NCBI RefSeq assembly: GCF_015221995.1
Contig: NZ_JADFFM010000002.1
Span: forward strand, 1,426,001 to 1,490,000
Direction of reading: 5' to 3'
Source: Mucilaginibacter boryungensis
GTDB lineage: Bacteria; Bacteroidota; Bacteroidia; Sphingobacteriales; Sphingobacteriaceae
DNA: 64,000 bases
The notes beneath the pieces are model-generated. The model worked only from the letters and a program-made list of their open reading frames with translations, did not search any database and had not been told where the DNA came from. Below are positions 1 to 64,000 of this stretch, one piece after another. Position numbers and translations under genes: made by a program. How positions within the stretch are numbered: position 1 is the first letter of the stretch; each line of letters opens with the position of its first letter.

Positions 1-1636
1 TTTTACCGGCAATAAAGGCGTTTACATCCATAACCTGTTGTCCGTCTATAGCGGTTATCTCATCATTTACGTTCAGTCCGTCAATCCATGCGCTGCTGTT
101 TCTTATTACTGTAGTAATGATGACCTTATTATTGGTGACTGTTGTGGTGAGCCCTAATGCCGGCTGATTACTTTTAGCCAAATCGTCTATTAGCTCTAAC
201 CCAGCATAGCCCAGATATTTATTATAATCCACATCGGCCAAACCGTAAATATATTTTTCATAAAAATCATCCAGGTTTTTGCCAGCATACTTTTCCAACC
301 CTTGCTTAAACTCTTCGTCGGTATATCCGCGTTTTTTTACTTTGTAATATTCGGTATACATGTATTTCATTACATCATCCAGCGAGTACCTGGTTTTGCT
401 GTCCTGTATAATTTCCAGATCAAGCATCATTGCGGCTACCGAGCCTTTGCTATAGTAGGATACACCAGCGTTAACACTATTCTCGGTAGGGCGATAGTAT
501 TTTATCCAGGCATCAAAACTGGCTTCATACAAAGGTTGTATTTTATTACCTGGGGAATTCTCTATCAGGTTAATATCGGTACAAAGGGCGGCAAAATAGT
601 TTTCGGTAGTGTACAGCCCTAAACGATGCACCACCATATTATCAAAATAATTGGTGAAGCCTTCGGCTATCCATAAGTCGGTTGTATAGTTTTCGGTTTC
701 ATAATCAAAGGGGCCAAGTGCTATAGGGCGCAGGCGCTTTACGTTCCACAGATGAAAATGCTCATGTGCAGCTAATCCTAAAAAGCGCTGATAGCCCGCT
801 TCGGTATTATAAGTATCGCGTGGCAAACCTAACACAGTCGAGCTTAAATGCTCTAACCCACCACCACCTTTGGCATAATTATGCACAATGAACACGTAGC
901 GTTTATTGGGGTTCTCACCAAAAATATCGGTTTCTTTTTCAACCAGCTTTTTCAGGTCCTTTTTAATACGTTCCTTATCATAATTGCCGCCCAGACACAT
1001 AGCTACTTCGTATTTTACACCTGCAGCTTCAAAACCAAAAACATCCTGTGTACCAACCTCAATTGGCGAATCGTACAGGATATCATAATTAGGGGCATGT
1101 ATAGTGAAGGGATCATTCCCTACCATATCTAAACTGGTTGAAACCTTATTCCAGTTTTTGTAAGGTTTGATATGTATGGTAGATGGGTTATCAAGCATCC
1201 CCGCGGGAAACAAAAACGTATTTGCCCCTACAATAAAGCCCTGGGCCGAGCTTACAAAATTATTACGCACCGATATTTCAAAACAATATAACCGGTATTT
1301 TACTTTCACTTGCTGCGCGCCTTCTAACATCACATGCCAGGTGTTTTTATTGATCTTCCGGGCCGATAGGTTTTTGCCGTTATGTTCTGCTGTTAACGAC
1401 TCTAAGGTTTTGGCATATTCCCGAACCAGGTATGACCCTGGCGTCCAAACCGGCATTTTCAAATCGATGAACGGCTGGCTGATCCCGCTGATATTCATTT
1501 CCACATCCATATAATGTGCCTGCGCCTCGGGAAATGAAAGTGTGTAATTGATTTGCAGATTACCCGCGGCTTCGGTTGTATGGCTCATTATTAATAAGGT
1601 TAAACAAGTTGTAATAACTAACAAGTGTTTCTTCAT
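1..1636 (-). CDS. M61-family zinc aminopeptidase with PDZ domain (3' end outside window)
   Basis: The minus-strand frame is open from an ATG at 1634-1636 to the window edge, giving 545 visible codons. It starts with a signal peptide (MKKHLLVITTCLTLLIMSH), so the product is exported. The zinc motif HEHFH followed by LWNVKRLRP (about 750-772) is the signature of the M61 glycyl-aminopeptidase family, in which the two His bind Zn and the Glu is catalytic. Close to the window edge the translation reads AWIDGLNVNDEITAIDG, typical of the C-terminal PDZ domain of this family. It is divergent from the hydrolase gene at 1758. The substrate cannot be told from the sequence. Confidence 0.88.
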   Translation of the reverse strand, partial: MKKHLLVITTCLTLLIMSHTTEAAGNLQINYTLSFPEAQAHYMDVEMNISGISQPFIDLKMPVWTPGSYLVREYAKTLESLTAEHNGKNLSARKINKNTWHVMLEGAQQVKVKYRLYCFEISVRNNFVSSAQGFIVGANTFLFPAGMLDNPSTIHIKPYKNWNKVSTSLDMVGNDPFTIHAPNYDILYDSPIEVGTQDVFGFEAAGVKYEVAMCLGGNYDKERIKKDLKKLVEKETDIFGENPNKRYVFIVHNYAKGGGGLEHLSSTVLGLPRDTYNTEAGYQRFLGLAAHEHFHLWNVKRLRPIALGPFDYETENYTTDLWIAEGFTNYFDNMVVHRLGLYTTENYFAALCTDINLIENSPGNKIQPLYEASFDAWIKYYRPTENSVNAGVSYYSKGSVAAMMLDLEIIQDSKTRYSLDDVMKYMYTEYYKVKKRGYTDEEFKQGLEKYAGKNLDDFYEKYIYGLADVDYNKYLGYAGLELIDDLAKSNQPALGLTTTVTNNKVIITTVIRNSSAWIDGLNVNDEITAIDGQQVMDVNAFIAGK

Positions 1637-1757
1637 GCCCGCAATTTATAAAAATATGGCCTTAAAAATCTAAGTATATATCGCGTTTTGGCGTTTTTGA
1701 ACACGCACTTACCGGGAGGGTTTGGGCGAGGTAAAAATAATCATTAATATTGCCGGA

Positions 1758-2576
1758 ATGGGATTTTTACAACTGCCGGGTTTAGGCAAAGTATACTTTC
1801 ATGAATACGGTACCGGAAGCAAACCGATGCTGGCCTTTCATGGCTATGGCATGACCGGCAGGCAATTCAATGTACTGGAAAAATCAATACTTGGCAAATA
1901 CCGCGTGCATGGGTTCGATCACTTTTTTCATGGCGATAGTGTATTGGATAATTGGGAGGAAAAAGAAATCGTATCGGGCATGCCGCGCGAAATGGTACGG
2001 CTTTATTTACAGGAGTGGTTTAAAATATATGGCGAGCAACGGATTTCATTAATGGCCTATTCCATAGGGGCCGATATTGCTTTGATATTGCTGGAAGAAT
2101 TTCCCGAATGGATAGATGAGATTATATTAATGGCCCCCGACGGGATTGCTCCTTATAAAGGATTTGAGTTTTTACAACAACACACCATAGGGCGTCAACT
2201 ATTTAAAAAAGTCACTAAAAACAACTGGATGGCACCCGCTATCGTCAAAAACCTGAAACGCTTTAAAGTGATAGATCACGATCTGTTTACGATTGCTTAT
2301 AACGAAATAGACACCCCTAAAAAACGGCAGGATGTTTATTATACCCTTAACCTTATTAAACAATTAAAACCCAATACATCCAAATTAGTTGAAATACTGA
2401 ATAAGGGGGCTATAAAAAGTTGGTTCTTTTTTGGTAAAGATGACTTGCTCTTCCCTAAAAAAATGGCCGAACCCTTCCTTAACCAATTGCAAAATGCCGA
2501 AATACATGAAGTACCGATGGGGCATTGGCTGGTTACGCCACAATTAGACGAATATCTGCTAAATTGCAATATATGA
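1758..2576 (+). CDS. alpha/beta hydrolase
   Basis: A 272-residue protein from the ATG at 1758; an upstream in-frame TTG at 1722 exists but adds only poorly conserved residues. The alpha/beta-hydrolase elements are in order: oxyanion-hole FHGYGMTG, nucleophile elbow AYSIG, an acid in GKDDLLFP and the catalytic His in PMGHWL near the C terminus. There is no signal peptide, so it is probably cytoplasmic. Its stop overlaps the next gene's start as ATGA (2573-2576), so it is translationally coupled to the acyltransferase. Substrate unknown; the neighbours suggest lipid or glycolipid metabolism. Confidence 0.8.
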   Translation: MGFLQLPGLGKVYFHEYGTGSKPMLAFHGYGMTGRQFNVLEKSILGKYRVHGFDHFFHGDSVLDNWEEKEIVSGMPREMVRLYLQEWFKIYGEQRISLMAYSIGADIALILLEEFPEWIDEIILMAPDGIAPYKGFEFLQQHTIGRQLFKKVTKNNWMAPAIVKNLKRFKVIDHDLFTIAYNEIDTPKKRQDVYYTLNLIKQLKPNTSKLVEILNKGAIKSWFFFGKDDLLFPKKMAEPFLNQLQNAEIHEVPMGHWLVTPQLDEYLLNCNI

Positions 2577-3196
2577 TTCCGCATAAACGCAACGCCTGGG
2601 TACAGCATCTATTTCGCAGTTATGTATATTACCGCATGCGAAAAAGCTTTAATGTATTACGGTTTAACACGGTTAATATTAAACCCGGGCATTCGGTGCT
2701 ACTGCTTTGCAATCATTTTAGCTGGTGGGATGGCTTTTTGTCGGACTGGATAACAACCCAAACCATACACCGCCGCTTTCATATTATGATGCAGCACGAC
2801 CATTTGGAACAGCGTAAATGGTTACGCTATATGGGTGGCTTTTCTGTTAAGAAGAACGCCAAAGATGTGGTGCAATCGTTAAATTATACAGCGCAACTAT
2901 TAAACAATCCTAATAACATGGTTACCGTTTTCCCCCAGGGCGAACTATTATCAAACCATGCCACCGATATTAATATTGAGCGGGGTATTGGCCACATTAT
3001 AAAAAAAATTGAGGGCGACTGCCAGATAATTTACTATAGCGCCTTTATTGAATATTTTGAAAGTTTTAAACCATCGGTATACTTCCATTTGCTGGATTGC
3101 GGCACTAACAAGGATTTTGACCTGGAGCGTCTGCGTGCGCAGATCAGCACATTTCATCAACAGGCGTTAAAAGACCAGGTAAATGTAAAGCACTAA
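2573..3196 (+). CDS. PlsC-like glycerolipid/lysophospholipid acyltransferase
   Basis: A 207-residue protein starting at the ATG that overlaps the preceding stop (ATGA). It carries the two main blocks of the PlsC/LPLAT family: NHFSWWDG (the HX4D catalytic block) and FPQGE (the acyl-acceptor block, usually FPEGT). No extensive membrane anchor is visible. The family transfers acyl chains from acyl-ACP or acyl-CoA to hydroxyl acceptors. Sitting between a hydrolase and a membrane glycosyltransferase, it may acylate a glycolipid rather than serve bulk phospholipid synthesis, but that is inference. Confidence 0.8.
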   Translation: MIPHKRNAWVQHLFRSYVYYRMRKSFNVLRFNTVNIKPGHSVLLLCNHFSWWDGFLSDWITTQTIHRRFHIMMQHDHLEQRKWLRYMGGFSVKKNAKDVVQSLNYTAQLLNNPNNMVTVFPQGELLSNHATDINIERGIGHIIKKIEGDCQIIYYSAFIEYFESFKPSVYFHLLDCGTNKDFDLERLRAQISTFHQQALKDQVNVKH

Positions 3197-3236
3197 CAGA
3201 TATGATAACTATTTTAAACCTCAGCATGTAAATTAG

Positions 3237-4325
3237 GTGTTCATTGTACTGTCGGCCATATTCTTTTTTATTATCCTGCGCTTTGTAGTAAGCCTGTTTA
3301 ATTTTTTGTCCGACCCCAAACTGCGCCGTGTGGTTAAGCCTTATCATCATTTGGTTTCCATTCTTATTCCGGCCAGAAATGAAGAAGCCAATATTATCCG
3401 GCTATTACAATCTATCCGGCAACAGGATTATCAGGATTATGAAGTAATTGTACTGGATGATAATTCAACTGACAACACCTATCATCTTTGCAGGGAATTC
3501 GCTGGTAACCACTCAAAGTTTAGCATAATTAGAGGCAACCCGCTGCCCCCCGACTGGTTGGGGAAAAACTACGCCTGTTTCCAATTAGCCAAACAAGCTA
3601 AAGGCAAGCTCCTGTTGTTTTTAGATGCCGACACCATTATTGAACCCGGGTTAATAAACAGTGCGCTTCACCGAATGTATGTAAAGAAACTGGGCTTGCT
3701 CAGCCTGTTCCCCAATCAGCAAATACAAAGGTTTGGCGAACACCTGGTTGTTCCATTAGTGCACTATATTTTATTAAACCTGTTGCCGTTGCAATTGGTT
3801 TACCTGCTCCGCAACCGTATGTTTTCTGCTGCCAGCGGGCAGTTTATGCTGTTCGACGCGGCAATTTATCACCAGCACCAATGGCACCACGAGGTGAGGC
3901 ACAAAGTGGTAGAAGATGTAGAGATTATGCGTTTGGTTAAAAGCGCCGGTTATAATGCCGAAACTTTACTGGCTAATAATTTAATAAGCAGCCGTATGTA
4001 TCATAGTTATAGGGAAGCCATTAATGGCTTCAGTAAAAACATATTGGCGGCGTTCAATTACAATGTGTTTTCCTTGCTAATTTTCCTGATCATTTTATTG
4101 GGCGGTCCGCTTATTGTTATAACTACGCTGAACCTTAATCTTATTGCCATGCTGTGCGGATTGATTGCCCTTAACCGGATAATGATCTCGCTGACTGCCG
4201 GGCAAAGCCCCTGGAAAAATGTTTTGCTGCATCCTGTCCAAATGTTAAGCCTGATGGTGATCGCTTTTTTAGCTATCCAACGTTATTTGACCAGGACTAC
4301 CGTTTGGAAGGGAAGAAAGGTGTAG
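3237..4325 (+). CDS. membrane-bound family 2 glycosyltransferase
   Basis: The frame opens right after an in-frame TAG (3234-3236), so the GTG at 3237 is the first possible start and yields 362 residues. It has one N-terminal hydrophobic segment, then the GT2 catalytic domain with ILIPARNEE, DDNSTDNT and the metal-binding LDADT, then about three C-terminal membrane segments. The layout resembles the carotenoid or lipid glycosyltransferases of CrtQ/CruG type. It is 40 bp after the acyltransferase and 58 bp before ispH. A role in modifying an isoprenoid or lipid is possible from context only. Confidence 0.78.
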   Translation: MFIVLSAIFFFIILRFVVSLFNFLSDPKLRRVVKPYHHLVSILIPARNEEANIIRLLQSIRQQDYQDYEVIVLDDNSTDNTYHLCREFAGNHSKFSIIRGNPLPPDWLGKNYACFQLAKQAKGKLLLFLDADTIIEPGLINSALHRMYVKKLGLLSLFPNQQIQRFGEHLVVPLVHYILLNLLPLQLVYLLRNRMFSAASGQFMLFDAAIYHQHQWHHEVRHKVVEDVEIMRLVKSAGYNAETLLANNLISSRMYHSYREAINGFSKNILAAFNYNVFSLLIFLIILLGGPLIVITTLNLNLIAMLCGLIALNRIMISLTAGQSPWKNVLLHPVQMLSLMVIAFLAIQRYLTRTTVWKGRKV

Positions 4326-4368
4326 TTTGCCGTCGTGCCGTATTGCTGATTTTCCAAATATTTCTCCG

Positions 4369-4376
4369 TATTTTTG
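4369..4376 (+). promoter_or_regulatory. candidate -7 element of ispH (TATTTTTG)
   Basis: TATTTTTG fits the Bacteroidota -7 consensus TAnnTTTG. A TTG lies at 4343-4345, 23 nt upstream, slightly longer than the usual spacing. The element ends only 7 nt before the ATG at 4384, so the transcript would have almost no leader. Confidence 0.45.
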
Positions 4377-4383
4377 TACAGTT

Positions 4384-5235
4384 ATGGGCGAGTACAATTT
4401 AAAGGTAACTATTGATGCCGATTCGGGCTTTTGCTTTGGCGTGGTTTACGCTATTGATATGGCCGAGGATATTCTGGCCGAAGATGGCTACCTATATTGC
4501 CTGGGCGATATTGTACACAACGACGAGGAAGTAGAACGCCTGAAAGCCAAAGGCCTGCGCATTATAGACCACAGTCAGCTAAACGGCTTGCATAATGAGA
4601 AGGTACTGATCCGGGCCCATGGCGAGGCGCCAGAAACTTACAAGCTGGCCATGGAGCATAATATTACGCTGATTGATGCTTCGTGCCCGGTAGTGTTGAA
4701 ACTGCAAAACCGCATTAAAACATCGCACGACCAGGACGAGCAGATCGTGATTTTTGGTAAGCACGGACACGCCGAAGTGATAGGGTTGCAGGGGCAAACT
4801 AATGGTGAAGCTAAGGTTTTTCAGGACATTGCCGAACTGGATGCTTTAGACCTGCCGCAAAAGTTTACCTTATACAGCCAAACCACAAAAAGCACTGATA
4901 AATTTTACCAGATAAAAGACCAGCTAATTGCCAAGGGTTATGAAGTGAAAGCCAACGATACGATTTGCCGCCAGGTATCAAACCGGGATAAAGACCTTCC
5001 TGAATTTGCTGCTAAGTTTGATCAGATCATCTTCGTATCCGGCAAAAAATCATCCAACGGAAAGGTGCTTTACGAGGTTTGCAAAAAACATAACCCAAAC
5101 ACCCATTTTATTTCATCTGTGGATGAGTTGCATATAGAAATGTTTAAACCCGGCCAAACCATTGGCATTGCCGGCGCAACATCTACCCCCATGTGGCTTA
5201 TGGAACTGGTGAAAGCCCAGTTGGAAAAATATTAA
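4384..5235 (+). CDS. ispH: 4-hydroxy-3-methylbut-2-enyl diphosphate reductase
   Basis: A 283-residue protein that makes IPP and DMAPP in the last step of the MEP isoprenoid pathway, using a [4Fe-4S] cluster. The three cluster cysteines are seen in GFCFGV (C17), DASCPVV and DTICRQVSNR; substrate-contact motifs DIVHN and the C-terminal GATSTP are also present. An in-frame non-ATG extension to 4327 exists, but the ATG at 4384 gives the normal N terminus just before DADSGFCFGV. It ends 9 bp before the convergent pseudo-receiver gene. Confidence 0.96.
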   Translation: MGEYNLKVTIDADSGFCFGVVYAIDMAEDILAEDGYLYCLGDIVHNDEEVERLKAKGLRIIDHSQLNGLHNEKVLIRAHGEAPETYKLAMEHNITLIDASCPVVLKLQNRIKTSHDQDEQIVIFGKHGHAEVIGLQGQTNGEAKVFQDIAELDALDLPQKFTLYSQTTKSTDKFYQIKDQLIAKGYEVKANDTICRQVSNRDKDLPEFAAKFDQIIFVSGKKSSNGKVLYEVCKKHNPNTHFISSVDELHIEMFKPGQTIGIAGATSTPMWLMELVKAQLEKY

Positions 5236-5244
5236 GACGAAGAA

Positions 5245-5544
5245 TTAATTAAGCGCCTGATAAATCTCGCCGCTTAGCAACCCGCTGCCACCGCCATAAT
5301 GACGGATAATTTTCACCGCCGGGTTTATAGCTAAACAAGCAGGCCTTAACCTATCTTCCGATACCTCATCCATCCCACTACCCAGTAACACAATATCAAA
5401 TGATTTCTCGTTAAAATAGGCCAGTGCCTGTTGTTCGTTATCCGCACCGGTGGCGTTCCACCCGGGGTTATTATCGATTAGCCGCAGCAAAGTCTGCAAA
5501 ATCCCCGGGTGGCTGCATACCGCCAGTATTTCTACCTTTTTCAT
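5245..5544 (-). CDS. receiver-like (pseudo-receiver) single-domain protein
   Basis: A 99-residue protein resembling a stand-alone response-regulator receiver: the start VEILAVCSHPGI corresponds to beta-1, and FDIVLLGSGMDE to beta-3. The position of the phospho-acceptor Asp is Gly, and the usual acidic pair after beta-1 is missing (CS instead of DD). It cannot be phosphorylated in the normal way and may act as a protein-binding domain. Its ATG overlaps the stop of the pirin gene by one base (5544), so the two are probably co-translated. Confidence 0.6.
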   Translation of the reverse strand: MKKVEILAVCSHPGILQTLLRLIDNNPGWNATGADNEQQALAYFNEKSFDIVLLGSGMDEVSEDRLRPACLAINPAVKIIRHYGGGSGLLSGEIYQALN

Positions 5545-6266
5545 TAATATTTAAATTCCATCGGTACTTCCATCAGTAAAAATTCCGCATCGGTTTCAGC
5601 AGTGATATTGAAGTTATCTACATCCCAAATACCGTAACCATCTCGGGTGTTCAGCAACTGGTCGTTCACTTTCACATCACCTTTTAAAACAAATATATAT
5701 ACGCCGTTGCCCTTGGCTTTCAGGTTGTATTCGGTGCTTACACCTTTATCAAAATTACCCATATGGAACCAAGCGTTTTGATATATCCATACCCCTGCAT
5801 CATCTGCATTGGGCGATAATATTTGCTGCAATTGATTATGGCGATCGGCCGGGTTAAGCGTAACCTGATCATACCGTGGTTCAACATTGCGCTTGTTAGG
5901 GAATACCCATATCTGCAAAAACTTCACCGCCTGGTTAGTGTCCTTATTGTATTCGCTATGGTAAATACCCGTACCAGCACTCATTACCTGTATATCACCA
6001 TGTTTAATTACGGCGGTATTGCCCATGCTGTCTTTATGCTCCAGGTCGCCTTCCAACGGGATAGAAATAATTTCCATATTATCGTGCGGGTGTTTGCCAA
6101 AGCCACCGCCGCCTAAAACTATATCGTCGTTTAAAACGCGTAGTGCGCCAAAGTGTATCCTTTCGGGATTATAGTAATTGGCAAAGCTGAATGATTGATG
6201 GCTTTTAAGCCAGCCATGATCTGCGAACCCGCGTGTATCGGCTTTATGTAATACTGTGTTAGCCAT
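5544..6266 (-). CDS. pirin-family bicupin protein
   Basis: A 240-residue cytosolic bicupin. The pirin metal site is visible as HPHDNMEI plus HSEYN, and the N-terminal block SFSFANYYNPERIHFG is characteristic of the YhhW/pirin group; some members have quercetinase activity. It is followed with 1-bp overlap by the pseudo-receiver gene. Its promoter region holds TAAATTTG (6299-6306, read on the minus strand) and a TGAYNNNNRTCA palindrome at 6331-6342, so it is probably activated by a Crp/Fnr-type regulator. Confidence 0.9.
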   Translation of the reverse strand: MANTVLHKADTRGFADHGWLKSHQSFSFANYYNPERIHFGALRVLNDDIVLGGGGFGKHPHDNMEIISIPLEGDLEHKDSMGNTAVIKHGDIQVMSAGTGIYHSEYNKDTNQAVKFLQIWVFPNKRNVEPRYDQVTLNPADRHNQLQQILSPNADDAGVWIYQNAWFHMGNFDKGVSTEYNLKAKGNGVYIFVLKGDVKVNDQLLNTRDGYGIWDVDNFNITAETDAEFLLMEVPMEFKY

Positions 6267-6298
6267 GATTGATTTTCTCCTTTTTTATTTTGTTAATA

Positions 6299-6342
6299 CA
6301 AATTTACGGTGCCAACAAGTCGAGAATTCATGATGTAGATCA
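6299..6342 (-). promoter_or_regulatory. pirin promoter with Crp/Fnr-type palindrome
   Basis: On the minus strand TAAATTTG (6306-6299) fits the -7 consensus. TGATGTAGATCA (6331-6342) is centred 37.5 bp upstream of the last G of that element, i.e. near -41.5 from the expected start site, the classical class II activator position. The gene next upstream encodes a Crp-family regulator. Confidence 0.55.
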
Positions 6343-6422
6343 AGAAAAGAGGAGAGATGTAGGAATCAGGATTCATTGCCAATTGCTGCAGTTATCGTTC
6401 GAAACAACTAATCACTAATCAA

Positions 6423-7007
6423 CTAACCTCTATTCACTGCCGCCGCCCTTGCCCGGCTTAAAAACTCGGGACTAACGCCAATATAGGCCGCGATCTGTTT
6501 TTGGGGCAGATGGTTGATGAGTGTTGGGTATCGGTTGCAGAATATTTTATAGCGCTCTTCGCCGGTCAAACTTAGGCGGTCTATCAGGCGTTGCTGGTTA
6601 GCTACTAACGATTTTTCGGCCAGGATACGGAAGAAGCGCTCGAATTTAGGAACTTCCGCGTACAGCCTTTCCTGGTTTGTTTTAGATAATAGCAGCATTT
6701 CGGTTTCCTCCAGCGCCTCAATATTCAGCACACCGGGTTGCTGACTAATCAGGCTATACATATCGGCCATCCACCAATCAGCAGGGGCAAAACTTAGCAC
6801 GTGCTCTGTGCCATTCTTATCAATGCTATACCCGCGCAGGCAGCCCGATAGCACAAAGGCCGAATGTTTGCAAATCTCGCCCTGATGCAGTAAGCATTCT
6901 TTTTTCTTCAGCTTTTTGGCGTGAAGGAATGAGGTAAATATCTCTTTTTCAGTTTCGGTTAGGTGGATATGCTTGCAAACATTGTTTAAAATCAGACTGG
7001 GATCCAT
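6423..7007 (-). CDS. Crp/Fnr-family transcriptional regulator
   Basis: A 194-residue protein: an N-terminal cyclic-nucleotide-binding-like barrel (HQGEICKHSAFVLSGCLRGY), a dimer helix, and a C-terminal helix-turn-helix with QKQIAAYIGVSPEFLSR. The recognition helix has E-x-x-S-R, which in FNR/FixK relatives reads TGA half-sites. The FNR N-terminal cysteine cluster is not obvious. It is 24 bp downstream of a GNAT gene and 156 bp upstream of pirin, whose promoter carries a matching palindrome, so pirin is a likely target. Confidence 0.85.
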   Translation of the reverse strand: MDPSLILNNVCKHIHLTETEKEIFTSFLHAKKLKKKECLLHQGEICKHSAFVLSGCLRGYSIDKNGTEHVLSFAPADWWMADMYSLISQQPGVLNIEALEETEMLLLSKTNQERLYAEVPKFERFFRILAEKSLVANQQRLIDRLSLTGEERYKIFCNRYPTLINHLPQKQIAAYIGVSPEFLSRARAAAVNRG

Positions 7008-7031
7008 GGTTGAAAATATTTCTGCTAATGG

Positions 7032-7523
7032 TTACATTTTAAAAAACACCAACTCCTCGTTACTCCGCACAATGTTACCCTGTTTAACCAATCCCGCTTT
7101 TTCCAATACTACTTGCGACGCTATATTTCCGGGGGTAGTGACGGCCACAATGTTCCTTACGCCCTGGCTATTGGCATAAGCTATTAACGCTTTGGTTAAT
7201 TCGGTAGCTATGCCTTGCCCCCAGTATTTTACGTGCAGGCAATAACCTACTTCCAGTTTATCCGGTTCGTTTTCGTAAGTGCGCAACAGGCCCATACCAG
7301 TAAAGTCGCCGTCGGCTTTATTTATAACAGCCCATTTGCTAAAAATGGCCCCATCAATATCCTCTTTCAAGGTGTCTAAAAATATTTTTCGGTTTTCCTC
7401 AACTGTGCGCTTAGGCAAATGCTTATTCACGCGTTCATCACTGAAGAGTGCAAGATAGGCCTCTTCCTCATCGGGGCGAAAGGTGCGGATAATTAACCGC
7501 GGGGTCTCCGTAATAATGGGCAT
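7032..7523 (-). CDS. GNAT-family N-acetyltransferase (RimJ/RimL-like)
   Basis: A 163-residue protein from the ATG at 7521-7523. TPRLIIRTF at the N terminus and the acetyl-CoA loop YWGQGIATE followed by ALIAYA mark the RimJ/RimL-like GNAT group. The upstream extension to 7556 would run through the promoter and is rejected. It is 24 bp ahead of the Crp-type gene and probably transcribed with it. The acceptor substrate is unknown. Confidence 0.85.
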   Translation of the reverse strand: MPIITETPRLIIRTFRPDEEEAYLALFSDERVNKHLPKRTVEENRKIFLDTLKEDIDGAIFSKWAVINKADGDFTGMGLLRTYENEPDKLEVGYCLHVKYWGQGIATELTKALIAYANSQGVRNIVAVTTPGNIASQVVLEKAGLVKQGNIVRSNEELVFFKM

Positions 7524-7526
7524 AAC

Positions 7527-7556
7527 CAAATATAAAAATTTGAATTTTAAACCCAA
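7527..7556 (-). promoter_or_regulatory. promoter of the GNAT gene, apparently leaderless
   Basis: Read on the minus strand: TTG (7556-7554), exactly 19 nt, then TATATTTG (7534-7527), a full match to the Bacteroidota consensus. The final G is 4 nt from the A of the ATG at 7523, so transcription should begin at or next to the start codon. Confidence 0.6.
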
Positions 7557-7646
7557 TTATAATATCTACTTGTTTCACCCCGTAACATGTGGGCCAAAAT
7601 AAATTTGATATCTATATGATCGGGGTGTCGGTTAATTAGCTTTTTG

Positions 7647-7654
7647 TACCTTTG
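7647..7654 (+). promoter_or_regulatory. candidate -7 element of hisS (TACCTTTG)
   Basis: TACCTTTG matches TAnnTTTG and ends only 4 nt before the hisS ATG at 7659, so the mRNA should have almost no leader. The -33 position has GTG rather than TTG. Confidence 0.45.
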
Positions 7655-7658
7655 CCGC

Positions 7659-9038
7659 ATGGCATCCATCAAACCATCTGTCCCCAAAGGTACCCGCGAT
7701 TTTTCGCCGGCCGAAATGGCTAAGCGTAACTTTATTTTCGATACCATTAAAACCGTTTTTCGTAAATATGGCTATCAGCAAATCGAAACGCCATCGATGG
7801 AGAACTCGAATACCTTGTTGGGTAAATATGGGGACGAGGGAGATAAGCTGATATTTAAAATATTGAATTCCGGCGATTATCTTTCTAAAGTAAATCCTGA
7901 AAAACTCACAACCCACAACTCGCAACTTATAGCCGGTGATATTTCCGAAAAAGCCCTTCGTTACGATCTTACCGTTCCCTTTGCACGTTATGTAGTAATG
8001 CATCAAAATGATATTACTTTCCCGTTCAAACGGTTCCAGGTGCAGCCTGTTTGGCGTGCCGACAGGCCACAAAAGGGGCGTTACCGCGAGTTTTATCAGT
8101 GCGATGCCGATGTGGTGGGTTCAAATTCGTTATTGAATGAAGCCGAATTTGTGCTGATATATGATGAAGCATTGAGCAAGCTGGGACTAAAAGATTTCAC
8201 TATTAAAATAAACAACCGTAAAATATTATCGGGCATAGCCGAATTGATCAATAAGGCCGACCAGATAGTAGATATGACTGTGGCTATTGATAAACTGGAT
8301 AAAATAGGCCTGGAGGGGGTAACCAAGGAACTATTGGAGCGGGGCTTTACGGAAGAAAATATTGAACAGATAAAACCCATCATTTTATTGGAGGGCAGTA
8401 ACGACGAAAAACTGTTAAGCCTGCGTACTGTACTGGCAACCTCAGCTATTGGCCTAAAAGGCTGCGATGAGTTAGACGCAGTATTCCATTACCTGGAAAG
8501 TTTTATCATGCAAAACGGCAAAGTAGAACTGGACATTACCCTGGCCCGCGGACTAAACTATTACACTGGCGCTATCTTCGAGGTGAAAACCAATGAGGTG
8601 CAGATGGGAAGTATTGGCGGCGGTGGCCGTTACGACGACCTGACCGGCATGTTTGGCCTTAAAGACCTGACCGGTGTGGGTATTTCCTTTGGTGCCGACC
8701 GTATTTATGATGTGCTGGAAGAGTTGAACCTATTCCCTGAAGCAACAAGTCAAACAACCCAGATATTAATTTGTCCTTTTGATGCGGAATGCGAAGCGTA
8801 TGCTTTGCCGTTATTACAGCAACTTCGCAACAAAGACATTAACACCGAGCTTTATCCCGCTGGTGCCAAAATCAAAAAACAGCTGGATTATGCCAATGCG
8901 AAGGCTGTACCAACCGTCATCATTATTGGTGGCGATGAAATGGCTACAGGCTTGCTAACTGTAAAGAACATGGTATTGGGTACGCAGGAAAAGCTTACGA
9001 TTGAGAATGTTTTAGACGGGGTTATACAGGGGAGTTAA
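7659..9038 (+). CDS. hisS: histidyl-tRNA synthetase
   Basis: A 459-residue class II aminoacyl-tRNA synthetase that charges tRNA-His. Motif 1 (GTRDFSP... and the [16 protein letters not shown] region), motif 2 ([20 protein letters not shown]), the histidine-binding ARGLNYYTG, motif 3 ([11 protein letters not shown]) and the C-terminal anticodon domain are all present. The ATG at 7659 directly after the -7 element is chosen over an upstream TTG at 7644, since that TTG lies within the promoter. It is divergent from the GNAT gene and convergent with apaG. Confidence 0.97.
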
Positions 9039-9083
9039 AGCCCTTTTTAGAAAAATCTGCGGAATCGGACTGAATCGGCCGCC

Positions 9084-9470
9084 TTAATTCATTTTATAGG
9101 AAGCCACCAGGTAAAACTCCGGGATGGTAACATTAAAAAGAGTGCCATCCAACAGGCGAACCATCTGATATTCACCTTTCATACTGCCCATATCGGTTTT
9201 TAAGTTACAGCCGGATATATATTCGTGGGAGTGGCCTGGTTCAATCACCGGCTGCACGCCTACTACGCCTTCGCCTTCAACTTCGCGGTGGGTGCTGTTG
9301 CTATCAAAAATATGCCAGTGACGGCGTAAAAGCTGAACGGCATGGTCGCCTACGTTCTCAATATTAATACGATAGGCAAACATAAAATGCTCATTAGCGG
9401 GATTAGAATACTCAGGCTGATACTGGGTTTCTACCGTTATTTTTACACCATCAGTAATTGCTGTTATCAT
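9084..9470 (-). CDS. apaG: ApaG-domain protein
   Basis: A 128-residue ApaG protein. The family signatures are visible: YRINIENVG, HWHIFDSNS, EVEGEGVVGVQPVI and the SGCNLKTDMGSMKGEYQM loop with its GxG-like turns. ApaG is a fibronectin-like fold linked with Co2+/Mg2+ resistance in enterobacteria; its biochemical role is uncertain. The ATG at 9468-9470 is chosen because the longer frame to 9611 crosses a strong promoter and adds 47 residues unlike the family. Its 3' end faces hisS. Confidence 0.92.
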   Translation of the reverse strand: MITAITDGVKITVETQYQPEYSNPANEHFMFAYRINIENVGDHAVQLLRRHWHIFDSNSTHREVEGEGVVGVQPVIEPGHSHEYISGCNLKTDMGSMKGEYQMVRLLDGTLFNVTIPEFYLVASYKMN

Positions 9471-9491
9471 TTCACTTAAACCTCTTTTTTT

Positions 9492-9521
9492 CAAATATAT
9501 AAATTGGTTGACAAAAACCAA
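9492..9521 (-). promoter_or_regulatory. apaG promoter
   Basis: On the minus strand TTG (9521-9519), 19 nt, then TATATTTG (9499-9492), a full consensus match. Start of transcription is expected near 9488, leaving about 18 nt of leader. Confidence 0.55.
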
Positions 9522-9622
9522 GCCATTTATAAAATAGTTGATTTTTTTAACATTTGTATACAGATGTGTGGTAACTCTTTGGGGTGCGATTGACACGCTA
9601 TCGCCTGCCATGACATAAGCGG

Positions 9623-10615
9623 TTAAGCCATTGCTTCACTGTAATGATCGGCCACCTCGTCCAGCAGCGCGTTCACATCCTCAATGGTTAATGCCGATAC
9701 CAGTTTCATGCGGAATTCTTTAAAGTGATCGACACCTTTAAAGTAGTTGCTATAATGCCGTCTCATTTCAAAAATACCCGTTTTCGGGCCTTTCCATTGT
9801 ACCGATTTTTCCAGGTGCGCGCGGCAAACATCTACCCGTTCGGCTATAGTTGGGGGCGCTAATTGCTCTCCTGTTTTAAAGTAGTGTTTTATCTCACGAA
9901 ATATCCAGGGGTAACCAATAGCGGCACGGCCTATCATCATCCCATCCACCTCATATTCCATGCGCCAGGCAGCGGCCTTTTGTGGGCTGTCAATATCGCC
10001 ATTGCCAAAGATGGGTATTTGAATACGCGGATTTTTGCGGATCTCCCTGATCAAACGCCAGTCGGCTTCGCCTTTGTACATCTGCGCACGGGTGCGGCCG
10101 TGGATTGTTAAGGCTTTAATCCCCACATCCTGTAGGCGTTCGGCTACTTCATAAACGTTCTTGGTATTGTCGTCCCAGCCTAAACGGGTTTTAACGGTAA
10201 CCGGCAGGTGTGTGGCTTTCACCACAGCGCTGGTCATGGCTACCATTTTATCAATGTCCTGCAGCAAACTCGCGCCCGCACCACGACAGGCTACCTGTTT
10301 AACCGGGCAACCATAATTAATATCCATCAGGTCGGGTTTGGCCAGGGTAGCTATTTCGGTTGCTTCACGCATGTGGTCGATATCGCTGCCGAATATCTGG
10401 ATGCCTATAGGGCGCTCATATTCAAAAATGTCCAGTTTCTGACGGCTTTTGGCTGCATCACGGATAAGGCCCTCGCTGCTTATAAATTCGGTATACATCA
10501 TATCGGCGCCGTTCTGTTTGCACACGTAACGGAAGGGCGGATCGCTCACATCTTCCATTGGCGCTAACAGCAGCGGAAAATCACCTAAATCAATATTTCC
10601 TATTTGTACAGACAT
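9623..10615 (-). CDS. dusB: tRNA-dihydrouridine synthase
   Basis: A 330-residue FMN-dependent enzyme that reduces uridines in the tRNA D-loop. The TIM-barrel motifs are visible: LLAPMEDVSDPPFR (FMN binding), MDINYGCPVKQVACRGAGASLL with the catalytic Cys, VTVKTRLGWD, TIHGRTRAQMYKG and GNGDI followed by DGMMIGRAAIGYPWIF. The start at 10613-10615 (MSVQIGNIDLG) is chosen, as the 41-residue extension crosses the promoter. Bacteroidota usually have a single dus gene of this DusB type; the subtype is a best guess. Confidence 0.92.
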   Translation of the reverse strand: MSVQIGNIDLGDFPLLLAPMEDVSDPPFRYVCKQNGADMMYTEFISSEGLIRDAAKSRQKLDIFEYERPIGIQIFGSDIDHMREATEIATLAKPDLMDINYGCPVKQVACRGAGASLLQDIDKMVAMTSAVVKATHLPVTVKTRLGWDDNTKNVYEVAERLQDVGIKALTIHGRTRAQMYKGEADWRLIREIRKNPRIQIPIFGNGDIDSPQKAAAWRMEYEVDGMMIGRAAIGYPWIFREIKHYFKTGEQLAPPTIAERVDVCRAHLEKSVQWKGPKTGIFEMRRHYSNYFKGVDHFKEFRMKLVSALTIEDVNALLDEVADHYSEAMA

Positions 10616-10632
10616 CCTTATCTTTAAGCCTG

Positions 10633-10640
10633 CAAAAATA
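10633..10640 (-). promoter_or_regulatory. -7 element of dusB (TATTTTTG)
   Basis: TATTTTTG read on the minus strand, 17 nt before the dusB ATG. It lies in the 43-bp gap shared with the divergent CPBP gene. Confidence 0.45.
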
Positions 10641-10658
10641 CTAATTAAAAAGCAAAAT

Positions 10659-11609
10659 ATGACCGACTCTGTCCAGACGCATACCCCCCGCTGGTTACAA
10701 TTAATATACCTGGTACTTATTGCTTTTGGCTGTGCCATAATAGGTTTGGCCGTAAGTTTAGGTATTGTCGCCCTTATTTATGGCAAAGGGATGGCTCTGG
10801 CTGTAGCCACCATGAACAACACCGGTGTACCCGGTTTTATGGGCGCTTTCCGCATTTTTATGGGTTTAGGTAATACTTTGTTTACGTTTTTTGTGGCCGC
10901 ATTGTTATATGCCTATTTTGTGGTAGGCGACCCTCGGGGCTATTTGCGTACGCGTACCTATTACCCGCCGGTGCTGCTATTGGTGGCTGTAATGCTAATG
11001 GTTTTCTTTTTGCCGGTGATAGATATTACCTCGTATTTTAACCAAAAAATGACATTGCTGCCCGCTTTTCCTGGTCTGGATAAATGGATCCACGATAGCG
11101 AAAAGCAAAACGAGGCTATTGTGAAAATGGTATTGAATATGCCTGGTATCGGCGATCTGCTTATCAGCATATTCATCGTAGGATTCCTTCCGGCACTATC
11201 CGAGGAGTTTTTTTTCCGGGGATGTATGCAATCCACCTTTATACGCTGGACTAAAAACACCCATGCCGCCGTGTGGATCACCGCATTTATTTTCAGCTTT
11301 ATCCATTTTGAATTTTTAGGCTTTGTGCCCCGCTTTTTGCTGGGCGCGGCATTAGGGTACCTGTTTGCCTGGAGTGGCAGTATCTGGCCGTCGGTGCTGG
11401 TGCACTTTTTAAATAATTCAATCTCGGTTGTAGGTTATTATTTATATCAGCATCAACTGGTAAAGCTGGACCCGGACAGTAATACACCCATGTTTAGCCA
11501 GTATTGGATCTATGCCATATGCCTGGTGATGACGATATTACTTATGCTGCTTTTCCGTAAAATAACTATAGATAAACAATTGCTGGCCGATGGAGAAGAA
11601 CTGGATTAA
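10659..11609 (+). CDS. CPBP-family intramembrane metalloprotease
   Basis: A 316-residue polytopic membrane protein with about eight membrane segments. The CPBP/Abi catalytic motifs are in place: SEEFFFRG (EExxxR), FSFIHFEF (FxxxH) and VHFLNNS (HxxxN). Relatives are the type II CAAX-prenyl-endopeptidase-like proteins; bacterial substrates are mostly unknown. It overlaps the next small gene by 20 bp and is followed by cdsA, forming a membrane-related operon. Confidence 0.88.
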   Translation: MTDSVQTHTPRWLQLIYLVLIAFGCAIIGLAVSLGIVALIYGKGMALAVATMNNTGVPGFMGAFRIFMGLGNTLFTFFVAALLYAYFVVGDPRGYLRTRTYYPPVLLLVAVMLMVFFLPVIDITSYFNQKMTLLPAFPGLDKWIHDSEKQNEAIVKMVLNMPGIGDLLISIFIVGFLPALSEEFFFRGCMQSTFIRWTKNTHAAVWITAFIFSFIHFEFLGFVPRFLLGAALGYLFAWSGSIWPSVLVHFLNNSISVVGYYLYQHQLVKLDPDSNTPMFSQYWIYAICLVMTILLMLLFRKITIDKQLLADGEELD

Positions 11610-11802
11610 GATATTTACATCGGAGAATTATTACCGCGCCGAAATGGTGAAGCAAGTGTTAACCGAGCACGATATAGCCAGCGTAGTGATGAACAAGCGC
11701 GACTCATCGCACCAAACTTTTGGCCATATTGATGTTTATATACACCAGGACAACTTTAGCCAGGCCATTGAAATAATGATACTGAACGAGATCAATGATT
11801 AA
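11590..11802 (+). CDS. DUF2007-type small protein
   Basis: A 70-residue cytosolic protein that overlaps the CPBP gene by 20 bp. The pattern IFTSENYYRAEMVKQVLTEHDI ... VMNKRD ... VYIHQDNFSQA is the DUF2007 'putative signal transducing' fold, related to PII-like sheets. No catalytic residues are evident. Its position between a membrane protease and cdsA is common in the phylum. Confidence 0.75.
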   Translation: MEKNWIKIFTSENYYRAEMVKQVLTEHDIASVVMNKRDSSHQTFGHIDVYIHQDNFSQAIEIMILNEIND

Positions 11803-11822
11803 TTGATCTGCTTAACTTAACT

Positions 11823-12626
11823 ATGAAAACACGTACCATAACCGGGATATTTTTTATTATAGTGATGCTGGCATCGCTGCTGACCGGGCATTATCCTTTC
11901 GGGATATTTTACCTGCTATTGGCTTTGTTTTGCCAGTTTGAATTTTATGGGCTCATCAAGCAAAGCGGCTATCAGCCTAATTATGCGGCTGGCTTAGTAA
12001 ATGGCGCGTTGATATACACTTCGTTCGCCTATATTACCTACAGTCATATTATTCAGCCTATCTTATTTATCGTGCCGGTTACCCTGAGCGCTATTTTTAT
12101 ACAGGAACTATTCAAAAAATCGGCTACGCCTTTTCAAAATATCGCTTTTACTTTCTTAGGGCTGTTGTTCACTATCATGCCGTTCACGTTTTTTCACGCC
12201 ATGGCTTATGTGCGGGGCGATTTTAACTTTCACCTGCCGCTGGGCTTCTTCGTAATGTTATGGTCTAACGATACCGGGGCCTATTTAACCGGTCGCGCGT
12301 TTGGGCGGACCAAGCTGTTCGAACGCCATTCGCCTAAAAAAACGTGGGAAGGTTTTATTGGCGGTATGGTGATAGCCGGTATAGCGGGCTATATTTTAAG
12401 CATTTACTACACCGAGCTTGAGTGGAAACAATGGGTATCTATCGCGATATTGATAGCCTGCTTCGGAACTTTAGGCGACTTGGTGGAATCGATGTTCAAA
12501 CGCAGCATCAATGTAAAGGATTCAGGCGGGATATTGCCCGGCCATGGTGGCCTGCTGGACAGGTTTGACGGCCTGCTAATTGCGGCCCCGATTGTATACT
12601 GCTACTTGTACTTCATTAACTATTAA
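11823..12626 (+). CDS. cdsA: phosphatidate cytidylyltransferase
   Basis: A 267-residue membrane enzyme that forms CDP-diacylglycerol from phosphatidate and CTP. The family signature is visible near the C terminus: GDLVESMFKRSINVKDSG followed by LPGHGGLLDRFD, with SPKKTWEGFIGG in the preceding cytosolic loop. About seven membrane segments. It ends the CPBP/DUF2007/cdsA operon, and psd, another phospholipid gene, follows 537 bp later. Confidence 0.95.
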   Translation: MKTRTITGIFFIIVMLASLLTGHYPFGIFYLLLALFCQFEFYGLIKQSGYQPNYAAGLVNGALIYTSFAYITYSHIIQPILFIVPVTLSAIFIQELFKKSATPFQNIAFTFLGLLFTIMPFTFFHAMAYVRGDFNFHLPLGFFVMLWSNDTGAYLTGRAFGRTKLFERHSPKKTWEGFIGGMVIAGIAGYILSIYYTELEWKQWVSIAILIACFGTLGDLVESMFKRSINVKDSGGILPGHGGLLDRFDGLLIAAPIVYCYLYFINY

Positions 12627-13163
12627 CGAGACGGTACCAGTAGTGCTATTTCCTTAGATTACCTGTGGTGCTGCACCCGTGTAATGTACAATCTTATCAT
12701 CTGTACTCCCCGATTTGCAAATTATTCGACTTTCCAATTGCATCGCATTAAAAAAAACAGATTGAACAGCAAATAACCGATGTACTGTCTCCATATTTAT
12801 GCAGAGCTAACGCCGCCGATCTGGTAAAAAATTGGTCTATTCCTGTTTAAATTGGGGCATCAGGTATCTTTTAATGGGTTACTGATTTTAAAAGAACTTA
12901 CTACAATATACCGAATTTCAGCGCGAATAAAAAGCGAATTTTTTGAATAATTTGGAATAAATTAACAGCCCTTCCGAATAATTATAAATAATAATGAATA
13001 ATTTTAGATAATTACTTTTTGTACAGATGCTACAATAATCGAAGGTATTATGCCTTCATCATCCAGGCATCACATGCGCCCCTGCAAAGCAATTGCTTTT
13101 AATACGGGTATTACTAATACATTACAAATTAGTAGCTTTGCATAAAGATTAAAAAAACGTTAC
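12627..13163. other. 537-bp AT-rich spacer between cdsA and psd
   Basis: No gene is supported here. The central part is very AT-rich (about 12860-13020). A short open stretch near 12760-12850 reads QIEQQITDVLSPYLCRANAA..., too short and without a start or a recognisable family; it may be a gene remnant. The right end holds the psd promoter. Confidence 0.5.
13133..13140 (+). promoter_or_regulatory. -7 element of psd (TAGCTTTG)
   Basis: TAGCTTTG matches TAnnTTTG and ends 23 nt before the psd ATG. TTA lies 19 nt upstream where TTG would be expected. Confidence 0.45.
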
Positions 13164-14012
13164 ATGACTTTTCATAAAGAAGGCTATACTTCCATGGCGC
13201 TGTGCATACTGTTCATTTTTGTGCTAAATGCGCTGGTGCAATTTTATTTTCCCGAGGCGCACTTGTTAAAATGGATCATTTATATCCTGTCATTCCTGCT
13301 GTTTGTAATTATCCTGCAGTTTTTCCGCAGCCCTAAATTTGAGCTGACCACCGACGAAACCAGCGTGATATGCCCTGCTGATGGTAAAGTAGTAGTAATT
13401 GAAGAAGCCGATGAAACCGAGTATTTAAAAGACCGCCGTATCCAGTTATCGGTATTTATGTCGCCCGTAAATGTGCACGTAAACCGTAACCCTGTAGCGG
13501 GCGTGGTAAAATATTTTAAATATCACCCCGGCAAGTATTTGGTAGCCTGGCACCCAAAATCATCAACCGAGAACGAGCGTACCACCATTGTAACCGAGAA
13601 TAGCGCCGGTGTACAGGTGTTGTTCCGCCAGATAGCCGGCGCACTGGCCCGCCGTATTGTATGGTATGTAAAAGAAGGCGATGTGGTTGAGCAAGGCCAG
13701 CAATTTGGTTTTATTAAATTTGGTTCACGGGTTGACCTTTTCCTGCCATTGGGTTCAACCATTAAAGTTGGTTTGAACGAGGTTGTGAAAGGTGGCCGTA
13801 CCATTTTAGCAGAATTGCCGCCTTTAACCGAAGCACAACAGCACATAGTAGAAGAGCATGCGAACGACGCGAAACCGGTACATAGTGACGAGCAGGTAGA
13901 GACCCTGGTGATAGAACACCCAGAAGCGGAAAAGAAACCAGTTGCCAAAGCTCCTGTTAAAAAATCAGCGCCCAAAGCAGCTGCAACAAAAGCAAAACCA
14001 AAAAAACCATGA
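13164..14012 (+). CDS. psd: phosphatidylserine decarboxylase with Lys/Ala/Pro-rich tail
   Basis: A 282-residue PSD-A-type proenzyme that makes phosphatidylethanolamine. Two N-terminal membrane segments are followed by the catalytic domain (CPADGKV, MSPVNVHVNR, and LPLGST). Self-cleavage is expected between G197 and S198, giving the pyruvoyl cofactor. PSD-A proteins are usually about 215-225 residues; this one has some 60 extra C-terminal residues, first acidic and then Lys/Ala/Pro-rich, ending KAKPKKP. Its stop overlaps the next start as ATGA (14009-14012). Confidence 0.94.
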   Translation: MTFHKEGYTSMALCILFIFVLNALVQFYFPEAHLLKWIIYILSFLLFVIILQFFRSPKFELTTDETSVICPADGKVVVIEEADETEYLKDRRIQLSVFMSPVNVHVNRNPVAGVVKYFKYHPGKYLVAWHPKSSTENERTTIVTENSAGVQVLFRQIAGALARRIVWYVKEGDVVEQGQQFGFIKFGSRVDLFLPLGSTIKVGLNEVVKGGRTILAELPPLTEAQQHIVEEHANDAKPVHSDEQVETLVIEHPEAEKKPVAKAPVKKSAPKAAATKAKPKKP

Positions 14013-14206
14013 GAAAAATAACATTCACCTTGCTGGTAGTATTATCTATAACCAGCATCAGCAGCTTTGCCACAGATAAGGACAAATGCAAAAAAAACGA
14101 GAAAAAGTGTACAATGGGCGGCGGCTCGTGCTGCAAAAAAAGCACAACCAAAGCGGCTATGCTAAAAACTAAACCGGCAGCTAAAGCCGAGGTTAAGAAG
14201 GCTTAA
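14009..14206 (+). CDS. small secreted Cys/Lys-rich protein
   Basis: A 65-residue protein whose ATG overlaps the psd stop by 4 bp. It has an N-terminal signal peptide (MRKITFTLLVVLSITSISSFA) and a mature part with four Cys (CKKNEKKC, then GGGSCCKK) and a Lys/Ala-rich end like the psd tail. The Cys spacing could bind metal or form disulfides. No family is recognised. A terminator follows at 14363. Confidence 0.6.
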   Translation: MRKITFTLLVVLSITSISSFATDKDKCKKNEKKCTMGGGSCCKKSTTKAAMLKTKPAAKAEVKKA

Positions 14207-14362
14207 TTCGCCCCGGGTAAAATATCCCGCAATAAATTTTAGATTATTAATTAATTTTTTTATTTTAGTAGAATGATTAAATACCCTCCCGGCTACATTT
14301 TTAATCGTTAGCGTTAAAAATTAATGGCCGGTAGAGGCAGAATTTAATTGTTGATTTTTGGG

Positions 14363-14405
14363 AAAAAGCCGTTCCGCTTAACAGCAGAACGGTTTTCTTT
14401 TTTTA
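14363..14405 (+). terminator. rho-independent terminator after psd operon
   Basis: Stem GCCGTTC/GAACGG with an inner GCT/AGC pairing and loop TAAC, flanked by AAAAA and followed by a T-rich run (TTTTCTTTTTTT). Confidence 0.7.
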
Positions 14406-14424
14406 GGCCTCACTTATAATTAAT

Positions 14425-14452
14425 GTCATTTCTCACTACGTTTCGAAATGAC
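14425..14452. repeat. short inverted repeat, GTCATTTC/GAAATGAC
   Basis: Eight-base perfect arms (14425-14432 and 14445-14452) separated by 12 nt in the gap between convergent genes. It resembles the dispersed TGTCATT.../...AATGACA palindromes common in this family and could also act as a weak bidirectional terminator. Confidence 0.45.
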
Positions 14453-14473
14453 ATGCTGGTGAATGGACATATA

Positions 14474-16015
14474 TTAATGCGCATCCGCCGCTGCTTTTAG
14501 CTTTTTAAATGGCTGCAGGTATAATAAGGGTATGGAACAAAGCATTACAATGCCCGATATCCAGTAAGCATCATCGTAGGTTAACAGTAACGATTGCCTT
14601 ATCACCATGCCTTCAATGGCTTTATAGGCCATCACGGTGGCGTCTGTCAGCGATTTACCTTTGGCCATAAACCCATGCAGCAAAGTGTTGAAACGATCGT
14701 TAAACAGTGGGTTATACTGGTTTATATTCGTCAGCAAATTACTGCGGTGAAAGCCCTGACGGGTATGTATAATTGTGGTTAGTACGGCTATCCCAAACGA
14801 ACCACCTAATTGACGGCCCATATTGTTTAAGCCCGACCCCTGGCCTAATTCGGGCCCTTTCAGGTCGGCCATGGCTAATGTGGTTAAAGGCACAAATAAC
14901 AGCGCCATCCCAACACCGCGTATTAACAATGGTATCAATACATCCTTTTCGCCGGTGGCCAGCGTACTGTGGCTCAGCATATTGGTGAACAAAAAGAAAA
15001 GAAACATGCCCGCGGTAGCCATAAATTGCGCCGGTATGCCTTTGTTCAGCATCTTACCAATAAAAGGCATCATCATAATGGTACATAAGCCCCCGGGGAA
15101 CAATAATTCGCCTGTTTGCTGCGCCGAAAAGCCCAGCAGGTTCTGGCAAAATACCGGGAAAACAAACACCGATCCATATAGCCCAAAACCCAATATAAAG
15201 GAGGTGAACATCCCCACCGAAAAACTTCGGTGCCGGAGGATGCTGAAATTCACAATCGGGTGGTCCGTACTCAGTTCCCTCCAAATGAACAGGATGGTAC
15301 CCAGCACCGCGGCTATGGTTAATACTAAAATATAAGTTTTGGCAAACCAGTCTTCGCTCTCGCCTTTTTCAAGCACGGTTTGCAAACTACCCACGGCTAT
15401 AGCCAGCAGCGCAATACCCCACCAGTCTACCGGTTTTTTCTCATCCTTGGGTGTTTCCCTTATAAATGTATAGGTACAAAAGGCCGCGAGTGTCCCTACC
15501 GGGATATTTACATAAAATATCCATGGCCAGGCATAATGGTCGGTTATCCAGCCACCAATGGTTGGGCCTACTGTGGGGCCCACCACCGCGCCCAGGCCAA
15601 ATAATGCCGTAGCCGTACCAATTTGTTCGCGCGGCCAGGTTTCCAAAAGGATAGCCTGCGCGGTAGATATTAAACCACCTCCGGCAAAACCCTGTATAAC
15701 GCGGAAGAGGATCAATTCGGTCATACTGTGGGCGTTACCGCATAAGAACGATACAATGGTAAAAACGATAATGGATGTTAGGAAATAGTTTTTCCGCCCG
15801 AAACGGGCACCCAGCCAGCCCGACATTGGCAAAACAATAACATTCGCTACGGCATAGCCGGTAACTACCCAGGCCACATCCTCGAGGGTTGCGCCCAGGT
15901 TACCCTGAATTTGTGGTAGCGAAACGTTTACAATAGTGGTATCTATCAGCTCCAGTAACGAAGCCACGATCACCGTAATGGTGATGATCCACTTTTTAAA
16001 GCCAGTTTCAGCCAT
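14474..16015 (-). CDS. DHA2-type MFS drug efflux transporter (EmrB/QacA)
   Basis: A 513-residue inner-membrane H+/drug antiporter with 14 predicted membrane segments. ELIDTTIVNVSLPQIQGNLG in segment 1 (motif D1), GARFGRKNYF (motif A) and GPTVGPTIGGWI (motif C) mark the DHA2/EmrB group. It is last in the operon tetR-tolC-hlyD-MFS and should work with the adaptor at 16104 and the outer-membrane channel at 17181 as a tripartite pump. Confidence 0.92.
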   Translation of the reverse strand: MAETGFKKWIITITVIVASLLELIDTTIVNVSLPQIQGNLGATLEDVAWVVTGYAVANVIVLPMSGWLGARFGRKNYFLTSIIVFTIVSFLCGNAHSMTELILFRVIQGFAGGGLISTAQAILLETWPREQIGTATALFGLGAVVGPTVGPTIGGWITDHYAWPWIFYVNIPVGTLAAFCTYTFIRETPKDEKKPVDWWGIALLAIAVGSLQTVLEKGESEDWFAKTYILVLTIAAVLGTILFIWRELSTDHPIVNFSILRHRSFSVGMFTSFILGFGLYGSVFVFPVFCQNLLGFSAQQTGELLFPGGLCTIMMMPFIGKMLNKGIPAQFMATAGMFLFFLFTNMLSHSTLATGEKDVLIPLLIRGVGMALLFVPLTTLAMADLKGPELGQGSGLNNMGRQLGGSFGIAVLTTIIHTRQGFHRSNLLTNINQYNPLFNDRFNTLLHGFMAKGKSLTDATVMAYKAIEGMVIRQSLLLTYDDAYWISGIVMLCSIPLLYLQPFKKLKAAADAH

Positions 16016-16103
16016 AATTTTGTTTTAATATTTATTAGTCCAAAGTCTGGGGCCTAAAGTTTATAATGACTTAAAACTTTAGACTCAGCACTCACGACTT
16101 AAA

Positions 16104-17162
16104 TCAGTCTTTATAGATCACAGAAACTTTAACGCTCATGCCCGGACGCAATTTTTCCATCACATCTTTAGCAGCGTTAATTTTTATTTTTACCGGCACA
16201 CGTTGTACCACCTTTACAAAGTTACCGGTAGCATTATCCGGCGGCAGTAACGAGAATTTGGCGCCTGTAGCGGGCGAGAAGTTGTATACTGTCCCTTCAA
16301 CTTTCAAATCAGGGTAAGCATCTACCTCTACCTCTACTTTTTCACCGTTACGCAGGTTCTCTAACTGTGTTTCCTTAAAGTTGGCGGTAATGTATATGCT
16401 ATTATCGTTCACTATAGAAAACAGGGTTTGTCCCGCCTGCACTAACTGACCAACCTGTATGGCTTTTTTGGAAGTAATGCCACTGGCCGGTGCTTTAATA
16501 GTGGTATAACTTAATTGCAGTTTGGCGTAATCAATATCAACCTGCCTTTGGGTTACACCCGTATTAATTACGGTCATTTGGCTGCGGGTGGCGCCAATTT
16601 GCTCAACCGAAGCTTTATACTGGTCTTGTGCGGCCTTGTAAGTAGCTTCGGCTACATCGCGGTCGGCTTTGGCCTGATCAAACTGTTGTTGGGTTATGCT
16701 TCCGTCTTTTACCAGGTTGGCATAACGGGCATAATCTTTATTGGCTTTCTCTAACCGTGCCTGTGCCGATAATGCCTGCGCCCGAGCGCTTGCCGAATTG
16801 GCTGTTTGCGATAACACCTGCGCCTGGTTAACGCCGGTGCTTGAGCCAGCGCCCTGTTTGGCGGCAATGGCCTGTTCCAGTTTCACTTTGTAATCACGGT
16901 CATCTATCTTCACCAATACCTGGCCTTTGGTTACATGCTGATTTTCCTCGAAGAAAATGCTATCCACATAGCCGCCAACACGTGCCACAACCGGGCTGAT
17001 ATCGCCGTCAATTTGTGCATCGTCGGTGTCCTCGTGCTTGCTGTAGTATATATATTCTTTTATCCCGAATATGATGCCCCCTAACAGTACCAGGCCCAAA
17101 ATGATCGGGATCACCTTGTTTTTCTTTTTAGGTTCCTGCGGGGTAGTTTGTTCTTTTGCCAT
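16104..17162 (-). CDS. HlyD/EmrA-type membrane fusion protein
   Basis: A 352-residue periplasmic adaptor. It has a short cytosolic N terminus, one membrane anchor (VIPIILGLVLLGGIIFGI), a biotinyl-lipoyl-like half motif (DGDISPVVARVGGYV), an Ala/Gln-rich coiled-coil hairpin and the matching lipoyl half (IKAPASGITSKKAI). It links the MFS pump to the TolC-like channel. It lies 18 bp after tolC. Confidence 0.92.
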   Translation of the reverse strand: MAKEQTTPQEPKKKNKVIPIILGLVLLGGIIFGIKEYIYYSKHEDTDDAQIDGDISPVVARVGGYVDSIFFEENQHVTKGQVLVKIDDRDYKVKLEQAIAAKQGAGSSTGVNQAQVLSQTANSASARAQALSAQARLEKANKDYARYANLVKDGSITQQQFDQAKADRDVAEATYKAAQDQYKASVEQIGATRSQMTVINTGVTQRQVDIDYAKLQLSYTTIKAPASGITSKKAIQVGQLVQAGQTLFSIVNDNSIYITANFKETQLENLRNGEKVEVEVDAYPDLKVEGTVYNFSPATGAKFSLLPPDNATGNFVKVVQRVPVKIKINAAKDVMEKLRPGMSVKVSVIYKD

Positions 17163-17180
17163 TGTAATTCTGAGTTTGTA

Positions 17181-18545
17181 TTATTTTATAAGTTTTCCGG
17201 TTGATTTTAATAATGTATAGTAAGCTAAACCCGCATCGGCCCTAGCCAATTCAAGGTTTATTTGTGCCTGATAAAGCAGGGTTTCCGCGTCGGCGCGGTC
17301 GGTAGCCGAAGCCACGTTGCTTTGATATTTCGATTCCAGTATCTTGTTGTTCTCTCCTGCTTGCGCGATGCTGGTTTGCAGCAAGTTTATTTTGTTCACC
17401 GCCATCATATAGTTTTGATAGTTGCGGTTCACTTCATTTTTAATGTTATCTAAAGCAATGTCCTTACCAATTACGGTTTGATCGCGCTCTATCCGTGCCT
17501 CGGCTACTTTATTCTTGTTTGTCCAAAGCGAGCCGAAGTTCCACGATAGGGTTAAACCCGCGGTTATTGGGGTAATAAACTTGCCGCTTTGCGGGATAGG
17601 GTTGCCCGATACATCAACATAATACCCGCCCAAACTGGCAGCCAGCGTTGGCGATTGGTTTGCACGGATAGATTTGATATTGGTTTCGGCAGCTTGTGTA
17701 CGCAAGTCGAACTGTTTAAATTCCTGGCGGTTGGCCATGGCGGTATCAATATAAGTTGATAGCGGCGCTAAGGGCTTATTTGCTTCAGTAATTTGTGCAA
17801 TGTTTAGCTGGGTGGTTTCGGGCAGGCCCAGTAATACATCAAGGTTATAGTTAATGATCTTACGGTTACTTTCCAGGTCAATCCCGTTCAATTCTATGTT
17901 AGACCGTTGCAGTTGAAAACGCAATACATCGTTCTTGGTAACCAAACCCTGTTCAAAAAAGCGGTTTGCCTGCTTAATCTGCGCATCTATAGTTTTCAGA
18001 TTAGCTTCAACAACCTTTTTGCTTTGCAGCACTTTGTATAAACCATAATATGCGTTTATTACATCGTAACTTATTTCATCTTTATCCTTGTCGGCATCCA
18101 GTTTGGCAACTTGCACCAGCAAATCGGTACTTTCGCGGGCATACCTTAGGCGGTTACCGGCCCAAATAGTTTCGTTAACCGATGCAATACCTAAGTAAGC
18201 ATTGGCTGATGACGGCAGATGTATCGGGTCGCCAGCGCCAAAATCAAGTGTGTGCGCTGGTATTTGTGCCCGGTTATACGCAAAACTGGCATTCCCTGTT
18301 GGCAGGGCCCTGTCTTTTGCCTGGTTATATTCCGACACTGCCTGGTCAATTTTAGACTGCGACATTTTTAACGTTTTGCTGTTTTGCAAGCCAAGTTTAA
18401 TGGCCTCATCCAGCGTAATTGTGCGGTCCTGCGCGTTAGCTACTAATGTTAAAATAATCAGCATCATCGCTATCATTGCCGCAATAATCCCCGTCGCCTT
18501 TAAAAAGCGAAGGAGCTTATGGAGTGCATTTGTTTGTGTATTCAT
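17181..18545 (-). CDS. TolC-family outer-membrane efflux protein
   Basis: A 454-residue outer-membrane channel with an N-terminal export signal (hydrophobic ATGIIAAMIAMMLIILTLVANA) and two duplicated OEP repeats rich in Ala, Asn and Gln, each starting TLDEAIKLGLQNS-like or with the TLSWNFGSLW segment. The ATG at 18543-18545 is 2 bp after the tetR stop, so it is preferred over an extended start inside tetR. It is part of the efflux operon. Confidence 0.9.
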   Translation of the reverse strand: MNTQTNALHKLLRFLKATGIIAAMIAMMLIILTLVANAQDRTITLDEAIKLGLQNSKTLKMSQSKIDQAVSEYNQAKDRALPTGNASFAYNRAQIPAHTLDFGAGDPIHLPSSANAYLGIASVNETIWAGNRLRYARESTDLLVQVAKLDADKDKDEISYDVINAYYGLYKVLQSKKVVEANLKTIDAQIKQANRFFEQGLVTKNDVLRFQLQRSNIELNGIDLESNRKIINYNLDVLLGLPETTQLNIAQITEANKPLAPLSTYIDTAMANRQEFKQFDLRTQAAETNIKSIRANQSPTLAASLGGYYVDVSGNPIPQSGKFITPITAGLTLSWNFGSLWTNKNKVAEARIERDQTVIGKDIALDNIKNEVNRNYQNYMMAVNKINLLQTSIAQAGENNKILESKYQSNVASATDRADAETLLYQAQINLELARADAGLAYYTLLKSTGKLIK

Positions 18546-18547
18546 GT

Positions 18548-19174
18548 TTATTTGAGTAGGTAGCATTTTAATAAGTTTTTCATATAAGATTTCATCCTGG
18601 GCTTAAATTGCTCCAGCACTTTATCATCCTGTATGTCACACCCCAACAGGGCCGATGTCATTAGCGGCATATTTACTATATAGTTTTTGGTGCCATATAA
18701 GGTAGCCACCACCATATCAGCATCTATGTCAGACTTAAACTCGCCCTTATCAACTCCATCCTGCAACATCTTGCGAAGCCCAAGTGCATTTTGCATCAAT
18801 ATATTCCGCACGTTTTCGGCAAGTTCGGTACGGCGGTTCATGCCCATTTCCTGGTACAGCAATTTTTGGAAACAGTTATTAGTAACTATCTTTTCGCTGT
18901 AGATATCAATATACTCCGATACCTTTTCCCATTGCGAAAGCGTATTATCTGTAGCTATGTTTTGCAATGCCTCTTTGTGGCTGCTTATTTTACGGTTAAT
19001 CACCGCCAGGAACAAACCTTCTTTAGAGCCGAAGTAATAATTAAGCATAGCCATGTTTACACCCGCCTCGCCCGATATCATCCGGGTAGAAGCGCCGTCG
19101 AACCCGTGATCTGAAAATACCCTTTCGGCTACATCCAGTATGTGGTCCTTTTTGTCTATTTTATCCTTGTCCAT
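18548..19174 (-). CDS. TetR-family repressor of the efflux operon
   Basis: A 208-residue protein: an N-terminal TetR helix-turn-helix (ILDVAERVFSDHGFDGASTRMISGEAGVNMAMLNYYFGSKEGLF), then a ligand-binding domain with the CecR-like region. It heads the operon with tolC starting 2 bp after its stop. Two TTAATCA/TGATTAA palindromes lie upstream, one overlapping its own -7 element, so autorepression and control of the pump is expected. The inducer is unknown. Confidence 0.92.
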   Translation of the reverse strand: MDKDKIDKKDHILDVAERVFSDHGFDGASTRMISGEAGVNMAMLNYYFGSKEGLFLAVINRKISSHKEALQNIATDNTLSQWEKVSEYIDIYSEKIVTNNCFQKLLYQEMGMNRRTELAENVRNILMQNALGLRKMLQDGVDKGEFKSDIDADMVVATLYGTKNYIVNMPLMTSALLGCDIQDDKVLEQFKPRMKSYMKNLLKCYLLK

Positions 19175-19190
19175 ATTCTTTTTAACGGCA

Positions 19191-19215
19191 CAAAATTAAT
19201 CAAACGATTGATTAA
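19191..19215 (-). promoter_or_regulatory. tetR promoter -7 element with overlapping operator
   Basis: On the minus strand TAATTTTG (19198-19191) is the -7 element. It overlaps the perfect inverted repeat TTAATCAA-ACGA-TTGATTAA (19196-19215), a typical TetR operator arrangement. Confidence 0.6.
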
Positions 19216-19280
19216 TATATTAACTCTCTGTCATGTTTATGTAAACACTATTTAAATATCTGATTATCAATCACAAATTT

Positions 19281-19296
19281 TTAATCAAATGATTAA
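19281..19296. promoter_or_regulatory. second TetR-type palindrome
   Basis: TTAATCA-AA-TGATTAA has the same half-sites as the operator at 19196-19215 with a shorter spacer. It lies about 24 bp upstream of the -7 element of the PIG-L gene, so it could also affect that gene. Confidence 0.45.
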
Positions 19297-19319
19297 CTCT
19301 TTATATAATTACTGACGAT

Positions 19320-19327
19320 TATATTTG
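19320..19327 (+). promoter_or_regulatory. -7 element of the PIG-L gene (TATATTTG)
   Basis: Full TAnnTTTG match about 62 nt before the ATG at 19390. Confidence 0.45.
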
Positions 19328-19389
19328 TTTTTAATTTTAACCTTTTTCAAAATTTATTAATTACTCTTGCCTATATCCTCTGTTTATCA

Positions 19390-21879
19390 ATGAAATTGAA
19401 ATATTTAGCCCTTGTATGTTTGCTATTCGCAAATACTGTTTTGGCACAAACTGCGCCTCCCGCCAATATTGGCGCCGTAAAACAATCGTTAAACAAACTG
19501 CAGGTGCTGGGCAGCGTGCTTTACATTGCCGCCCACCCCGATGATGAGAATACACGGCTGCTCACTTACCTGGCACAAGAGAAACATTACCGCACCGGCT
19601 ACCTGGCGCTTACCCGCGGCGATGGCGGCCAAAACCTGATAGGTAACGAGCAAAGCGAGCTTTTGGGGTTAATACGCACACAGGAATTATTAGCCGCCCG
19701 CCGGGTTGACGGCGCCGAACAATTTTTTACCCGCGCCAATGATTTTGGCTTTAGCAAAGGCCCCGAAGAAACCCTGAAGATATGGGACCGCGAAAAGATA
19801 TTAGGCGATATGGTTTGGGTGATCCGCAGGTTTCGCCCCGATGTGATGATCTGCCGCTTCCCGACCGATGGCCGGGGCGGACACGGGCACCATACATCTT
19901 CGGCCATATTGGCGCAGGAAGCCTTTAGCGCCGCGGCAGACCCGAAACGCTTTCCGGAACAATTGCAGTACGTACAGCCATGGCAGGCCAAACGCTTATT
20001 GTGGAACACCTTTAACTTTGGCGGGAACAACACCACGGCCGAGGATCAGTTTAAAGTTGATGTTGGCGGCTACAACCCATTACTGGGCAAAAGCTACGGC
20101 GAAATTGCTGCCGAAAGCCGCAGCAACCATAAAACGCAGGGCTTTGGATCGGCCGCGCAACGCGGGCAATCTTTCGAATATTTTACTACTATTTTAGGCG
20201 ATGCGCCCAAAACCGATCTGATGGATGGGGTAAATACTACCTGGGGGCGTGTACCGGGCGGAGAGGAAATAGCATCGGAAATTGCCGCGATCAAGAAGGG
20301 CTTTGATGACGAGCACCCGGAAAAATCTGTGCAGGGTTTGGTGCAGGTGCTTGGCCAGGTTGAAAAGCTGCAGGATACTTACTGGCGTGAACAAAAAACC
20401 AAAGAGTTAAGCGAACTGATATTGCAATGCGCAGGATTATGGGTTGAAGCATCCACCAGCGAGCCGACCTATGCCGTTGGCGATAGCATGAATGTCCGTT
20501 TGCAAATGATCAACCGTTCTGGTTTAAATTTAAAACCCGAGAGCTTTAGCGCGACATTAGCCGATATGACGGTGATAAAGGGAATGGAATTAAATATTAA
20601 TCAATTAAAAACCATTGCCTTAAAAGTAAAGGCTGAAAAAACATCACAACCCTACTGGCTGGAATCCCCTCATCCTATAGGCACCTATACTATTAACAAT
20701 GAAACAAAAGTGGGTAATCCCGAAAACCCGGATGAGCCGCGCATTTGGATAAACTTTTCGGTTGCCGGGAAGGAAATAAAAGTGAGCAGGAAGCTCATGT
20801 ACAAATACGTAGATCCTGCCAAAGGCGAGATCTACCAGCCGGTAGAAATTACCCCGCCCATTGTAGCCAATGTGGCCAGTCCTGTATATGTATTTGCGGG
20901 TAAGCAGCAAAAAGTTGTACAATTAAACCTGAAGGCATTTGTTGCTGGTAGCGGAAGCGTTAGCTTGCAACCTATAGCGGGCTGGAGTATCACCCGGGCG
21001 AAAATTACATTTACTGATAAAAAGAAGGGAGATGAGTGGTCGGCACAATTTATAGTAAGCCCGACAGATAACCAGCAAAAAAGCGCGGTGCTGACCGCGG
21101 TAGCCGAAATTAATGGCAAAACCTCATCGCTTGGTATTCAGCGTATCCGTTATGATCATATCCCTAATATTACTTTATTCCCCCCGGCACAGGCTAAGTT
21201 GGTTAGTATCGACCTGAAGCTGAATGCGGGAACCCATAAAATTGGCTATATAGCCGGTGCAGGCGACCTTGTCCCTGAGGCCTTAAAACAAGTGGGCTAT
21301 GATGTACACCTGCTTACGGAAAACGAGATCATGACAGGCAACCTGTCGGAATATGATGCTATTATCACCGGAGTGCGTGCTTTTAATGTGAACACCCGGC
21401 TGGTGGTTGAACAGCCCCGATTGATGGAATATGTGAAACGTGGCGGCAACCTGGTGGTGCAATATAATACTTTTAATAATTTGGTGACCGGCCAAATTGG
21501 CCCGTATCCTTTCATAGTAGGAAATGAACGGGTTACCGATGAAAATGCAAAAGTTACTTTTACTAATCCTAACAGCCCGCTGGTTACCTTCCCTAATAAA
21601 ATCACCCAGGCCGATTTTGACGGCTGGATACAGGAACGCGGCTTATATTTTGTAGATAAGATAGATCCCAAATATCAAACCCCGTTTGAAATGAACGACA
21701 ACGGGATGGCGCCTAATAATGGCGCAATGATCACCACCGATTATGGCCAGGGCCGGTTTGTTTATACCTCGCTGGATTTCTTCCGTGAATTGCCGGCGGG
21801 TGTACCGGGGGCATACCGCTTGTTTGTAAATATGATGAGCGCGCCGCCAAAGCCGGTAAAGTTGAAGAAGGAGAAATAG
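19390..21879 (+). CDS. secreted PIG-L-type deacetylase, large multidomain form
   Basis: An 829-residue exported protein with a signal peptide ending NTVLAQ. The PIG-L (LmbE) zinc site is seen as AAHPDDE near residue 40 and HGHH near residue 165; the family removes N-acetyl groups from sugars. The middle (about 350-590) is beta-rich and NEW3/Ig-like, and the end (about 610-820) resembles a class I glutamine-amidotransferase-like/ThuA fold (YDAIITGVRAFN, GGNLVVQYNT). It is too long to be the bacillithiol enzyme BshB. Followed by two small membrane proteins and a symporter. Confidence 0.85.
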   Translation: MKLKYLALVCLLFANTVLAQTAPPANIGAVKQSLNKLQVLGSVLYIAAHPDDENTRLLTYLAQEKHYRTGYLALTRGDGGQNLIGNEQSELLGLIRTQELLAARRVDGAEQFFTRANDFGFSKGPEETLKIWDREKILGDMVWVIRRFRPDVMICRFPTDGRGGHGHHTSSAILAQEAFSAAADPKRFPEQLQYVQPWQAKRLLWNTFNFGGNNTTAEDQFKVDVGGYNPLLGKSYGEIAAESRSNHKTQGFGSAAQRGQSFEYFTTILGDAPKTDLMDGVNTTWGRVPGGEEIASEIAAIKKGFDDEHPEKSVQGLVQVLGQVEKLQDTYWREQKTKELSELILQCAGLWVEASTSEPTYAVGDSMNVRLQMINRSGLNLKPESFSATLADMTVIKGMELNINQLKTIALKVKAEKTSQPYWLESPHPIGTYTINNETKVGNPENPDEPRIWINFSVAGKEIKVSRKLMYKYVDPAKGEIYQPVEITPPIVANVASPVYVFAGKQQKVVQLNLKAFVAGSGSVSLQPIAGWSITRAKITFTDKKKGDEWSAQFIVSPTDNQQKSAVLTAVAEINGKTSSLGIQRIRYDHIPNITLFPPAQAKLVSIDLKLNAGTHKIGYIAGAGDLVPEALKQVGYDVHLLTENEIMTGNLSEYDAIITGVRAFNVNTRLVVEQPRLMEYVKRGGNLVVQYNTFNNLVTGQIGPYPFIVGNERVTDENAKVTFTNPNSPLVTFPNKITQADFDGWIQERGLYFVDKIDPKYQTPFEMNDNGMAPNNGAMITTDYGQGRFVYTSLDFFRELPAGVPGAYRLFVNMMSAPPKPVKLKKEK

Positions 21880-21956
21880 CTGCAAGTCCATGGACAAACA
21901 ACGTATTTGCACATTAAACATTTATCCCCTATTTTTACGGCATTATTTTAAACACT

Positions 21957-22148
21957 ATGGCACATCATCATAACGAAAAGAAAGAGAATATTAACAACCT
22001 GTATTACCTTGTAGGTGTATTGGGCGGTTTGCTTACAGCATCGATGATCGAGATCAGCCCGGTTTACCTAATTACCGGCGCTATTGTTGGCTTTTTATTC
22101 GCCGTTCTTTTCCTGAATACTTTGGTTAAAGGCCGTGTCGACGCCTGA
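21957..22148 (+). CDS. small two-segment membrane protein
   Basis: A 63-residue protein with a charged, His-rich N terminus (MAHHHNEKKE) and two membrane segments (YYLVGVLGGLLTASMI and VYLITGAIVGFLFAVLFLNTL). No family is recognised. It overlaps the following 41-residue frame by 14 bp and precedes the symporter, so an accessory role is possible. Confidence 0.55.
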   Translation: MAHHHNEKKENINNLYYLVGVLGGLLTASMIEISPVYLITGAIVGFLFAVLFLNTLVKGRVDA

Positions 22149-22260
22149 TCGGGAATTACCATCATTTATACGTAACTGGAACCAGTTTTACACCATTGTG
22201 GCTGTATGGCTAGTTTTTTTAGTTTTTATCTTCTGGCTCATTACCCTGTATTTTAAATGA
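22135..22260 (+). CDS. 41-residue single-span membrane protein ahead of the symporter
   Basis: A GTG-started frame of 41 residues: a polar start (STPDRELPSFIRNWNQFY) followed by one strong membrane segment (IVAVWLVFLVFIFWLITLYF) and Lys. Its TGA overlaps the symporter ATG as ATGA (22257-22260) and its start overlaps the upstream gene, a fully packed operon. The positive-inside layout and translational coupling support a real symporter partner. No family is recognised. Confidence 0.55.
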   Translation: MSTPDRELPSFIRNWNQFYTIVAVWLVFLVFIFWLITLYFK

Positions 22261-23951
22261 GCATTACCGATTGGATAGTACTGGTTGTAACACTGCTCTC
22301 CATTGTCGGCTTTGGTGTTTGGAAAAGCGGCAGCAATAAAAACATCGATCAGTTTTTGGTTGGCGGCCGCAGTTTACCCTGGTACCATATCGGCCTTTCT
22401 GTAATGGCCACACAGGCCAGTGCTATCACTTTCTTATCAGCCCCCGGGCAAGCCTATACCGATGGGATGCGTTTTGTGCAGTTCTATTTCGGGTTGCCCC
22501 TGGCCATGATCGTGCTGTGCATCACCTTTGTCCCTATTTTTCATAAGCTAAAAGTTTATACCGCCTACCAATACCTGGAACAGCGTTTTGATCTTAAGAC
22601 CCGCGCGCTTACCTCGTTCCTTTTCCTGGTGCAGCGCGGGCTTTCTACCGGTATTACTATTTATGCACCTGCCATTATCTTATCTACCATTTTGAATATG
22701 AGTGTGGTTTATACCACTCTGTTTATAGGCGGACTGGTTATTTTCTATACCGTTTATGGCGGCACCAAAGCGGTTTCGTATACGCAGGTTTTGCAAATGA
22801 GCATTATTTTTTTCGGGATGTTTTTTGCAGGCGTAATGGTGGTGAAGCTATTACCCAATGGTGTGGGTTTCAGTAACGCGCTGCACCTTGCCGGTAAAAT
22901 GGGCAAAATGAATGTGATTGACTGGCATTTTGACTGGAACAATCGTTATACCGTTTGGAGCGGGTTAATAGGTGGTTTCTTTTTACAATTATCGTATTTC
23001 GGTACCGACCAAAGCCAGGTGGGCCGTTATTTGGCGGGCAGTTCGGTGGCCCAAAGCCGTTTGGGTTTAATTATGAACGGGCTGATAAAAATACCTATGC
23101 AATTTTTGATATTGCTGATAGGTGTATTGGTCTTCGCTTTTTACCAGTTTAATAAGCCACCTATGTTCTTTAATAACTACGAGGTAAGCCAGGTAAAGCA
23201 AAGCCGGTACGCCCCGGCTTACGAAGGGCTTGAACAACAATACACTTATTTCTCCAAAGTGCGCCAGCAAAAAAGCATTGAACTTACTAATGCTTTAAAC
23301 ACCGGCAACCAGCAAGTAATTGCCGACGCACAAGCAAGATTAAAAGCCGCCGATGACCAAACAACCCTTATCCGCAACCAGGGCATTCAATTAATGAAGC
23401 AAAACAGCCCCGCTGCCAACACCGACGACACCAATTACGTATTCCTTAGCTTTGTTAAGCAAAACCTGCCAGTGGGCCTAATTGGGCTTTTAATTGCCAT
23501 TGTATTCCTTGCCTCTATGGGTTCAACCGCAAGCGCACTCAATTCGCTGGCATCTACTACCGTGGTGGATATTTATAAACGCATTATCAACCCCAACGCT
23601 TCCGAAGCCAACTATCTGCTTGCGTCGCGCCTTGCTACGGTATTTTGGGGATTGGTATGTATAGGTATGGCCTTGTTTGCGGGTAAGATGGGTAACCTGC
23701 TGGAGGCCGTAAACCTGTTAGGCAGTTACATCTACGGCACTATATTGGGTGTATTTGTTGTGGCCTTCTATTTTAAACGCATTGGCGGGACGGCTGTATT
23801 TGTGGCCGCTTTAATTACCGAAGGCATTGTATGTGCATTAGGTTTTAGCAAAACCATAGCTTATTTGTGGCTAAACCCTATTGGTTGTTTTTTGGTGATA
23901 GGGATTGCTTTTATAGTAACTATTTGTCTGAACCGGGATTTAAAAGATTAG
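22257..23951 (+). CDS. Na+/solute symporter (SSS family)
   Basis: A 564-residue polytopic membrane protein. WKSGSNKNIDQFLVGGRSLPWYHIGLSVMATQASAITFLSAPGQAY marks the SSS family, and the Na+-site region GSTASALNSLAST is present. A hydrophilic, helical insertion of about 90 residues (roughly 300-390, around YEGLEQQYTYFSKVRQQ) interrupts the membrane core. It follows two coupled small membrane proteins and the secreted PIG-L enzyme, which suggests uptake of a deacetylated sugar product; the substrate is not known. Confidence 0.9.
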   Translation: MSITDWIVLVVTLLSIVGFGVWKSGSNKNIDQFLVGGRSLPWYHIGLSVMATQASAITFLSAPGQAYTDGMRFVQFYFGLPLAMIVLCITFVPIFHKLKVYTAYQYLEQRFDLKTRALTSFLFLVQRGLSTGITIYAPAIILSTILNMSVVYTTLFIGGLVIFYTVYGGTKAVSYTQVLQMSIIFFGMFFAGVMVVKLLPNGVGFSNALHLAGKMGKMNVIDWHFDWNNRYTVWSGLIGGFFLQLSYFGTDQSQVGRYLAGSSVAQSRLGLIMNGLIKIPMQFLILLIGVLVFAFYQFNKPPMFFNNYEVSQVKQSRYAPAYEGLEQQYTYFSKVRQQKSIELTNALNTGNQQVIADAQARLKAADDQTTLIRNQGIQLMKQNSPAANTDDTNYVFLSFVKQNLPVGLIGLLIAIVFLASMGSTASALNSLASTTVVDIYKRIINPNASEANYLLASRLATVFWGLVCIGMALFAGKMGNLLEAVNLLGSYIYGTILGVFVVAFYFKRIGGTAVFVAALITEGIVCALGFSKTIAYLWLNPIGCFLVIGIAFIVTICLNRDLKD

Positions 23952-24064
23952 CAGGATTTTCAGGATTCTACCAAAGGGGAATTTAAATGACCTCTGAATC
24001 ACACTGATTATTCGCGCAAATTATTAACAAAAGGGGGCGCAATGCGCCCCAAAATTTTTAGTCC

Positions 24065-24152
24065 TTGTCATTGCGAGGAGCGCTGCGACGCGGCAATCTC
24101 ATAGTTTGATTTGCGTATTACGAGATTGCTACGCTATCGCTCGCAATGACAA
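24065..24152. repeat. REP-like palindromic repeat
   Basis: The outer arms TTGTCATTGCGAG and CTCGCAATGACAA-type end pair with each other, and GGCAATCTC/GAGATTGC pair inside. This TGTCATTGCGAGGAGCG type of element is widely dispersed in Bacteroidota. It lies between two convergent genes. Confidence 0.7.
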
Positions 24153-24170
24153 AGGGGATAAATCAAGGTC

Positions 24171-25013
24171 CTATTTCTTAGCCTGTGCAATAACTTCATT
24201 ATTTAAACGCACGTACTCGTCGGTTTTATCCTTAGCTGCGGCATCCCGGCCGGCTTCAGCGGCGGCAATAGCACCGGCTTTATCGCCTTTTCTTAAAAGT
24301 ATACGTGCTTCCCATAGTTTTGAAACGTATATAGACATCTTTGGATTTTTCTCTAATTCCCTAACCCAGGTGAGTGCTTTGTCCATATTCTTGTTGTTAT
24401 TGTAGTAATAGATCACCGATTCGAAGTATGGCTTTTTGTCGGTATTCATAGCCGAATCTATGCGGGCCATTACTTTAGCATCAATATCGGTTACTATATG
24501 GAAAGCAAAACCCGAATGTTCCCATTTCATTTGCAAATCGCAAGTGGTTGGCGTTACATTCACAAAATTAAGGGTCATTGTTTCGGTAAGGTCTTTTAGC
24601 TTATCGGTTTTTACTTTAAAGCGTAAAAAGTCATCAGCTTCCTTGTAGGCATAAGCGCCCCATTGCTTAGCAGTTTTATTCAAAATAATGGTCCACTCAT
24701 CTACACCCGGGATGCTGAACAAGCCATATTCGCCGGCCGGCACTTTCTTACCATCAATAATCACATCGTCAGAAAATTTTATAACCGTAGCCGAGTTTGC
24801 ACCGGTACGCCAAACGGTTCCGTAAGGCTCCATGCCCCCAAAAATTTTACGGCCTTTTACATTTGGGCGGGCATAGGTAAGCATAATTTTTCCTAAACCG
24901 AATTGTTGGTTAATAACCTGGGTTGAACTTGGTGCCGGGGTAACCTGTGCAAAGCTTTTACAGGCGGCAAATACCATAACAATGGTAAGTAATTTGATAA
25001 AGGTCTTTTTCAT
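24171..25013 (-). CDS. DUF2911-family exported protein
   Basis: A 280-residue protein with an N-terminal signal (possible lipobox-like AACKS). The DUF2911 core is evident: ITLTYARPNVKGRKIFG-like opening, PYGTVWRTGANSAT, DGKKVPAGEYGLFSIPG and WTIILNKTAKQWGAYAY. The C-terminal third is a TPR-like helical part (ALTWVRELEKNPKMSIYVSKLWEARI). Function unknown; common in Bacteroidota envelopes. Confidence 0.85.
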   Translation of the reverse strand: MKKTFIKLLTIVMVFAACKSFAQVTPAPSSTQVINQQFGLGKIMLTYARPNVKGRKIFGGMEPYGTVWRTGANSATVIKFSDDVIIDGKKVPAGEYGLFSIPGVDEWTIILNKTAKQWGAYAYKEADDFLRFKVKTDKLKDLTETMTLNFVNVTPTTCDLQMKWEHSGFAFHIVTDIDAKVMARIDSAMNTDKKPYFESVIYYYNNNKNMDKALTWVRELEKNPKMSIYVSKLWEARILLRKGDKAGAIAAAEAGRDAAAKDKTDEYVRLNNEVIAQAKK

Positions 25014-25157
25014 GTTGATCAGTTTTTTATTGATAAAGGTATAAATATTAAAGGCTTACAATGATGTGCAAAACCCACTTTTATTATACGCTGGATACAG
25101 GCCAACCGTTGTTTAATATAAACCGTATCTTCATTATAAATTCCTTATCTGAAGTTT

Positions 25158-25652
25158 ATGGGAAAAAGTAAAAAAGCTGTGCAAAAAAAAATAAGCAGCA
25201 ATACTGTTGAGACAGAGCTAAAATCGGCGCTCGAATTTACGAAAACCACTACCGACCAAATGGCGGGATTTACTATTTATATGCTGGGCAGCATTAAATT
25301 CCTGATTGCCTGTATAACCTTTTTTATAGTATGGATATGCTGGAACCTTAACTTCATTCCGGGCTTGAAGCCGTTTGATACTTTTCCATTCCCAATATTG
25401 GAAATGGTGGTATCCATTTTTGCTATTATACTTTCGGTCTCGGTACTGATCAATCAAAATCGCCAAAGCCGTATTGATAAAATTAAACAGCAAATTGATT
25501 TTGAAATAAACGTACGTGCCGAAGAAGAAATTACCAAGCTGTTAAATATGGTGCATGAAATTCATCAGAAACTTGGTATTAAAACGGAAACGGACAAAGA
25601 ATTAGAAGCAATGAAAGAGATGACGACATACAGGAAATACACAAAAAAATAG
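25158..25652 (+). CDS. DUF1003-family membrane protein
   Basis: A 164-residue protein with two membrane segments separated by a short loop (IKFLIACITFFIVWICWNLN... FDTFPFPILEMVVSIFAIILSVSVLI), then NQNRQSRIDKIKQQIDFEINVRAEEEI, the DUF1003 hallmark, predicted to be a coiled coil. No function is established for the family. It is transcribed divergently from the DUF2911 gene. Confidence 0.8.
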   Translation: MGKSKKAVQKKISSNTVETELKSALEFTKTTTDQMAGFTIYMLGSIKFLIACITFFIVWICWNLNFIPGLKPFDTFPFPILEMVVSIFAIILSVSVLINQNRQSRIDKIKQQIDFEINVRAEEEITKLLNMVHEIHQKLGIKTETDKELEAMKEMTTYRKYTKK

Positions 25653-25676
25653 ACGAGGAAGATATTGTACCTTAAG

Positions 25677-26285
25677 TTATTCCAATAAACCTTTGGCCAG
25701 TTTTTTCCACTGCGGGCCTGATAAACCTATACGTGCCGATAAAGCTATTGCGGTGTTCCTGATCGTATCGTGTAAATCAACGTCATGGTTATTCGGTACT
25801 TCATTACGGCCATGCACTTCGGCATGAACAGTTAAACCAGTTCGCGATACGATAAATGTACTGGTAGATACATTACTATAAAAGTGTGCTGTTTCTTTTT
25901 CGTGTTTTCTGGGATCAGGTACCGGCCTGACGATCATAATAATATATTCTTCTTCACTGTTTTTATCCCCTTTCTCAGCTATTTTTTCAATCACTACCCA
26001 TTCCAAACCATCTCCCGCATCAGAGCCTGGTGTAGCCGGCAAGTCTATATAAAAATGATCGCCAATTTGTGCAGCGCCGTGCAATAAATTACCTGCTTTA
26101 TCAACAAGGCCAAATTTTGATGAAGCGCCATCGCAGTAATTATGCCAGTTGGTAATATCAAGCATTTTAGCGCGGGCCATTAAAAATAGCTGATGTGCTT
26201 CTTCCGAATTTTTAGTTTCAACAGCTTCGCCAAAATCTGTTTGGCGGCCTTCTTTTTGTGGCGGGATATGCTGATGTGCTTTCAT
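25677..26285 (-). CDS. hypothetical protein, unrecognised family
   Basis: A 202-residue protein from the ATG at 26283-26285 (MKAHQHIPPQ). No signal peptide or membrane segment. It is mostly beta-rich with an acidic middle, includes KFGLVDKAGNLLHGAAQIGDHFYIDLP and GLEWVVIEKI, and ends in a helical LSGPQWKKLAKGLLE. The first part (EEAHQLFLMARAKMLDITNWHNY) is helical and could be a docking segment. No family or catalytic motif is recognised. It is the last gene before the low-oxygen island. Confidence 0.55.
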   Translation of the reverse strand: MKAHQHIPPQKEGRQTDFGEAVETKNSEEAHQLFLMARAKMLDITNWHNYCDGASSKFGLVDKAGNLLHGAAQIGDHFYIDLPATPGSDAGDGLEWVVIEKIAEKGDKNSEEEYIIMIVRPVPDPRKHEKETAHFYSNVSTSTFIVSRTGLTVHAEVHGRNEVPNNHDVDLHDTIRNTAIALSARIGLSGPQWKKLAKGLLE

Positions 26286-26625
26286 ATACTGTAAATACAA
26301 TAATGAAGGGATAAGTGTTTTTAGAAGTAAAAATCCACGTCATTACTGTAAGGATTTAGTAATCGGAAACAGGATAGCGTTTTTATTATTTGTTAAAATT
26401 CAATTCTGTAAGATCGGCGCTAATTGTGAAGGATAACTTTTTTTAAAAAGTTTAAACAGGGATCTTTTCGCAAAGCCATCAATCGGCTCCGTTCAGGGAA
26501 TATCAGCCTTGACAAGAATCACTTTTTAGGGTAACGGTAATCACTCCGGCAATGGGTATTAGTCCGGACTTTTGTCAGGCAGAAACCTGCACAAAAACCG
26601 GCAAAAAGCACACTTAATTTATGAA
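26286..26625. other. 340-bp spacer at left edge of the island
   Basis: No gene seen. It holds the Crp/Fnr-type palindrome at 26510-26521 and a weak -7 element GACTTTTG (26567-26574) for the universal stress gene. Base composition changes from AT-rich on the left to more GC-rich on the right. Confidence 0.5.
26510..26521 (+). promoter_or_regulatory. FixK-like box 1, TGACAAGAATCA
   Basis: Matches TGAYNNNNRTCA. Its centre is 58.5 bp before the last base of GACTTTTG (26567-26574), upstream of the stress gene at 26626. Confidence 0.6.
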
Positions 26626-27510
26626 ATGATGAGCACGATATTAGTATTAACGGACTTTACCATCAAGGATAACCACGCGGCGTATTATGCATTAAACCTG
26701 GCCAGTATCGCCAAAGCAAATATTTTGCTGTGTAATGTATATCCCCAAAATCAATCGCGCGTACATCAATCGGAGTTCGTAGATCAAATTTACGATTCGC
26801 TGGAAAAACAAAGCAAGAGTGACCTGAGTGAACTGGCCGGCCGACTGCAGCAAAGTTTGTACACGGTAAACGACGGCTCTTTTAAACCTACTATTCAGCA
26901 ATGCAGTATAGGCGGTAATTTAATGGTTGCCGTTAATGAATTAATTGCTGAACAAGGTATCCTGATGGCTGTTATTGCCGCCCATAGTAAGGATGACTTT
27001 TTTGCCTGGGTAAATACCGATCATGCCAGCCAGATCATCGACAGTATTAACTGTCCGGTATTGGTGCTGCCCTACCAGGCTCCTTTTGGTGGGTTCCGGA
27101 AGATCGTTTTTGCAAGCGATCTTGAACGCTACAATCCGGAGATTTTTGACCGCTTGTTCAACATTGGTAACCTATTCGACTCGGAAATTACCATTACCCA
27201 TATCGGCGAGGCGGTATTGGGTGAACCTACAGAAAAATACATCCTGAAACGGCATGTAGAAGGCGGCAGCGCGCAGATCAAAAGCGTAAAAGTCAGATAC
27301 CTGGGTATCCAAAATAAAAGCGTGACTGCGGGCCTGGAATGGCTGGTAGAACAGGCTAATATCGATCTAATGGTACTGATCCATCGCAAGCGTAATGTTT
27401 TTCAAAAATTGTTTCAAAAAAGCGTGACCAAAAGGTTGGCAGAACAGTTAAAAACCCCGATGTTGGTTTTTCCGGCTAATTTGAAAGGAACCACAGTAAA
27501 GGTCGCTTAA
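26626..27510 (+). CDS. tandem-domain universal stress protein (UspA family)
   Basis: A 294-residue cytosolic protein made of two UspA folds. Domain 1 begins STILVLTDFTIKDNHAAYYALNLA; domain 2 begins near FRKIVFASDLERYN and ends TPMLVFPA. ATG codons at 26626 and 26629 are adjacent; either may be used. It is the first of five UspA-type genes in the island and stands alone behind box 1, so it is probably induced at low oxygen. UspA proteins bind ATP or act as scaffolds; no clear G-2X-G-9X-G(S/T) signature is seen in this copy. Confidence 0.85.
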   Translation: MMSTILVLTDFTIKDNHAAYYALNLASIAKANILLCNVYPQNQSRVHQSEFVDQIYDSLEKQSKSDLSELAGRLQQSLYTVNDGSFKPTIQQCSIGGNLMVAVNELIAEQGILMAVIAAHSKDDFFAWVNTDHASQIIDSINCPVLVLPYQAPFGGFRKIVFASDLERYNPEIFDRLFNIGNLFDSEITITHIGEAVLGEPTEKYILKRHVEGGSAQIKSVKVRYLGIQNKSVTAGLEWLVEQANIDLMVLIHRKRNVFQKLFQKSVTKRLAEQLKTPMLVFPANLKGTTVKVA

Positions 27511-27611
27511 TACGTTTTGCCCATTTTTACAGCAATGCCTGGAGCTATGTGCTTTTGGCATTTTTTATTTGACGACAGTCACAATTAAGGATAAAAACAT
27601 ATAATTTACCG

Positions 27612-27623
27612 TGACCCCTATCA
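27612..27623 (+). promoter_or_regulatory. FixK-like box 2, TGACCCCTATCA
   Basis: Flanked by G and C to give GTGA-N6-TCAC. Its centre is 59.5 bp before the last G of TACTTTTG (27670-27677), a full -7 match, ahead of the YceI gene at 27701. Confidence 0.65.
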
Positions 27624-27700
27624 CTTTTCGAGGCACCTTACGGTCATTCTCCACCCCGGCAGAGCAGGCTACTTTTGAGCCGTAATTAAAACAATATGTT

Positions 27701-28324
27701 ATGAATCACTTCCATAAAAAAACAGTGTTCGCCCTGGTGTTCGCAGCAATCATCACAGGCGTAACATCCCAGCAGTTGCCGGCTCAGACGTTCAGATTAA
27801 CCCCTGAGAAAGATGCTACTATCAAGGTGCTCGGTTCATCAAATGTGCATGACTGGACATTGACGTCATCAGCCATGGAGAGCCAGGGGGAATTCAAGAT
27901 CGATGAGAACCAGCTTCACAGCATTGCCGCCTTCACCTTTTCAGTAAATGCCAAAAGCCTGAAAAGCGAACATGAATCGATGGACAGCAGGACCTACAAA
28001 ACGATGAAGGCCGACCAATATCCAAAGGTTACCTATAAGCTGGCCTCTGCCACCATAAACCCGGCCGGAAAGAATAAGTATCAGGTAAAAGCGACAGGCG
28101 ATCTGACCATCGCGGGTGTTACCCAAACTATCATAATGAATATCACGGCTACGGTTAACCCGGATAATACGATCACCGTCACCGGTTCTGAGAACCTGAA
28201 GCTTACCGACTATAAGATTGAGCCACCAAGCTTTATGCTGGGCGCCATGAAGGTCAAAAACGACCTGACCATCCAATTCAACCTAACTTACAAAAACAAT
28301 CAACTATTAACTAAAAACTTATAA
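27701..28324 (+). CDS. YceI-family periplasmic lipocalin-like protein
   Basis: A 207-residue exported protein with signal peptide MNHFHKKTVFALVFAAIITG. The YceI barrel is clear: STIKVLGSSNVHDWTL, KSLKSEHESMDSRTYKTMKADQYPKVTYKL, and DLTIAGVTQ... LKLTDYKIEPPSFMLGAMKVKNDLTIQF. YceI proteins bind polyisoprenoids or amphiphiles. It starts an operon with the beta-barrel gene 11 bp downstream. Confidence 0.88.
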   Translation: MNHFHKKTVFALVFAAIITGVTSQQLPAQTFRLTPEKDATIKVLGSSNVHDWTLTSSAMESQGEFKIDENQLHSIAAFTFSVNAKSLKSEHESMDSRTYKTMKADQYPKVTYKLASATINPAGKNKYQVKATGDLTIAGVTQTIIMNITATVNPDNTITVTGSENLKLTDYKIEPPSFMLGAMKVKNDLTIQFNLTYKNNQLLTKNL

Positions 28325-28335
28325 AAATCACTGTT

Positions 28336-29715
28336 ATGAAAAATAAATATTTAATCCTGATTGCTTCCATAACCCTTTCAGGGATCGGTTTTACCCCCAT
28401 TGTTACCCATGCACAGGACGCGCAAATGCAGTTTTACCGGCCCAATAATAAAAAGGGTATAAACGTGTTTGAAACCAGTAAAATGGATACCATAAAATTC
28501 ACTGGCCTTAAAGTAAATATCGGGGGTGGCTTTACCCTGGCCTACCAAACCCTGAAAGCTTCCAATACAGCTACCCCGGTTATCAAAACAGTAGGTACAT
28601 CAACCGGCGACGTAAACAGTATTACGCCTTTGTATAACGGCTTTAACCTGCCTATGGCCAACCTTATCTTTGATGTCCAATTAGCAGATGGTATCCGTTT
28701 GAACCTGACCTCTTACCTTTCTGCCAGGCACCATGAGGATACCTGGGTAAAAGGCGGCTATTTACAGATCGACAAAATGCCCTTCCTGCACAGCCCGCTG
28801 GTAGATGGTATCATGAAAAACGTAACTTTCGTGGTCGGCCAATCTGATGTGGACTATGGCGATCAGCATTTCCGCAGATCGGATGGGGGAAACACGATCT
28901 ACAATCCATTCATAGAGAATTATGTAATGGACGAATTCGCTACCGAGATTGGGATGCATGTGTATTACAAATGCCAGAAAACAGGGCTGTTCGCTATGGG
29001 CGGTATTACAGATGGCGAACTGAATGCGGTGACCATCGCGCCAACAAAGATAGATGCAGCAACAGGCCAGGTGAATAAATTCCCACCGGCATTTTTGGGT
29101 AAACTGGGTTACGACAAACAATTGAACCCCGATTTCAGATTGAGGATCTCAGGATCGTTCTATACGGTTAGCAGTGCGAACAGCAACACCCTTTTCGGCG
29201 GTGACCGCTCTGGCTCGAACTACTTTAACGTGATGTCAAACCCGATAACCGCGGCGGGAACCACGCTGACACAGGCTGTCGATTATAATGCCTTTTCCGG
29301 CAGGTTCAATCCAGGCTTCAGCGAGGAGAATCATAGCTTCATGGGTAACCTGTTCCTGAAATATCAAGGGCTTGAATTTTTCGGAACGATTGAAAACGCC
29401 AAGGGCCGTGCAATCACTGAAACCAGCAACCGCACTGCCAAACAATATGCAGGCGACCTGGTCTACCGCTTCCCGGCTGAAACAGAAAAATTCTGGATTG
29501 GTTACCGCTACGACACCGTGAACGCAACCATTACCGGCAACAGCAGCGATGTAACGGTCAACCGCTCTGCAGCATCTGCCGGCTGGTTTCTTACCCAAAA
29601 CATTATGATGAAAGGCGAGTACGTGAGCCAGCAGTATAAAGGCTATGATGCGACCAGCCTTTTTAACGGCGGCAAATTCAGCGGTCTGGTCATTCAGGCA
29701 GCGATCTCGTTTTAA
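28336..29715 (+). CDS. outer-membrane beta-barrel (porin-like) protein
   Basis: A 459-residue exported protein with signal peptide ending THAQ. It is rich in alternating aromatic/polar strands (LKVNIGGGFTLAYQTL, FWIGYRYDTVNATI, NIMMKGEYVSQQYKG) and ends in AAISF, the terminal Phe typical of BamA-assembled barrels. It probably folds as a porin of about 16-18 strands. Substrate unknown; it is co-transcribed with YceI and closed by a terminator at 29736. Confidence 0.72.
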   Translation: MKNKYLILIASITLSGIGFTPIVTHAQDAQMQFYRPNNKKGINVFETSKMDTIKFTGLKVNIGGGFTLAYQTLKASNTATPVIKTVGTSTGDVNSITPLYNGFNLPMANLIFDVQLADGIRLNLTSYLSARHHEDTWVKGGYLQIDKMPFLHSPLVDGIMKNVTFVVGQSDVDYGDQHFRRSDGGNTIYNPFIENYVMDEFATEIGMHVYYKCQKTGLFAMGGITDGELNAVTIAPTKIDAATGQVNKFPPAFLGKLGYDKQLNPDFRLRISGSFYTVSSANSNTLFGGDRSGSNYFNVMSNPITAAGTTLTQAVDYNAFSGRFNPGFSEENHSFMGNLFLKYQGLEFFGTIENAKGRAITETSNRTAKQYAGDLVYRFPAETEKFWIGYRYDTVNATITGNSSDVTVNRSAASAGWFLTQNIMMKGEYVSQQYKGYDATSLFNGGKFSGLVIQAAISF

Positions 29716-29735
29716 CCAACCAAAGCTTTAATTCT

Positions 29736-29762
29736 AAGCCCTCTTAAAGTTTAAGAGGGCTT
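29736..29762. terminator. terminator hairpin after the porin gene
   Basis: Perfect arms AAGCCCTCTTAAA/TTTAAGAGGGCTT around a minimal loop, followed by TATTTCCC. The T-tract is weak, so strength is uncertain. Confidence 0.6.
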
Positions 29763-29781
29763 ATTTCCCTCCTCCATTAAC

Positions 29782-30189
29782 ATGAAAAGGATCCTGCTTT
29801 CCGGATTGATCGCTGGTTGTACATTGTTTGTGCTAAGCTATGGCAGCCTTTACCTAGCCGTCAAATATTTCCCATCGCTTTTTACTGAATATTTTAATCC
29901 ACTGTTCAATTCCGACGGCAGCCGGGATATACTCTTTTATCTCCATGCTTTTGTATTCAGTTTTGCGCTTTCGTGGTTTTGGGACCGGTTCAAAGGGATG
30001 TTCAAAGGATACTTCATTTTAAGAGGCATCGAATTCGGCCTAGTCTATGCCTTCATTGCCCTGCTACCGGTCATGTGGATATCTTTCAGCGCGCTGGATA
30101 TTACCGTTGCTATGGTAAGCAGCTGGTTCTTTTATGGGTTGGTCCAAGCCACGTTGGCGGGAATGGTATTCGCTAAAATCAATCCCTGA
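29782..30189 (+). CDS. hypothetical four-segment membrane protein
   Basis: A 135-residue protein with about four membrane segments (ILLSGLIAGCTLFVLSYGSLYLAV, YLHAFVFSFALSWFW, FGLVYAFIALLPVMWISF, TVAMVSSWFFYGLVQATLAGM). No conserved metal or heme ligand pattern is seen. It is 14 bp before a second YceI-like gene and may be transcribed with it. No family is recognised. Confidence 0.6.
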   Translation: MKRILLSGLIAGCTLFVLSYGSLYLAVKYFPSLFTEYFNPLFNSDGSRDILFYLHAFVFSFALSWFWDRFKGMFKGYFILRGIEFGLVYAFIALLPVMWISFSALDITVAMVSSWFFYGLVQATLAGMVFAKINP

Positions 30190-30203
30190 TCAAAACTACA
30201 GCT

Positions 30204-30830
30204 ATGCGCTTCGCAAATTTAGGATGGTTGATGATGCTGTTGTTGCTGACCGGATTTACCAGCACACGAAAAACTGCCGACCCGGGTGATGCTGAAAAAT
30301 GGTTGATTAATAAAACGAGCAGCTTAACAATTAACGGGAGTACCAACATCAATAAATTTGCCTGCGATATTCCCGGTTACGGTCAAACAGATACCCTCAC
30401 ACTGACCAAAGAGCGGGGGAACATTGCGCTTTCGGGTACCGTTGTTTTGAAGATACGGAGCTTTGACTGTCATAATGCGATCATGACCAATGACCTTCGC
30501 AAGACATTGAAAGAACCGTTGATACCGGTACTAAGGATCAGTTTCCTTTCGCTCAGCAAAATGCCCGCACATGCTATACAACTGGAAATTATCACCGGCC
30601 TCGTTGATATTGAACTGGCTGGCATGAAAAAACGCTTTGAGATTGCTTATCAGGTTTCCACCGATTCTCAGCGAGAAATTCATTTGTTGGGCACACGTGA
30701 TGTCACCTTCACAGATTTCAACCTGATCCCCCCGCGTAAATTAGGCGGCATGATCAAAACCAATGATAAGCTCAGCATTACTTTTCATTTGGCGATCACC
30801 CGCTTCGATAAAAGTAAAGTAGCTACCTGA
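30204..30830 (+). CDS. YceI-like exported protein
   Basis: A 208-residue protein with an N-terminal signal (MRFANLGWLMMLLLLTGFTS). The layout matches YceI: LTINGSTNINKFACDI, LKIRSFDCHNAIMTNDLRKTLKEPLIPVLRI, LVDIELAGMKKRFEI, DVTFTDFNLIPPRKLGGMIKTNDKLSITF. It is divergent in sequence from the first YceI at 27701 and carries two Cys that could pair. Likely periplasmic. Confidence 0.78.
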   Translation: MRFANLGWLMMLLLLTGFTSTRKTADPGDAEKWLINKTSSLTINGSTNINKFACDIPGYGQTDTLTLTKERGNIALSGTVVLKIRSFDCHNAIMTNDLRKTLKEPLIPVLRISFLSLSKMPAHAIQLEIITGLVDIELAGMKKRFEIAYQVSTDSQREIHLLGTRDVTFTDFNLIPPRKLGGMIKTNDKLSITFHLAITRFDKSKVAT

Positions 30831-30945
30831 CCAGCATCCATTTTAGCGTGGACCCTGGTCATGTCCCCATGAACAGCAAAGCTTGAATCTTTGTAGGAAC
30901 GTTCCCAAGTAACCCCTTACAGGACGTTGATTAAATCCGATCATT

Positions 30946-31090
30946 ATGTTTTCTAAATCCAATGAATATGCGATCCGTGCGGCGATATACATCGCCGCCG
31001 AGGGCGCACGGGATAAAATGGTGGTGAGGTGTGCACCCACATCATCAGTTTAAAGGCTGGGGTAAACGGCGGGTTTTATCTGGACAACGG
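30946..31090 (+). pseudogene. remnant of an Rrf2-family regulator
   Basis: From the ATG at 30946 the frame reads MFSKSNEYAIRAAIYIAAEG, the N terminus of Rrf2-type regulators, and stops after 35 residues. Shifting one frame gives THIISLKAGVNGGFYLD, matching the 'KAG...NGGFYL' block that normally lies some 40 residues further on. About 25 residues are missing and the frame is shifted, so this is a decayed gene. The right part overlaps, antisense, the 3' end of the UspA gene at 31045. Confidence 0.65.
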
Positions 31091-31992
31091 CGGGTTTGGC
31101 TGTCCGCATTACAGGGCAGCACCTCGGCGGGCGGGAAAACCAAAAGCGGCAGGTCGATATGTTTGGCCAACTGTTGGGTGTGACTTCGGGCAAACAGGCG
31201 ATGAAGAAAGCCATGGTGCTGGTGAACCATAACCACCAGGTCCGTCTGGCTATGTTCGTATATCCAGTCAAGCCCATGATCCACATCCATACTTTTGATA
31301 TGATGATAGTGGATATTCGCATAGTTCACACGTGCGCATAGTTCCGACATAAAGATATCCGCCCTGAATTTATCTTCTCCCTCCTCGAACTTTTCATCGG
31401 AGACGTGGCATATATCGATCTCGGCCTGGAAGGCCTTTGTCAAGCCGGCCAATGAATGCAGGACAGCAATATCACCCTTATCCAGCCTGGTAGCGAACGC
31501 GATCCGCCGGATGGGACGGAAAATAAAATCCCGGGGAACCAGCAAGACCGGATAAGTGGCTTTATTAACGACATTTTTAGTATGGCTGCCAATAAAAAGC
31601 CGTTCAAGGCTTCCGGCGCCTGATAAACCCATAACTACCATGGCTATTGGCTGGTCCTCGGTAATTTTTGCCAATACCTCGGTCAATTCGCCGGCTTCTG
31701 ATATACAGGCCAGCGGCGGATTGAAAAGATCCGGGAAAAGCTGTCCCGGTTCATGTCGTTTCTCCGTCAGTTTTTTGGCTTCAGCCTTCAGTTGGTCAGC
31801 CACTTCCCGTTTTATCAATCGATCATCGGCAAGTGGCCAAGCCACCTGTGCTACTCCGGGTGCTTCCGTAGGGCTCAGCCAGCAATTACACAATATAAGG
31901 CTATGCTTTAATTCCTGAGCCAAATGCAGCGCATACAGGCCGGCATTATGAGCGGCCGGAGAAAAGTCAGTGAGTATCAGTAGTTTTTTCAT
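31045..31992 (-). CDS. tandem-domain universal stress protein with altered C terminus
   Basis: A 315-residue protein with two UspA folds: KKLLILTDFSPAAHNAGLYALHLA at the start, an ATP-binding-like MGLSGAGSLERLFIGS in domain 1, and a second domain from RRIAFATRLDKGD. The fold normally ends at LPLLVFP; here about 30 extra residues follow (PAEVLPCNADSQTRRC...), encoded opposite the Rrf2 remnant. The ATG at 31990-31992 is 128 bp from the divergent gene at 32121, with a FixK-like box between. Confidence 0.83.
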   Translation of the reverse strand: MKKLLILTDFSPAAHNAGLYALHLAQELKHSLILCNCWLSPTEAPGVAQVAWPLADDRLIKREVADQLKAEAKKLTEKRHEPGQLFPDLFNPPLACISEAGELTEVLAKITEDQPIAMVVMGLSGAGSLERLFIGSHTKNVVNKATYPVLLVPRDFIFRPIRRIAFATRLDKGDIAVLHSLAGLTKAFQAEIDICHVSDEKFEEGEDKFRADIFMSELCARVNYANIHYHHIKSMDVDHGLDWIYEHSQTDLVVMVHQHHGFLHRLFARSHTQQLAKHIDLPLLVFPPAEVLPCNADSQTRRCPDKTRRLPQPLN

Positions 31993-32071
31993 TTGCTTTT
32001 GTGGAGTTTAATGAGCGTAAATTTCAGGAGACTTCAAACCATAGGCAATGATGACAGATACCAAACAGATA

Positions 32072-32083
32072 TGATCATGGTCA
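32072..32083. promoter_or_regulatory. FixK-like box 3, TGATCATGGTCA, between divergent genes
   Basis: Matches TGAYNNNNRTCA. For the plus-strand gene at 32121 the centre is 35.5 bp before a T-rich TTTTTTTG (32106-32113). For the divergent stress gene no good -7 element is found at the standard spacing. Confidence 0.5.
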
Positions 32084-32120
32084 CATTTAGCTTCGCCTTT
32101 GGTCATTTTTTTGGGGGCGA

Positions 32121-32606
32121 ATGAAGCTTATTTTTGATGTTAAAAACAAAACAAATGCTGGGAGAACTCGATCAGACACAAATGAGCAACTGCTAAGAGA
32201 GCAGGTGACCGGCAGAATTGCCTGCCATGCCGAGGGTAGAACATATATCGTGCCGGTAAATTATGGTTTCGGCGGCTCCTACATCTACGGACAATCGGCT
32301 GAAGGTCAAAAGATACGGATGATGCGCCTCAACCCGGCGGTCTGCTTCGAGGTAGATCGGGTTCATACGATCTTTAACTGGAAAAGCGTAATCATTCAGG
32401 GCCGCTTCGAAGAAGTAAATGAGTTAGCTGAAAAGGAACGGCTGCAGCAGGGGTTAATTCACCGACTGATGCCTTTGTCCAGAAACCCGGGTGATCACCC
32501 TGCACATGGGATCACCGAAAAGGATAGCGACGTAGGGACTAAAGTCCGGCTTATCATCTACAAAATTCATATTGAACAGCTTTCTGGCCGTTTTGAACAG
32601 CCATGA
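32121..32606 (+). CDS. pyridoxamine-5'-phosphate-oxidase-like flavin protein
   Basis: A 161-residue split-barrel protein of the PNPOx-like/NimA group: REQVTGRIACHAEGRTYIVPVNYGFGGSYIYGQSAEGQKIRMMRLNPAVCFEVDRV is the FMN-binding core, and FNWKSVIIQGRFEEV follows. Such proteins bind FMN, F420 or heme; which one is not clear. It sits 31 bp before the heme A synthase gene, suggesting co-transcription. Confidence 0.8.
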   Translation: MKLIFDVKNKTNAGRTRSDTNEQLLREQVTGRIACHAEGRTYIVPVNYGFGGSYIYGQSAEGQKIRMMRLNPAVCFEVDRVHTIFNWKSVIIQGRFEEVNELAEKERLQQGLIHRLMPLSRNPGDHPAHGITEKDSDVGTKVRLIIYKIHIEQLSGRFEQP

Positions 32607-32637
32607 GCATCGTCGGCATTTACACTAATGCTAAAAA

Positions 32638-33711
32638 ATGAAGGAACAAATGTCCGTTGAAACTGCAAAAGTCAACCGTCAGGTCAGTCGCTGGCTGGCT
32701 CTGGGCATCGGGATGGTCATCATTCAGATCCTGTTGGGCGGCATAACCCGCTTGACCGGTTCAGGGCTATCCATTACCGAATGGCAGCCTTTTTTGGGCG
32801 CCTTACCGCCGCTTAGTCATGCCGAATGGGAAAGAAGTTTTGCTTTATATCGGCAGATCGCGCAATTTAAAAAACAAAACATAGATTTGACGCTTAGCGG
32901 CTATCAATACCTGTATTTGTGGGAATGGCTGCACCGCGAGTGGGCGCGCTTGCTGGGAGTCGTTTTTATGCTGCCATTTGCCTGGCTGTTTTACCGGCGG
33001 GTGATCGGCAGGATATTAATCTGGCCATTGACAGGTATATTCCTGATCGGAATTTTGCAAGCTATCGCTGGTTGGCTGATGGTTAAAAGTGGATTAAACG
33101 ACACGGATGTCCGCGTTAGCCACATTCGGCTGGCCGTACATTTCCTGCTCGCGCTGATCTTATTGGCGGCTATGGTTTGGTTACTACTTCGCCTGAGGGT
33201 AAAAGGAACTCAGACCCGTAATTACCGCGCGTTACATGTCCTCACGATGGTATTAATATTGCTGTTGCTGAAGCAACTGACCTATGGTGCCTTTATGGCC
33301 GGAACACATGCGGCCTTATTCGCGCCAACCTGGCCATCAATCAACGGATATTTCTTTCCACCCGTCCACCTCCGGCCTGGTGGGTTCATCAGCCAGTTTT
33401 GCAATGATCCGCTGCTGATCCAGTTCGTTCACCGGCTTTATGCGTACCTGATCTTAACGGGTATGCTTATTTGGTATGTACTGGCGGGCAAGACCAGCCC
33501 GGATTACTTCTTAAACCGCTGGCGGAAATGGCCGTTGCTGCTCACATTGCTTCAGATACTTTTAGGGATCGCTTCCCTATTGGAAAGCAGTTCAGCGCAC
33601 TTAATCTGGTATGCCTCGTTCCACCAGTTAAATGCGATCTTATTATGGATCACCCTGTTCATTGCCCTGTATTTTAGCAGGCAGCGCACAGGCTTAAGTG
33701 AAGCAGGCTAA
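32638..33711 (+). CDS. ctaA: heme A synthase (COX15/CtaA family)
   Basis: A 357-residue membrane protein with eight predicted segments. LGGITRLTGSGLSITEW, EWLHREWARLLG, VSHIRLAVHFLLA, QFVHRLYAYL and ASFHQLNAIL supply the paired His ligands of the two heme sites. The enzyme oxidises the C8 methyl of heme O for aa3-type oxidases. cbb3 oxidase itself does not use heme A, so its place in this island points to coordinated control of both oxidase types. Its stop overlaps the convergent gene's stop. Confidence 0.9.
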   Translation: MKEQMSVETAKVNRQVSRWLALGIGMVIIQILLGGITRLTGSGLSITEWQPFLGALPPLSHAEWERSFALYRQIAQFKKQNIDLTLSGYQYLYLWEWLHREWARLLGVVFMLPFAWLFYRRVIGRILIWPLTGIFLIGILQAIAGWLMVKSGLNDTDVRVSHIRLAVHFLLALILLAAMVWLLLRLRVKGTQTRNYRALHVLTMVLILLLLKQLTYGAFMAGTHAALFAPTWPSINGYFFPPVHLRPGGFISQFCNDPLLIQFVHRLYAYLILTGMLIWYVLAGKTSPDYFLNRWRKWPLLLTLLQILLGIASLLESSSAHLIWYASFHQLNAILLWITLFIALYFSRQRTGLSEAG

Positions 33712-34502
33712 AAGCTATTGAATTGCAACCTGGCGATCTCTCCCTTGAAATAGACATGCTCCCTTCCCGGCATCTTCCAGAGTGCCTGGAACACAGAGGG
33801 GAACCGGATATCACCGCGAACCTTATATTTTTCCGCCATAGCCACCCAGGGATAATTCTGATAAGTACCGTTGTTATTGTAATAGCGGTCAAGAGTTTCA
33901 AATCGCTCCACCAGTCCGTCGGTATTAAAGTAAAATATACCTTTTGCTGTCACATCCTGGATACTGATGGTGCCTTCTATGGTAAGCGGATCGATCTCCC
34001 GCCAGGTGATATAGCGGCAAAGCGCATAGGCGGGGATGATCATCATTTCCGCCAACACGGTCACCAGTTCAGAGCGGTCCATCAACGGGCCAGTACCTTC
34101 TGCTACGCGCAGCTTGTCCAGCAGGCGGACGAGCAATCCACCATGTCCGTCCTGGAAAATATCCTGGGCAGTAAATGGCAGAAAACCGAACAGGCGGGCC
34201 CGCATCAGTACCAGCCTGGCAGGGGACGGTAAAAAGTTGATCTGCCGGCAGCTCACCGTTGTCCAGCGACTACCGGGATGCATTCGCAGCGCAGCTTCCT
34301 TCCAAACCATCTGGCAACAGATCAATGTTTCTTTACCGATATAGCCGCTATCAGACAGATAACGTTGAAGGATAGGCGGCAGGTCAGTAACCAAACGGTC
34401 AGCAGAACAGCTACGGCACAGGTTATATTTTTCGCATTCCTCTGCAAGCCCTTGCTCGTATTGCCGACTCAACGAATCCAGAAAGGCCGCTTTTCTGATC
34501 AT
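33708..34502 (-). CDS. DUF6544-like protein
   Basis: A 264-residue soluble protein. LPPILQRYLSDSGYIGKETL followed by MHPGSRWTTVSCRQIN and later GIFYFNTDGLVERFET resembles the DUF6544 family of unknown function. Its ATG overlaps the queD stop as ATGA (34499-34502), so the two are translationally coupled; its stop overlaps the ctaA stop by 4 bp in convergent orientation. Three Cys near the N terminus (CEKYNLCRSC) are notable. Family assignment is moderate. Confidence 0.6.
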   Translation of the reverse strand: MIRKAAFLDSLSRQYEQGLAEECEKYNLCRSCSADRLVTDLPPILQRYLSDSGYIGKETLICCQMVWKEAALRMHPGSRWTTVSCRQINFLPSPARLVLMRARLFGFLPFTAQDIFQDGHGGLLVRLLDKLRVAEGTGPLMDRSELVTVLAEMMIIPAYALCRYITWREIDPLTIEGTISIQDVTAKGIFYFNTDGLVERFETLDRYYNNNGTYQNYPWVAMAEKYKVRGDIRFPSVFQALWKMPGREHVYFKGEIARLQFNSF

Positions 34503-34861
34503 TGATCCTCCCCTTCATAAATAACACCCGAGGTCGGCGTTTCCTTTAATTCGATCCTGCTCAATCCGGGTATTTCCGATTGGATACCCTGCCAGAACCA
34601 GCGGGCCACATTTTCTGCGGTCGGGTTTTGCAGCCCTTCGATCTTATTTAGCATGGTATGATCCAATTGATCAACCAGCGGTTTAACAACGGCTTTCAAG
34701 TCTTTGAAATCAATCACCCATCCTTCTTCTGTACTGACAGTCCCTGTCACGTAAATAGTTAAGTAATAGGTGTGGCCGTGTACTTGACGGCACCGATGCC
34801 CTTCAGGTACATCGGGCAGAAAATGGGCGGCATCGAACGTGAATTGCTTGTATATGGTCAT
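34499..34861 (-). CDS. queD: 6-carboxytetrahydropterin synthase
   Basis: A 120-residue member of the PTPS/QueD family. The zinc and catalytic residues are visible: FDAAHFL, CRQVHGHTY (catalytic Cys followed by HxH zinc ligands), and LDHTMLN. The CxxxHGH form is typical of QueD, which makes 6-carboxytetrahydropterin for queuosine. Coupled to the DUF6544-like gene by ATGA overlap and preceded by a possible 47-residue CxxC frame. Confidence 0.88.
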   Translation of the reverse strand: MTIYKQFTFDAAHFLPDVPEGHRCRQVHGHTYYLTIYVTGTVSTEEGWVIDFKDLKAVVKPLVDQLDHTMLNKIEGLQNPTAENVARWFWQGIQSEIPGLSRIELKETPTSGVIYEGEDQ

Positions 34862-34885
34862 AGATCGTTTAATTAGTGCAGCCTA

Positions 34886-35029
34886 TCAGCTTTCACCACC
34901 CAAAGTTGCAGCGAAGCCACCGTCCGGAAAATGCGCAGGGTCATAAAATTTCCTGATCTCAGTACTGGCTTTTAAAGAGAAACCGCATTTCCGACACCGC
35001 ACAGGATCACGGTAAAAAGTGATGCGCAT
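34886..35029 (-). CDS. possible 47-residue CxxC small protein
   Basis: A minus-strand frame of 48 codons ending 24 bp before queD. It begins MRITFYRDPVRCRKCGFSLK, with one CRKCG pair, and ends GGFAATLGGES. The single CxxC could be half of a zinc site in a dimer. The ATG falls inside the 30-bp palindrome at 35011-35040, so the start would be under the bound regulator. It may be a real small gene or chance; no family is recognised. Confidence 0.35.
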   Translation of the reverse strand: MRITFYRDPVRCRKCGFSLKASTEIRKFYDPAHFPDGGFAATLGGES

Positions 35030-35040
35030 CACTTTTTACC
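35011..35040. promoter_or_regulatory. FixK-like box 4 in a 30-bp perfect palindrome
   Basis: Core TGATGCGCATCA at 35020-35031, extended to perfect symmetry from 35011 to 35040 (arms GGTAAAAAGTGATGC and its complement). The centre is 36.5 bp before the last base of CAACTTTA (35055-35062), a class II-like position for the stress gene at 35089. Confidence 0.7.
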
Positions 35041-35088
35041 CCGTGGTCAATCCCCAACTTTACATCAACAAAACAAGTGTATAACAGC

Positions 35089-35958
35089 ATGAGAACAATT
35101 GTTATTGCCACTGATTTTTCCGAAGGTTCAAAAGACGCCGCCCGCTATGGTTATCAACTGGCACGGCGGGTCCGGTCGAATGTCCTGCTATGCCACGCCA
35201 TCATCATACCCGCGGAGATCCCGCAGGCAGGCATAGTCTTCTGTCAGGACGAAGAATATGAATTGTTACTGGATGACAGCGCAACGGCATTGCACGATTT
35301 TAAGGAAGCCTTGGACTCCTCGTTACCTGCAGACGGCTTTCGCCCGGTGGTCAGCTGCAAAAGCCAGCCCGGCATCATGGCCAACGTAGTAAAGGATTTG
35401 GCAGCAACGCCAGACCACGCGCTGATCGTCAGCGGCACCCATCAAGGTGGCTTATTCAGTGACCTGCTGGTGGGTAACCATGCCTCCAACCTGATTGACA
35501 GCGCAGACAAGCCCGTGCTCCTGGTTGCCCCCGGCACAAAATTCAGCCCGGTAAAAAAAATCGCTTTTGCTACCGAATTTAAAGACCCGAAAAACGACCT
35601 TGAACACATCTACCAGTTGGTTTACTGGGCAAGGCAACTCAATGCTGAGGTACTGCTTGTACATATCTGCAGTGAAAAAAACGAAAGTCCTGCTTTAAAG
35701 GAAAAGATAGCTGATTACCTGTTGGGCATATCCAATAACGCCGATTACCCAAATATCTATTACCGCCTCATCCGAAACGACTGCGTTGACGAAGGCCTGG
35801 ATTGGATATGCGACCACGGTCAGATCGATATGCTGGCCATGGTGCATCAACCCCGCAATCTTTTCGGCGAATTATTCGCCCACAGTCATACGAAACAAAT
35901 GGCCGGTCACCTACAGCTGCCGCTGCTGGTATTCCCGGGACCAGATCATAAAAATTAA
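35089..35958 (+). CDS. tandem-domain universal stress protein
   Basis: A 289-residue two-domain UspA protein. It begins MRTIVIATDFSEGSKDAARYGYQLA and its second domain begins VKKIAFATEFKDPKN; it ends QLPLLVFPGP. The ATG at 35089 is preferred to an upstream GTG at 35077. It heads an operon with the helical protein at 35970 and another UspA at 36400. The long palindrome at 35011-35040 is placed to activate it. Confidence 0.86.
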   Translation: MRTIVIATDFSEGSKDAARYGYQLARRVRSNVLLCHAIIIPAEIPQAGIVFCQDEEYELLLDDSATALHDFKEALDSSLPADGFRPVVSCKSQPGIMANVVKDLAATPDHALIVSGTHQGGLFSDLLVGNHASNLIDSADKPVLLVAPGTKFSPVKKIAFATEFKDPKNDLEHIYQLVYWARQLNAEVLLVHICSEKNESPALKEKIADYLLGISNNADYPNIYYRLIRNDCVDEGLDWICDHGQIDMLAMVHQPRNLFGELFAHSHTKQMAGHLQLPLLVFPGPDHKN

Positions 35959-35969
35959 AAAATATAGCC

Positions 35970-36395
35970 ATGAGTAACCTACCACCAGATACCGAATTGG
36001 AAACTGAATTGCAGGAATTATATATCCTGGCCCGCCACTGGCAGGATGACATTTCTTTTTTAGAAGATGAAGCCCGGTTCTTCCGGAACATCCTGCTGAA
36101 ATATGATGCCGCGGCTACGGAAAGCTTTGGATCAGCGGCGGAATTCCGCCAAAAAATCGAAGGACAGGAAAACCAGCTGATGACCTTGAGGTGTGCCGTC
36201 CCAGAATTCCTGGGTTTCCTGGAACCTTATATTGGCGATAATAAAAAACCCATGGACCTGACCTTTTTGGATCGCTATAATGACCTGCAGAATGGGCTGA
36301 CCGCCTTATTCGCGGGAATCAAAAAGACCAAAAAAGAACTTTTTGCCTATGCCGAAACCGTTATGGCGGGCAACCTGACCACTGCACAATCCTAA
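35970..36395 (+). CDS. small helical protein, paralogue of the one at 58835
   Basis: A 141-residue soluble, almost all-helical protein with no recognised family. Its start LYILARHWQDDISFLEDEAR and the following FFRNILLKY align with the protein at 58835 (A-x-x-W-x-x-D-x-x-F-x-x-x-E-x-x-F/L-x-R/x-LL-x-x-Y). It lies 11 bp after one UspA gene and 4 bp before another. The pattern suggests a helical bundle that binds a partner, perhaps a stress protein; this is inference. Confidence 0.6.
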   Translation: MSNLPPDTELETELQELYILARHWQDDISFLEDEARFFRNILLKYDAAATESFGSAAEFRQKIEGQENQLMTLRCAVPEFLGFLEPYIGDNKKPMDLTFLDRYNDLQNGLTALFAGIKKTKKELFAYAETVMAGNLTTAQS

Positions 36396-36399
36396 ATCC

Positions 36400-37245
36400 A
36401 TGAAGACGATAGCCGTATTGACCGACCAAAGCTCAGGCGCCCATACAGCGGGGCGTTATGCCCTGCACCTGGCAAAAAAAATGAAAGCTAATGTCCTGTT
36501 ATTTAATCTTATACCAGCAACCGTCCCACAACTGCAGGCCGCCTGCGGAGAACCAGAAATGGAGGAAACTGCGGATAATGGCCTGGCCGCTTATGCCCTG
36601 CAACTGGAGCAGGAATTGGCCGCAAGTTCCTTTACCGGCAGCAGGTTACCGGAGATCAGCTTTGACGCCGGGCATACCGAACTGGTAGATATTATGACTG
36701 CTATTGATGGGCATACCGATATTGCCATGGTGGTAACTGGTGTACCCGATGGGGAAGAACTGGCCAATTATATATTGGGCAATACCTGCAACCGGGTCAT
36801 TGACTGGGCCAGAATACCAGTCATGGTTGTACCTCATGACACGGTTAGGATGAACCCTGAAAAGATCGCTTATGCGACCACACTGAAAGGGGAAGATATC
36901 CAAAGCATTGGAGAATTAGGGGAACTGATGGAATCGTTTGGATCTGAACTGATGGTCGCTCATTTATGCAGAACCCAGCCGGACAAAGAGGTACAAACTA
37001 AGGAACAGGCACTGCAAACCGCGCTTTACCGTGACCTGAACTGCGGTGGTGTTTATTTTCGCAGCATCGATGACAGCCAGTCTGTCCGCGACTGGAAATG
37101 GCTGAAAGCGAACAAGCCTACAGATATCATGGCGCTGATGTTACGTCCGAAGGAGGAAATGAAAAGCTTTTTTAAGCGCGGCCAGAATGCTGACGTTGCC
37201 TATCACATCACCGTTCCGGTAATCATCATGCCTAAACGCCCCTGA
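36400..37245 (+). CDS. tandem-domain universal stress protein
   Basis: A 281-residue two-domain UspA protein. It begins MKTIAVLTDQSSGAHTAGRY and includes MVVTGVPDGEELANYILGNT near the nucleotide-site position; the second domain (PEKIAYATTLKGED) is degenerate. It ends VPVIIMPKRP. Third gene of the operon starting at 35089, closed by the terminator at 37263. Confidence 0.82.
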   Translation: MKTIAVLTDQSSGAHTAGRYALHLAKKMKANVLLFNLIPATVPQLQAACGEPEMEETADNGLAAYALQLEQELAASSFTGSRLPEISFDAGHTELVDIMTAIDGHTDIAMVVTGVPDGEELANYILGNTCNRVIDWARIPVMVVPHDTVRMNPEKIAYATTLKGEDIQSIGELGELMESFGSELMVAHLCRTQPDKEVQTKEQALQTALYRDLNCGGVYFRSIDDSQSVRDWKWLKANKPTDIMALMLRPKEEMKSFFKRGQNADVAYHITVPVIIMPKRP

Positions 37246-37262
37246 AAAAAATATCATTAAAC

Positions 37263-37295
37263 AAAAGGCCGTTCTGAAAAAGAGCGGCCTTTTTT
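37263..37295. terminator. bidirectional rho-independent terminator
   Basis: Arms AAAAGGCCGTTC and GAGCGGCCTTTT with loop TGAAAAA, followed by TT. It separates the UspA operon from the convergent gene at 37306 and has A and T tracts for both directions. Confidence 0.75.
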
Positions 37296-37305
37296 GATGG
37301 CCTGA

Positions 37306-39087
37306 TCAGACCTCAATCTGACTCAGTTCCAGTTCTGACATGGACAGTTCGCTGATCCAGTCCTGGATCAAAGCTGAGGTTTGGTCGGCCTGCTTGCTGA
37401 ACAGGTCTCGGTAATAGCTGATCCCATCCTGTAATTGCGCCTTAAATTTGGTTAGCTGTTTTTGTTTTTTATCGGTCAAGCCCTTTAATTGTGCCTGCAG
37501 GTCGGTGCGCAGGTAATCGATATACAAATTTAGCTCCTTGATGAACATATGCGGGCGTTTGATCTTACCCAACAAGTCAAGCTCACCATAAATGTGACGC
37601 ACCATTTCTTCCAGGGAATAGATCCGGGAAAAATAAGCCAGGTTCGGCCCTGGACAGATAGCGACAGCTTTATTCTCACGGGGTTTCAATAGATCATATT
37701 TTAAATAGGCGGAAGCGCAAAGCCCTTCACATAAACAGATCTTCTCCGTAATCATCTGGTATTGCTGCTCATATTCAGGTTCACTAAGTTCCAGTGTATC
37801 CAGCTGTTGCAGTTTCAGGTGCTGGTATTCCCGCGAAGCAGTACAAATGGGCTGCTCCGTGAATTCGGTATTAGTACATAAATATTTCTTGGTGCAGGGG
37901 CTGCCCGGGCGATTATTTTCCAGGCGCTTCAGCCGCTGTACCTCGGCAGTGCTGTTTTTAAAATTATTGAATAGGATACCCAATGGAGATGCCCCGCTCA
38001 GGTAAAATTCTTCTTCGCCGGCATGCTCCAGCTGCTGCAAGGTAGCCTCATCCACATTGGTCACTTCCGGCACCAACAGAAAAGGGCTGCCCCAGCCGGT
38101 TGCATCCACCTGGTAGTGCTGCATCAGGAAATGATTCTCACCCGCGGTGCCGATGCCGCCCTGAACGCTTAACCGCTGCGCAGGCGCGGCGGCAATCGTA
38201 ATTCCTTTTTCCAGTAAGGCTGCCTGGTAACCGGTAAACAACTCGGCTACCATTTCCTGACGTTTTTGCTTAAATTCTTCGAGGATAGGCCCCAGTAAAA
38301 AGCCCTCTGTCGCAAAAGCATGGCCGCCACAATTCAAACCCGACTCTACGCGGAACTCGGAAACCCAAATGCCCTTTTTCGCCAAAAACTTAGCCTGAAT
38401 AAAGGCCGAACGGAAATCGCTTACCTTTAGGGTGACTTTTTTGCGTAGTTTTCCGTCAGTATCCGGAAGGAAGCAATCAAAAGATTCCAGGTAACTGTAA
38501 AGGCGGGGGTTCAATCCTGCCGATAGGACAACAGAGGAAGCCAGCCGGCTCTCTGCAAAACCGCGGAGCGCAGCCAGTGCGTCGGTGAACTGGTCGCCCA
38601 GGGCTTGGCCATCGGCTGCATAATTCATCTTATCCACTTTCGACATGATATTGACATCTATCGCCCCTGGGGTCATCTCACTTTTAAGCAGGCCCTGAAA
38701 ATAATGACGCTGCTCCGGGTCCTTAAATTCCTGCATCAGTTCGTAGCCCTGGCGCAATCGCGCATTTTCCGGCAGCAACTCAAAATAACGGCACAGGTCG
38801 TTCCCCGGCTCGAAGGGTAATTCCAGCATTGCTGCGAATTGCCAGTCTACCTGCCGGGCCACCAGATCGAGATAAGCGGTGATCCGCCTGGCCCGCGCAT
38901 CGGGTTCTTTTTTGCCAATCGGCTCAAATATTTCACCGCATTCGGCGGCATGATAGATTCGCATCCTTTCGATCAGCTCGTCATCGACGATCGACATCAC
39001 CGAAGATATGCCATAGCGGGCAACCTTTAATGGGGTATCTATAGAATAGCCCAGTCCTAAGACCGGTATGTGAAATGTATGGCTCAT
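37306..39087 (-). CDS. Cys-rich 593-residue protein with TIM-barrel-like N-terminal part
   Basis: An unrecognised soluble protein. The first part looks like a (beta/alpha)8 barrel: it opens IPVLGLGYSIDTPLKVARYG and later has VQGGIGTAGENHFL followed by DATGWGSPFLLVPEV, distantly like FMN-dependent nitronate monooxygenase-type barrels. From about residue 400 it is Cys-rich (CTKKYLC, ICTASREY, KICLCEGLC, AICPGPN), suggesting an iron-sulfur or zinc site. A long helical coil ends it. It lies 17 bp after the Ric gene, so it shares that promoter. A redox or repair role is possible. Confidence 0.5.
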   Translation of the reverse strand: MSHTFHIPVLGLGYSIDTPLKVARYGISSVMSIVDDELIERMRIYHAAECGEIFEPIGKKEPDARARRITAYLDLVARQVDWQFAAMLELPFEPGNDLCRYFELLPENARLRQGYELMQEFKDPEQRHYFQGLLKSEMTPGAIDVNIMSKVDKMNYAADGQALGDQFTDALAALRGFAESRLASSVVLSAGLNPRLYSYLESFDCFLPDTDGKLRKKVTLKVSDFRSAFIQAKFLAKKGIWVSEFRVESGLNCGGHAFATEGFLLGPILEEFKQKRQEMVAELFTGYQAALLEKGITIAAAPAQRLSVQGGIGTAGENHFLMQHYQVDATGWGSPFLLVPEVTNVDEATLQQLEHAGEEEFYLSGASPLGILFNNFKNSTAEVQRLKRLENNRPGSPCTKKYLCTNTEFTEQPICTASREYQHLKLQQLDTLELSEPEYEQQYQMITEKICLCEGLCASAYLKYDLLKPRENKAVAICPGPNLAYFSRIYSLEEMVRHIYGELDLLGKIKRPHMFIKELNLYIDYLRTDLQAQLKGLTDKKQKQLTKFKAQLQDGISYYRDLFSKQADQTSALIQDWISELSMSELELSQIEV

Positions 39088-39104
39088 AATCGATGAGGTT
39101 TGTG

Positions 39105-40091
39105 TTAAGATTTAAAAGTGGGTTCAACCTGTAATTGCCGGAACAGGAGTTCGTTTTCATTCCGGATAGCAGCCGGAAAAAGGATATTGTTTTCCAGGTG
39201 CAAATGCATCTGCAGGTCATTTTCGAATTCCTGCAATATTTTGTAGAGTATCCGGAAACCGTGTGTGACATAATCTGGAACCTGGTAGCCATTGGTAAGC
39301 TGCCTTATCCGGGAAAAGGTATCATAGATCCGCTCATGGGCTGCTTCCATCGCATAAATGACCGGCCTTAGCGAACCTTGCTCAGGTGCGGCCAGCCGTG
39401 TTCCCGATTTCAGCGCATAGGCTAAATCGGTGAGGTAGGGAAAAAGAAATTCTTCTTCCTGCTTCATATTGGCGGCCAATCCTTCCGCCGCTTGCTTCAC
39501 CAGCGTCTGTACTTCACGGAGTTCGGTATATTTCGCTCCGTAAGCCTGGGATATTTTCTCACACATTTCCAGCAGGAATGGCAGGTTGGCCCGTACATAT
39601 CCGTGGTGCAGGTTGATCAGGTATTTACAAAAAAAGCCGGTGTCCCAATGTGGGAAATCCATAGCCGGATAGCTCGTCGCCGGCAAATCACCTTTTAACT
39701 TTAACAGGACCATGTCCACATCCAGTTGCAGTACCTCACAAGCCTCGGTAAGGGTGCTGGCTCCCCCGCAACTGAAGTCTATGCCCAATTCTTTAAATAC
39801 AGCAGCTTTACGAGAATCATTGGTGACCATCTGGCCAATGCTGTCATCGCAATGCGCACTCGATCGTTTACCGACCTTGACCCGCCAGATCTCCGGCCCG
39901 TTCTCCAATTGTTTCCAGCTAAAACTCCGGCCCGTATATTCGAGCAACTGGAAATAAAATGGTTTGAGTTCCCGGTCATGATTCAATACCATATGCCCAC
40001 CCAAAGGCAGGGCCCCGAATTTTTCCAGCAGGACAGCGCCCTTCAGGCTTTCTTCAACAGCGGTTATATCTAATATCTTAGGTATGTCCAT
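39105..40091 (-). CDS. ric: DUF2249-ScdA_N-hemerythrin iron-sulfur repair protein (Ric/YtfE type)
   Basis: A 328-residue cytosolic protein with three parts. Residues about 20-75 are DUF2249-like (KPFYFQLLEYTGRSFSWKQLENGPEIWRVKV), then the ScdA_N/DUF542 block (SRKAAVFKELGIDFSCGGASTLTEAC), then a di-iron hemerythrin domain with spaced His/Glu (LHHGYVR, KQEEEFLFPYL, AAHERIYD, HLHLENNILFP). Ric proteins repair iron-sulfur clusters after nitrosative or oxidative damage. Its promoter has TAAATTTG at 40109-40116 and a FixK-like box. Confidence 0.88.
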   Translation of the reverse strand: MDIPKILDITAVEESLKGAVLLEKFGALPLGGHMVLNHDRELKPFYFQLLEYTGRSFSWKQLENGPEIWRVKVGKRSSAHCDDSIGQMVTNDSRKAAVFKELGIDFSCGGASTLTEACEVLQLDVDMVLLKLKGDLPATSYPAMDFPHWDTGFFCKYLINLHHGYVRANLPFLLEMCEKISQAYGAKYTELREVQTLVKQAAEGLAANMKQEEEFLFPYLTDLAYALKSGTRLAAPEQGSLRPVIYAMEAAHERIYDTFSRIRQLTNGYQVPDYVTHGFRILYKILQEFENDLQMHLHLENNILFPAAIRNENELLFRQLQVEPTFKS

Positions 40092-40108
40092 TCACAAGAG
40101 TTAATTGG

Positions 40109-40151
40109 CAAATTTACCCAAGGGGGTATCCCCAAAAAATGATGAAGGTCA
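40109..40151 (-). promoter_or_regulatory. ric promoter with FixK-like box 5
   Basis: On the minus strand the -7 element is TAAATTTG (40116-40109). TGATGAAGGTCA (40140-40151), flanked by AAAAA and TTTTT, is centred 36.5 bp upstream of its last base, a class II-like position. Confidence 0.65.
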
Positions 40152-40332
40152 TTTTTGCCGCAGGGTATGTCATTAATTAAGCCGGATTGGCGTATACACC
40201 GCGGCAACTGGCCTGCCTTGTATGACAACCCGGCTCCACTTGTTTCCCGCAGATTTACCAGTTTATTTTTATTCACGGACAGCGGTTAAACCCACCTGAA
40301 TTTAGGGCTATGGTCACACTTTTCTCAAAAAG
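40152..40332. other. spacer between divergent ric and ccoI promoters
   Basis: Together with the flanking promoters the intergenic region spans 318 bp. A 40-codon plus-strand frame (40167-40289) begins MSLIKPDWRIHRGNW, but nothing supports its expression. No other feature is seen. Confidence 0.4.
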
Positions 40333-40344
40333 TGACACAGATCA
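40333..40344 (+). promoter_or_regulatory. FixK-like box 6, TGACACAGATCA, of ccoI
   Basis: Its centre is 58.5 bp before the last G of CATTTTTG (40390-40397), which is 12 nt before the ccoI ATG. Preceded by AAAAAG. Confidence 0.65.
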
Positions 40345-40409
40345 TATTTTGTACCGACGATGGTCATTCCCCCGGTTCCGGCGAACCCGCATTTTTGAAC
40401 CATTAAAAC

Positions 40410-42806
40410 ATGAAAATGACCGAAACTATACCAGCGGTAAAAACTAACTGCTATCACTGCGGTGACGCATGTGAAACTAACCTGTATCTGGCGGACAATA
40501 AACAGTTTTGCTGCCAGGGATGTCAAAATGTTTACCAGATCCTTTCAAGCAGCGGCCTGTGCAACTATTACCGGTATAACGACCACCCGGGTGCCACGCG
40601 CGATAAGCTGGATAAACGCTTCGAATACCTGGAGGAGCCATCTATCATCAACGAATTACTGGACTTTCATGATGACCGCATATCGATCATCACCTTATAT
40701 ATTCCGCATATCCATTGCAGCTCGTGCCTCTGGCTGCTGGAACAGCTGAGCCGCTTCAATCCCGGGATCCACTATGCAAGGGTCGACTTTTTAAAAAAAC
40801 AGCTGGTGGTCAGGTTCGACCACCAACAGATCAGCCTGCGCGGCTTGGTTGAATTGCTTTTTGATATCGGTTACGAACCGCTGATCAGCCTGCAGGATAT
40901 CATCAAGAAACAGCAAAAGACCGAAAAGAGTAACCTTGTGCAACGGATCGCTGTCTCCGGCTTCTGCTTTGGAAATGTCATGCTGTTCAGCTTCCCGGAG
41001 TATCTTGGCCTTTCGGTCTTTGAACAGACCTTTCGACATTTCTTTGGCTATATAAACCTGGCATTTACATTGCCGGTCGTGTTTTTCAGTGGCCGTGCAT
41101 ATTTTACCTCGGCCTGGAAAAACCTGAGAAAAAAGATACTGAATATCGATTTCCCGCTGGCCCTGGGTATCGCCGTCCTGTTTATCAGGACAGCGGCAGA
41201 AGTTCTGACCCATACAGGAGCTGGATTTGCAGATACGCTCTGCGGGCTGATTTTCTTCCTCCTGGTCGGCAAATTCGTACAGCAAAAGACGTATCATCAT
41301 ATCTCATTTGAACGAGATTATCGTTCTTTTTTCCCAGTAGCGGTTCAAACCCTTGAAAAAGGCATTGAAAAACCATTACCCTTATCGGAACTGCGCCCGG
41401 GTCACCGGATACTGATCCGCCACAACGAGATCATACCAGCCGATGCCATATTGTTAAAAGGAAATGCCCTGATCGATTTCAGTTTTGTGACCGGTGAGTC
41501 TGTTCCAGTGGGCAAGACCCTGGGCGAGATCATATATGCCGGTGGCCGCCAAACCAGTGAATCCATTGAATTGGAGGTCATAAAACCGGTTTCCCAAAGT
41601 TACCTGACCCAACTTTGGAATAATGAAGCCTTTACTCGCAAGCAGGATAACCGTATGCGGACATTTAACGAGACTGTCAGCAAATATTTTACGGTCATTT
41701 TGATCGTGATCGCCCTGACGGCACTGCTGGCCTGGGTGTTTACAGACCTGCGCCGTGGTATCGACGCCTTTACTGCTGTGCTCATCGTAGCCTGCCCTTG
41801 TGCACTGGCACTAAGTACGCCATTCACCATGTCGGCAGCGCTCAGTATTTTCGACCGCAACCTTTTTTATCTGAAAAACACCACGGTGGTTGAGCAGTTG
41901 GCAAAGATTAATACCATCGTATTGGATAAGACGGGCACCATTACCACCGGCAATGGCCGGAATACCGAGCTGCAAAGCCAGCTCAGCGATGGACAGGTCG
42001 GGCTAATTTACAGTGCCTGCGCAAACTCCACGCACCCGTTATCCCGAATGATCTGCTGCTATTTCGGCGAACAGGAACGATTGGCGGTCAGCGATTATAC
42101 CGAAATACCCGGCCAGGGCATCACCGCCAGGGTGAAGGGTCGCGAACTGAGGATCGGCAGCGGCAAACTGCTGTTCGGAAATTATCACGAGGCCGCCGAT
42201 ATGACCCGCGTACACCTGATGATTGATGGCCAGTACCTGGGGTATTTTGGATTTAAACATGAATACCGCCAGGGTATGGAACAGGTAAGCGCCCTCGAAC
42301 CTGACTACCAGCTCTACCTGCTGTCGGGGGACCAGGATCAGGAAAAACACGAATTGCTCCAGTATTTTGGGGAGGGCAACCGTATGCACTTCGGGCAGTC
42401 GCCGCAGCAAAAGCTCGATTTTATAGCAGCAATACAACAGCAAGGTAAAAAGGTCATGATGCTTGGCGACGGACTGAACGATTCCGGGGCATTACGTCAA
42501 AGTGATCTGGGCGTCGCCGTCACCGACAACGTTAATAACTTTTCACCGGGAAGCGACGCGATACTCGACGGCCGGTCGTTTGAAAAACTGCCGTTATTTC
42601 TGCGATTCTCTAAGGATACAGTGATCATTATTCATTTATCTTTCTTAATCTCCCTGACCTATAATATTATCGGCCTGTCTTATGCGGTCACCGGAAAACT
42701 TTCCCCGCTGATCGCAGCGATACTAATGCCGCTAAGCACTGCGACCATTATTTCATTTACTACACTGGCCACCCACTTTACTGCTAAAAGGAGAAAATTG
42801 TTATGA
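40410..42806 (+). CDS. ccoI: cbb3-oxidase copper P-type ATPase CcoI/FixI
   Basis: A 798-residue P1B-type ATPase that supplies copper for cbb3 oxidase assembly. The N terminus has a Cys-rich metal-binding module (CYHCGDAC ... CCQGC), then an HMA domain with CSSC in place of CxxC-typical residues. The core motifs are TGES, CPC (ACPCALALS), DKTGT and GDGLNDSGAL, and HP in THPLSRM. About eight membrane segments. It overlaps ccoS by ATGA and is preceded by FixK-like box 6. Confidence 0.95.
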   Translation: MKMTETIPAVKTNCYHCGDACETNLYLADNKQFCCQGCQNVYQILSSSGLCNYYRYNDHPGATRDKLDKRFEYLEEPSIINELLDFHDDRISIITLYIPHIHCSSCLWLLEQLSRFNPGIHYARVDFLKKQLVVRFDHQQISLRGLVELLFDIGYEPLISLQDIIKKQQKTEKSNLVQRIAVSGFCFGNVMLFSFPEYLGLSVFEQTFRHFFGYINLAFTLPVVFFSGRAYFTSAWKNLRKKILNIDFPLALGIAVLFIRTAAEVLTHTGAGFADTLCGLIFFLLVGKFVQQKTYHHISFERDYRSFFPVAVQTLEKGIEKPLPLSELRPGHRILIRHNEIIPADAILLKGNALIDFSFVTGESVPVGKTLGEIIYAGGRQTSESIELEVIKPVSQSYLTQLWNNEAFTRKQDNRMRTFNETVSKYFTVILIVIALTALLAWVFTDLRRGIDAFTAVLIVACPCALALSTPFTMSAALSIFDRNLFYLKNTTVVEQLAKINTIVLDKTGTITTGNGRNTELQSQLSDGQVGLIYSACANSTHPLSRMICCYFGEQERLAVSDYTEIPGQGITARVKGRELRIGSGKLLFGNYHEAADMTRVHLMIDGQYLGYFGFKHEYRQGMEQVSALEPDYQLYLLSGDQDQEKHELLQYFGEGNRMHFGQSPQQKLDFIAAIQQQGKKVMMLGDGLNDSGALRQSDLGVAVTDNVNNFSPGSDAILDGRSFEKLPLFLRFSKDTVIIIHLSFLISLTYNIIGLSYAVTGKLSPLIAAILMPLSTATIISFTTLATHFTAKRRKLL

Positions 42807-42964
42807 GCATTATTTATTTCCTCATCGGCTGCAGCGTCCTGCTGGCACTGGTTTTTCTCGGCGCTTTTTTTTGGGCGCAGCGAACAGGCCAGAACGATGA
42901 CCTGTATACGCCATCCATGCGTATCCTGCTGGAAGATGAACAACCCGAAGAGAAAGAAAAGTGA
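42803..42964 (+). CDS. ccoS: cbb3-oxidase assembly protein CcoS
   Basis: A 53-residue protein whose ATG overlaps the ccoI stop. One N-terminal membrane segment (IIYFLIGCSVLLALVFLGAFFWA) is followed by the CcoS signature QRTGQNDDLYTPSMRILLED. It is needed for cofactor insertion into the CcoN subunit. Its TGA stop (42962-42964) is also the left half of FixK-like box 7. Confidence 0.93.
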   Translation: MSIIYFLIGCSVLLALVFLGAFFWAQRTGQNDDLYTPSMRILLEDEQPEEKEK

Positions 42965-42973
42965 CCTAAATCA
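42962..42973 (+). promoter_or_regulatory. FixK-like box 7, TGACCTAAATCA, of ccoNO
   Basis: The palindrome is extended as AAAAGTGA/TCACTTTT. Its centre is 58.5 bp before the last base of TAGTTTTA (43019-43026), which lies 24 nt ahead of the ccoNO ATG. Confidence 0.7.
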
Positions 42974-43050
42974 CTTTTAAAAACAACTGTCATCATTCTG
43001 TCACTCCAAGCCCCTTTATAGTTTTACACCCATAAAAAAGACAATACTTT

Positions 43051-45180
43051 ATGCAGCCGGAAAAATTTTATTATGACAACAAGATCGTCCGAAATTTTGG
43101 TATCGCTACCGTAATTTGGGGCATTATTGGTATGACGGTAGGCCTCATCGCCGCTATCCAGTTATATCATCCTGGTGCTAACATGCACAACCAGTTTACT
43201 ACCTTCGGGCGTATCCGGCCACTGCATACCAATGCGGTGATCTTCGCTTTTGTGGGAAACGCCATTTTTATGGGTGTTTATTATTCCCTGCAGCGCTTGC
43301 TGAAAGCGCGTATGTTCAGCGACTGGCTGAGTAATATCCATTTTTGGGGCTGGCAGCTGATCATTCTTTCCGCGGTAATTACACTTCCCTTAGGGCTAAC
43401 CACTTCCCACGAATATGCGGAACTGGAATGGCCGATAGATATCGCCATTACGGTGATCTGGGTGGTATTCGGCTGGAATATGTTCGGTACGATCATCAAA
43501 CGCCGTGAGCGGCATTTGTATGTGGCCATCTGGTTTTATATCGCCACGTTTGTCACTATTGCCGTATTACATATCGTTAACTCATTCGAGTTACCGGTTT
43601 CTGCTTTTAAAAGCTATATGGTTTACGCAGGTGTACAGGATGCACTGGTGCAATGGTGGTACGGCCACAACGCAGTTGCGTTTTTCCTGACCACGCCTTA
43701 CTTGGGCATGATGTATTATTTCCTGCCTAAAATGGCTAACAGGCCAATCTATTCTTATAAATTAAGTATCCTGCATTTTTGGGCGCTGATATTTATTTAT
43801 ATCTGGGCAGGCCCTCACCACTTATTGTATACCACCTTGCCGGGTTGGGCACAATCATTAGGTGTGGCTTTCTCTATTATGCTGCTTGCACCAAGCTGGG
43901 GCGGTATGATCAACGGCCTGCTTACCCTGCGCGGCGCGTGGGACAAGGTGCGTGATGATGTGGTCCTGAAATTTATGGTTGTTGGCTTAACCGGTTACGG
44001 TATGGCCACGTTTGAAGGGCCGATGCTTTCTCTAAAACAGATCAATAGTATCGCCCACTTCAGCGACTGGATTATTGCCCACGTGCACGTTGGTGCACTG
44101 GCCTGGAACGGGTTTTTAACTTTCGCTATCTTATACTGGCTGATTCCGCGCATTTATAAAACGGAACTTTATTCGAAAAAACTGGCCGCTTTTCACTTCT
44201 GGATCGGTACGCTGGGCATCATCTTTTACGCAGTACCAATGTACTGGGCTGGCTTTACCCAAAGCCTGATGCTGAAAGAGTTTACCGCTGAGGGGATGCT
44301 GAAGTATCCTAACTTCCTGGAAACCACCTTACGGATCATCCCGATGCACGTAATGCGGTCAATAGGCGGTAGCATTTACCTGCTGGGCGTAATTGTGATG
44401 GCCTTTAACCTGGTCAAAACAGCTAAGCAAGGTAGCCTTGTAGCTGATGAAGCCGCCCAGGCGATGCCACTGGAACCGGTAGCTACTGTTGCAAAAGAAG
44501 GCAGCTGGCACCGTCGCCTGGAGCGCAGGCCTATACAGTTCATGGTGTTGTCGCTGGTTGTTATTCTGATCGGCTCGATGATTGAGTTGATGCCGACGCT
44601 GACGATCTCCTCTAACATACCTACGATTGCCAGTGTAAAACCGTACACGCCGCTGGAATTGCAGGGCCGGGACATTTATATCCGGGAAGGCTGTTCTAAC
44701 TGTCACTCTCAAACTGTCAGGCCTTTCCGTTCTGAAACAGAGCGCTATGGCGAATACAGTAAAGCCGGAGAATTTGTTTATGACCACCCTTTTCTGTGGG
44801 GATCCAAACGTACCGGGCCTGACCTGGCTCGCGAGGGTGGTAAATATGGTAATGCCTGGCATTATAATCACCTGATGGATCCACGGCTGATGTCGCCCGG
44901 CAGTATAATGCCGGAATATGGCTGGTTGCTGACCCAGAAATTGGATACCAGCACCACCGCAGCAAAGATAAGGGCGATGCGAACCCTGGGTGTGCCATAT
45001 GCGAAAGGTTATGATCAGCAAGCCAATGCTGACCTGGAGAAACAGGCTAAAGAGATTTCCGATAATCTTTATATCGACCATATAAAAGTTAAAAAAGATA
45101 AGGAGATCGTCGCCATCATAGCTTATCTGCAAAGACTGGGAACCGACATTAAAGCAAATAAAACCGCCAATAATAATTAA
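43051..45180 (+). CDS. ccoNO: fused cbb3-oxidase catalytic and cytochrome c subunits (CcoN-CcoO)
   Basis: A 709-residue fusion. Residues 1 to about 470 are the 12-segment CcoN catalytic subunit with its heme and Cu-B His residues (RPLHTNAV, HNAVAFF, HHLLYT, HFSDWIIAHVHVGAL). After a linker and one anchor the CcoO part carries the heme c site CSNCH at 548-552 and the axial-Met region SPGSIMPEY. CcoN-CcoO fusion is common in Bacteroidota. It is the core of the high-affinity proton-pumping terminal oxidase and is followed by ccoQ after 4 bp. Confidence 0.96.
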   Translation: MQPEKFYYDNKIVRNFGIATVIWGIIGMTVGLIAAIQLYHPGANMHNQFTTFGRIRPLHTNAVIFAFVGNAIFMGVYYSLQRLLKARMFSDWLSNIHFWGWQLIILSAVITLPLGLTTSHEYAELEWPIDIAITVIWVVFGWNMFGTIIKRRERHLYVAIWFYIATFVTIAVLHIVNSFELPVSAFKSYMVYAGVQDALVQWWYGHNAVAFFLTTPYLGMMYYFLPKMANRPIYSYKLSILHFWALIFIYIWAGPHHLLYTTLPGWAQSLGVAFSIMLLAPSWGGMINGLLTLRGAWDKVRDDVVLKFMVVGLTGYGMATFEGPMLSLKQINSIAHFSDWIIAHVHVGALAWNGFLTFAILYWLIPRIYKTELYSKKLAAFHFWIGTLGIIFYAVPMYWAGFTQSLMLKEFTAEGMLKYPNFLETTLRIIPMHVMRSIGGSIYLLGVIVMAFNLVKTAKQGSLVADEAAQAMPLEPVATVAKEGSWHRRLERRPIQFMVLSLVVILIGSMIELMPTLTISSNIPTIASVKPYTPLELQGRDIYIREGCSNCHSQTVRPFRSETERYGEYSKAGEFVYDHPFLWGSKRTGPDLAREGGKYGNAWHYNHLMDPRLMSPGSIMPEYGWLLTQKLDTSTTAAKIRAMRTLGVPYAKGYDQQANADLEKQAKEISDNLYIDHIKVKKDKEIVAIIAYLQRLGTDIKANKTANNN

Positions 45181-45184
45181 CACC

Positions 45185-45373
45185 ATGTTTAAGCAATTCA
45201 CAGAAAATATATCCGGGCACCAGGTTTACCTGCTGTCTTCACTGGGCATCTTCCTGGTATTCTTTATCGTTGTGGCATTCCTGCTGCTGCGCATACGGAA
45301 GGCCCACATCGATCACATGAGCAGCCTGCCGTTACAGGACGGGGATGAAATTCAACCTTCAAATCTTTCTTAA
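45185..45373 (+). CDS. ccoQ: cbb3-oxidase small subunit CcoQ
   Basis: A 62-residue protein with a short start, one membrane segment (LSSLGIFLVFFIVVAFLLLRI) and a charged tail (RKAHIDHMSSLPLQDGDE). Size, context and layout fit CcoQ, which stabilises the oxidase. Situated between ccoNO and ccoP, with only 2 bp before ccoP. Confidence 0.82.
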   Translation: MFKQFTENISGHQVYLLSSLGIFLVFFIVVAFLLLRIRKAHIDHMSSLPLQDGDEIQPSNLS

Positions 45374-45375
45374 CC

Positions 45376-46278
45376 ATGAAGAAGCTATTAATTATACCGA
45401 TATGCCTGTTATCTATTCAGCAGGCAAGCGCAAAAAGCGACAGTTTGATTAGCGGAAGCATGCAAAATTATATCGGCTATGGCCTTATTGTAGGTATGTT
45501 GTTGCTATTTGTTGTTGCCTTCCTTGTTTTAATCCGTGCCTTTAAAGCAATGGAATATACCATCCTGCGTCTTCAGGGCCACACCCCGGCGGAGATCGCA
45601 GAAATGCGGTATCCGTCTAAAGAGGCCACAACTGAACCCAAAGTAAAAGAAAATAAAAAGCTGCTGAAATTACTTTCCCTGAAGCCGATGTCGGAAGAGA
45701 AGTCTATCCTGATCGAACATGATTATGATGGCATTCAGGAACTGGATAACCCGACACCAGCCTGGTTTATGTGGTTGTTTTACGGTACAATCGTTTTCGG
45801 ATTTTGCTACCTGCTGATCTATCACGTATTCGGTATAGGACAACTACAGTACGACGAGTATAAAACTGAGGTAGCCCAGGCGGACATTGCTAAAAAAGAA
45901 TACTTAAGTAAGTCGGCTAACCGCGTAGACGAGAATACGGTGAAACTGGTTGCCGATCCTGCGGTGTTAGCATCGGGTAAGGCTATCTTCAGTCAAACCT
46001 GCGCGCCCTGCCATGGTGCTAATGCTGAGGGAAATGTTGGGCCGAACTTAACAGATGAGTATTGGCTGCATGGCGGTAAGATCAATGACCTGTTTAAAAC
46101 TATTAAGTATGGTGTAGCTGCCAAAGGGATGCCGACCTGGGAAAAGCAGCTTTCTCCTAAACAGATCGCCGATGTGGCGAATTATATCGAATCTTTAAAA
46201 GATAGCCACCCGGCTAATGCCAAAGCACCGCAAGGGAACAAAGAAGAAGAAACCGGTCAAAAAATGGCCTCAAATTAA
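45376..46278 (+). CDS. ccoP: cbb3-oxidase cytochrome c subunit CcoP
   Basis: A 300-residue protein with an apparent signal peptide, two membrane segments and a periplasmic cytochrome c domain containing one heme site, CAPCH (C209-H213), and MPTWEKQLSPKQIADVANYIESL. Proteobacterial CcoP has two hemes; the single-heme form is typical of Bacteroidota. It passes electrons from soluble cytochromes to CcoO. The N-terminal part (MLLLFVVAFLVLIRAFKAMEY) resembles the family extension of this phylum. Confidence 0.92.
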   Translation: MKKLLIIPICLLSIQQASAKSDSLISGSMQNYIGYGLIVGMLLLFVVAFLVLIRAFKAMEYTILRLQGHTPAEIAEMRYPSKEATTEPKVKENKKLLKLLSLKPMSEEKSILIEHDYDGIQELDNPTPAWFMWLFYGTIVFGFCYLLIYHVFGIGQLQYDEYKTEVAQADIAKKEYLSKSANRVDENTVKLVADPAVLASGKAIFSQTCAPCHGANAEGNVGPNLTDEYWLHGGKINDLFKTIKYGVAAKGMPTWEKQLSPKQIADVANYIESLKDSHPANAKAPQGNKEEETGQKMASN

Positions 46279-46284
46279 AACGAA

Positions 46285-47658
46285 ATGAGTGGATTATTAG
46301 CGGAGAAGGAAACAGATGAACGAAAATGGATCTATCCACTCATTCGTAAAGGCCTGCTGTATAAATGGCGGTCGGCTATCAGTTATGTATACCTGATCTT
46401 CTTTTTTACCGGCCCCTTTATCCGAATCGGCGGCCAACCCCTATTGCTGCTCAATTTTATGGAGCGGCACTTTGTGATCCTCGGCCAGGCTTTCTGGCCG
46501 CAGGATATTTTTCTCTTCATGCTGGCCTCGCTCGTGTTTCTGGTTTGTATCGTATTGTTCACGATCGCCTTCGGCCGCATCTTCTGCGGCTGGATATGTC
46601 CGCAAACCATTTTTATGGAAATGGTTTTCCGTAAGATCGAGGAATGGATCGAAGGCGATGCGCATCAACGTAAAAAACTGGATGCCGGCCCCTGGACCAA
46701 TGTGAAGATCAGGAAAAAAGTGGTCAAGCATATCGCCTTCCTGCTGGTTTCTTTCCTGATTGCCAATACTTTCCTGGCCTACCTGATCGGCAGTGGAAAC
46801 CTGATCAGGATCGCCACCGAACCGCTTACACTACACTGGATCGGCTTTGCCAGTATCTGGGTATTTACCCTGGTGTTTTATCTGGTCTATAGCCAGGTGC
46901 GGGAGATCGTTTGTACGGTGATCTGCCCTTACGGCCGCTTGCAAAGCGTACTAATTGATGAGCATACACTGGTTGTTGCTTATAATGATGTGCGGGGTGA
47001 ACCGCGTGGAAAGCTGCAAAAGGTAGCCGATCCTTTTAATTTGAAAGGCGATTGCGTGGACTGCGGCCTGTGCGTGTCGGTTTGCCCTACCGGTATCGAT
47101 ATTCGTAAAGGGACGCAGCTTGAGTGCGTTAATTGTACCGCTTGTATCGATGTTTGCGATGAGGTTATGACCAAGATCAACAAACCAACCAACCTGATAG
47201 GCTTCTATTCAGAGAACATGATCCGGGTAAAAGAAAAGCCTTCCTTCACTTTAAGAATGAAGGGCTACGCGGCGGTGATCACGGTGATGGTTGGTGTCTT
47301 ATGCTATTTTATCTTTAGCCGCAGCGACATGGACATGACCGTGATGCGCGGCGCGGGTACCCTTTATCAGGAACAGTCCGGTGGTTATATCAGTAATATT
47401 TACAATGCGGAGATCATCAATAAAACCAATGAAAACCGGAAGATCGCCATCCGTGCAGACGATCCGGCTATCAGGATCAAATATATTCAGGCACCGGGAA
47501 TTGTGGCCAAAGGCGGCATGGTGAAAACCATGTTCTTTATCGAAGTGCCGGCAACACATATCCACACGGCCAAAACAGATATCCACCTGCAGTTATATGC
47601 GGGGCAGCAGCTTAAACAAACCATTAGTACTACATTTGTTGGACCTGTAAACGATTAA
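46285..47658 (+). CDS. ccoG: cbb3-oxidase assembly ferredoxin CcoG/FixG
   Basis: A 457-residue membrane protein with about five segments. FGRIFCGWICPQTIF and the 4Fe-4S pattern CVDCGLCVSVCPTGIDI followed by CVNCTACIDVCD are present, then an Ig-like FixG C-terminal domain. CcoG is proposed to reduce Cu2+ for delivery to cbb3 oxidase. Two base pairs before ccoH. Confidence 0.95.
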   Translation: MSGLLAEKETDERKWIYPLIRKGLLYKWRSAISYVYLIFFFTGPFIRIGGQPLLLLNFMERHFVILGQAFWPQDIFLFMLASLVFLVCIVLFTIAFGRIFCGWICPQTIFMEMVFRKIEEWIEGDAHQRKKLDAGPWTNVKIRKKVVKHIAFLLVSFLIANTFLAYLIGSGNLIRIATEPLTLHWIGFASIWVFTLVFYLVYSQVREIVCTVICPYGRLQSVLIDEHTLVVAYNDVRGEPRGKLQKVADPFNLKGDCVDCGLCVSVCPTGIDIRKGTQLECVNCTACIDVCDEVMTKINKPTNLIGFYSENMIRVKEKPSFTLRMKGYAAVITVMVGVLCYFIFSRSDMDMTVMRGAGTLYQEQSGGYISNIYNAEIINKTNENRKIAIRADDPAIRIKYIQAPGIVAKGGMVKTMFFIEVPATHIHTAKTDIHLQLYAGQQLKQTISTTFVGPVND

Positions 47659-47660
47659 TT

Positions 47661-48080
47661 ATGAATTGGGGAAAAGGATTAATATTAGGAATGTCCGTAT
47701 TTATGCTCTTCATCCTGAGCATGTGTTTTTACATGTTCCGGGTCCCGGCAGATGAATACGATCATCAATACTATGAAAAGGGGCTCGGCTTTAACGCTGA
47801 TTTTGCCAAAGAAAGGCAGGTTGTCACAGACCATGCTGAGCCAAAGGTCACCGTGACGGTCAATACGGTTATCGTTGCATTTACCGCCCCGGCCACTGGC
47901 ACCGCTAAGTTTATCCGTCCTTCAAGTGCATCACAGGATAAAGGTTATGCCATAAACACCCGCACCCAAAATACCGTTGCTTTACCCGTGGGCCAGCTGG
48001 CCAAGGGCCGTTGGCATATACAGTTGGAATGGCAAAGCGGTAAGAAGCAGTATTTATATCAACAAGAACTTAGCTTATAA
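47661..48080 (+). CDS. ccoH: cbb3-oxidase assembly protein CcoH/FixH
   Basis: A 139-residue protein: one N-terminal membrane segment, the FixH block YDHQYYEKGLGFNADFAKERQ, and a beta-rich periplasmic domain. It helps assembly of the CcoN subunit. Its stop overlaps the next gene's start by one base (TAATG at 48078-48082). Confidence 0.9.
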   Translation: MNWGKGLILGMSVFMLFILSMCFYMFRVPADEYDHQYYEKGLGFNADFAKERQVVTDHAEPKVTVTVNTVIVAFTAPATGTAKFIRPSSASQDKGYAINTRTQNTVALPVGQLAKGRWHIQLEWQSGKKQYLYQQELSL

Positions 48081-48769
48081 TGTCGGCCAACCAGCTTGCC
48101 TTTTATATTGGCCTTTTCGGTAGCGTGCATTGCATCGGCATGTGCGGGCCACTGGCCTTTGCGGTACCCAGCTTTCATAACGGCTGGTGGCGCGTGATAG
48201 CTGATAAACTGATTTACAATTTTGGCCGGGTGCTGAGTTATACCCTCCTGGGGTTTTTGATCGGCTTGCTGGGTAAGCAATTATGGCTGGCCGGCTTACA
48301 GCAAGGTGTCAGTATTATCAGCGGGGTGTTAATTATCATCGCCGGTTTCTCCAGGTTGTTTAAAATGAGGGTAAGTCAAAACAGTTTCATGCCGGTACTG
48401 CTTTCGCCCATTCAAAAATTGATCCGGTATGCGCTCAACCATCAGTTGGGCCATTTTATTGTAGGCATCCTAAATGGTTTCCTTCCCTGCGGCTTTGTCT
48501 ATTTGGCTTTAGTGGGTGCTGTAAATACCTCATCGCCGGTTGCCTCGGCGCAATATATGTTTTGCTTTGGGGCGGGTACATTTCCTTTAATGCTGCTGGC
48601 TACCATCGGCTCAGGCTATATAGGGCCGGTATTTCGGCGCCGGATCAATAAAGGGATGCCGTTCCTCATGATTTTTTTAGGATGCTGGTTCTTATTACGC
48701 GGCCTTAGCCTCGATATTCCTTACCTTAGCCCTGCTAAGCAACAGCAAGGCGTTGCCATTTGTCATTAA
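48080..48769 (+). CDS. SafE/TauE-like membrane protein, cbb3-linked
   Basis: A 229-residue protein with about six membrane segments and two candidate metal motifs, HCIGMCGP near residue 15 and LPCGFVY near 145. This 'urease accessory/SafE-like' type often follows ccoH in Bacteroidota and is presumed to handle copper for cbb3 oxidase. The role is from context and the Cys/His motifs, not proven. Confidence 0.8.
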   Translation: MSANQLAFYIGLFGSVHCIGMCGPLAFAVPSFHNGWWRVIADKLIYNFGRVLSYTLLGFLIGLLGKQLWLAGLQQGVSIISGVLIIIAGFSRLFKMRVSQNSFMPVLLSPIQKLIRYALNHQLGHFIVGILNGFLPCGFVYLALVGAVNTSSPVASAQYMFCFGAGTFPLMLLATIGSGYIGPVFRRRINKGMPFLMIFLGCWFLLRGLSLDIPYLSPAKQQQGVAICH

Positions 48770-48779
48770 TCAGATAATT

Positions 48780-49511
48780 ATGTTCAGACACATAGGGACA
48801 CGTCGAACGTACCGGCATAACGTGAGCATTGCTACACTGCTTAGTTTGAATGCTGGATTTACCAATGCCGCCGGATTTCTTGGTTTTGCAGTGCTGACCA
48901 CCAATGTTACCGGACACGCGGCGTTTTTTGCTGAGCGGTTGGTTATGGAAGATTGGAAAGCATCTCGCGTAATTGCGCTTTGGATGATGCTTTTTCTTGG
49001 AGGCGCATTTTGTTCCAGCTTGATTATGAACCACATTGGCCGCAACCGGCGTTTTTCTTATGTGATCCCCTTACTGCTGGAAATTATCGTCTTTCTTTTG
49101 ATCACCTTGTTCGGCTATCGTTACCACCATAGCCTGGTCGCCCGGGAAATATTTGCGGGCAGCTTATTATTTATCATGGGCATGCAAAATGCGTTAGTTA
49201 CAATGGTCTCCGGGGCTCAGGTTCGCACTACCCATCTAACAGGGACATTCACCGACCTTGGTATTGAATTAGCACAACTTTACAAAAAACGGAATATGAG
49301 AGATGGGGAATTGTATCGGCGTGTAAAATTGAGGGGTATTATCATTTTTGGCTTTTTATCTGGAGCACTTGCCGGGGCATATCTATTTCACTATTGGAGT
49401 TATCATGCGTTCCTTGTACCGGTAGCATTGCTGCTTTTCGCACTCTTTTACGATATATTCAGGATACATATTAAACGTTATTATCATCGTCCTCTCCATC
49501 GCGGCGGTTAA
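48780..49511 (+). CDS. DUF1275 (YoaK-type) membrane protein
   Basis: A 243-residue protein with about six membrane segments. LLSLNAGFTNAAGFLGFAVLTTNVTGHAAFF and GMQNALVTMVSGAQVRTTHLTGTFTDLG are the two DUF1275 hallmarks (NAGxxNAxGFL and TTHxTGT). The ATG at 48780 is chosen over an upstream extension that overlaps the previous stop. The family's role is unknown. It may be the last gene of the cco operon. Confidence 0.85.
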   Translation: MFRHIGTRRTYRHNVSIATLLSLNAGFTNAAGFLGFAVLTTNVTGHAAFFAERLVMEDWKASRVIALWMMLFLGGAFCSSLIMNHIGRNRRFSYVIPLLLEIIVFLLITLFGYRYHHSLVAREIFAGSLLFIMGMQNALVTMVSGAQVRTTHLTGTFTDLGIELAQLYKKRNMRDGELYRRVKLRGIIIFGFLSGALAGAYLFHYWSYHAFLVPVALLLFALFYDIFRIHIKRYYHRPLHRGG

Positions 49512-49642
49512 AGGTTTTTGGCAAGGTGATTCCCACTTTAGTTATATAACCCGTTAACAAATGTTAGAACCTTCTATGCCTGTTACCGGCGGCTAATATT
49601 CAAAAATTTCCTGTCACCCAATTAGTTGCCAGCCGGTAAATG

Positions 49643-49654
49643 TGATCAGGATCA
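49643..49654 (+). promoter_or_regulatory. FixK-like box 8, TGATCAGGATCA
   Basis: Its centre is 58.5 bp before the last G of GATATTTG (49700-49707), ahead of the membrane protein at 49728. Confidence 0.65.
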
Positions 49655-49727
49655 TTTTTAAATCGTGCAGCGGTCATGGTCGTTTTTTCGCCTGACCCGG
49701 ATATTTGTTGCATCAAACGATTTTAAT

Positions 49728-50075
49728 ATGACAACTATAACTACAAACACCGCGTGGGATGCCAAAGCTGCCCCGCCGGTCAACACCAACACATTTATAG
49801 ACAAATGGAATCAGTTCATGGAAAGCCAGGCTGACCGTATTACCCTTTGGTTCCTGGTATCGCTGGTTTTTCAGGGTGTTTTCTTTTTACCGGTACCGGC
49901 TGCATTGATTTATTATGCGGGTGCGCCAATAGCTGTTCTGTTCATAACGCTGACCTTATTCTTTGCTAACATCATCGCAGGCATGGGTGGCGCGGGTATT
50001 AAAACCCTGTTATGGCTTTTCGCTTCAAGCGTGGCTATCCATTTGCTCATGATCCTGGCTTTTGTCCTTTTTTAA
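49728..50075 (+). CDS. hypothetical membrane protein upstream of alcohol dehydrogenase
   Basis: A 115-residue protein with a polar N terminus (TTITTNTAWDAKAAPP) and about three membrane segments (ITLWFLVSLVFQGVFFLPVPAALIYY, PIAVLFITLTLFFANIIAGM, LLWLFASSVAIHLLMILAFVL). No family is recognised. It sits 19 bp before adh and has a FixK-like box, so it is probably produced at low oxygen. Confidence 0.6.
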   Translation: MTTITTNTAWDAKAAPPVNTNTFIDKWNQFMESQADRITLWFLVSLVFQGVFFLPVPAALIYYAGAPIAVLFITLTLFFANIIAGMGGAGIKTLLWLFASSVAIHLLMILAFVLF

Positions 50076-50094
50076 AACACTAAACCCTACCAAG

Positions 50095-51129
50095 ATGATA
50101 CCCCAGACTATGAAAGTAGCCGTAATCCGCGAGTTCGGTGCGCCGCTGCAAATTGAACAAGTACCTGTTAAAACCCCACATGCTCACCAGATATTGGTTA
50201 AAGTGATCGCCTGTGGCGTTTGCCATACAGACCTTCATGCCTGTAATGGCGACTGGCCGGTCAAACCAAATTTGCCATTGATCCCGGGCCACGAGGCCAT
50301 TGGTTATGTTGTGGCGCTGGGATCGGATGTGACGGAAGTTAAAGAAGGTGATATTGTTGGAGTTCCCTGGCTGCACAGCGCTTGTGGCTGCTGTGAATTT
50401 TGTATCACCGGTTGGGAAACCCTTTGCGGCACCCAGCAAAATGGCGGTTACAGTGTGGATGGCGGTTTTGCCGAGTACGTGCTGGCCGATCCGCGTTATG
50501 TGGCACATTTCCCTGCGGGCATTGATTTTGCTGAAATGGCGCCGATCATCTGTGCCGGCGTAACTGTTTATAAAGGATTGAAAGAAACAGAAGTGAAACC
50601 CGGTGAATGGGTGGCTATTTCTGGCGTTGGTGGCCTTGGCCACCTGGCTGTACAATATGCTAAAGCGATGGGTATGCATGTGGCGGCGATCGACGTATCT
50701 GACGAAAAGCTGGCCCTGGCCCGCGAACTGGGTGCCGATCTGACTGTTAATGCGCTAAACGAAGACCCGGGTGCATACCTGCAAAAACAAGCTGGCGGTA
50801 TGCATGGCGTACTGGTAACTGCCGTGTCACCAATCGCTTTTGAACAAGGTATTTCCGCCCTGCGCCGTAAAGGCACCATCGCCCTGAACGGTCTGCCTAA
50901 AGGCAGTTTTGATCTGTCCATATTTGACACCGTGTTGAACCGTTATACCGTGCGTGGCTCCATCGTAGGTACCCGTAAGGATATGCAGGAAGCGGTTGCA
51001 TTTGCTGTAGAAGGCAAGGTGAGGGCAACCATTCATAAAGCAAAACTGGAAGATATCAATGACGTTTTTGATCAGATGAAAGCAGGGAAGATCGACGGTC
51101 GTATTGTGCTGGAGATAGGCCAGCCCTGA
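50095..51129 (+). CDS. zinc-dependent alcohol dehydrogenase (AdhP-like)
   Basis: A 344-residue MDR alcohol dehydrogenase. CGVCHTDLHAC and GHEAIGYV give the catalytic zinc site, HSACGCCEFCITGWETLC gives the structural zinc Cys, and SGVGGLGHLAVQYAKAMG is the NAD(H) Rossmann motif. ATG codons at 50095 and 50110 are both possible; the second matches the usual start MKVAVI. Co-transcribed with the membrane protein at 49728. It can reoxidise NADH by making ethanol. Confidence 0.9.
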   Translation: MIPQTMKVAVIREFGAPLQIEQVPVKTPHAHQILVKVIACGVCHTDLHACNGDWPVKPNLPLIPGHEAIGYVVALGSDVTEVKEGDIVGVPWLHSACGCCEFCITGWETLCGTQQNGGYSVDGGFAEYVLADPRYVAHFPAGIDFAEMAPIICAGVTVYKGLKETEVKPGEWVAISGVGGLGHLAVQYAKAMGMHVAAIDVSDEKLALARELGADLTVNALNEDPGAYLQKQAGGMHGVLVTAVSPIAFEQGISALRRKGTIALNGLPKGSFDLSIFDTVLNRYTVRGSIVGTRKDMQEAVAFAVEGKVRATIHKAKLEDINDVFDQMKAGKIDGRIVLEIGQP

Positions 51130-51395
51130 ATTTATAATATGGCAAAAGGTGTTTTGTTGGTCGGCCCTGGGAACACCTGATAGTTCTTTGGTTCGGGATG
51201 TCAAAAATACCTGACTGAATTTTAATGGATACCCAGGTGATCGACATCGTGCCGTTAGCGCGCCTGTTGCTTCTTCTGGGCATCCTTGCGTCCTTTCGTG
51301 GACCGCGTTCCGCTAAGCTTAAGCAAAAGTAATTGGCGGGGAACCTTGGCCCCGGCTACCTGGTCGGATGGCCATATACTACCAGAAGTTTTGGC
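51130..51395. other. spacer between convergent adh and hemN
   Basis: No gene seen. AGGTGTT/AACACCT (51147-51178) could form a hairpin, but there is no T-tract. Confidence 0.4.
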
Positions 51396-52763
51396 TCAGA
51401 TTGCCATGCTGAATAACTGGGTGGCGGGTTTATCCGCCCAAAGACGGGCGTCAAAACATAAACAGATATTTCTTAAAAATCGCTTCCCGGTCTCGGTGAC
51501 CTGCAAACCGTGATCTGACAAGTAAACCAGTCCGTCCGCTTCCAGCGGCTCTAATCGTTTCAACACTTCAGGTAATACGCAGGCCATCAGTTCAGCATCC
51601 CAGTAGGTGCGTTGTTTGCACATAATGTCGAGGATATGGCGGCGGATTTGCAAATCTTCATCGCTTAAGCCATGCCCCTTAAAAACCGGCAATTCTCCCT
51701 GGTTGACTTGCAACAAATATTCCTCTAAGGTTTTGACATTCTGGGCAAAGGCGTACCAGCTATCGCTGATCGAAGAAACGCCTAATCCCACCAGCAGCTG
51801 GGTATGCTGCTCGGTATAGCCCATAAAGTTGCGGTGCAGTCTGCCATCCCTTTCAGCAGCGAACAGTTCATCAGCGGGCAGCGCAAAATGGTCCATCCCA
51901 ATTTCCTGGTAGCCGTAGCTCAGTAGCAAGATGCGGCCGGCCTCCTGCAGTTTGCCCTTTTGTTCTGGGTTAGGAAGGTCCGCTTCCGTAAAACGTCGCT
52001 GGCCCGGTTTGATCCAGGGCACATGGGCATAACTATAGAAGGCAATACGGTCCGGTCTCAACCCGGCCACGATATTCATGGTATTGATCAGCCCTTCCAG
52101 GTTCTGGTGCGGTAAGCCGTAGATCAGGTCGTAATTGATGGAAGTGTATCCAATGCCGCGTGCCTGGGTGGTTACCGTCTGGACCTGCTCTACGCTTTGG
52201 TGCCGGTTGATAATGAACTGTACCCGCGGGTCGAAGTCCTGTATCCCGAGGCTCAGCCTGCGGAATCCCAGATCGAAAAGCACCTGCAGATGGTCAGTTG
52301 TAGTATTGGCGGGATGGGCCTCGAAGCTGAATTCCGCACTGGGATGGACACAGGCATCTTTTAGGATGCCACTAATCAGTAAGCGCAGGTTTTGCGGGCT
52401 GAAAAAAGTAGGCGTACCACCGCCCAAATGCAGTTCCCGGATAACCGGTGTGCCAGCAAAAATTTGAAGGTACAGCGCCCATTCTTTTAGCACGGCTGCA
52501 ATATAAGGTTCTTCTACACCGTGATTTTTGGTGATACGGGTATTACAGCCGCAATAAGTACAAAGGCTTTCACAGAAAGGCAGGTGAATATACACACTTA
52601 TGCCAGATACTGCATTGCTTTCCGTAAAGGAAAAACGCACGGAATCTTCCCAGCTTTGGCGGTTAAAAGTGTTCGGGTCCCAATAAGGCATGGTTGGGTA
52701 ACTGGTATAGCGGGGCACGGGTACATTGTATTTATCGGCCAGTGCTTTATAGTTTTGTTCCAT
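51396..52763 (-). CDS. hemN: oxygen-independent coproporphyrinogen III dehydrogenase
   Basis: A 455-residue radical-SAM enzyme that converts coproporphyrinogen III to protoporphyrinogen IX without O2. The cluster site CESLCTYCGCN follows VPRYTSYPTMPYW, and HLGGGTPTF, SLGIQDFDPRVQ and INYDLIYGLPHQ are the usual SAM-enzyme segments. The ATG at 52761-52763 begins 2 bp after the dehydrogenase stop, so the two are co-transcribed. It keeps heme synthesis running at low oxygen. Confidence 0.95.
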   Translation of the reverse strand: MEQNYKALADKYNVPVPRYTSYPTMPYWDPNTFNRQSWEDSVRFSFTESNAVSGISVYIHLPFCESLCTYCGCNTRITKNHGVEEPYIAAVLKEWALYLQIFAGTPVIRELHLGGGTPTFFSPQNLRLLISGILKDACVHPSAEFSFEAHPANTTTDHLQVLFDLGFRRLSLGIQDFDPRVQFIINRHQSVEQVQTVTTQARGIGYTSINYDLIYGLPHQNLEGLINTMNIVAGLRPDRIAFYSYAHVPWIKPGQRRFTEADLPNPEQKGKLQEAGRILLLSYGYQEIGMDHFALPADELFAAERDGRLHRNFMGYTEQHTQLLVGLGVSSISDSWYAFAQNVKTLEEYLLQVNQGELPVFKGHGLSDEDLQIRRHILDIMCKQRTYWDAELMACVLPEVLKRLEPLEADGLVYLSDHGLQVTETGKRFLRNICLCFDARLWADKPATQLFSMAI

Positions 52764-52765
52764 AA

Positions 52766-53806
52766 TCAGTTCTTTAGTTGGGCTACGCCATCTGATATAA
52801 CAGGGGTTGTTTTGCAGGTTTGGCCGCATGCGCAGGCTTTGCCTACGCATTTATTTTGTTGCCACAGGTCGAGACTGCGGATGGTCTGGTCGGCTATCTG
52901 CTGGAGCGCTTCCTTGGTCAGGTAAGCCTGGTGTGGGGTGACCAGCACATTGGGGTGGCCCAATAACTGCAGCAATAAATGATCCTTTACCGGGTCGTTA
53001 CCATGGTTCTCGAAGAATAGCCCTTTTTCGAATTCGTAGACATCCAGGCCAAGGTAACCAACCTTTTTTTCTTCCAGCGCGGCCAGTACATCTGCCGTTT
53101 GCAGCAGTTGTCCGCGGGAAGTATTGATCAGCATAACGCCGGGCTTCATTTGCTGAAGCGACTCACTGTTGATCATATACCGGGTTTCTTCCGTTAAAGG
53201 AACGTGAATAGAGATGATATCCGCCAGGCGGTAAAGATGTTCCAGGGAAACCGGCTTCACGTAACGGAAATTACGCGGGAACTTTTCGTCATAAGCGACC
53301 AGCTGACAGCCTAAGCCATGATAAATGGCCGCAGCGGCTTGTCCGGTGCTGCCCATGCCAATGATGCCTACGGTCTTGCCGGCAAAATTGAAGCCGACGA
53401 GGTCATCATTGCGGAAATCGAAATCATGGGCGTGATGGTCGGCCTTAACGATCTGGCGGTTTAGTGCAAAAGCAAGGGCCAGGGAATGTTCAGCGATCGC
53501 CTGAGGGGAGTAAGATGGAACACTGGCTAATTTAATGCCATAAGCCGCAACAGCAGCCTTGTCGATATGATCAGTACCGGAGGATCTGGTAACGATATAA
53601 CGTACCCCCAAACTGGCCAGCTTTTCCACCACAGGTGCAGAAACATCATCATTAGTAAACACGATCACGGCATCCTTCCCACTGGCGTACAATGCCGTAC
53701 CAATGGAAAGGGGGTTGGATATCAGTGTAATATCGTGCTTCTTCTGGTTAGCCTTAGCCAGGTATTCTTTTTCAAATGGCTTAATACTGAATGCAACTGC
53801 TTTCAT
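52766..53806 (-). CDS. D-lactate-type 2-hydroxyacid dehydrogenase with Cys-rich tail
   Basis: A 346-residue NAD-dependent dehydrogenase. The Rossmann motif GIIGMGSTGQAAA, the catalytic Arg in NTSRGQLL, Glu in VYEFEKGL and His in TPHQAYLT match the D-LDH/LdhA subgroup. It probably makes D-lactate from pyruvate. The last ~25 residues are unusual: NKCVGKACACGQTCKTT holds four Cys. Its promoter has a full -7 element TAGTTTTG and box 9 at the standard distance; hemN follows by 2 bp. Confidence 0.88.
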   Translation of the reverse strand: MKAVAFSIKPFEKEYLAKANQKKHDITLISNPLSIGTALYASGKDAVIVFTNDDVSAPVVEKLASLGVRYIVTRSSGTDHIDKAAVAAYGIKLASVPSYSPQAIAEHSLALAFALNRQIVKADHHAHDFDFRNDDLVGFNFAGKTVGIIGMGSTGQAAAAIYHGLGCQLVAYDEKFPRNFRYVKPVSLEHLYRLADIISIHVPLTEETRYMINSESLQQMKPGVMLINTSRGQLLQTADVLAALEEKKVGYLGLDVYEFEKGLFFENHGNDPVKDHLLLQLLGHPNVLVTPHQAYLTKEALQQIADQTIRSLDLWQQNKCVGKACACGQTCKTTPVISDGVAQLKN

Positions 53807-53824
53807 CGATTTGTTTATTTCAAA

Positions 53825-53889
53825 CAAAACTACCCCAAAGCAGCCACCCTGGGAATGAGCGGAGTCAGCTCAAAATATGATGTGTATCA
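53825..53889 (-). promoter_or_regulatory. FixK-like box 9 with -7 element of the D-lactate dehydrogenase gene
   Basis: On the minus strand TAGTTTTG (53832-53825) is the -7 element, and TGATGTGTATCA (53878-53889) is centred exactly 58.5 bp upstream of its last base. The outer TCA/TGA (53887-53889) doubles as the stop codon of the regulator gene. Confidence 0.7.
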
Positions 53890-54939
53890 GTTTTTCATTT
53901 TAGCCAGTTTCTCCGGCTCCAGGATCGTGATCAGGCTGCCTTTTTTCTCTATCAGGCCCTCATCCTTAAAGTCGGATAGTGTCCGGCTGACCGTTTCAGT
54001 TGCCATACCTGCCATTGCTGCCAGGTCCTCCCGGGTGATCTTAAAGCCATCCTTTTCTCCGGAAGGCTGACGATATAGCCGCAGCATCGCCTCGGCCATA
54101 CGCTTACGCACGGAATGATAAGCCAACTGCATCAACTGTTCTTCTTTTTCACGGATGTTATCCGCCAGCAGCTTAATGAACTCGCGGCCAACCTCCGGTG
54201 AAGCATGCAGCAATTGCTCCAGTTGGTCCCGAGGGATCATGCAAAGTGCACAGTCTTCAAGCGCGGTAGCGGTATCGGTATAAGGTTCATTGGTCAGCAT
54301 GGCATGAATGCCCAGATACTCGTCATTGCTGTAAATGCCTGTCATCAGTTCACGCCCATCCTCGGCCAGGCGGATCGTTTTTACCTTACCGCTCAGCACC
54401 AGGTATAGCCCCGCACCCTTATCGCCGTCATAATAAATAACCTGGTTCTTTTTAAAGAGCCGGCTTTTGCGTTCCTGGATGATCCTCTTTAATTCCGCCA
54501 GTCCGTCATTCTTGGAGATCAGGTTGCCCAGTGAATCCAAAGAGCGGCTGTAAAAATGCTGATGCACCTCTTTTTTCTTCAAACGGCTTTCGATCGCATT
54601 CAGCAGGTCAAGGTCGTCAAAAGGTTTGGTCAGGTAATCGTCCGCACCCATTTCCATGCCTTTGCGCAGGTCCACGCGTTCGGCTTTGGCGGTCAGGAAA
54701 ATAAAAGGGATCGCCGCGGTTTCCGCATTTTTATGCAGGATATGCAACACACCGTAGCCGTCCAGTTCGGGCATCATAATGTCGCACAGGATAATATCGG
54801 GCAAATGGGTGGTCGCCAGGTCAACGCCGGCTTTACCGTTGGCGGCATCGTACACTTCATAGCCGGCCAGGCCAAGGATCTCCACGACATTGTCGCGGAT
54901 ATCGTTATTATCTTCAATGATCAGTACTTTCTTTTTCAT
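53887..54939 (-). CDS. response regulator with receiver fused to Crp/Fnr (FixK-like) output
   Basis: A 350-residue regulator. Residues 1-120 form a complete receiver: E9/D10 acidic pair, phospho-acceptor D53 (ILCDIMMPELDG), T in FLTAKAE and K in LTKPFDD. Residues about 150-260 are a cyclic-nucleotide-binding-type barrel (GAGLYLVLSGKVKTIRLAEDGRE), and 290-345 are a Crp helix-turn-helix with recognition helix MATETVSRTLSDF. The E-x-x-S-R pattern is that of FNR/FixK and reads TGA half-sites. No FNR Cys cluster, so the input is phosphorylation. It overlaps the kinase by 4 bp and is the probable master of the island. Confidence 0.93.
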   Translation of the reverse strand: MKKKVLIIEDNNDIRDNVVEILGLAGYEVYDAANGKAGVDLATTHLPDIILCDIMMPELDGYGVLHILHKNAETAAIPFIFLTAKAERVDLRKGMEMGADDYLTKPFDDLDLLNAIESRLKKKEVHQHFYSRSLDSLGNLISKNDGLAELKRIIQERKSRLFKKNQVIYYDGDKGAGLYLVLSGKVKTIRLAEDGRELMTGIYSNDEYLGIHAMLTNEPYTDTATALEDCALCMIPRDQLEQLLHASPEVGREFIKLLADNIREKEEQLMQLAYHSVRKRMAEAMLRLYRQPSGEKDGFKITREDLAAMAGMATETVSRTLSDFKDEGLIEKKGSLITILEPEKLAKMKN

Positions 54940-56123
54940 ATCAATGGGATAGTGATCTTAAATAAAGTGCCCTGGTTGACGTCGCTCTTGAAAGCGATCT
55001 CGCCATTCATCAGGCGGGTATAGCGGGAAACAATATTCAGGCCTAATCCCGTTCCGGGGATGTTGCCTGTATTATGCGCCCGGAAAAATGCTTCGAACAA
55101 ATGTTTCTGGTCGGCTTCAGGGATACCGATGCCGTTATCCCGAATCGTGATGACGCAGGCCTTGTCGTTGATTTCCGTATTAAATTCAATAAAGGTATTC
55201 TCTCCCGAATACTTGATGGCATTGCCGATCAGGTTGATCACGCAGTTCTTGATCAGGTTCGGATCCAGGTTCACCATACTGAGCGTGCCGGTATGCTGGT
55301 AAATAATGTTCTGATTTTGCTTGGCGACCAACTGCAACTCCTCAGTCATTTCCTCGGACATTTTGACCAGGTCAAAATTCTGGCTGGTGGCTTCCACCTT
55401 TCCCGCCTCCAGCTTTTCCAGCGACAGAAAATCATTGAGGATATTGGTCAGGTTGCCTACCGAGTTCTTGATCTTGGCGACATGCTTGGTAATATTTGCG
55501 TTGTCAAAAGGCTGTGCATATTTTTCTATCAGCGATGAGGAAAGCTGAATTGCGCTGAGTGGCGTCCGGAATTCATGCGAGGCCATTGATACAAACCGGC
55601 TTTTCAATTGTCCGAGTTCCTTTTCCTTTTCCAGGGAGGAACTCACTTCTTCCTTGGCTAACTGTAATTCCAGGATGGCGTTCTTCAGGTTTTGTGTCCG
55701 GTTCTCCACCAACTCTTCCAGGTGCGCGGCATATTCTTTCAATTGCTCTTCAGCTTCTTTCTCGCGCGACAGGTCATGTATAAAACCGGTAAATATCTTC
55801 CGTCCCGGAAAGGGCACTTCGCTGACCCCTAAACGGAAAGGAAATACGGAGCCATCTTTACGAAGGCCTTTAACCTCCCGGCCGATACCGATAATATGCG
55901 GCTCGTGCGTACGTTGGTAGCGCTCTATATATTGGTCATGCTGGTCCCGGTCGGGGGGCGGCATCAATACGGATACGTTTTTACCGATAACCTCTTCCGG
56001 GCCGTACTGGAATAATTTACAGGCTGCCGGATTGATTGTTTCAATATGTCCGCGCCCATCAATGGTGATGATCCCATCGATCGCATTTTCTATGATTGCT
56101 TTTAATAGTGCGGCATTTTCCAT
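54936..56123 (-). CDS. FixL-like heme-PAS histidine kinase
   Basis: A 395-residue sensor kinase without membrane segments. The PAS domain (about 6-118) aligns with the rhizobial FixL heme domain: H62 at the proximal heme ligand (FixL His200), R68 (R206), H76 and I77 (H214, I215), and R82 in IGIGR (R220, which signals O2 loss). A coiled coil follows, then the HisKA box with H183 (SMASHEFRTPL) and the ATPase (NLIGNAIKYS, RDNGIGIP, GTGLGLNI). It should phosphorylate the overlapping Crp-type regulator at low O2. The promoter has its own box (56210). Confidence 0.9.
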   Translation of the reverse strand: MENAALLKAIIENAIDGIITIDGRGHIETINPAACKLFQYGPEEVIGKNVSVLMPPPDRDQHDQYIERYQRTHEPHIIGIGREVKGLRKDGSVFPFRLGVSEVPFPGRKIFTGFIHDLSREKEAEEQLKEYAAHLEELVENRTQNLKNAILELQLAKEEVSSSLEKEKELGQLKSRFVSMASHEFRTPLSAIQLSSSLIEKYAQPFDNANITKHVAKIKNSVGNLTNILNDFLSLEKLEAGKVEATSQNFDLVKMSEEMTEELQLVAKQNQNIIYQHTGTLSMVNLDPNLIKNCVINLIGNAIKYSGENTFIEFNTEINDKACVITIRDNGIGIPEADQKHLFEAFFRAHNTGNIPGTGLGLNIVSRYTRLMNGEIAFKSDVNQGTLFKITIPLI

Positions 56124-56156
56124 GTCGTGACCCAGTCTTGCTAATGATATTTATTA

Positions 56157-56221
56157 CAAATATTAGGAATAAGGATCACAAAAAACATAATATAATTCAG
56201 TTAAAAAAGTGACCTGTGTCA
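56157..56221. promoter_or_regulatory. FixK-like box 10 between kinase and mini-UspA genes
   Basis: TGACCTGTGTCA (56210-56221), flanked by AAAAAAG and TTTTTT. For the kinase on the minus strand its centre is exactly 58.5 bp before the last base of AATATTTG (56164-56157). For the divergent gene, CAGGTTTG (56269-56276) lies 60.5 bp away. Confidence 0.65.
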
Positions 56222-56347
56222 TTTTTTGCAACACTTTGCCGCCTGCCCCTAAAAAAACTGACCAGCAGCAGGTTTGTTACTGACGGTCATCATATTACAG
56301 GCCTGTTAAAAATTCAAACTTTGCGTAACCATCTCAGACCCATCAAT

Positions 56348-56560
56348 ATGAAATCGATCCTCCTTATCGCAGACCAAACGACAGCCAGGGAGAACGCGGC
56401 AAGACAGGCGCTAAACATTGCCCGGCATCTGCATTTAAACATCATCGTCGGGCAAACCCAGCCGGCCGGGGTGTTACCCCGGCCGCTTGCAGTTATTAAT
56501 GGTGGAGAAGAAGACATGCCGGCAGCTATTGCAGTACCAATTATCATATTCCCCTACTAA
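56348..56560 (+). CDS. 70-residue shortened universal stress protein
   Basis: It begins MKSILLIADQTTARENAARQ like the full UspA proteins of the island, contains the first beta-alpha-beta unit, then jumps to a last strand (AVPIIIFPY). The middle of the fold is missing, so it is either a shortened functional form or a deletion product. The stop overlaps the next ATG by one base. The divergent kinase shares its regulatory box. Confidence 0.6.
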   Translation: MKSILLIADQTTARENAARQALNIARHLHLNIIVGQTQPAGVLPRPLAVINGGEEDMPAAIAVPIIIFPY

Positions 56561-57291
56561 TGGACAATACCGCTATCAACACCGAAATTAAATTCCTGGC
56601 CGGGCCGCAGTCCCGCCTGAAGGAATTGAAATTTACCTTCGAGACCATGCTGGACCTGATCCGTGGGTTCCGGGGGCTGCATTTTTTAGGCCCCTGTATC
56701 ACTGTTTTTGGTTCGGCACGCTACAAAGAGGATCATCCTTATTATGAACTGACCCGAAAAGCAGCCGGTGAATTCGCCAGGCTGGGTTTCACCATCCTCA
56801 CTGGCGGCGGCCCGGGACTTATGGAAGCGGCTAACCGTGGGGCTAAAGAGGTTGGCGGCAGGTCCGTAGGTTGCAATATACAACTGCCGGTTGAACAGGC
56901 GCCGAATCCTTACCTGGATAAATGGGTCTATATGAAGCACTTCTTCCTCCGGAAGGTGCTACTGGTGAAATATTCCTTTGCCTTTATCGTTATGCCCGGC
57001 GGATACGGAACCCTGGATGAGTATTTTGAAGCGCTCACGCTCATTCAGACACGCAAGATCAAAAACTTTCCGATCGTTATCTTCGGTAAAGCTTACCATG
57101 AGGAGTTATTACAGCATATCCGGGTCATGCAAAAGAATGCGACTATCAGCGACACCGATACCCGTCTTTTTCTGGTGACCGATGATATTGCGGAAGCCGT
57201 GGAATATATTCGCGAAAAAAGCGTCCGGGAATTCGGCCTGAAACCGGAGGAACGCCGCAAGCCGCTACGCTGGCTGTTCGAAAAGGACTAA
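56560..57291 (+). CDS. LOG-family (TIGR00730) nucleoside-phosphate hydrolase-like protein
   Basis: A 243-residue Rossmann-type protein. ITVFGSARYKEDHPYYE, ILTGGGPGLMEAANRGA and the signature PGGYGTLDEYFEALT identify the LOG/lysine decarboxylase-like family, which hydrolyses nucleoside 5'-monophosphates or, in plants and some bacteria, cytokinin ribotides. It is translated with the mini-UspA gene (TAATG overlap). The native substrate is unknown. Confidence 0.87.
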   Translation: MDNTAINTEIKFLAGPQSRLKELKFTFETMLDLIRGFRGLHFLGPCITVFGSARYKEDHPYYELTRKAAGEFARLGFTILTGGGPGLMEAANRGAKEVGGRSVGCNIQLPVEQAPNPYLDKWVYMKHFFLRKVLLVKYSFAFIVMPGGYGTLDEYFEALTLIQTRKIKNFPIVIFGKAYHEELLQHIRVMQKNATISDTDTRLFLVTDDIAEAVEYIREKSVREFGLKPEERRKPLRWLFEKD

Positions 57292-57304
57292 GGTTGGCCG
57301 GAAA

Positions 57305-57369
57305 TGACCAATATCATATTCCCGGTTGTTCCGCATCAGTATTTGGGAACGGCCGGGATTCTAATTTTG
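57305..57369 (+). promoter_or_regulatory. FixK-like box 11 with -7 element of the acetyl-CoA hydrolase gene
   Basis: TGACCAATATCA (57305-57316) is centred exactly 58.5 bp before the last G of TAATTTTG (57362-57369), a full -7 match 19 nt ahead of the ATG at 57389. Confidence 0.72.
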
Positions 57370-57388
57370 ACCACCTAATATCATTGAA

Positions 57389-58672
57389 ATGAACGAGATA
57401 CAATATATCCCCGCAGCAGAGGCTTTGAAATGTGTAGCATCCGGTAACCGGGTATTTATCCACGGCAGCGCTGCTACCCCGATTTGCCTGGTGGAAGCCC
57501 TGCAGGCCTGTCACCATGAGCTGTACAATGTGGAGCTGGTCAGCATTACCACGCTGGGCGATGTAAACTTCGACCGCCCGGAACACCGCAAATCCTTTTT
57601 TTTCAATTCCTTATTTGTTTCAGCAGCTACCCGTAAGGTGGTGAACAGTGATGACGGGGATTATGTGCCTATCTTTTTAAGCCAGATACCGCAGCTGTTC
57701 CGCGAAAATATTCTGCCTATTGATGTAGCCCTGATTCAGGTATCACCCCCGGATGCACACGGCTACTGTTCGCTGGGTACCTCTGTCGATATCGCCCGGG
57801 CGGCCGTCGATATGGCGACTTATGTGGTCGCGCAGGTCAACCCTTTAATGCCCAGGACCCATGGCGAAAGCTTTCTCCATATCAGCAAGATCAACGCCAT
57901 GGTTTGGCATTCCGCAGAACTGCCGGAGATTGACTATGACGCGGAGACCAATGCGGTCACCGAGAAGATAGGTTATCATGTAGCCTCTTTAGTAGAGAAT
58001 GGTGCTACTTTACAGCTGGGTATTGGCAGCATCCCAGACCAGGTCTTGAAAAATCTGACCACTCACCAGCATCTGGGTGTCCATACAGAAATGTTCTCGG
58101 ACGGGATCATCCCACTGATTCAGCGTGGCATTATAGATAACAGCTGTAAAAAGCTTAATGTCGGCCGCTCTGTGACCGCCTTTATTACCGGTACCCGTAA
58201 ATTGTACGACTATGTTAACGATAACCCCGGCATCCGCGTGATGGATATCAGTTATGTGAACGACACCAGCATTATCCGTCAGAACCCCAAGGTAACGGCA
58301 ATTAACAGCGCCATAGAGATCGACCTGACCGGCCAGGTTTGTTCCGATTCCATCGGCACCTTCCAGTATTCCGGGATAGGCGGCCAGATGGATTTTATTC
58401 GTGGTGCGTCGCTCTCTGCCGGGGGCAAGCCGATCATCGCATTGCCGTCACAGACCAATAAAGGCATTAGCCGGATCGTTCCTTTCCTGAAAGAAGGTGC
58501 GGGCGTGGTTACCACACGTGGACACGTGCATTGGGTAGTGACCGAACATGGGATCATTAATTTGTTTGGAAAAAACCTGAAGCAGCGGGCCCAGGCGCTC
58601 ATCGAACTGGCGCATCCCGACCATCGCGAAAGTCTCGAACTGGCTTATTTCAACCGATTCGAACACGCCTGA
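57389..58672 (+). CDS. acetyl-CoA hydrolase/transferase family protein
   Basis: A 427-residue member of the class I CoA-transferase/acetyl-CoA hydrolase family. GIGSIPDQVL, VHTEMFSDGIIPL with the catalytic Glu, GIGGQMDFIRGA and RGHVHWVVTEHG are in their usual order. It can release or transfer CoA from acetyl-CoA, giving acetate, or act as a 4-hydroxybutyrate-type CoA-transferase. With the alcohol and lactate dehydrogenases it fits overflow metabolism at low oxygen. Confidence 0.88.
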   Translation: MNEIQYIPAAEALKCVASGNRVFIHGSAATPICLVEALQACHHELYNVELVSITTLGDVNFDRPEHRKSFFFNSLFVSAATRKVVNSDDGDYVPIFLSQIPQLFRENILPIDVALIQVSPPDAHGYCSLGTSVDIARAAVDMATYVVAQVNPLMPRTHGESFLHISKINAMVWHSAELPEIDYDAETNAVTEKIGYHVASLVENGATLQLGIGSIPDQVLKNLTTHQHLGVHTEMFSDGIIPLIQRGIIDNSCKKLNVGRSVTAFITGTRKLYDYVNDNPGIRVMDISYVNDTSIIRQNPKVTAINSAIEIDLTGQVCSDSIGTFQYSGIGGQMDFIRGASLSAGGKPIIALPSQTNKGISRIVPFLKEGAGVVTTRGHVHWVVTEHGIINLFGKNLKQRAQALIELAHPDHRESLELAYFNRFEHA

Positions 58673-58746
58673 CCGAATAAGTACTTGCCGACGAACCCAA
58701 CCTGCTCATCACGCTGACAATGCCTTGCCAGACCAAGGCGTAGAAA

Positions 58747-58758
58747 TGATGAGGATCA
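58747..58758 (+). promoter_or_regulatory. FixK-like box 12, TGATGAGGATCA
   Basis: Centre 58.5 bp before the last base of GAGCTTTA (58804-58811), a weak -7 element, 23 nt before the ATG at 58835. Confidence 0.6.
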
Positions 58759-58834
58759 TCAAATTTAATGATCTCCGGCATTTGGTTACAGGTTTCGGAA
58801 TACGAGCTTTACGGAAACGAACGCCGCATAAACT

Positions 58835-59251
58835 ATGGAACAAATCTTTACCATGTCCGCAAGGTCTCTGCAATATTTCGTGATCGCCAAACGCTGGCGT
58901 GCCGACCTCGACTTTTTTAAGGTTGAAACCAGCTTCCTGCGTCAGCTTCTGAATCGCTATATTAGCCGCCTACAGGATACCGAACACATTGGCAGGCTCA
59001 TCGCCTGCGGCAGCCTGCTGGACAAGCTGGAAGCCATGGAAGTGGATGACTTGCTTGCCGGGCAGCTGACCCAACTGGAACTGATGGCAGAGGATATTAT
59101 CCCCGAAGACTCGGAATCACTCGCGGCAACCCAGGTCAAATTGGAATATTTTATGAGCAACCTGGTCAAAGAGTTCCGGGCAGCCAAAGAACAAATCTAC
59201 CGGCTGGTGCTTTCGGCAAGCATCTCTTTTTCTCAGGAAGCAACTACTTAA
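58835..59251 (+). CDS. small helical protein, paralogue of the one at 35970
   Basis: A 138-residue, nearly all-helical soluble protein. FVIAKRWRADLDFFKVETSF followed by LRQLLNRY aligns with the equivalent region of the protein at 35970. The C-terminal half is less similar. It has its own FixK-like box and a strong terminator, so it is a single-gene unit in the regulon. No family is recognised. Confidence 0.6.
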   Translation: MEQIFTMSARSLQYFVIAKRWRADLDFFKVETSFLRQLLNRYISRLQDTEHIGRLIACGSLLDKLEAMEVDDLLAGQLTQLELMAEDIIPEDSESLAATQVKLEYFMSNLVKEFRAAKEQIYRLVLSASISFSQEATT

Positions 59252-59280
59252 ATAAAGCTTTATCTCCTAATTAATCCCCT

Positions 59281-59310
59281 AAAACGCCGGGCGTGGCCGG
59301 CGTTTTTTTA
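59281..59310 (+). terminator. strong rho-independent terminator
   Basis: Arms AAAACGCCGG/CCGGCGTTTT around GCGTGG, followed by TTT on the plus strand. Confidence 0.8.
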
Positions 59311-59506
59311 CTAAACTCGTCCTGTTTATACCGGTTGTAATGCTTAAAAAAGCTTCGCCGTTCATTTTTATGAGTTTCATAGAAATCCTTAGCAAGCTTG
59401 AATGTGGATGTTCCCTTGCTTTTACCTGTTTATATTCCTTTATCAGCAAACGATATGTTTGGAGATAGTTTCGCTTTAACATCATATTATTGGTGTTAAT
59501 GCGCAT
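59302..59506 (-). pseudogene. frameshifted N-terminal transposase fragment
   Basis: The minus strand reads MMLKRNYLQTYRLLIKEYKQ then VKAREHPH in one frame. After about 59400 the homologous text continues one frame over: FKLAKDFYETHKNERRSFFK followed by HYNRYKQ. This pattern (IKEYxxVKxxxHPxFKxxxDFYxxHxxxRxxFxKxYNRYK) is the helix-turn-helix start of a DDE transposase seen in Bacteroidota insertion sequences. A one-base shift near 59400 and loss of the rest show it is dead. Confidence 0.6.
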
Positions 59507-59584
59507 AACTTTACTTCTTTTGTAAGGCTATCCGTTTCCAAATTATTAAACCCTTACAGCAATAACGCGCGGAATAATAAGCTT

Positions 59585-60577
59585 TTACAACCCCAACCTT
59601 GCCGATATTTCCAGCATCCTTTCAATAGGTTTTACCGCTTTTTCAATAATATCAGCAGGAAGCGTTATTTCAGGCGCTTCATTTTTTAAGCACAGGTAAA
59701 GTTTTTCAAGCGTATTGCGTTTCATGTGCGGACAATCGTTACAGGCGCAATTATTATTTGGCGGTGCTGGAATAAACACTTTATCTGGATTATCCTTCTG
59801 CATCTGGTGAATAATACCGGCTTCAGTAGCCACTATAAATTCCTTATCAGGGTGCGATGTAGCATATTTCAGTATACCGGTGGTCGACCCAATATAGTCG
59901 GCCATTTGCAGTATTACATTTTCGCATTCCGGATGCGCTAACAGCTTTACGCCCGGATGGCGTTCTTTCAGTTTAATGATCTTTTCGCGGCTGAATATCT
60001 CGTGCACCATACAGGCGCCATTCCATAAAACCAGGTCGCGACCCGTTTTCTTAGCCACATATGCCCCCAGGTTTTTATCAGGCCCAAAAATTATTTTCTG
60101 ATCAGCCGGTAAACTTTCTACAATCTGGATAGCGTTGCTTGATGTACAAACAATATCGCTCATTGCTTTTAACTCGGCTGTACAGTTTACATAAGTGATC
60201 ACCAGGTGATCGGGATATTGCTCTTTAAACTTTTTAAACAAATGCGGCGGGCAACTGTCGGCTAAGCTGCAGCCCGCTTTTAAGTCGGGTAATAAAACTT
60301 TTTTTGTTGGCGAAAGTATTTTTGCGGTTTCGGCCATAAAGTGTACGCCGGCAAAAACAATAATATCGGCATCGGTTTTTGCAGCTTGTTGCGATAGGCC
60401 CAGGCTATCGCCAATATAATCGGCAATATCCTGTATATCGGGTTCCTGATAATAGTGGGCCAGTATAACTGCATTTTTTTCCTTTTTTAATTTTTCAATT
60501 TCATCAAAAAGGTCAAGTGTCGGATCAATATACTCGTCCGCAAATCCTTTGATATTTATTTCTGCTAATGTATCCAT
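59585..60577 (-). CDS. nadA: quinolinate synthase
   Basis: A 330-residue [4Fe-4S] enzyme condensing iminoaspartate with DHAP to make quinolinate for [42 protein letters not shown], and the Cys of [15 protein letters not shown] are the expected motifs. It is divergent from nadB across 407 bp. Confidence 0.96.
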
Positions 60578-60984
60578 TTCAACAATTCAAATAATAACAA
60601 CTAATTATTTATATAAAATAAACCTATTGTTATTAAGGTGTTAGTTCTGTGCATAATTTGGAATAGAAAATTCGCCTAATATTGTTTTTAACTATTTATC
60701 AACATATAATTGAGGTTTTAATTTTATTAGATGATTGATTTTGAGATAACTATGACAATCAAATATTTTATTAAAAACTTATTTGTTGAGATTTTCTTAT
60801 GTTTAAAAATGTTAATTAACCAGGTATATCTGCTTGTAAATTGCTCAAAAGTAATTCAATTTAAAGGGAAAAACAGCACTTTTACACAATCAAAATAGTT
60901 ATCATGTATTTGCTTACACAAAATTAACATCTTTTAAGCGGCTTGTTAACATGCATTCAATTTTTAAACATCTTTAACCTTTAT
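60578..60984. other. 407-bp AT-rich divergent promoter region of nadA and nadB
   Basis: No gene seen. Strongly AT-rich, with long poly-A and poly-T runs. No clear NrtR- or NiaR-type operator and no full TAnnTTTG at an obvious position could be named with confidence. Confidence 0.5.
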
Positions 60985-62577
60985 ATGACTAAAAATGTTG
61001 ATTTCCTGGTAGTGGGATCGGGTATAGCAGGATTAAGTTTTGCACTTAAAGCAGCAAAACATGGTAAAGTACTGATAGTTACAAAAGCTAACGAGGACGA
61101 GAGCAACACTAAGTATGCCCAGGGAGGTGTTGCGGTGGTTGTTGATAAAAAGGAAGATTCCTTTGAAAAACATATTGAAGACACCTTAATTGCTGGCGAC
61201 GGGTTGTGCGATAGAGAAGTTGTGGAAATTGTGGTAGAAGAAGGGCCCGCCCGGATTAAGGAAATTATTGATTACGGAACCAACTTTGACAAAACCCACG
61301 AAGGCTTTTATGACCTGGCAAAAGAGGGCGGACACTCCGAATACCGGGTGCTGCATTATAAGGATATTACCGGGTTAGAGATAGAAACTACGCTATTAGA
61401 ACAAATACACAAAAACCCCAACATTGAGATACTGACCCACTATTTTGCGGTAGACTTGATCACCCAACATCATTTAGGAGAGTATGTAAATAAAGCCAGC
61501 GATGATATAACCTGCTACGGTATTTATGCTTTTAATACGCATACTAACGTGGTTGAAAAAATACTGTCGAAGGTTACCGTTATGGCTTCTGGTGGGGCCG
61601 GGCATATTTATGCCATAACTACCAACCCTACTATTGCCACCGGCGATGGTGTGGCCATGGTTTACCGGGCTAAGGGTAAAGTACGCAATATGGAATTTAT
61701 GCAGTTTCACCCTACTGCTTTATATAATCCGGGAGAATATCCTTCATTTTTAATTTCTGAAGCAGTGCGTGGTTTCGGTGGAGTTTTGAAACGCACCAAT
61801 GGCGAAGAATTTATGCAGGAATACGATAAGCGCGGATCACTAGCCCCCCGTGATATTGTTGCCCGTGCCATAGATGCCGAGATAAAAAAATCAGGCGAGG
61901 ATTTTGTTTACCTGGATGTAACCCATCGCAGTAAAAAAGATATACTGGAACATTTTCCAAATATATATGCCAAATGCCTGGATATTGGTATTGATATGAC
62001 CCGCGATATGATCCCGGTTTCGCCGGCTTGTCATTATATGTGCGGTGGTATTATGGTAGATCATTCGGGCAAATCATCTATAGATAGGTTATATGCCTGC
62101 GGCGAATGCTCATCTACCGGGTTACATGGCGCTAATAGGTTGGCTTCCAATTCATTATTAGAAGCACTTGTTTTTGCACATCGTATTTATGAAGATGCTG
62201 TTGCTGCTTTTCAAGATAACGTTATTCCCGATCATATACCTGACTGGGACGAGAAAGGTGTAAAGCTGTTAAACGAGGATATATTGGTTACCCACAATAT
62301 CCGTGAAATGCAAAAGCTGATGAATGACTATGTAGGTATAGTCCGTTCAGATTTTCGTTTAGAAAGGGCTATGCGCCGTTTAGGTTTACTGTACGAAGAA
62401 ACAGAATCTTTCTACAAGCAAACCAAACTATCGGTAAAACTTTGCGAGCTGCGTAATTTGATACAGGTATCCTATATCGTAGTAAAATCGGCTATGATGA
62501 GGAAAGAAAGCCGGGGATTGCATTATACAACGGATTATCCACAGCATGCTGCGGAATTGCATGATACGGTGTTTTAG
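60985..62577 (+). CDS. nadB: L-aspartate oxidase
   Basis: A 530-residue FAD enzyme oxidising L-aspartate to iminoaspartate, the substrate of NadA. FLVVGSGIAGLSFALKAA is the FAD-binding motif; KYAQGGVAVV, GGHSEYRVLHYKD and EFMQFHPTALY, CHYMCGGIMVD and GLHGANRLASNSLLEALVF are family signatures. The ATG at 60985 is preferred over an upstream non-ATG start. Confidence 0.96.
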   Translation: MTKNVDFLVVGSGIAGLSFALKAAKHGKVLIVTKANEDESNTKYAQGGVAVVVDKKEDSFEKHIEDTLIAGDGLCDREVVEIVVEEGPARIKEIIDYGTNFDKTHEGFYDLAKEGGHSEYRVLHYKDITGLEIETTLLEQIHKNPNIEILTHYFAVDLITQHHLGEYVNKASDDITCYGIYAFNTHTNVVEKILSKVTVMASGGAGHIYAITTNPTIATGDGVAMVYRAKGKVRNMEFMQFHPTALYNPGEYPSFLISEAVRGFGGVLKRTNGEEFMQEYDKRGSLAPRDIVARAIDAEIKKSGEDFVYLDVTHRSKKDILEHFPNIYAKCLDIGIDMTRDMIPVSPACHYMCGGIMVDHSGKSSIDRLYACGECSSTGLHGANRLASNSLLEALVFAHRIYEDAVAAFQDNVIPDHIPDWDEKGVKLLNEDILVTHNIREMQKLMNDYVGIVRSDFRLERAMRRLGLLYEETESFYKQTKLSVKLCELRNLIQVSYIVVKSAMMRKESRGLHYTTDYPQHAAELHDTVF

Positions 62578-62580
62578 TGA

Positions 62581-62652
62581 GCGAAAAACGGGGTTCGAAC
62601 CCGCGACCTTCAGTTTGGGAAACTGATGCTCTACCAGCTGAGCTATTTTCGC
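62581..62652 (-). tRNA. tRNA-Gly (CCC anticodon)
   Basis: The minus strand folds as a cloverleaf: acceptor GCGAAAA/TTTTCGC, D-arm GCTC...GAGC, anticodon stem TCAGT/ACTGA with loop TTCCCAA (anticodon CCC), T-arm GCGGG-TTCGAAC-CCCGT. 72 nt, CCA not encoded. It begins 3 bp after the nadB stop, in the opposite direction. Confidence 0.93.
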
Positions 62653-62721
62653 TTATGGTGTGTCAAACATATAAATTATATTCATAATTCCATAAATCAA
62701 TCATTCAATAATTATTAGCAT

Positions 62722-63237
62722 ATGCCACTTATCCTACCCGTAAATGATAAAAACCCAACCTGGGGAGCCGATTGCTTTATCGCCGAAAACTGTACTATTG
62801 TTGGCGATGTAATTATGGGCGATAATTGTTCGGTTTGGTTCAATGCGGTAATTCGTGGCGATGTTAATTATATCCATATCGGAAACAACACCAATATCCA
62901 GGATGGCGCAGTGATACACGCTACTTACCTGCGGGCCGCGACTACCATTGGTAATAATGTATCTATCGGCCACAATGCCATTGTACATGGCTGCGAGCTA
63001 AAAGATCATACACTGATAGGTATGGGCGCAATAGTGATGGATCATGCCGTCGTAGAGGAATATGTAATTATCGGCGCCGGTTCGGTTGTACTGGAGAATA
63101 CAATTTGCGAGTCGGGTTATCTATATGCCGGTTCGCCAGCCAAAAAGATAAAACCGTTGACTGAGGAACAAAAAGCATTATTAGATAAGCTGCCGCAGAA
63201 CTACATTATGTATTCCGGCTGGTTTATGGATAAGTAA
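62722..63237 (+). CDS. gamma-carbonic-anhydrase-type hexapeptide protein
   Basis: A 171-residue left-handed beta-helix protein. NAVIRGDVNYIHIGNNTNIQDGAVIH and SIGHNAIVHGC hold the three His zinc/iron ligands of gamma-carbonic anhydrases (YrdA/PaaY group). GMGAIVMDHAVVEE continues the helix, and LYAGSPAKKIKPL is the usual end. Whether it is an active anhydrase or an acyltransferase-like relative is not settled by the sequence. Confidence 0.87.
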   Translation: MPLILPVNDKNPTWGADCFIAENCTIVGDVIMGDNCSVWFNAVIRGDVNYIHIGNNTNIQDGAVIHATYLRAATTIGNNVSIGHNAIVHGCELKDHTLIGMGAIVMDHAVVEEYVIIGAGSVVLENTICESGYLYAGSPAKKIKPLTEEQKALLDKLPQNYIMYSGWFMDK

Positions 63238-63252
63238 TATAAACCGAGTACC

Positions 63253-64000
63253 TTATGGCGTAGCCACTTCTTTAGGCACTTCTACCGTATCTTCAGCTTC
63301 CCAGTTAGGGCGTAGTGTAAATAAGGTTGGTATTAGCACTATTTGTTCGGGATATAATTTCTTTTTTACATTACCGCTATCCCAACGGCCGTTGCCGTTG
63401 GTATCGTAAGTGATCCGTACCTGGTATTTACCGGCAGGGTAATCTTTATAATTAAGGGTAGTGTTTTTGGTAATTACGTCTTTACGCATGGCTACCTTTT
63501 GTTCGTTCAGTAATTCTATCACATACGAACTTTTACCTGTTGAATCGGGCACCGTAACTTTCAGGGCAATACTTCCGTAGTTCTCAGGCTTATCAATAGA
63601 GAAGTTTTTTACCAGGCGTTTATTCTTATCGCCATAAATGTTTACAAAGGTACCCTCGTTAAAAGCTATTTGATATTTAACTAACTGCCGCCAGCGATAT
63701 TTTAAGGTAAACTTTTTTGCACTGACCGGATCCTTGGTCAATGTAAAATTTGTCCGGCTAACCGAGTCTTCCAACAGAATGATCCTGGATGGGTCAAAGC
63801 TTTCAATGGGCGAATTTACATAGATATTCAAATCGGCCCCAGGCTTTAATTTGCTATCATTATTAATATTGTAGGTTAAGTTAATGGTCCTGGTGAAAGC
63901 TTCCTTTCGGCCTTTTCTCAAATAAACAGTATCCAGCGGTTTGCCTTTATCAGTGAATGAAACCGATATGGAATCAAAATCCATGTTTCTTAAATATATC
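63253..64000 (-). CDS. Ig-like surface-type protein, 5' end outside window
   Basis: The frame is open from its stop at 63253 to the window edge (249 codons visible). The visible C-terminal part is beta-rich with several Ig-like or SbsA-like strands (LKPGADLNIYVNSPIESFDPSRI, VKYQIAFNEGTFVNIYGDKN) and ends with a calcium-loop-like DTNGNGRWDSGN and an acidic tail. It resembles large exported 'Ig-like domain-containing' proteins of Bacteroidota. An internal ATG at 63982 exists, but codons upstream stay open, so the gene is taken as partial. Confidence 0.65.
   Translation of the reverse strand, partial: IYLRNMDFDSISVSFTDKGKPLDTVYLRKGRKEAFTRTINLTYNINNDSKLKPGADLNIYVNSPIESFDPSRIILLEDSVSRTNFTLTKDPVSAKKFTLKYRWRQLVKYQIAFNEGTFVNIYGDKNKRLVKNFSIDKPENYGSIALKVTVPDSTGKSSYVIELLNEQKVAMRKDVITKNTTLNYKDYPAGKYQVRITYDTNGNGRWDSGNVKKKLYPEQIVLIPTLFTLRPNWEAEDTVEVPKEVATP

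Follow-up and report, generated by a model that had tools for sequence, protein, structure and literature searches.

A FixL-like kinase and a receiver-Crp/Fnr fusion regulator as a probable low-oxygen switch beside the cco genes of Mucilaginibacter boryungensis

Introduction

In a 64,000-nucleotide stretch of the Mucilaginibacter boryungensis genome (here called the window), a complete cco gene set adjoins a two-gene operon that encodes a FixL-like sensor histidine kinase (HK) and a response regulator in which a receiver is fused to a Crp/Fnr-type protein (RR). Could an oxygen signal pass from such a kinase to the cco genes in one step, through RR itself? Low-O2 sensing and cbb3 induction in aerobic Bacteroidota appear to be little described, and in the CC-licensed PMC literature no paper describing the HK-RR pair was found among the matches listed. 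We put at roughly three in four the probability that the pair is a two-component low-O2 switch, in which HK senses O2 and phosphorylates RR, and phospho-RR activates cco, dldh-hemN, usp-like genes, and its own operon at palindromic sites. Direct activation by the fused regulator at low O2 is the part that the sequence comparisons support well. New here are the prevalence of HK-RR in relatives, an operator palindrome found de novo with its promoter geometry, and the tracking of an operator base by the regulator's recognition helix.

Anatomy of the HK-RR pair

The coordinates and order proposed for HK and RR in the first-pass annotation were confirmed: both open reading frames lie on the minus strand and overlap by 4 bp (ATGA, 54936-54939). 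HK has a coiled coil between its PAS domain and its kinase part, an H-box kinase core of HisKA and HATPase_c, and a phosphoacceptor, H183, confirmed by position. Its top PDB matches are BjFixL heme-PAS structures (1dp6, E 5.2e-33). The heme-site residues claimed for the PAS domain held when read by position, with H62, R68, H76, I77, and R82 aligned to H, R, H, I, and R of BjFixL, the heme-site residues His200, Arg206, His214, Ile215, and Arg220. The BjFixL pocket residues I215/L236/I238 correspond to I77/L98/V100 of HK in the alignment. Against the NCBIfam FixL equivalog NF041777, HK scores 169.7 bits, below the cutoff of 850 bits. A single-chain AF2 model (pLDDT 79, pTM 0.49) has the order PAS-long helix-DHp-CA; its 50 best Foldseek matches are mainly histidine kinases, including chimeric LOV-FixL kinases, with no FixL heme-PAS entry among them. 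HK is probably an oxygen-sensing, FixL-like kinase that would bind heme and O2 and, by analogy with FixL, would be active at low O2.

RR proved to be the predicted fusion of a complete receiver (phosphoacceptor D53) with a cNMP-like barrel and a Crp helix-turn-helix, in the Pfam order Response_reg, cNMP_binding, HTH_Crp_2 and with E-T-V-S-R as its E-x-x-S-R motif. Residues D10, D53, T83, and K105 together with the adjoining kinase identify it as a two-component response regulator, and its output is cNMP_binding plus HTH_Crp_2 instead of the LuxR-type helix-turn-helix of FixJ. Like FixK, RR has a Crp/Fnr fold and an E-x-x-S-R helix, and its translation contains neither a Cys-rich N terminus nor an Fe-S Cys motif; unlike FixK, it does not stand alone but carries a fused receiver, and it scores 79.4 bits against the FixK equivalog NF050806 (NCBIfam cutoff, 300 bits). 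Aligned with MtbCRP (FGELSIFDPGPRTSS), RR (LGIHAMLTNEPYTDT) lacks the Glu and Arg of the cassette that binds the cAMP phosphate. The single-chain AF2 model of RR (pLDDT 82, pTM 0.54) gives no confident prediction of how the domains pack. All 50 listed Foldseek matches to this model are Crp/Fnr structures, and no PDB sequence spanning receiver and Crp was found among the best 60 of 312 matches.

Table 1. Genes, domains, and candidate operators of the window
Feature	Position	Strand	Description and basis
HK	54936-56123	-	FixL-like sensor histidine kinase, soluble, 395 aa; ORF call, Pfam, PDB matches
HK domains			PAS, residues 6-117; HisKA, 174-241, including H183; HATPase_c, 287-394; Pfam
FixL-type PAS of HK	55773-56108	-	Five heme-site residues; Pfam and BjFixL alignment
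RR	53887-54939	-	Receiver-Crp/Fnr fusion response regulator, 350 aa; ORF call, Pfam
RR receiver domain	54589-54927	-	D10, D53, T83, K105
RR cNMP-binding-like barrel	54205-54462	-	Pfam cNMP_binding
RR Crp-type helix-turn-helix	53899-54102	-	Recognition motif E315-T-V-S-R319; HTH_Crp_2
ccoI, ccoS, ccoNO (fused), ccoQ, ccoP, ccoG, ccoH, DsbD_2 protein	40410-48769	+	Probable target cluster
ccoS	42803-42964		Called by eye
ccoQ	45185-45373		Called by eye
hemN and D-LDH-like gene	51396-53827	-	Probable target operon, immediately following RR
Candidate operator TGACctgtGTCA	56210-56221		Upstream of HK-RR, centered 92 bp before HK start; putative autoregulation site
Candidate operator TGATgtgtATCA	53878-53889		Upstream of D-LDH-like gene, hemN behind; overlaps RR stop codon
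Candidate operator TGACctaaATCA	42962-42973		Upstream of ccoNO; begins in last ccoS codon
Candidate operator TGACacagATCA	40333-40344		Upstream of ccoI
Candidate operator	40140-40151		Upstream of hemerythrin/ScdA_N (RIC-like) gene 39105-40091
Candidate operator	26510-26521		Upstream of usp-like gene at 26572 (named by eye)
Two candidate operators	27570-27623		Upstream of YceI-like gene at 27701 (named by eye)
Candidate operator	32072-32083		Between divergent usp-like (31045-31992) and pyridoxamine-oxidase-like (32121) genes (by eye)
Candidate operator	35020-35031		Upstream of usp-like gene at 35077 (named by eye)
Candidate operator	57305-57316		Upstream of acetyl-CoA hydrolase/transferase gene at 57389

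Candidate targets and operators in the window

The ccoIS-NOQP-GH set noted beside the pair was found in full, with ccoN and ccoO fused in a single ORF (COX1 plus FixO), a ccoI-type ATPase gene as ccoI, and a gene for a DsbD_2 protein following ccoH. The hemN product (oxygen-independent coproporphyrinogen III oxidase) scores above its NCBIfam cutoff; the D-LDH-like gene reaches no NCBIfam equivalog cutoff.

The canonical FNR/FixK box, TTGAYNNNNRTCAA, was not enriched in the window (6 occurrences versus 8.6 expected, at most one mismatch) or genome-wide (27 palindromes versus 30 in a reversed-pattern control) and was dropped as a candidate RR operator. The FixK/FnrN box consensus is given as TTGANCNNGATCAANG in the accessible part of one paper (PMC4999443). 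Since the canonical box was unenriched, palindromes were sought de novo, which yielded (R)TGAY-N4-RTCA(Y) (TGAYNNNNRTCA), present 19 times in the window versus 2.9 expected, a count reached by none of 100 shuffles; 4 of the 19 sit inside listed genes. Genome-wide, RTGAY-N4-RTCAY shows a modest excess over its reversed-pattern control (72 versus 52) and TGAC-N4-GTCA falls below its own (19 versus 56), so that the operator signal lies in clustering and position. At the site upstream of the D-LDH-like gene, a second TCA follows 22 bp on and a TAnnTTTG box 51 bp on. The site upstream of HK-RR also overlaps the start of a questionable 114-aa ORF (56216, plus strand).

Judged by these sites, the regulon probably extends well beyond cco to usp-like, YceI-like, D-LDH/hemN, and acetyl-CoA hydrolase genes and to a second motif island elsewhere in the genome, which contains phosphoketolase, acetate kinase, and cation ATPase genes. 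That island also encodes a stand-alone receiver (L172:11882-12244) with 49% identity to that of RR.

Operators and promoters across relatives

Loci of relatives were classed as S-type or I-type by the residue (Ser or Ile) at position 318 of the RR recognition helix. Among palindromes found de novo upstream of orthologues, TGAC-N4-GTCA occurred 71 times (1.1 expected) and TGAT-N4-ATCA 92 times (3.4 expected). Of 97 S-type loci, 71 had a site upstream of HK (mean 2.1 and maximum 6 over 100 shuffles), as did 27 of 43 I-type loci (mean 0.9, maximum 6); the corresponding S-type and I-type counts were 26/27 and 10/11 for ccoNO and 14/15 and 4/5 for ccoI. A separate site for hemN appeared in just 1 of 43 S-type loci. 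All these counts include near-duplicate genomes; those that follow are of unique sites where so stated.

The base outside the TGA core tracks the helix residue of the regulator encoded at the same locus. In unique HK-upstream sites, the base before TGA was G71 A68 C18 T9 for S-type loci and A41 C27 T8 G6 for I-type loci; at ccoI and ccoNO together it was G40 A27 C13 T2 and C17 A13 G1 T1. Ser thus goes with G/A and Ile with C/A (Fisher p 6e-10, counting sites rather than evolutionary events); the helix change falls on one branch of the tree, so that the covariation amounts to a single phylogenetic contrast.

Counted outside the dldh promoter, TAnnTTTG boxes are most frequent 51 and 29 bp away from the site center, in 14 and 13 of 224 unique S-type sites (background, 0.18 per position) and in 8 and 2 of 59 unique I-type sites (background, 0.10 per position). 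Among promoters with a box at 50 to 52 bp, 45 of the 62 S-type and 10 of the 14 I-type ones have a second TCA at +25. Many of the site-box pairs in a count that includes dldh come from that one promoter (38 of the 62 pairs at 51 bp). Where a -7 box is visible, most operators have their center around -63 or -41, and many are followed by another half-operator 22 bp on. Crp/Fnr activators occupy class II and class I positions near -41 and -63. The activating sign cannot be read from sequence, and Crp/Fnr proteins can repress; RR might accordingly be a repressor relieved by low O2, or be active unphosphorylated with HK as its phosphatase. We consider this quite improbable, as the operator centers lie close to the activator positions and do not overlap the promoter core.

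Genomes with ccoNO but no RR offer a further comparison, informative though mixed in outcome. The exact proximal site upstream of ccoNO was present in none of 9 such genomes versus 5 of 11 RR-bearing controls (Fisher p 0.04; 9 of the 10 ccoNO-only genomes, G008 being omitted for a cut match, against controls hand-picked outside the genus, with approximate distances measured from the match start). All 9 RR-less genomes have an ATGAT-type palindrome farther upstream, and in two RR-bearing genomes of genus g5 such a farther palindrome replaces the proximal site. Four of the 11 controls have no exact ccoNO site of any kind; when one mismatch is tolerated, 7 of the 9 RR-less genomes also have a near-site not far from the ccoNO start.

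The retained ATGAT-type palindromes, which in two RR-less g5 genomes lie 29 bp before a TAnnTTTG box, raise the possibility that another Fnr-type protein mainly runs the palindromes and cco, with HK-RR only a target or in charge of a smaller set. The M. boryungensis genome encodes three other Crp/Fnr proteins with Cys-rich N termini and E-T-V-F-R helices that could bind TGA cores; one adjoins a nos-like cluster with ATGAT-type sites, and another has a site upstream of its own gene. Several I-type genomes are without the protein of this kind designated L005-like, yet they carry other Crp proteins with E-x-x-S/T/I-R helices, so the exclusion they offer is not clean. Control by such a protein nevertheless seems rather unlikely to us: the outer operator base at both HK and cco follows RR's helix residue, genomes without RR have no exact site close to the ccoNO start (0 of 9), the site they do have being farther upstream and of the ATGAT type, and the RR gene is linked to cco and co-occurs with it. 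Control of the neighboring cco genes by HK-RR, as first proposed, is therefore the reading we retain, given the operators upstream of ccoI and ccoNO, the covariation with the helix, and the linkage and co-occurrence described below.

Distribution, linkage, and partner kinases

The survey of receiver-Crp fusions beside FixL-type PAS kinases that the first-pass annotation had called for found RR in 154 of 201 family genomes and in 64 of 395 phylum genomes, 8 of these 64 aligning over the receiver only; other phyla were covered through the best 80 matches. The HK-RR pair is no local oddity but common among relatives. In the family, 139 genomes have both RR and ccoNO, 15 have RR only (no ccoNO match, some of these genomes being incomplete), 10 have ccoNO only, and 37 have neither. 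Among named loci of at least 20 kb, 16 of 38 S-type and 9 of 24 I-type ones (25/62 overall) have the cco genes no more than 10 kb from RR, against a roughly estimated expectation of about 0.6% each. Loci labeled Bifidobacterium (L109) and Alphaproteobacteria (L130) were taken as mis-binned contigs.

A related kinase stands directly upstream of RR in 52 of 55 loci, near-duplicate genomes included. Among 132 distinct sequences used for the tree, the adjoining kinase has a FixL-type PAS for 71 of 77 S-type and 2 of 48 I-type RRs with a kinase. Equating I-type RR with lack of a FixL PAS was ruled out, as a separate upstream protein has one in L121, L132-L135, and L140. In Hymenobacteraceae and one other locus, the RR family occurs with a FixL-PAS kinase plus a receiver-kinase. 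The partners of the Bacteroidia receiver-Crp family thus include two-kinase relays as well as PAS kinases, some of the FixL type and some not. For this reason independent assembly from similar modules looks likelier than descent by loss from FixL-FixJ-FixK, and the description of the pair as a collapsed cascade is not supported.

If the HK heme senses NO, CO, or redox, or if its PAS has lost heme binding, the pair would be a general stress or NO switch, which would suit the same-core sites at the RIC-like gene in the window and at nos- and NnrS-like genes elsewhere, the loss of heme-site residues in several partner kinases (e.g., YSRVK in L054 and QHDIR in L106), and the other kind of adjoining PAS in most I-type pairs. 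We regard a signal other than O2 as unlikely for the window: its HK keeps the five heme-site residues and the BjFixL pocket hydrophobics, all five are kept in 62 of 99 S-type kinases (near-duplicates included), and the neighboring cco and hemN genes have low-O2 functions.

Proposed mechanism

We propose that at low oxygen the heme of HK, free of O2, would let the kinase phosphorylate D53 of RR. Phospho-RR, itself the Crp/Fnr-type activator, would bind (R)TGAY-N4-RTCA(Y) palindromes and recruit RNA polymerase at TAnnTTTG promoters; most of these palindromes would be centered around -63, backed by another half-operator at about -41, or else only around -41. It would thereby switch on ccoI and ccoNO, several usp-like genes, the dldh-hemN operon, and the HK-RR operon. 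The receivers of neighboring RR dimers may cooperate across the 22-bp spacing. In Flavobacterium psychrophilum, oxygen limitation raises cbb3 and heme-synthesis genes, according to the available portion of one report (PMC9723704).

The first-pass annotation saw oxygen sensing passing straight to a FixK-type activator without FixJ. The PAS domain, a FixL-type heme PAS by sequence, the receiver-Crp coupling, and the lack of a FixJ-type gene in the operon support this; "FixK-type" in the strict sense does not fit, given an operator without the leading T, unenriched TTGAT boxes, and the missed FixK equivalog cutoff. More broadly, and tentatively, as a generalization that could well fail, we suggest a one-step family of Bacteroidia low-O2 master regulators without FixJ or FixK, in which a phosphorylated receiver-Crp protein would occupy paired operators at -63 and -41, separated by 22 bp, with contact between the receivers of neighboring dimers. 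The sensor would have been exchanged within this family, being a heme-PAS kinase of FixL type in some members, a different PAS kinase in others, and a relay of two kinases in still others.

If the proposal is true, a widespread aerobic group would have an oxygen regulon with named sensor, regulator, operator, and promoter geometry, and a Crp/Fnr activator would be under direct phosphorylation control, with phosphorylation as its signal in place of cAMP or an Fe-S cluster. So compact a pair could become a one-step oxygen-responsive expression switch in Bacteroidota.

Comparison with known systems

FNR and Anr of Proteobacteria give one-step low-O2 activation by a Crp/Fnr protein, with cco, hemN, usp, and fermentation genes as targets. 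RR resembles them in its single step and its target set, but it has no Cys-rich N terminus and would be signaled to by way of a heme kinase and a receiver. In Mycobacterium tuberculosis, the heme kinases DosS and DosT feed one regulator, DosR, of usp-rich hypoxia genes. The flow from heme kinase to single regulator is alike in HK-RR; the GAF heme sensor and NarL-type regulator differ. NmpRSTU of Myxococcus xanthus, in the accessible part of its description, shares multicomponent control of an oxygen-utilization regulon and differs in its NtrC-like output; the split relay in Hymenobacteraceae may be compared with it (PMC11841059). FixT of Caulobacter appears in the available text as a single-domain receiver acting on the FixL pathway, which the lone receiver of the second motif island resembles in form alone (PMC7078487).

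With FixL-FixJ-FixK of rhizobia and Caulobacter, the pair has in common a heme-PAS histidine kinase, a final regulator of Crp/Fnr fold, and cco (fixNOQP) among the targets. There FixJ (REC-LuxR) and FixK are separate; here receiver and Crp form one protein, with neither FixJ nor a separate FixK in the operon, HK has a single PAS, and the operator is without the leading T of the FixK box. FxkR is an OmpR-type regulator. The hFixL-FxkR-FixK system of R. etli and R. leguminosarum, as far as the accessible parts of two papers describe it, shares the FixJ-less wiring and differs in its hybrid kinase, its GTTACA-N4-GTTACA boxes, and a FixK that is still a separate gene (PMC7888657, PMC4999443). In the same portions, candidate FxkR sites are predicted upstream of the cco operon too (PMC7888657, PMC4999443), a precedent for a response regulator that directly controls cco.

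A FixL-like kinase and its receiver-Crp partner

The gene for the sensor kinase (HK) overlaps that of its receiver-Crp/Fnr fusion regulator (RR) in a shared ATGA, as the first-pass annotation had described. The residues that it had listed, H62, R68, H76, I77, R82, and H183 in HK and D53 in the RR receiver, were all found, together with D10, T83, and K105 of RR. The top PDB matches of HK are BjFixL heme-PAS structures (1dp6, E value of 5.2e-33), and all five heme-site residues coincide with those of BjFixL in the alignment, which bears out the FixL likeness of the PAS domain. Because the RR effector barrel does not retain the Glu and Arg found in the cAMP cassette of MtbCRP and the inspected translation lacks an Fnr-type Cys-rich N terminus, the receiver is the obvious predicted signal input of RR. 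The adjoining cco set is complete as claimed, with ccoN and ccoO fused; ccoS and ccoQ of the window were assigned by eye. Nearly all listed ccoNO matches in the family sample cover the full fused length.

Features of the window and of two other regions (C1) of the same genome
Feature	Position	Strand	Description
HK	54936-56123	minus	395 residues; PAS, HisKA, and HATPase_c (Pfam)
RR	53887-54939	minus	350 residues; Response_reg, cNMP_binding, and HTH_Crp_2 (Pfam)
ccoNO fusion	43051-45180	plus	single gene (ccoN and ccoO)
593-aa protein	37306-39087	minus	no Pfam match
138-aa protein	58835-59251	plus	no Pfam match; palindrome ahead at 58747
usp-like genes	26572, 35077, 31045		behind palindromes; named by eye
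Second island (L171, L172)	C1:1.132-1.160 Mb		usp genes, BON protein, two cation P-type ATPases, glycogen phosphorylase-like protein, phosphoketolase, acetate kinase, RNA-processing-type metallo-hydrolase
126-aa protein	L172:13830-14210		in second island; resembles 138-aa protein by eye
Stand-alone receiver	L172:11882-12244 (C1:1154881)		in second island; 49% identical to RR receiver
nos-like cluster (L173)	C1:721000-740900		nos and NnrS (named by eye), Fnr-type, Rrf2-like, and RIC-like genes

Distribution of the pair

RR is the sole full-length receiver-Crp match in its own genome (nearly complete, 4.88 Mb), which belongs to Mucilaginibacter judging by its closest named relatives. The annotation had proposed a search for such pairs; RR matches (E value of ≤1e-40) occur in 154 of 201 family genomes and 64 of 395 phylum genomes, 8 of the latter being receiver-only alignments and the other 56 all coming from the same class. 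Named relatives include those of Pedobacter, Arcticibacter, Daejeonella, Flavobacterium, Dyadobacter, Pontibacter, and Chitinophaga, among others. A related kinase lies directly upstream of RR in 52 of 55 loci (one of the 3 exceptions ends at a contig edge); the system is real and conserved.

Across the 201 family genomes, 139 have both RR and ccoNO, 15 RR alone, 10 ccoNO alone, and 37 neither (Fisher P value of 2.5e-19, which ignores kinship and genome incompleteness); within the genus, the counts are 28, 5, 0, and 2. In 25 of 62 named loci at least 20 kb long, RR has cco genes no more than 10 kb away, against about 0.6% per locus expected from a rough length-based estimate.

The recognition helix divides 132 distinct RRs into 81 with E-x-x-S-R (S-type) and 51 with E-x-x-I-R (I-type), on opposite sides of a single tree branch (SH-aLRT, 98). 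Proximity to cco was found in 16/38 S-type and 9/24 I-type loci. S-type pairs of one Dyadobacter (L106) and four Flavobacterium loci (L089, L099, L101, and L104) are nested among Sphingobacteriaceae, which suggests horizontal transfer into these genera.

The FixL pattern (His, Ile/Val, Arg) is present in 71 of 77 distinct S-type-adjacent kinases and in 2 of 48 I-type-adjacent ones; most other I-type pairs have a PAS of another kind. Heme-site residues are lost in the L106 and L054 kinases. At six loci (L121, L132 to L135, and L140), all of Hymenobacteraceae except one that is unassigned, a receiver replaces the PAS of the adjacent kinase (according to Pfam for L132 and to sequence patterns elsewhere), at about 6.3 to 10 kb in the locus. 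One or two FixL-type PAS motifs occur in a separate protein encoded upstream, which Pfam identifies as a histidine kinase at the four loci scanned (L121, L132, L133, and L140). These would form a relay of PAS protein, receiver-kinase, and receiver-Crp; L148 keeps the gene order with the FixL motif absent. Judged from these sequences, the receiver-Crp is the fixed component and the sensor the one that varies; on an unrooted family tree, this speaks against an origin from FixL-FixJ-FixK through simple loss. The word "collapsed" in the annotation is not earned.

A putative palindromic operator

An unbiased search upstream of orthologues returned TGAC-N4-GTCA (71 versus 1.1 expected), TGAT-N4-ATCA (92 versus 3.4), and GTGA-N6-TCAC (39 versus 1.1) as top inverted repeats. 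The canonical box TTGAY-N4-RTCAA was rejected as the operator, showing no enrichment; the FixK/FnrN box TTGANCNNGATCAANG, as given in PMC4999443, has a leading T, whereas the operator here does not. The label "FixK-type" is therefore not supported.

The window contains 19 TGAYNNNNRTCA sites (2.9 expected), a count reached in 0 of 100 shuffles. Four sites lie within listed genes; of the 15 outside, 14 precede a gene start by 16 to 125 bp and one by 206 bp; the HK site is 92 bp before the start. Genes behind sites are HK-RR, ccoI, ccoNO, the D-LDH-like gene (dldh) preceding hemN, the usp-like genes, a YceI-like gene (named by eye), a RIC-like gene, and acetyl-CoA hydrolase. Among orthologous loci, sites precede ccoNO in 26/27 S-type and 10/11 I-type cases and ccoI in 14/15 and 4/5. 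Directly upstream of hemN they are rare (1/43 and 0/3; a wider 510-base scan of I-type hemN found sites in 2/4), as would be expected if an operator farther upstream serves S-type hemN.

Orthologues of the 593-aa protein often adjoin HK-RR or cco, and the palindrome precedes 19 of 26 S-type copies; it is a candidate low-oxygen protein. The same palindrome also clusters in the second island, where the stand-alone receiver might drain phosphate or act on HK in the manner of FixT.

In Flavobacterium psychrophilum, the Bacteroidetes -7 box TAnnTTTG spans -12 to -5, according to PMC9723704. This box lies 51 or 29 bp past the palindrome center in 62 and 19 of 122 site-box pairs, the dldh promoter supplying 38 of the 62; where the box stands at one of these distances, the palindrome is centered at about -63 or -41. 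With dldh removed, the box stands at these distances in 14 and 13 of 224 unique S-type sites (background, 0.18 per position) and in 8 and 2 of 59 I-type sites (background, 0.10), and many unique sites have no exact box at either. Among promoters with a relaxed box at 50 to 52 bp (dldh excluded), a second TCA follows the TCA of the first operator by exactly 22 bp in 45/62 S-type and 10/14 I-type cases, with a matching TGA in 11 and 9; the predicted arrangement is a tandem operator, often with a half-site.

Candidate binding proteins

S-type and I-type loci differ in the base that precedes TGA: at unique sites upstream of HK, S-type loci have G71 A68 C18 T9 and I-type loci A41 C27 T8 G6; at ccoI and ccoNO sites, the counts are G40 A27 C13 T2 and C17 A13 G1 T1. 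This difference, a single evolutionary contrast, fits the prediction from RR binding. Some sites may instead be bound by other Fnr-type proteins, three of which, with E-T-V-F-R helices, are encoded in the same genome. An ATGAT-type palindrome lies 224 to 277 bp before the ccoNO start in all nine RR-less genomes compared, out of the ten that possess ccoNO, and a palindrome of this type is also present in two RR-bearing genomes of genus g5. The exact proximal ccoNO site, however, occurs in 0/9 RR-less versus 5/11 RR-bearing control genomes, although 7 of the 9 have one-mismatch near-sites close to the start and 4 of the 11 controls lack an exact site. Mostly ATGAT palindromes also cluster in the nos-like cluster, adjoining an Fnr-type gene whose product has a Cys-rich N terminus and an E-T-V-F-R helix. 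We read the ccoNO patterns as two putative kinds of site, one GTGAY-like and bound by RR, the other ATGAT-like and bound by an Fnr-type protein.

Comparison with known systems

The HK-RR pair is described nowhere among the matches listed in the searched CC-licensed PMC literature, nor in passages dealing with Bacteroidetes and FixL in PMC9083452 and PMC8510549; the receiver-Crp architecture itself may well be listed already in response-regulator output censuses. A FixJ-less precedent is hFixL-FxkR-FixK (PMC4999443; PMC7888657), in which the cco operon too has predicted FxkR sites upstream (PMC4999443). HK-RR is very likely a one-step low-oxygen switch, for which heme binding, phosphotransfer, DNA binding, and gene activation are the proposed steps. 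Its putative regulon is more like the Anr or DosR hypoxia regulons than like a nitrogen-fixation cascade.
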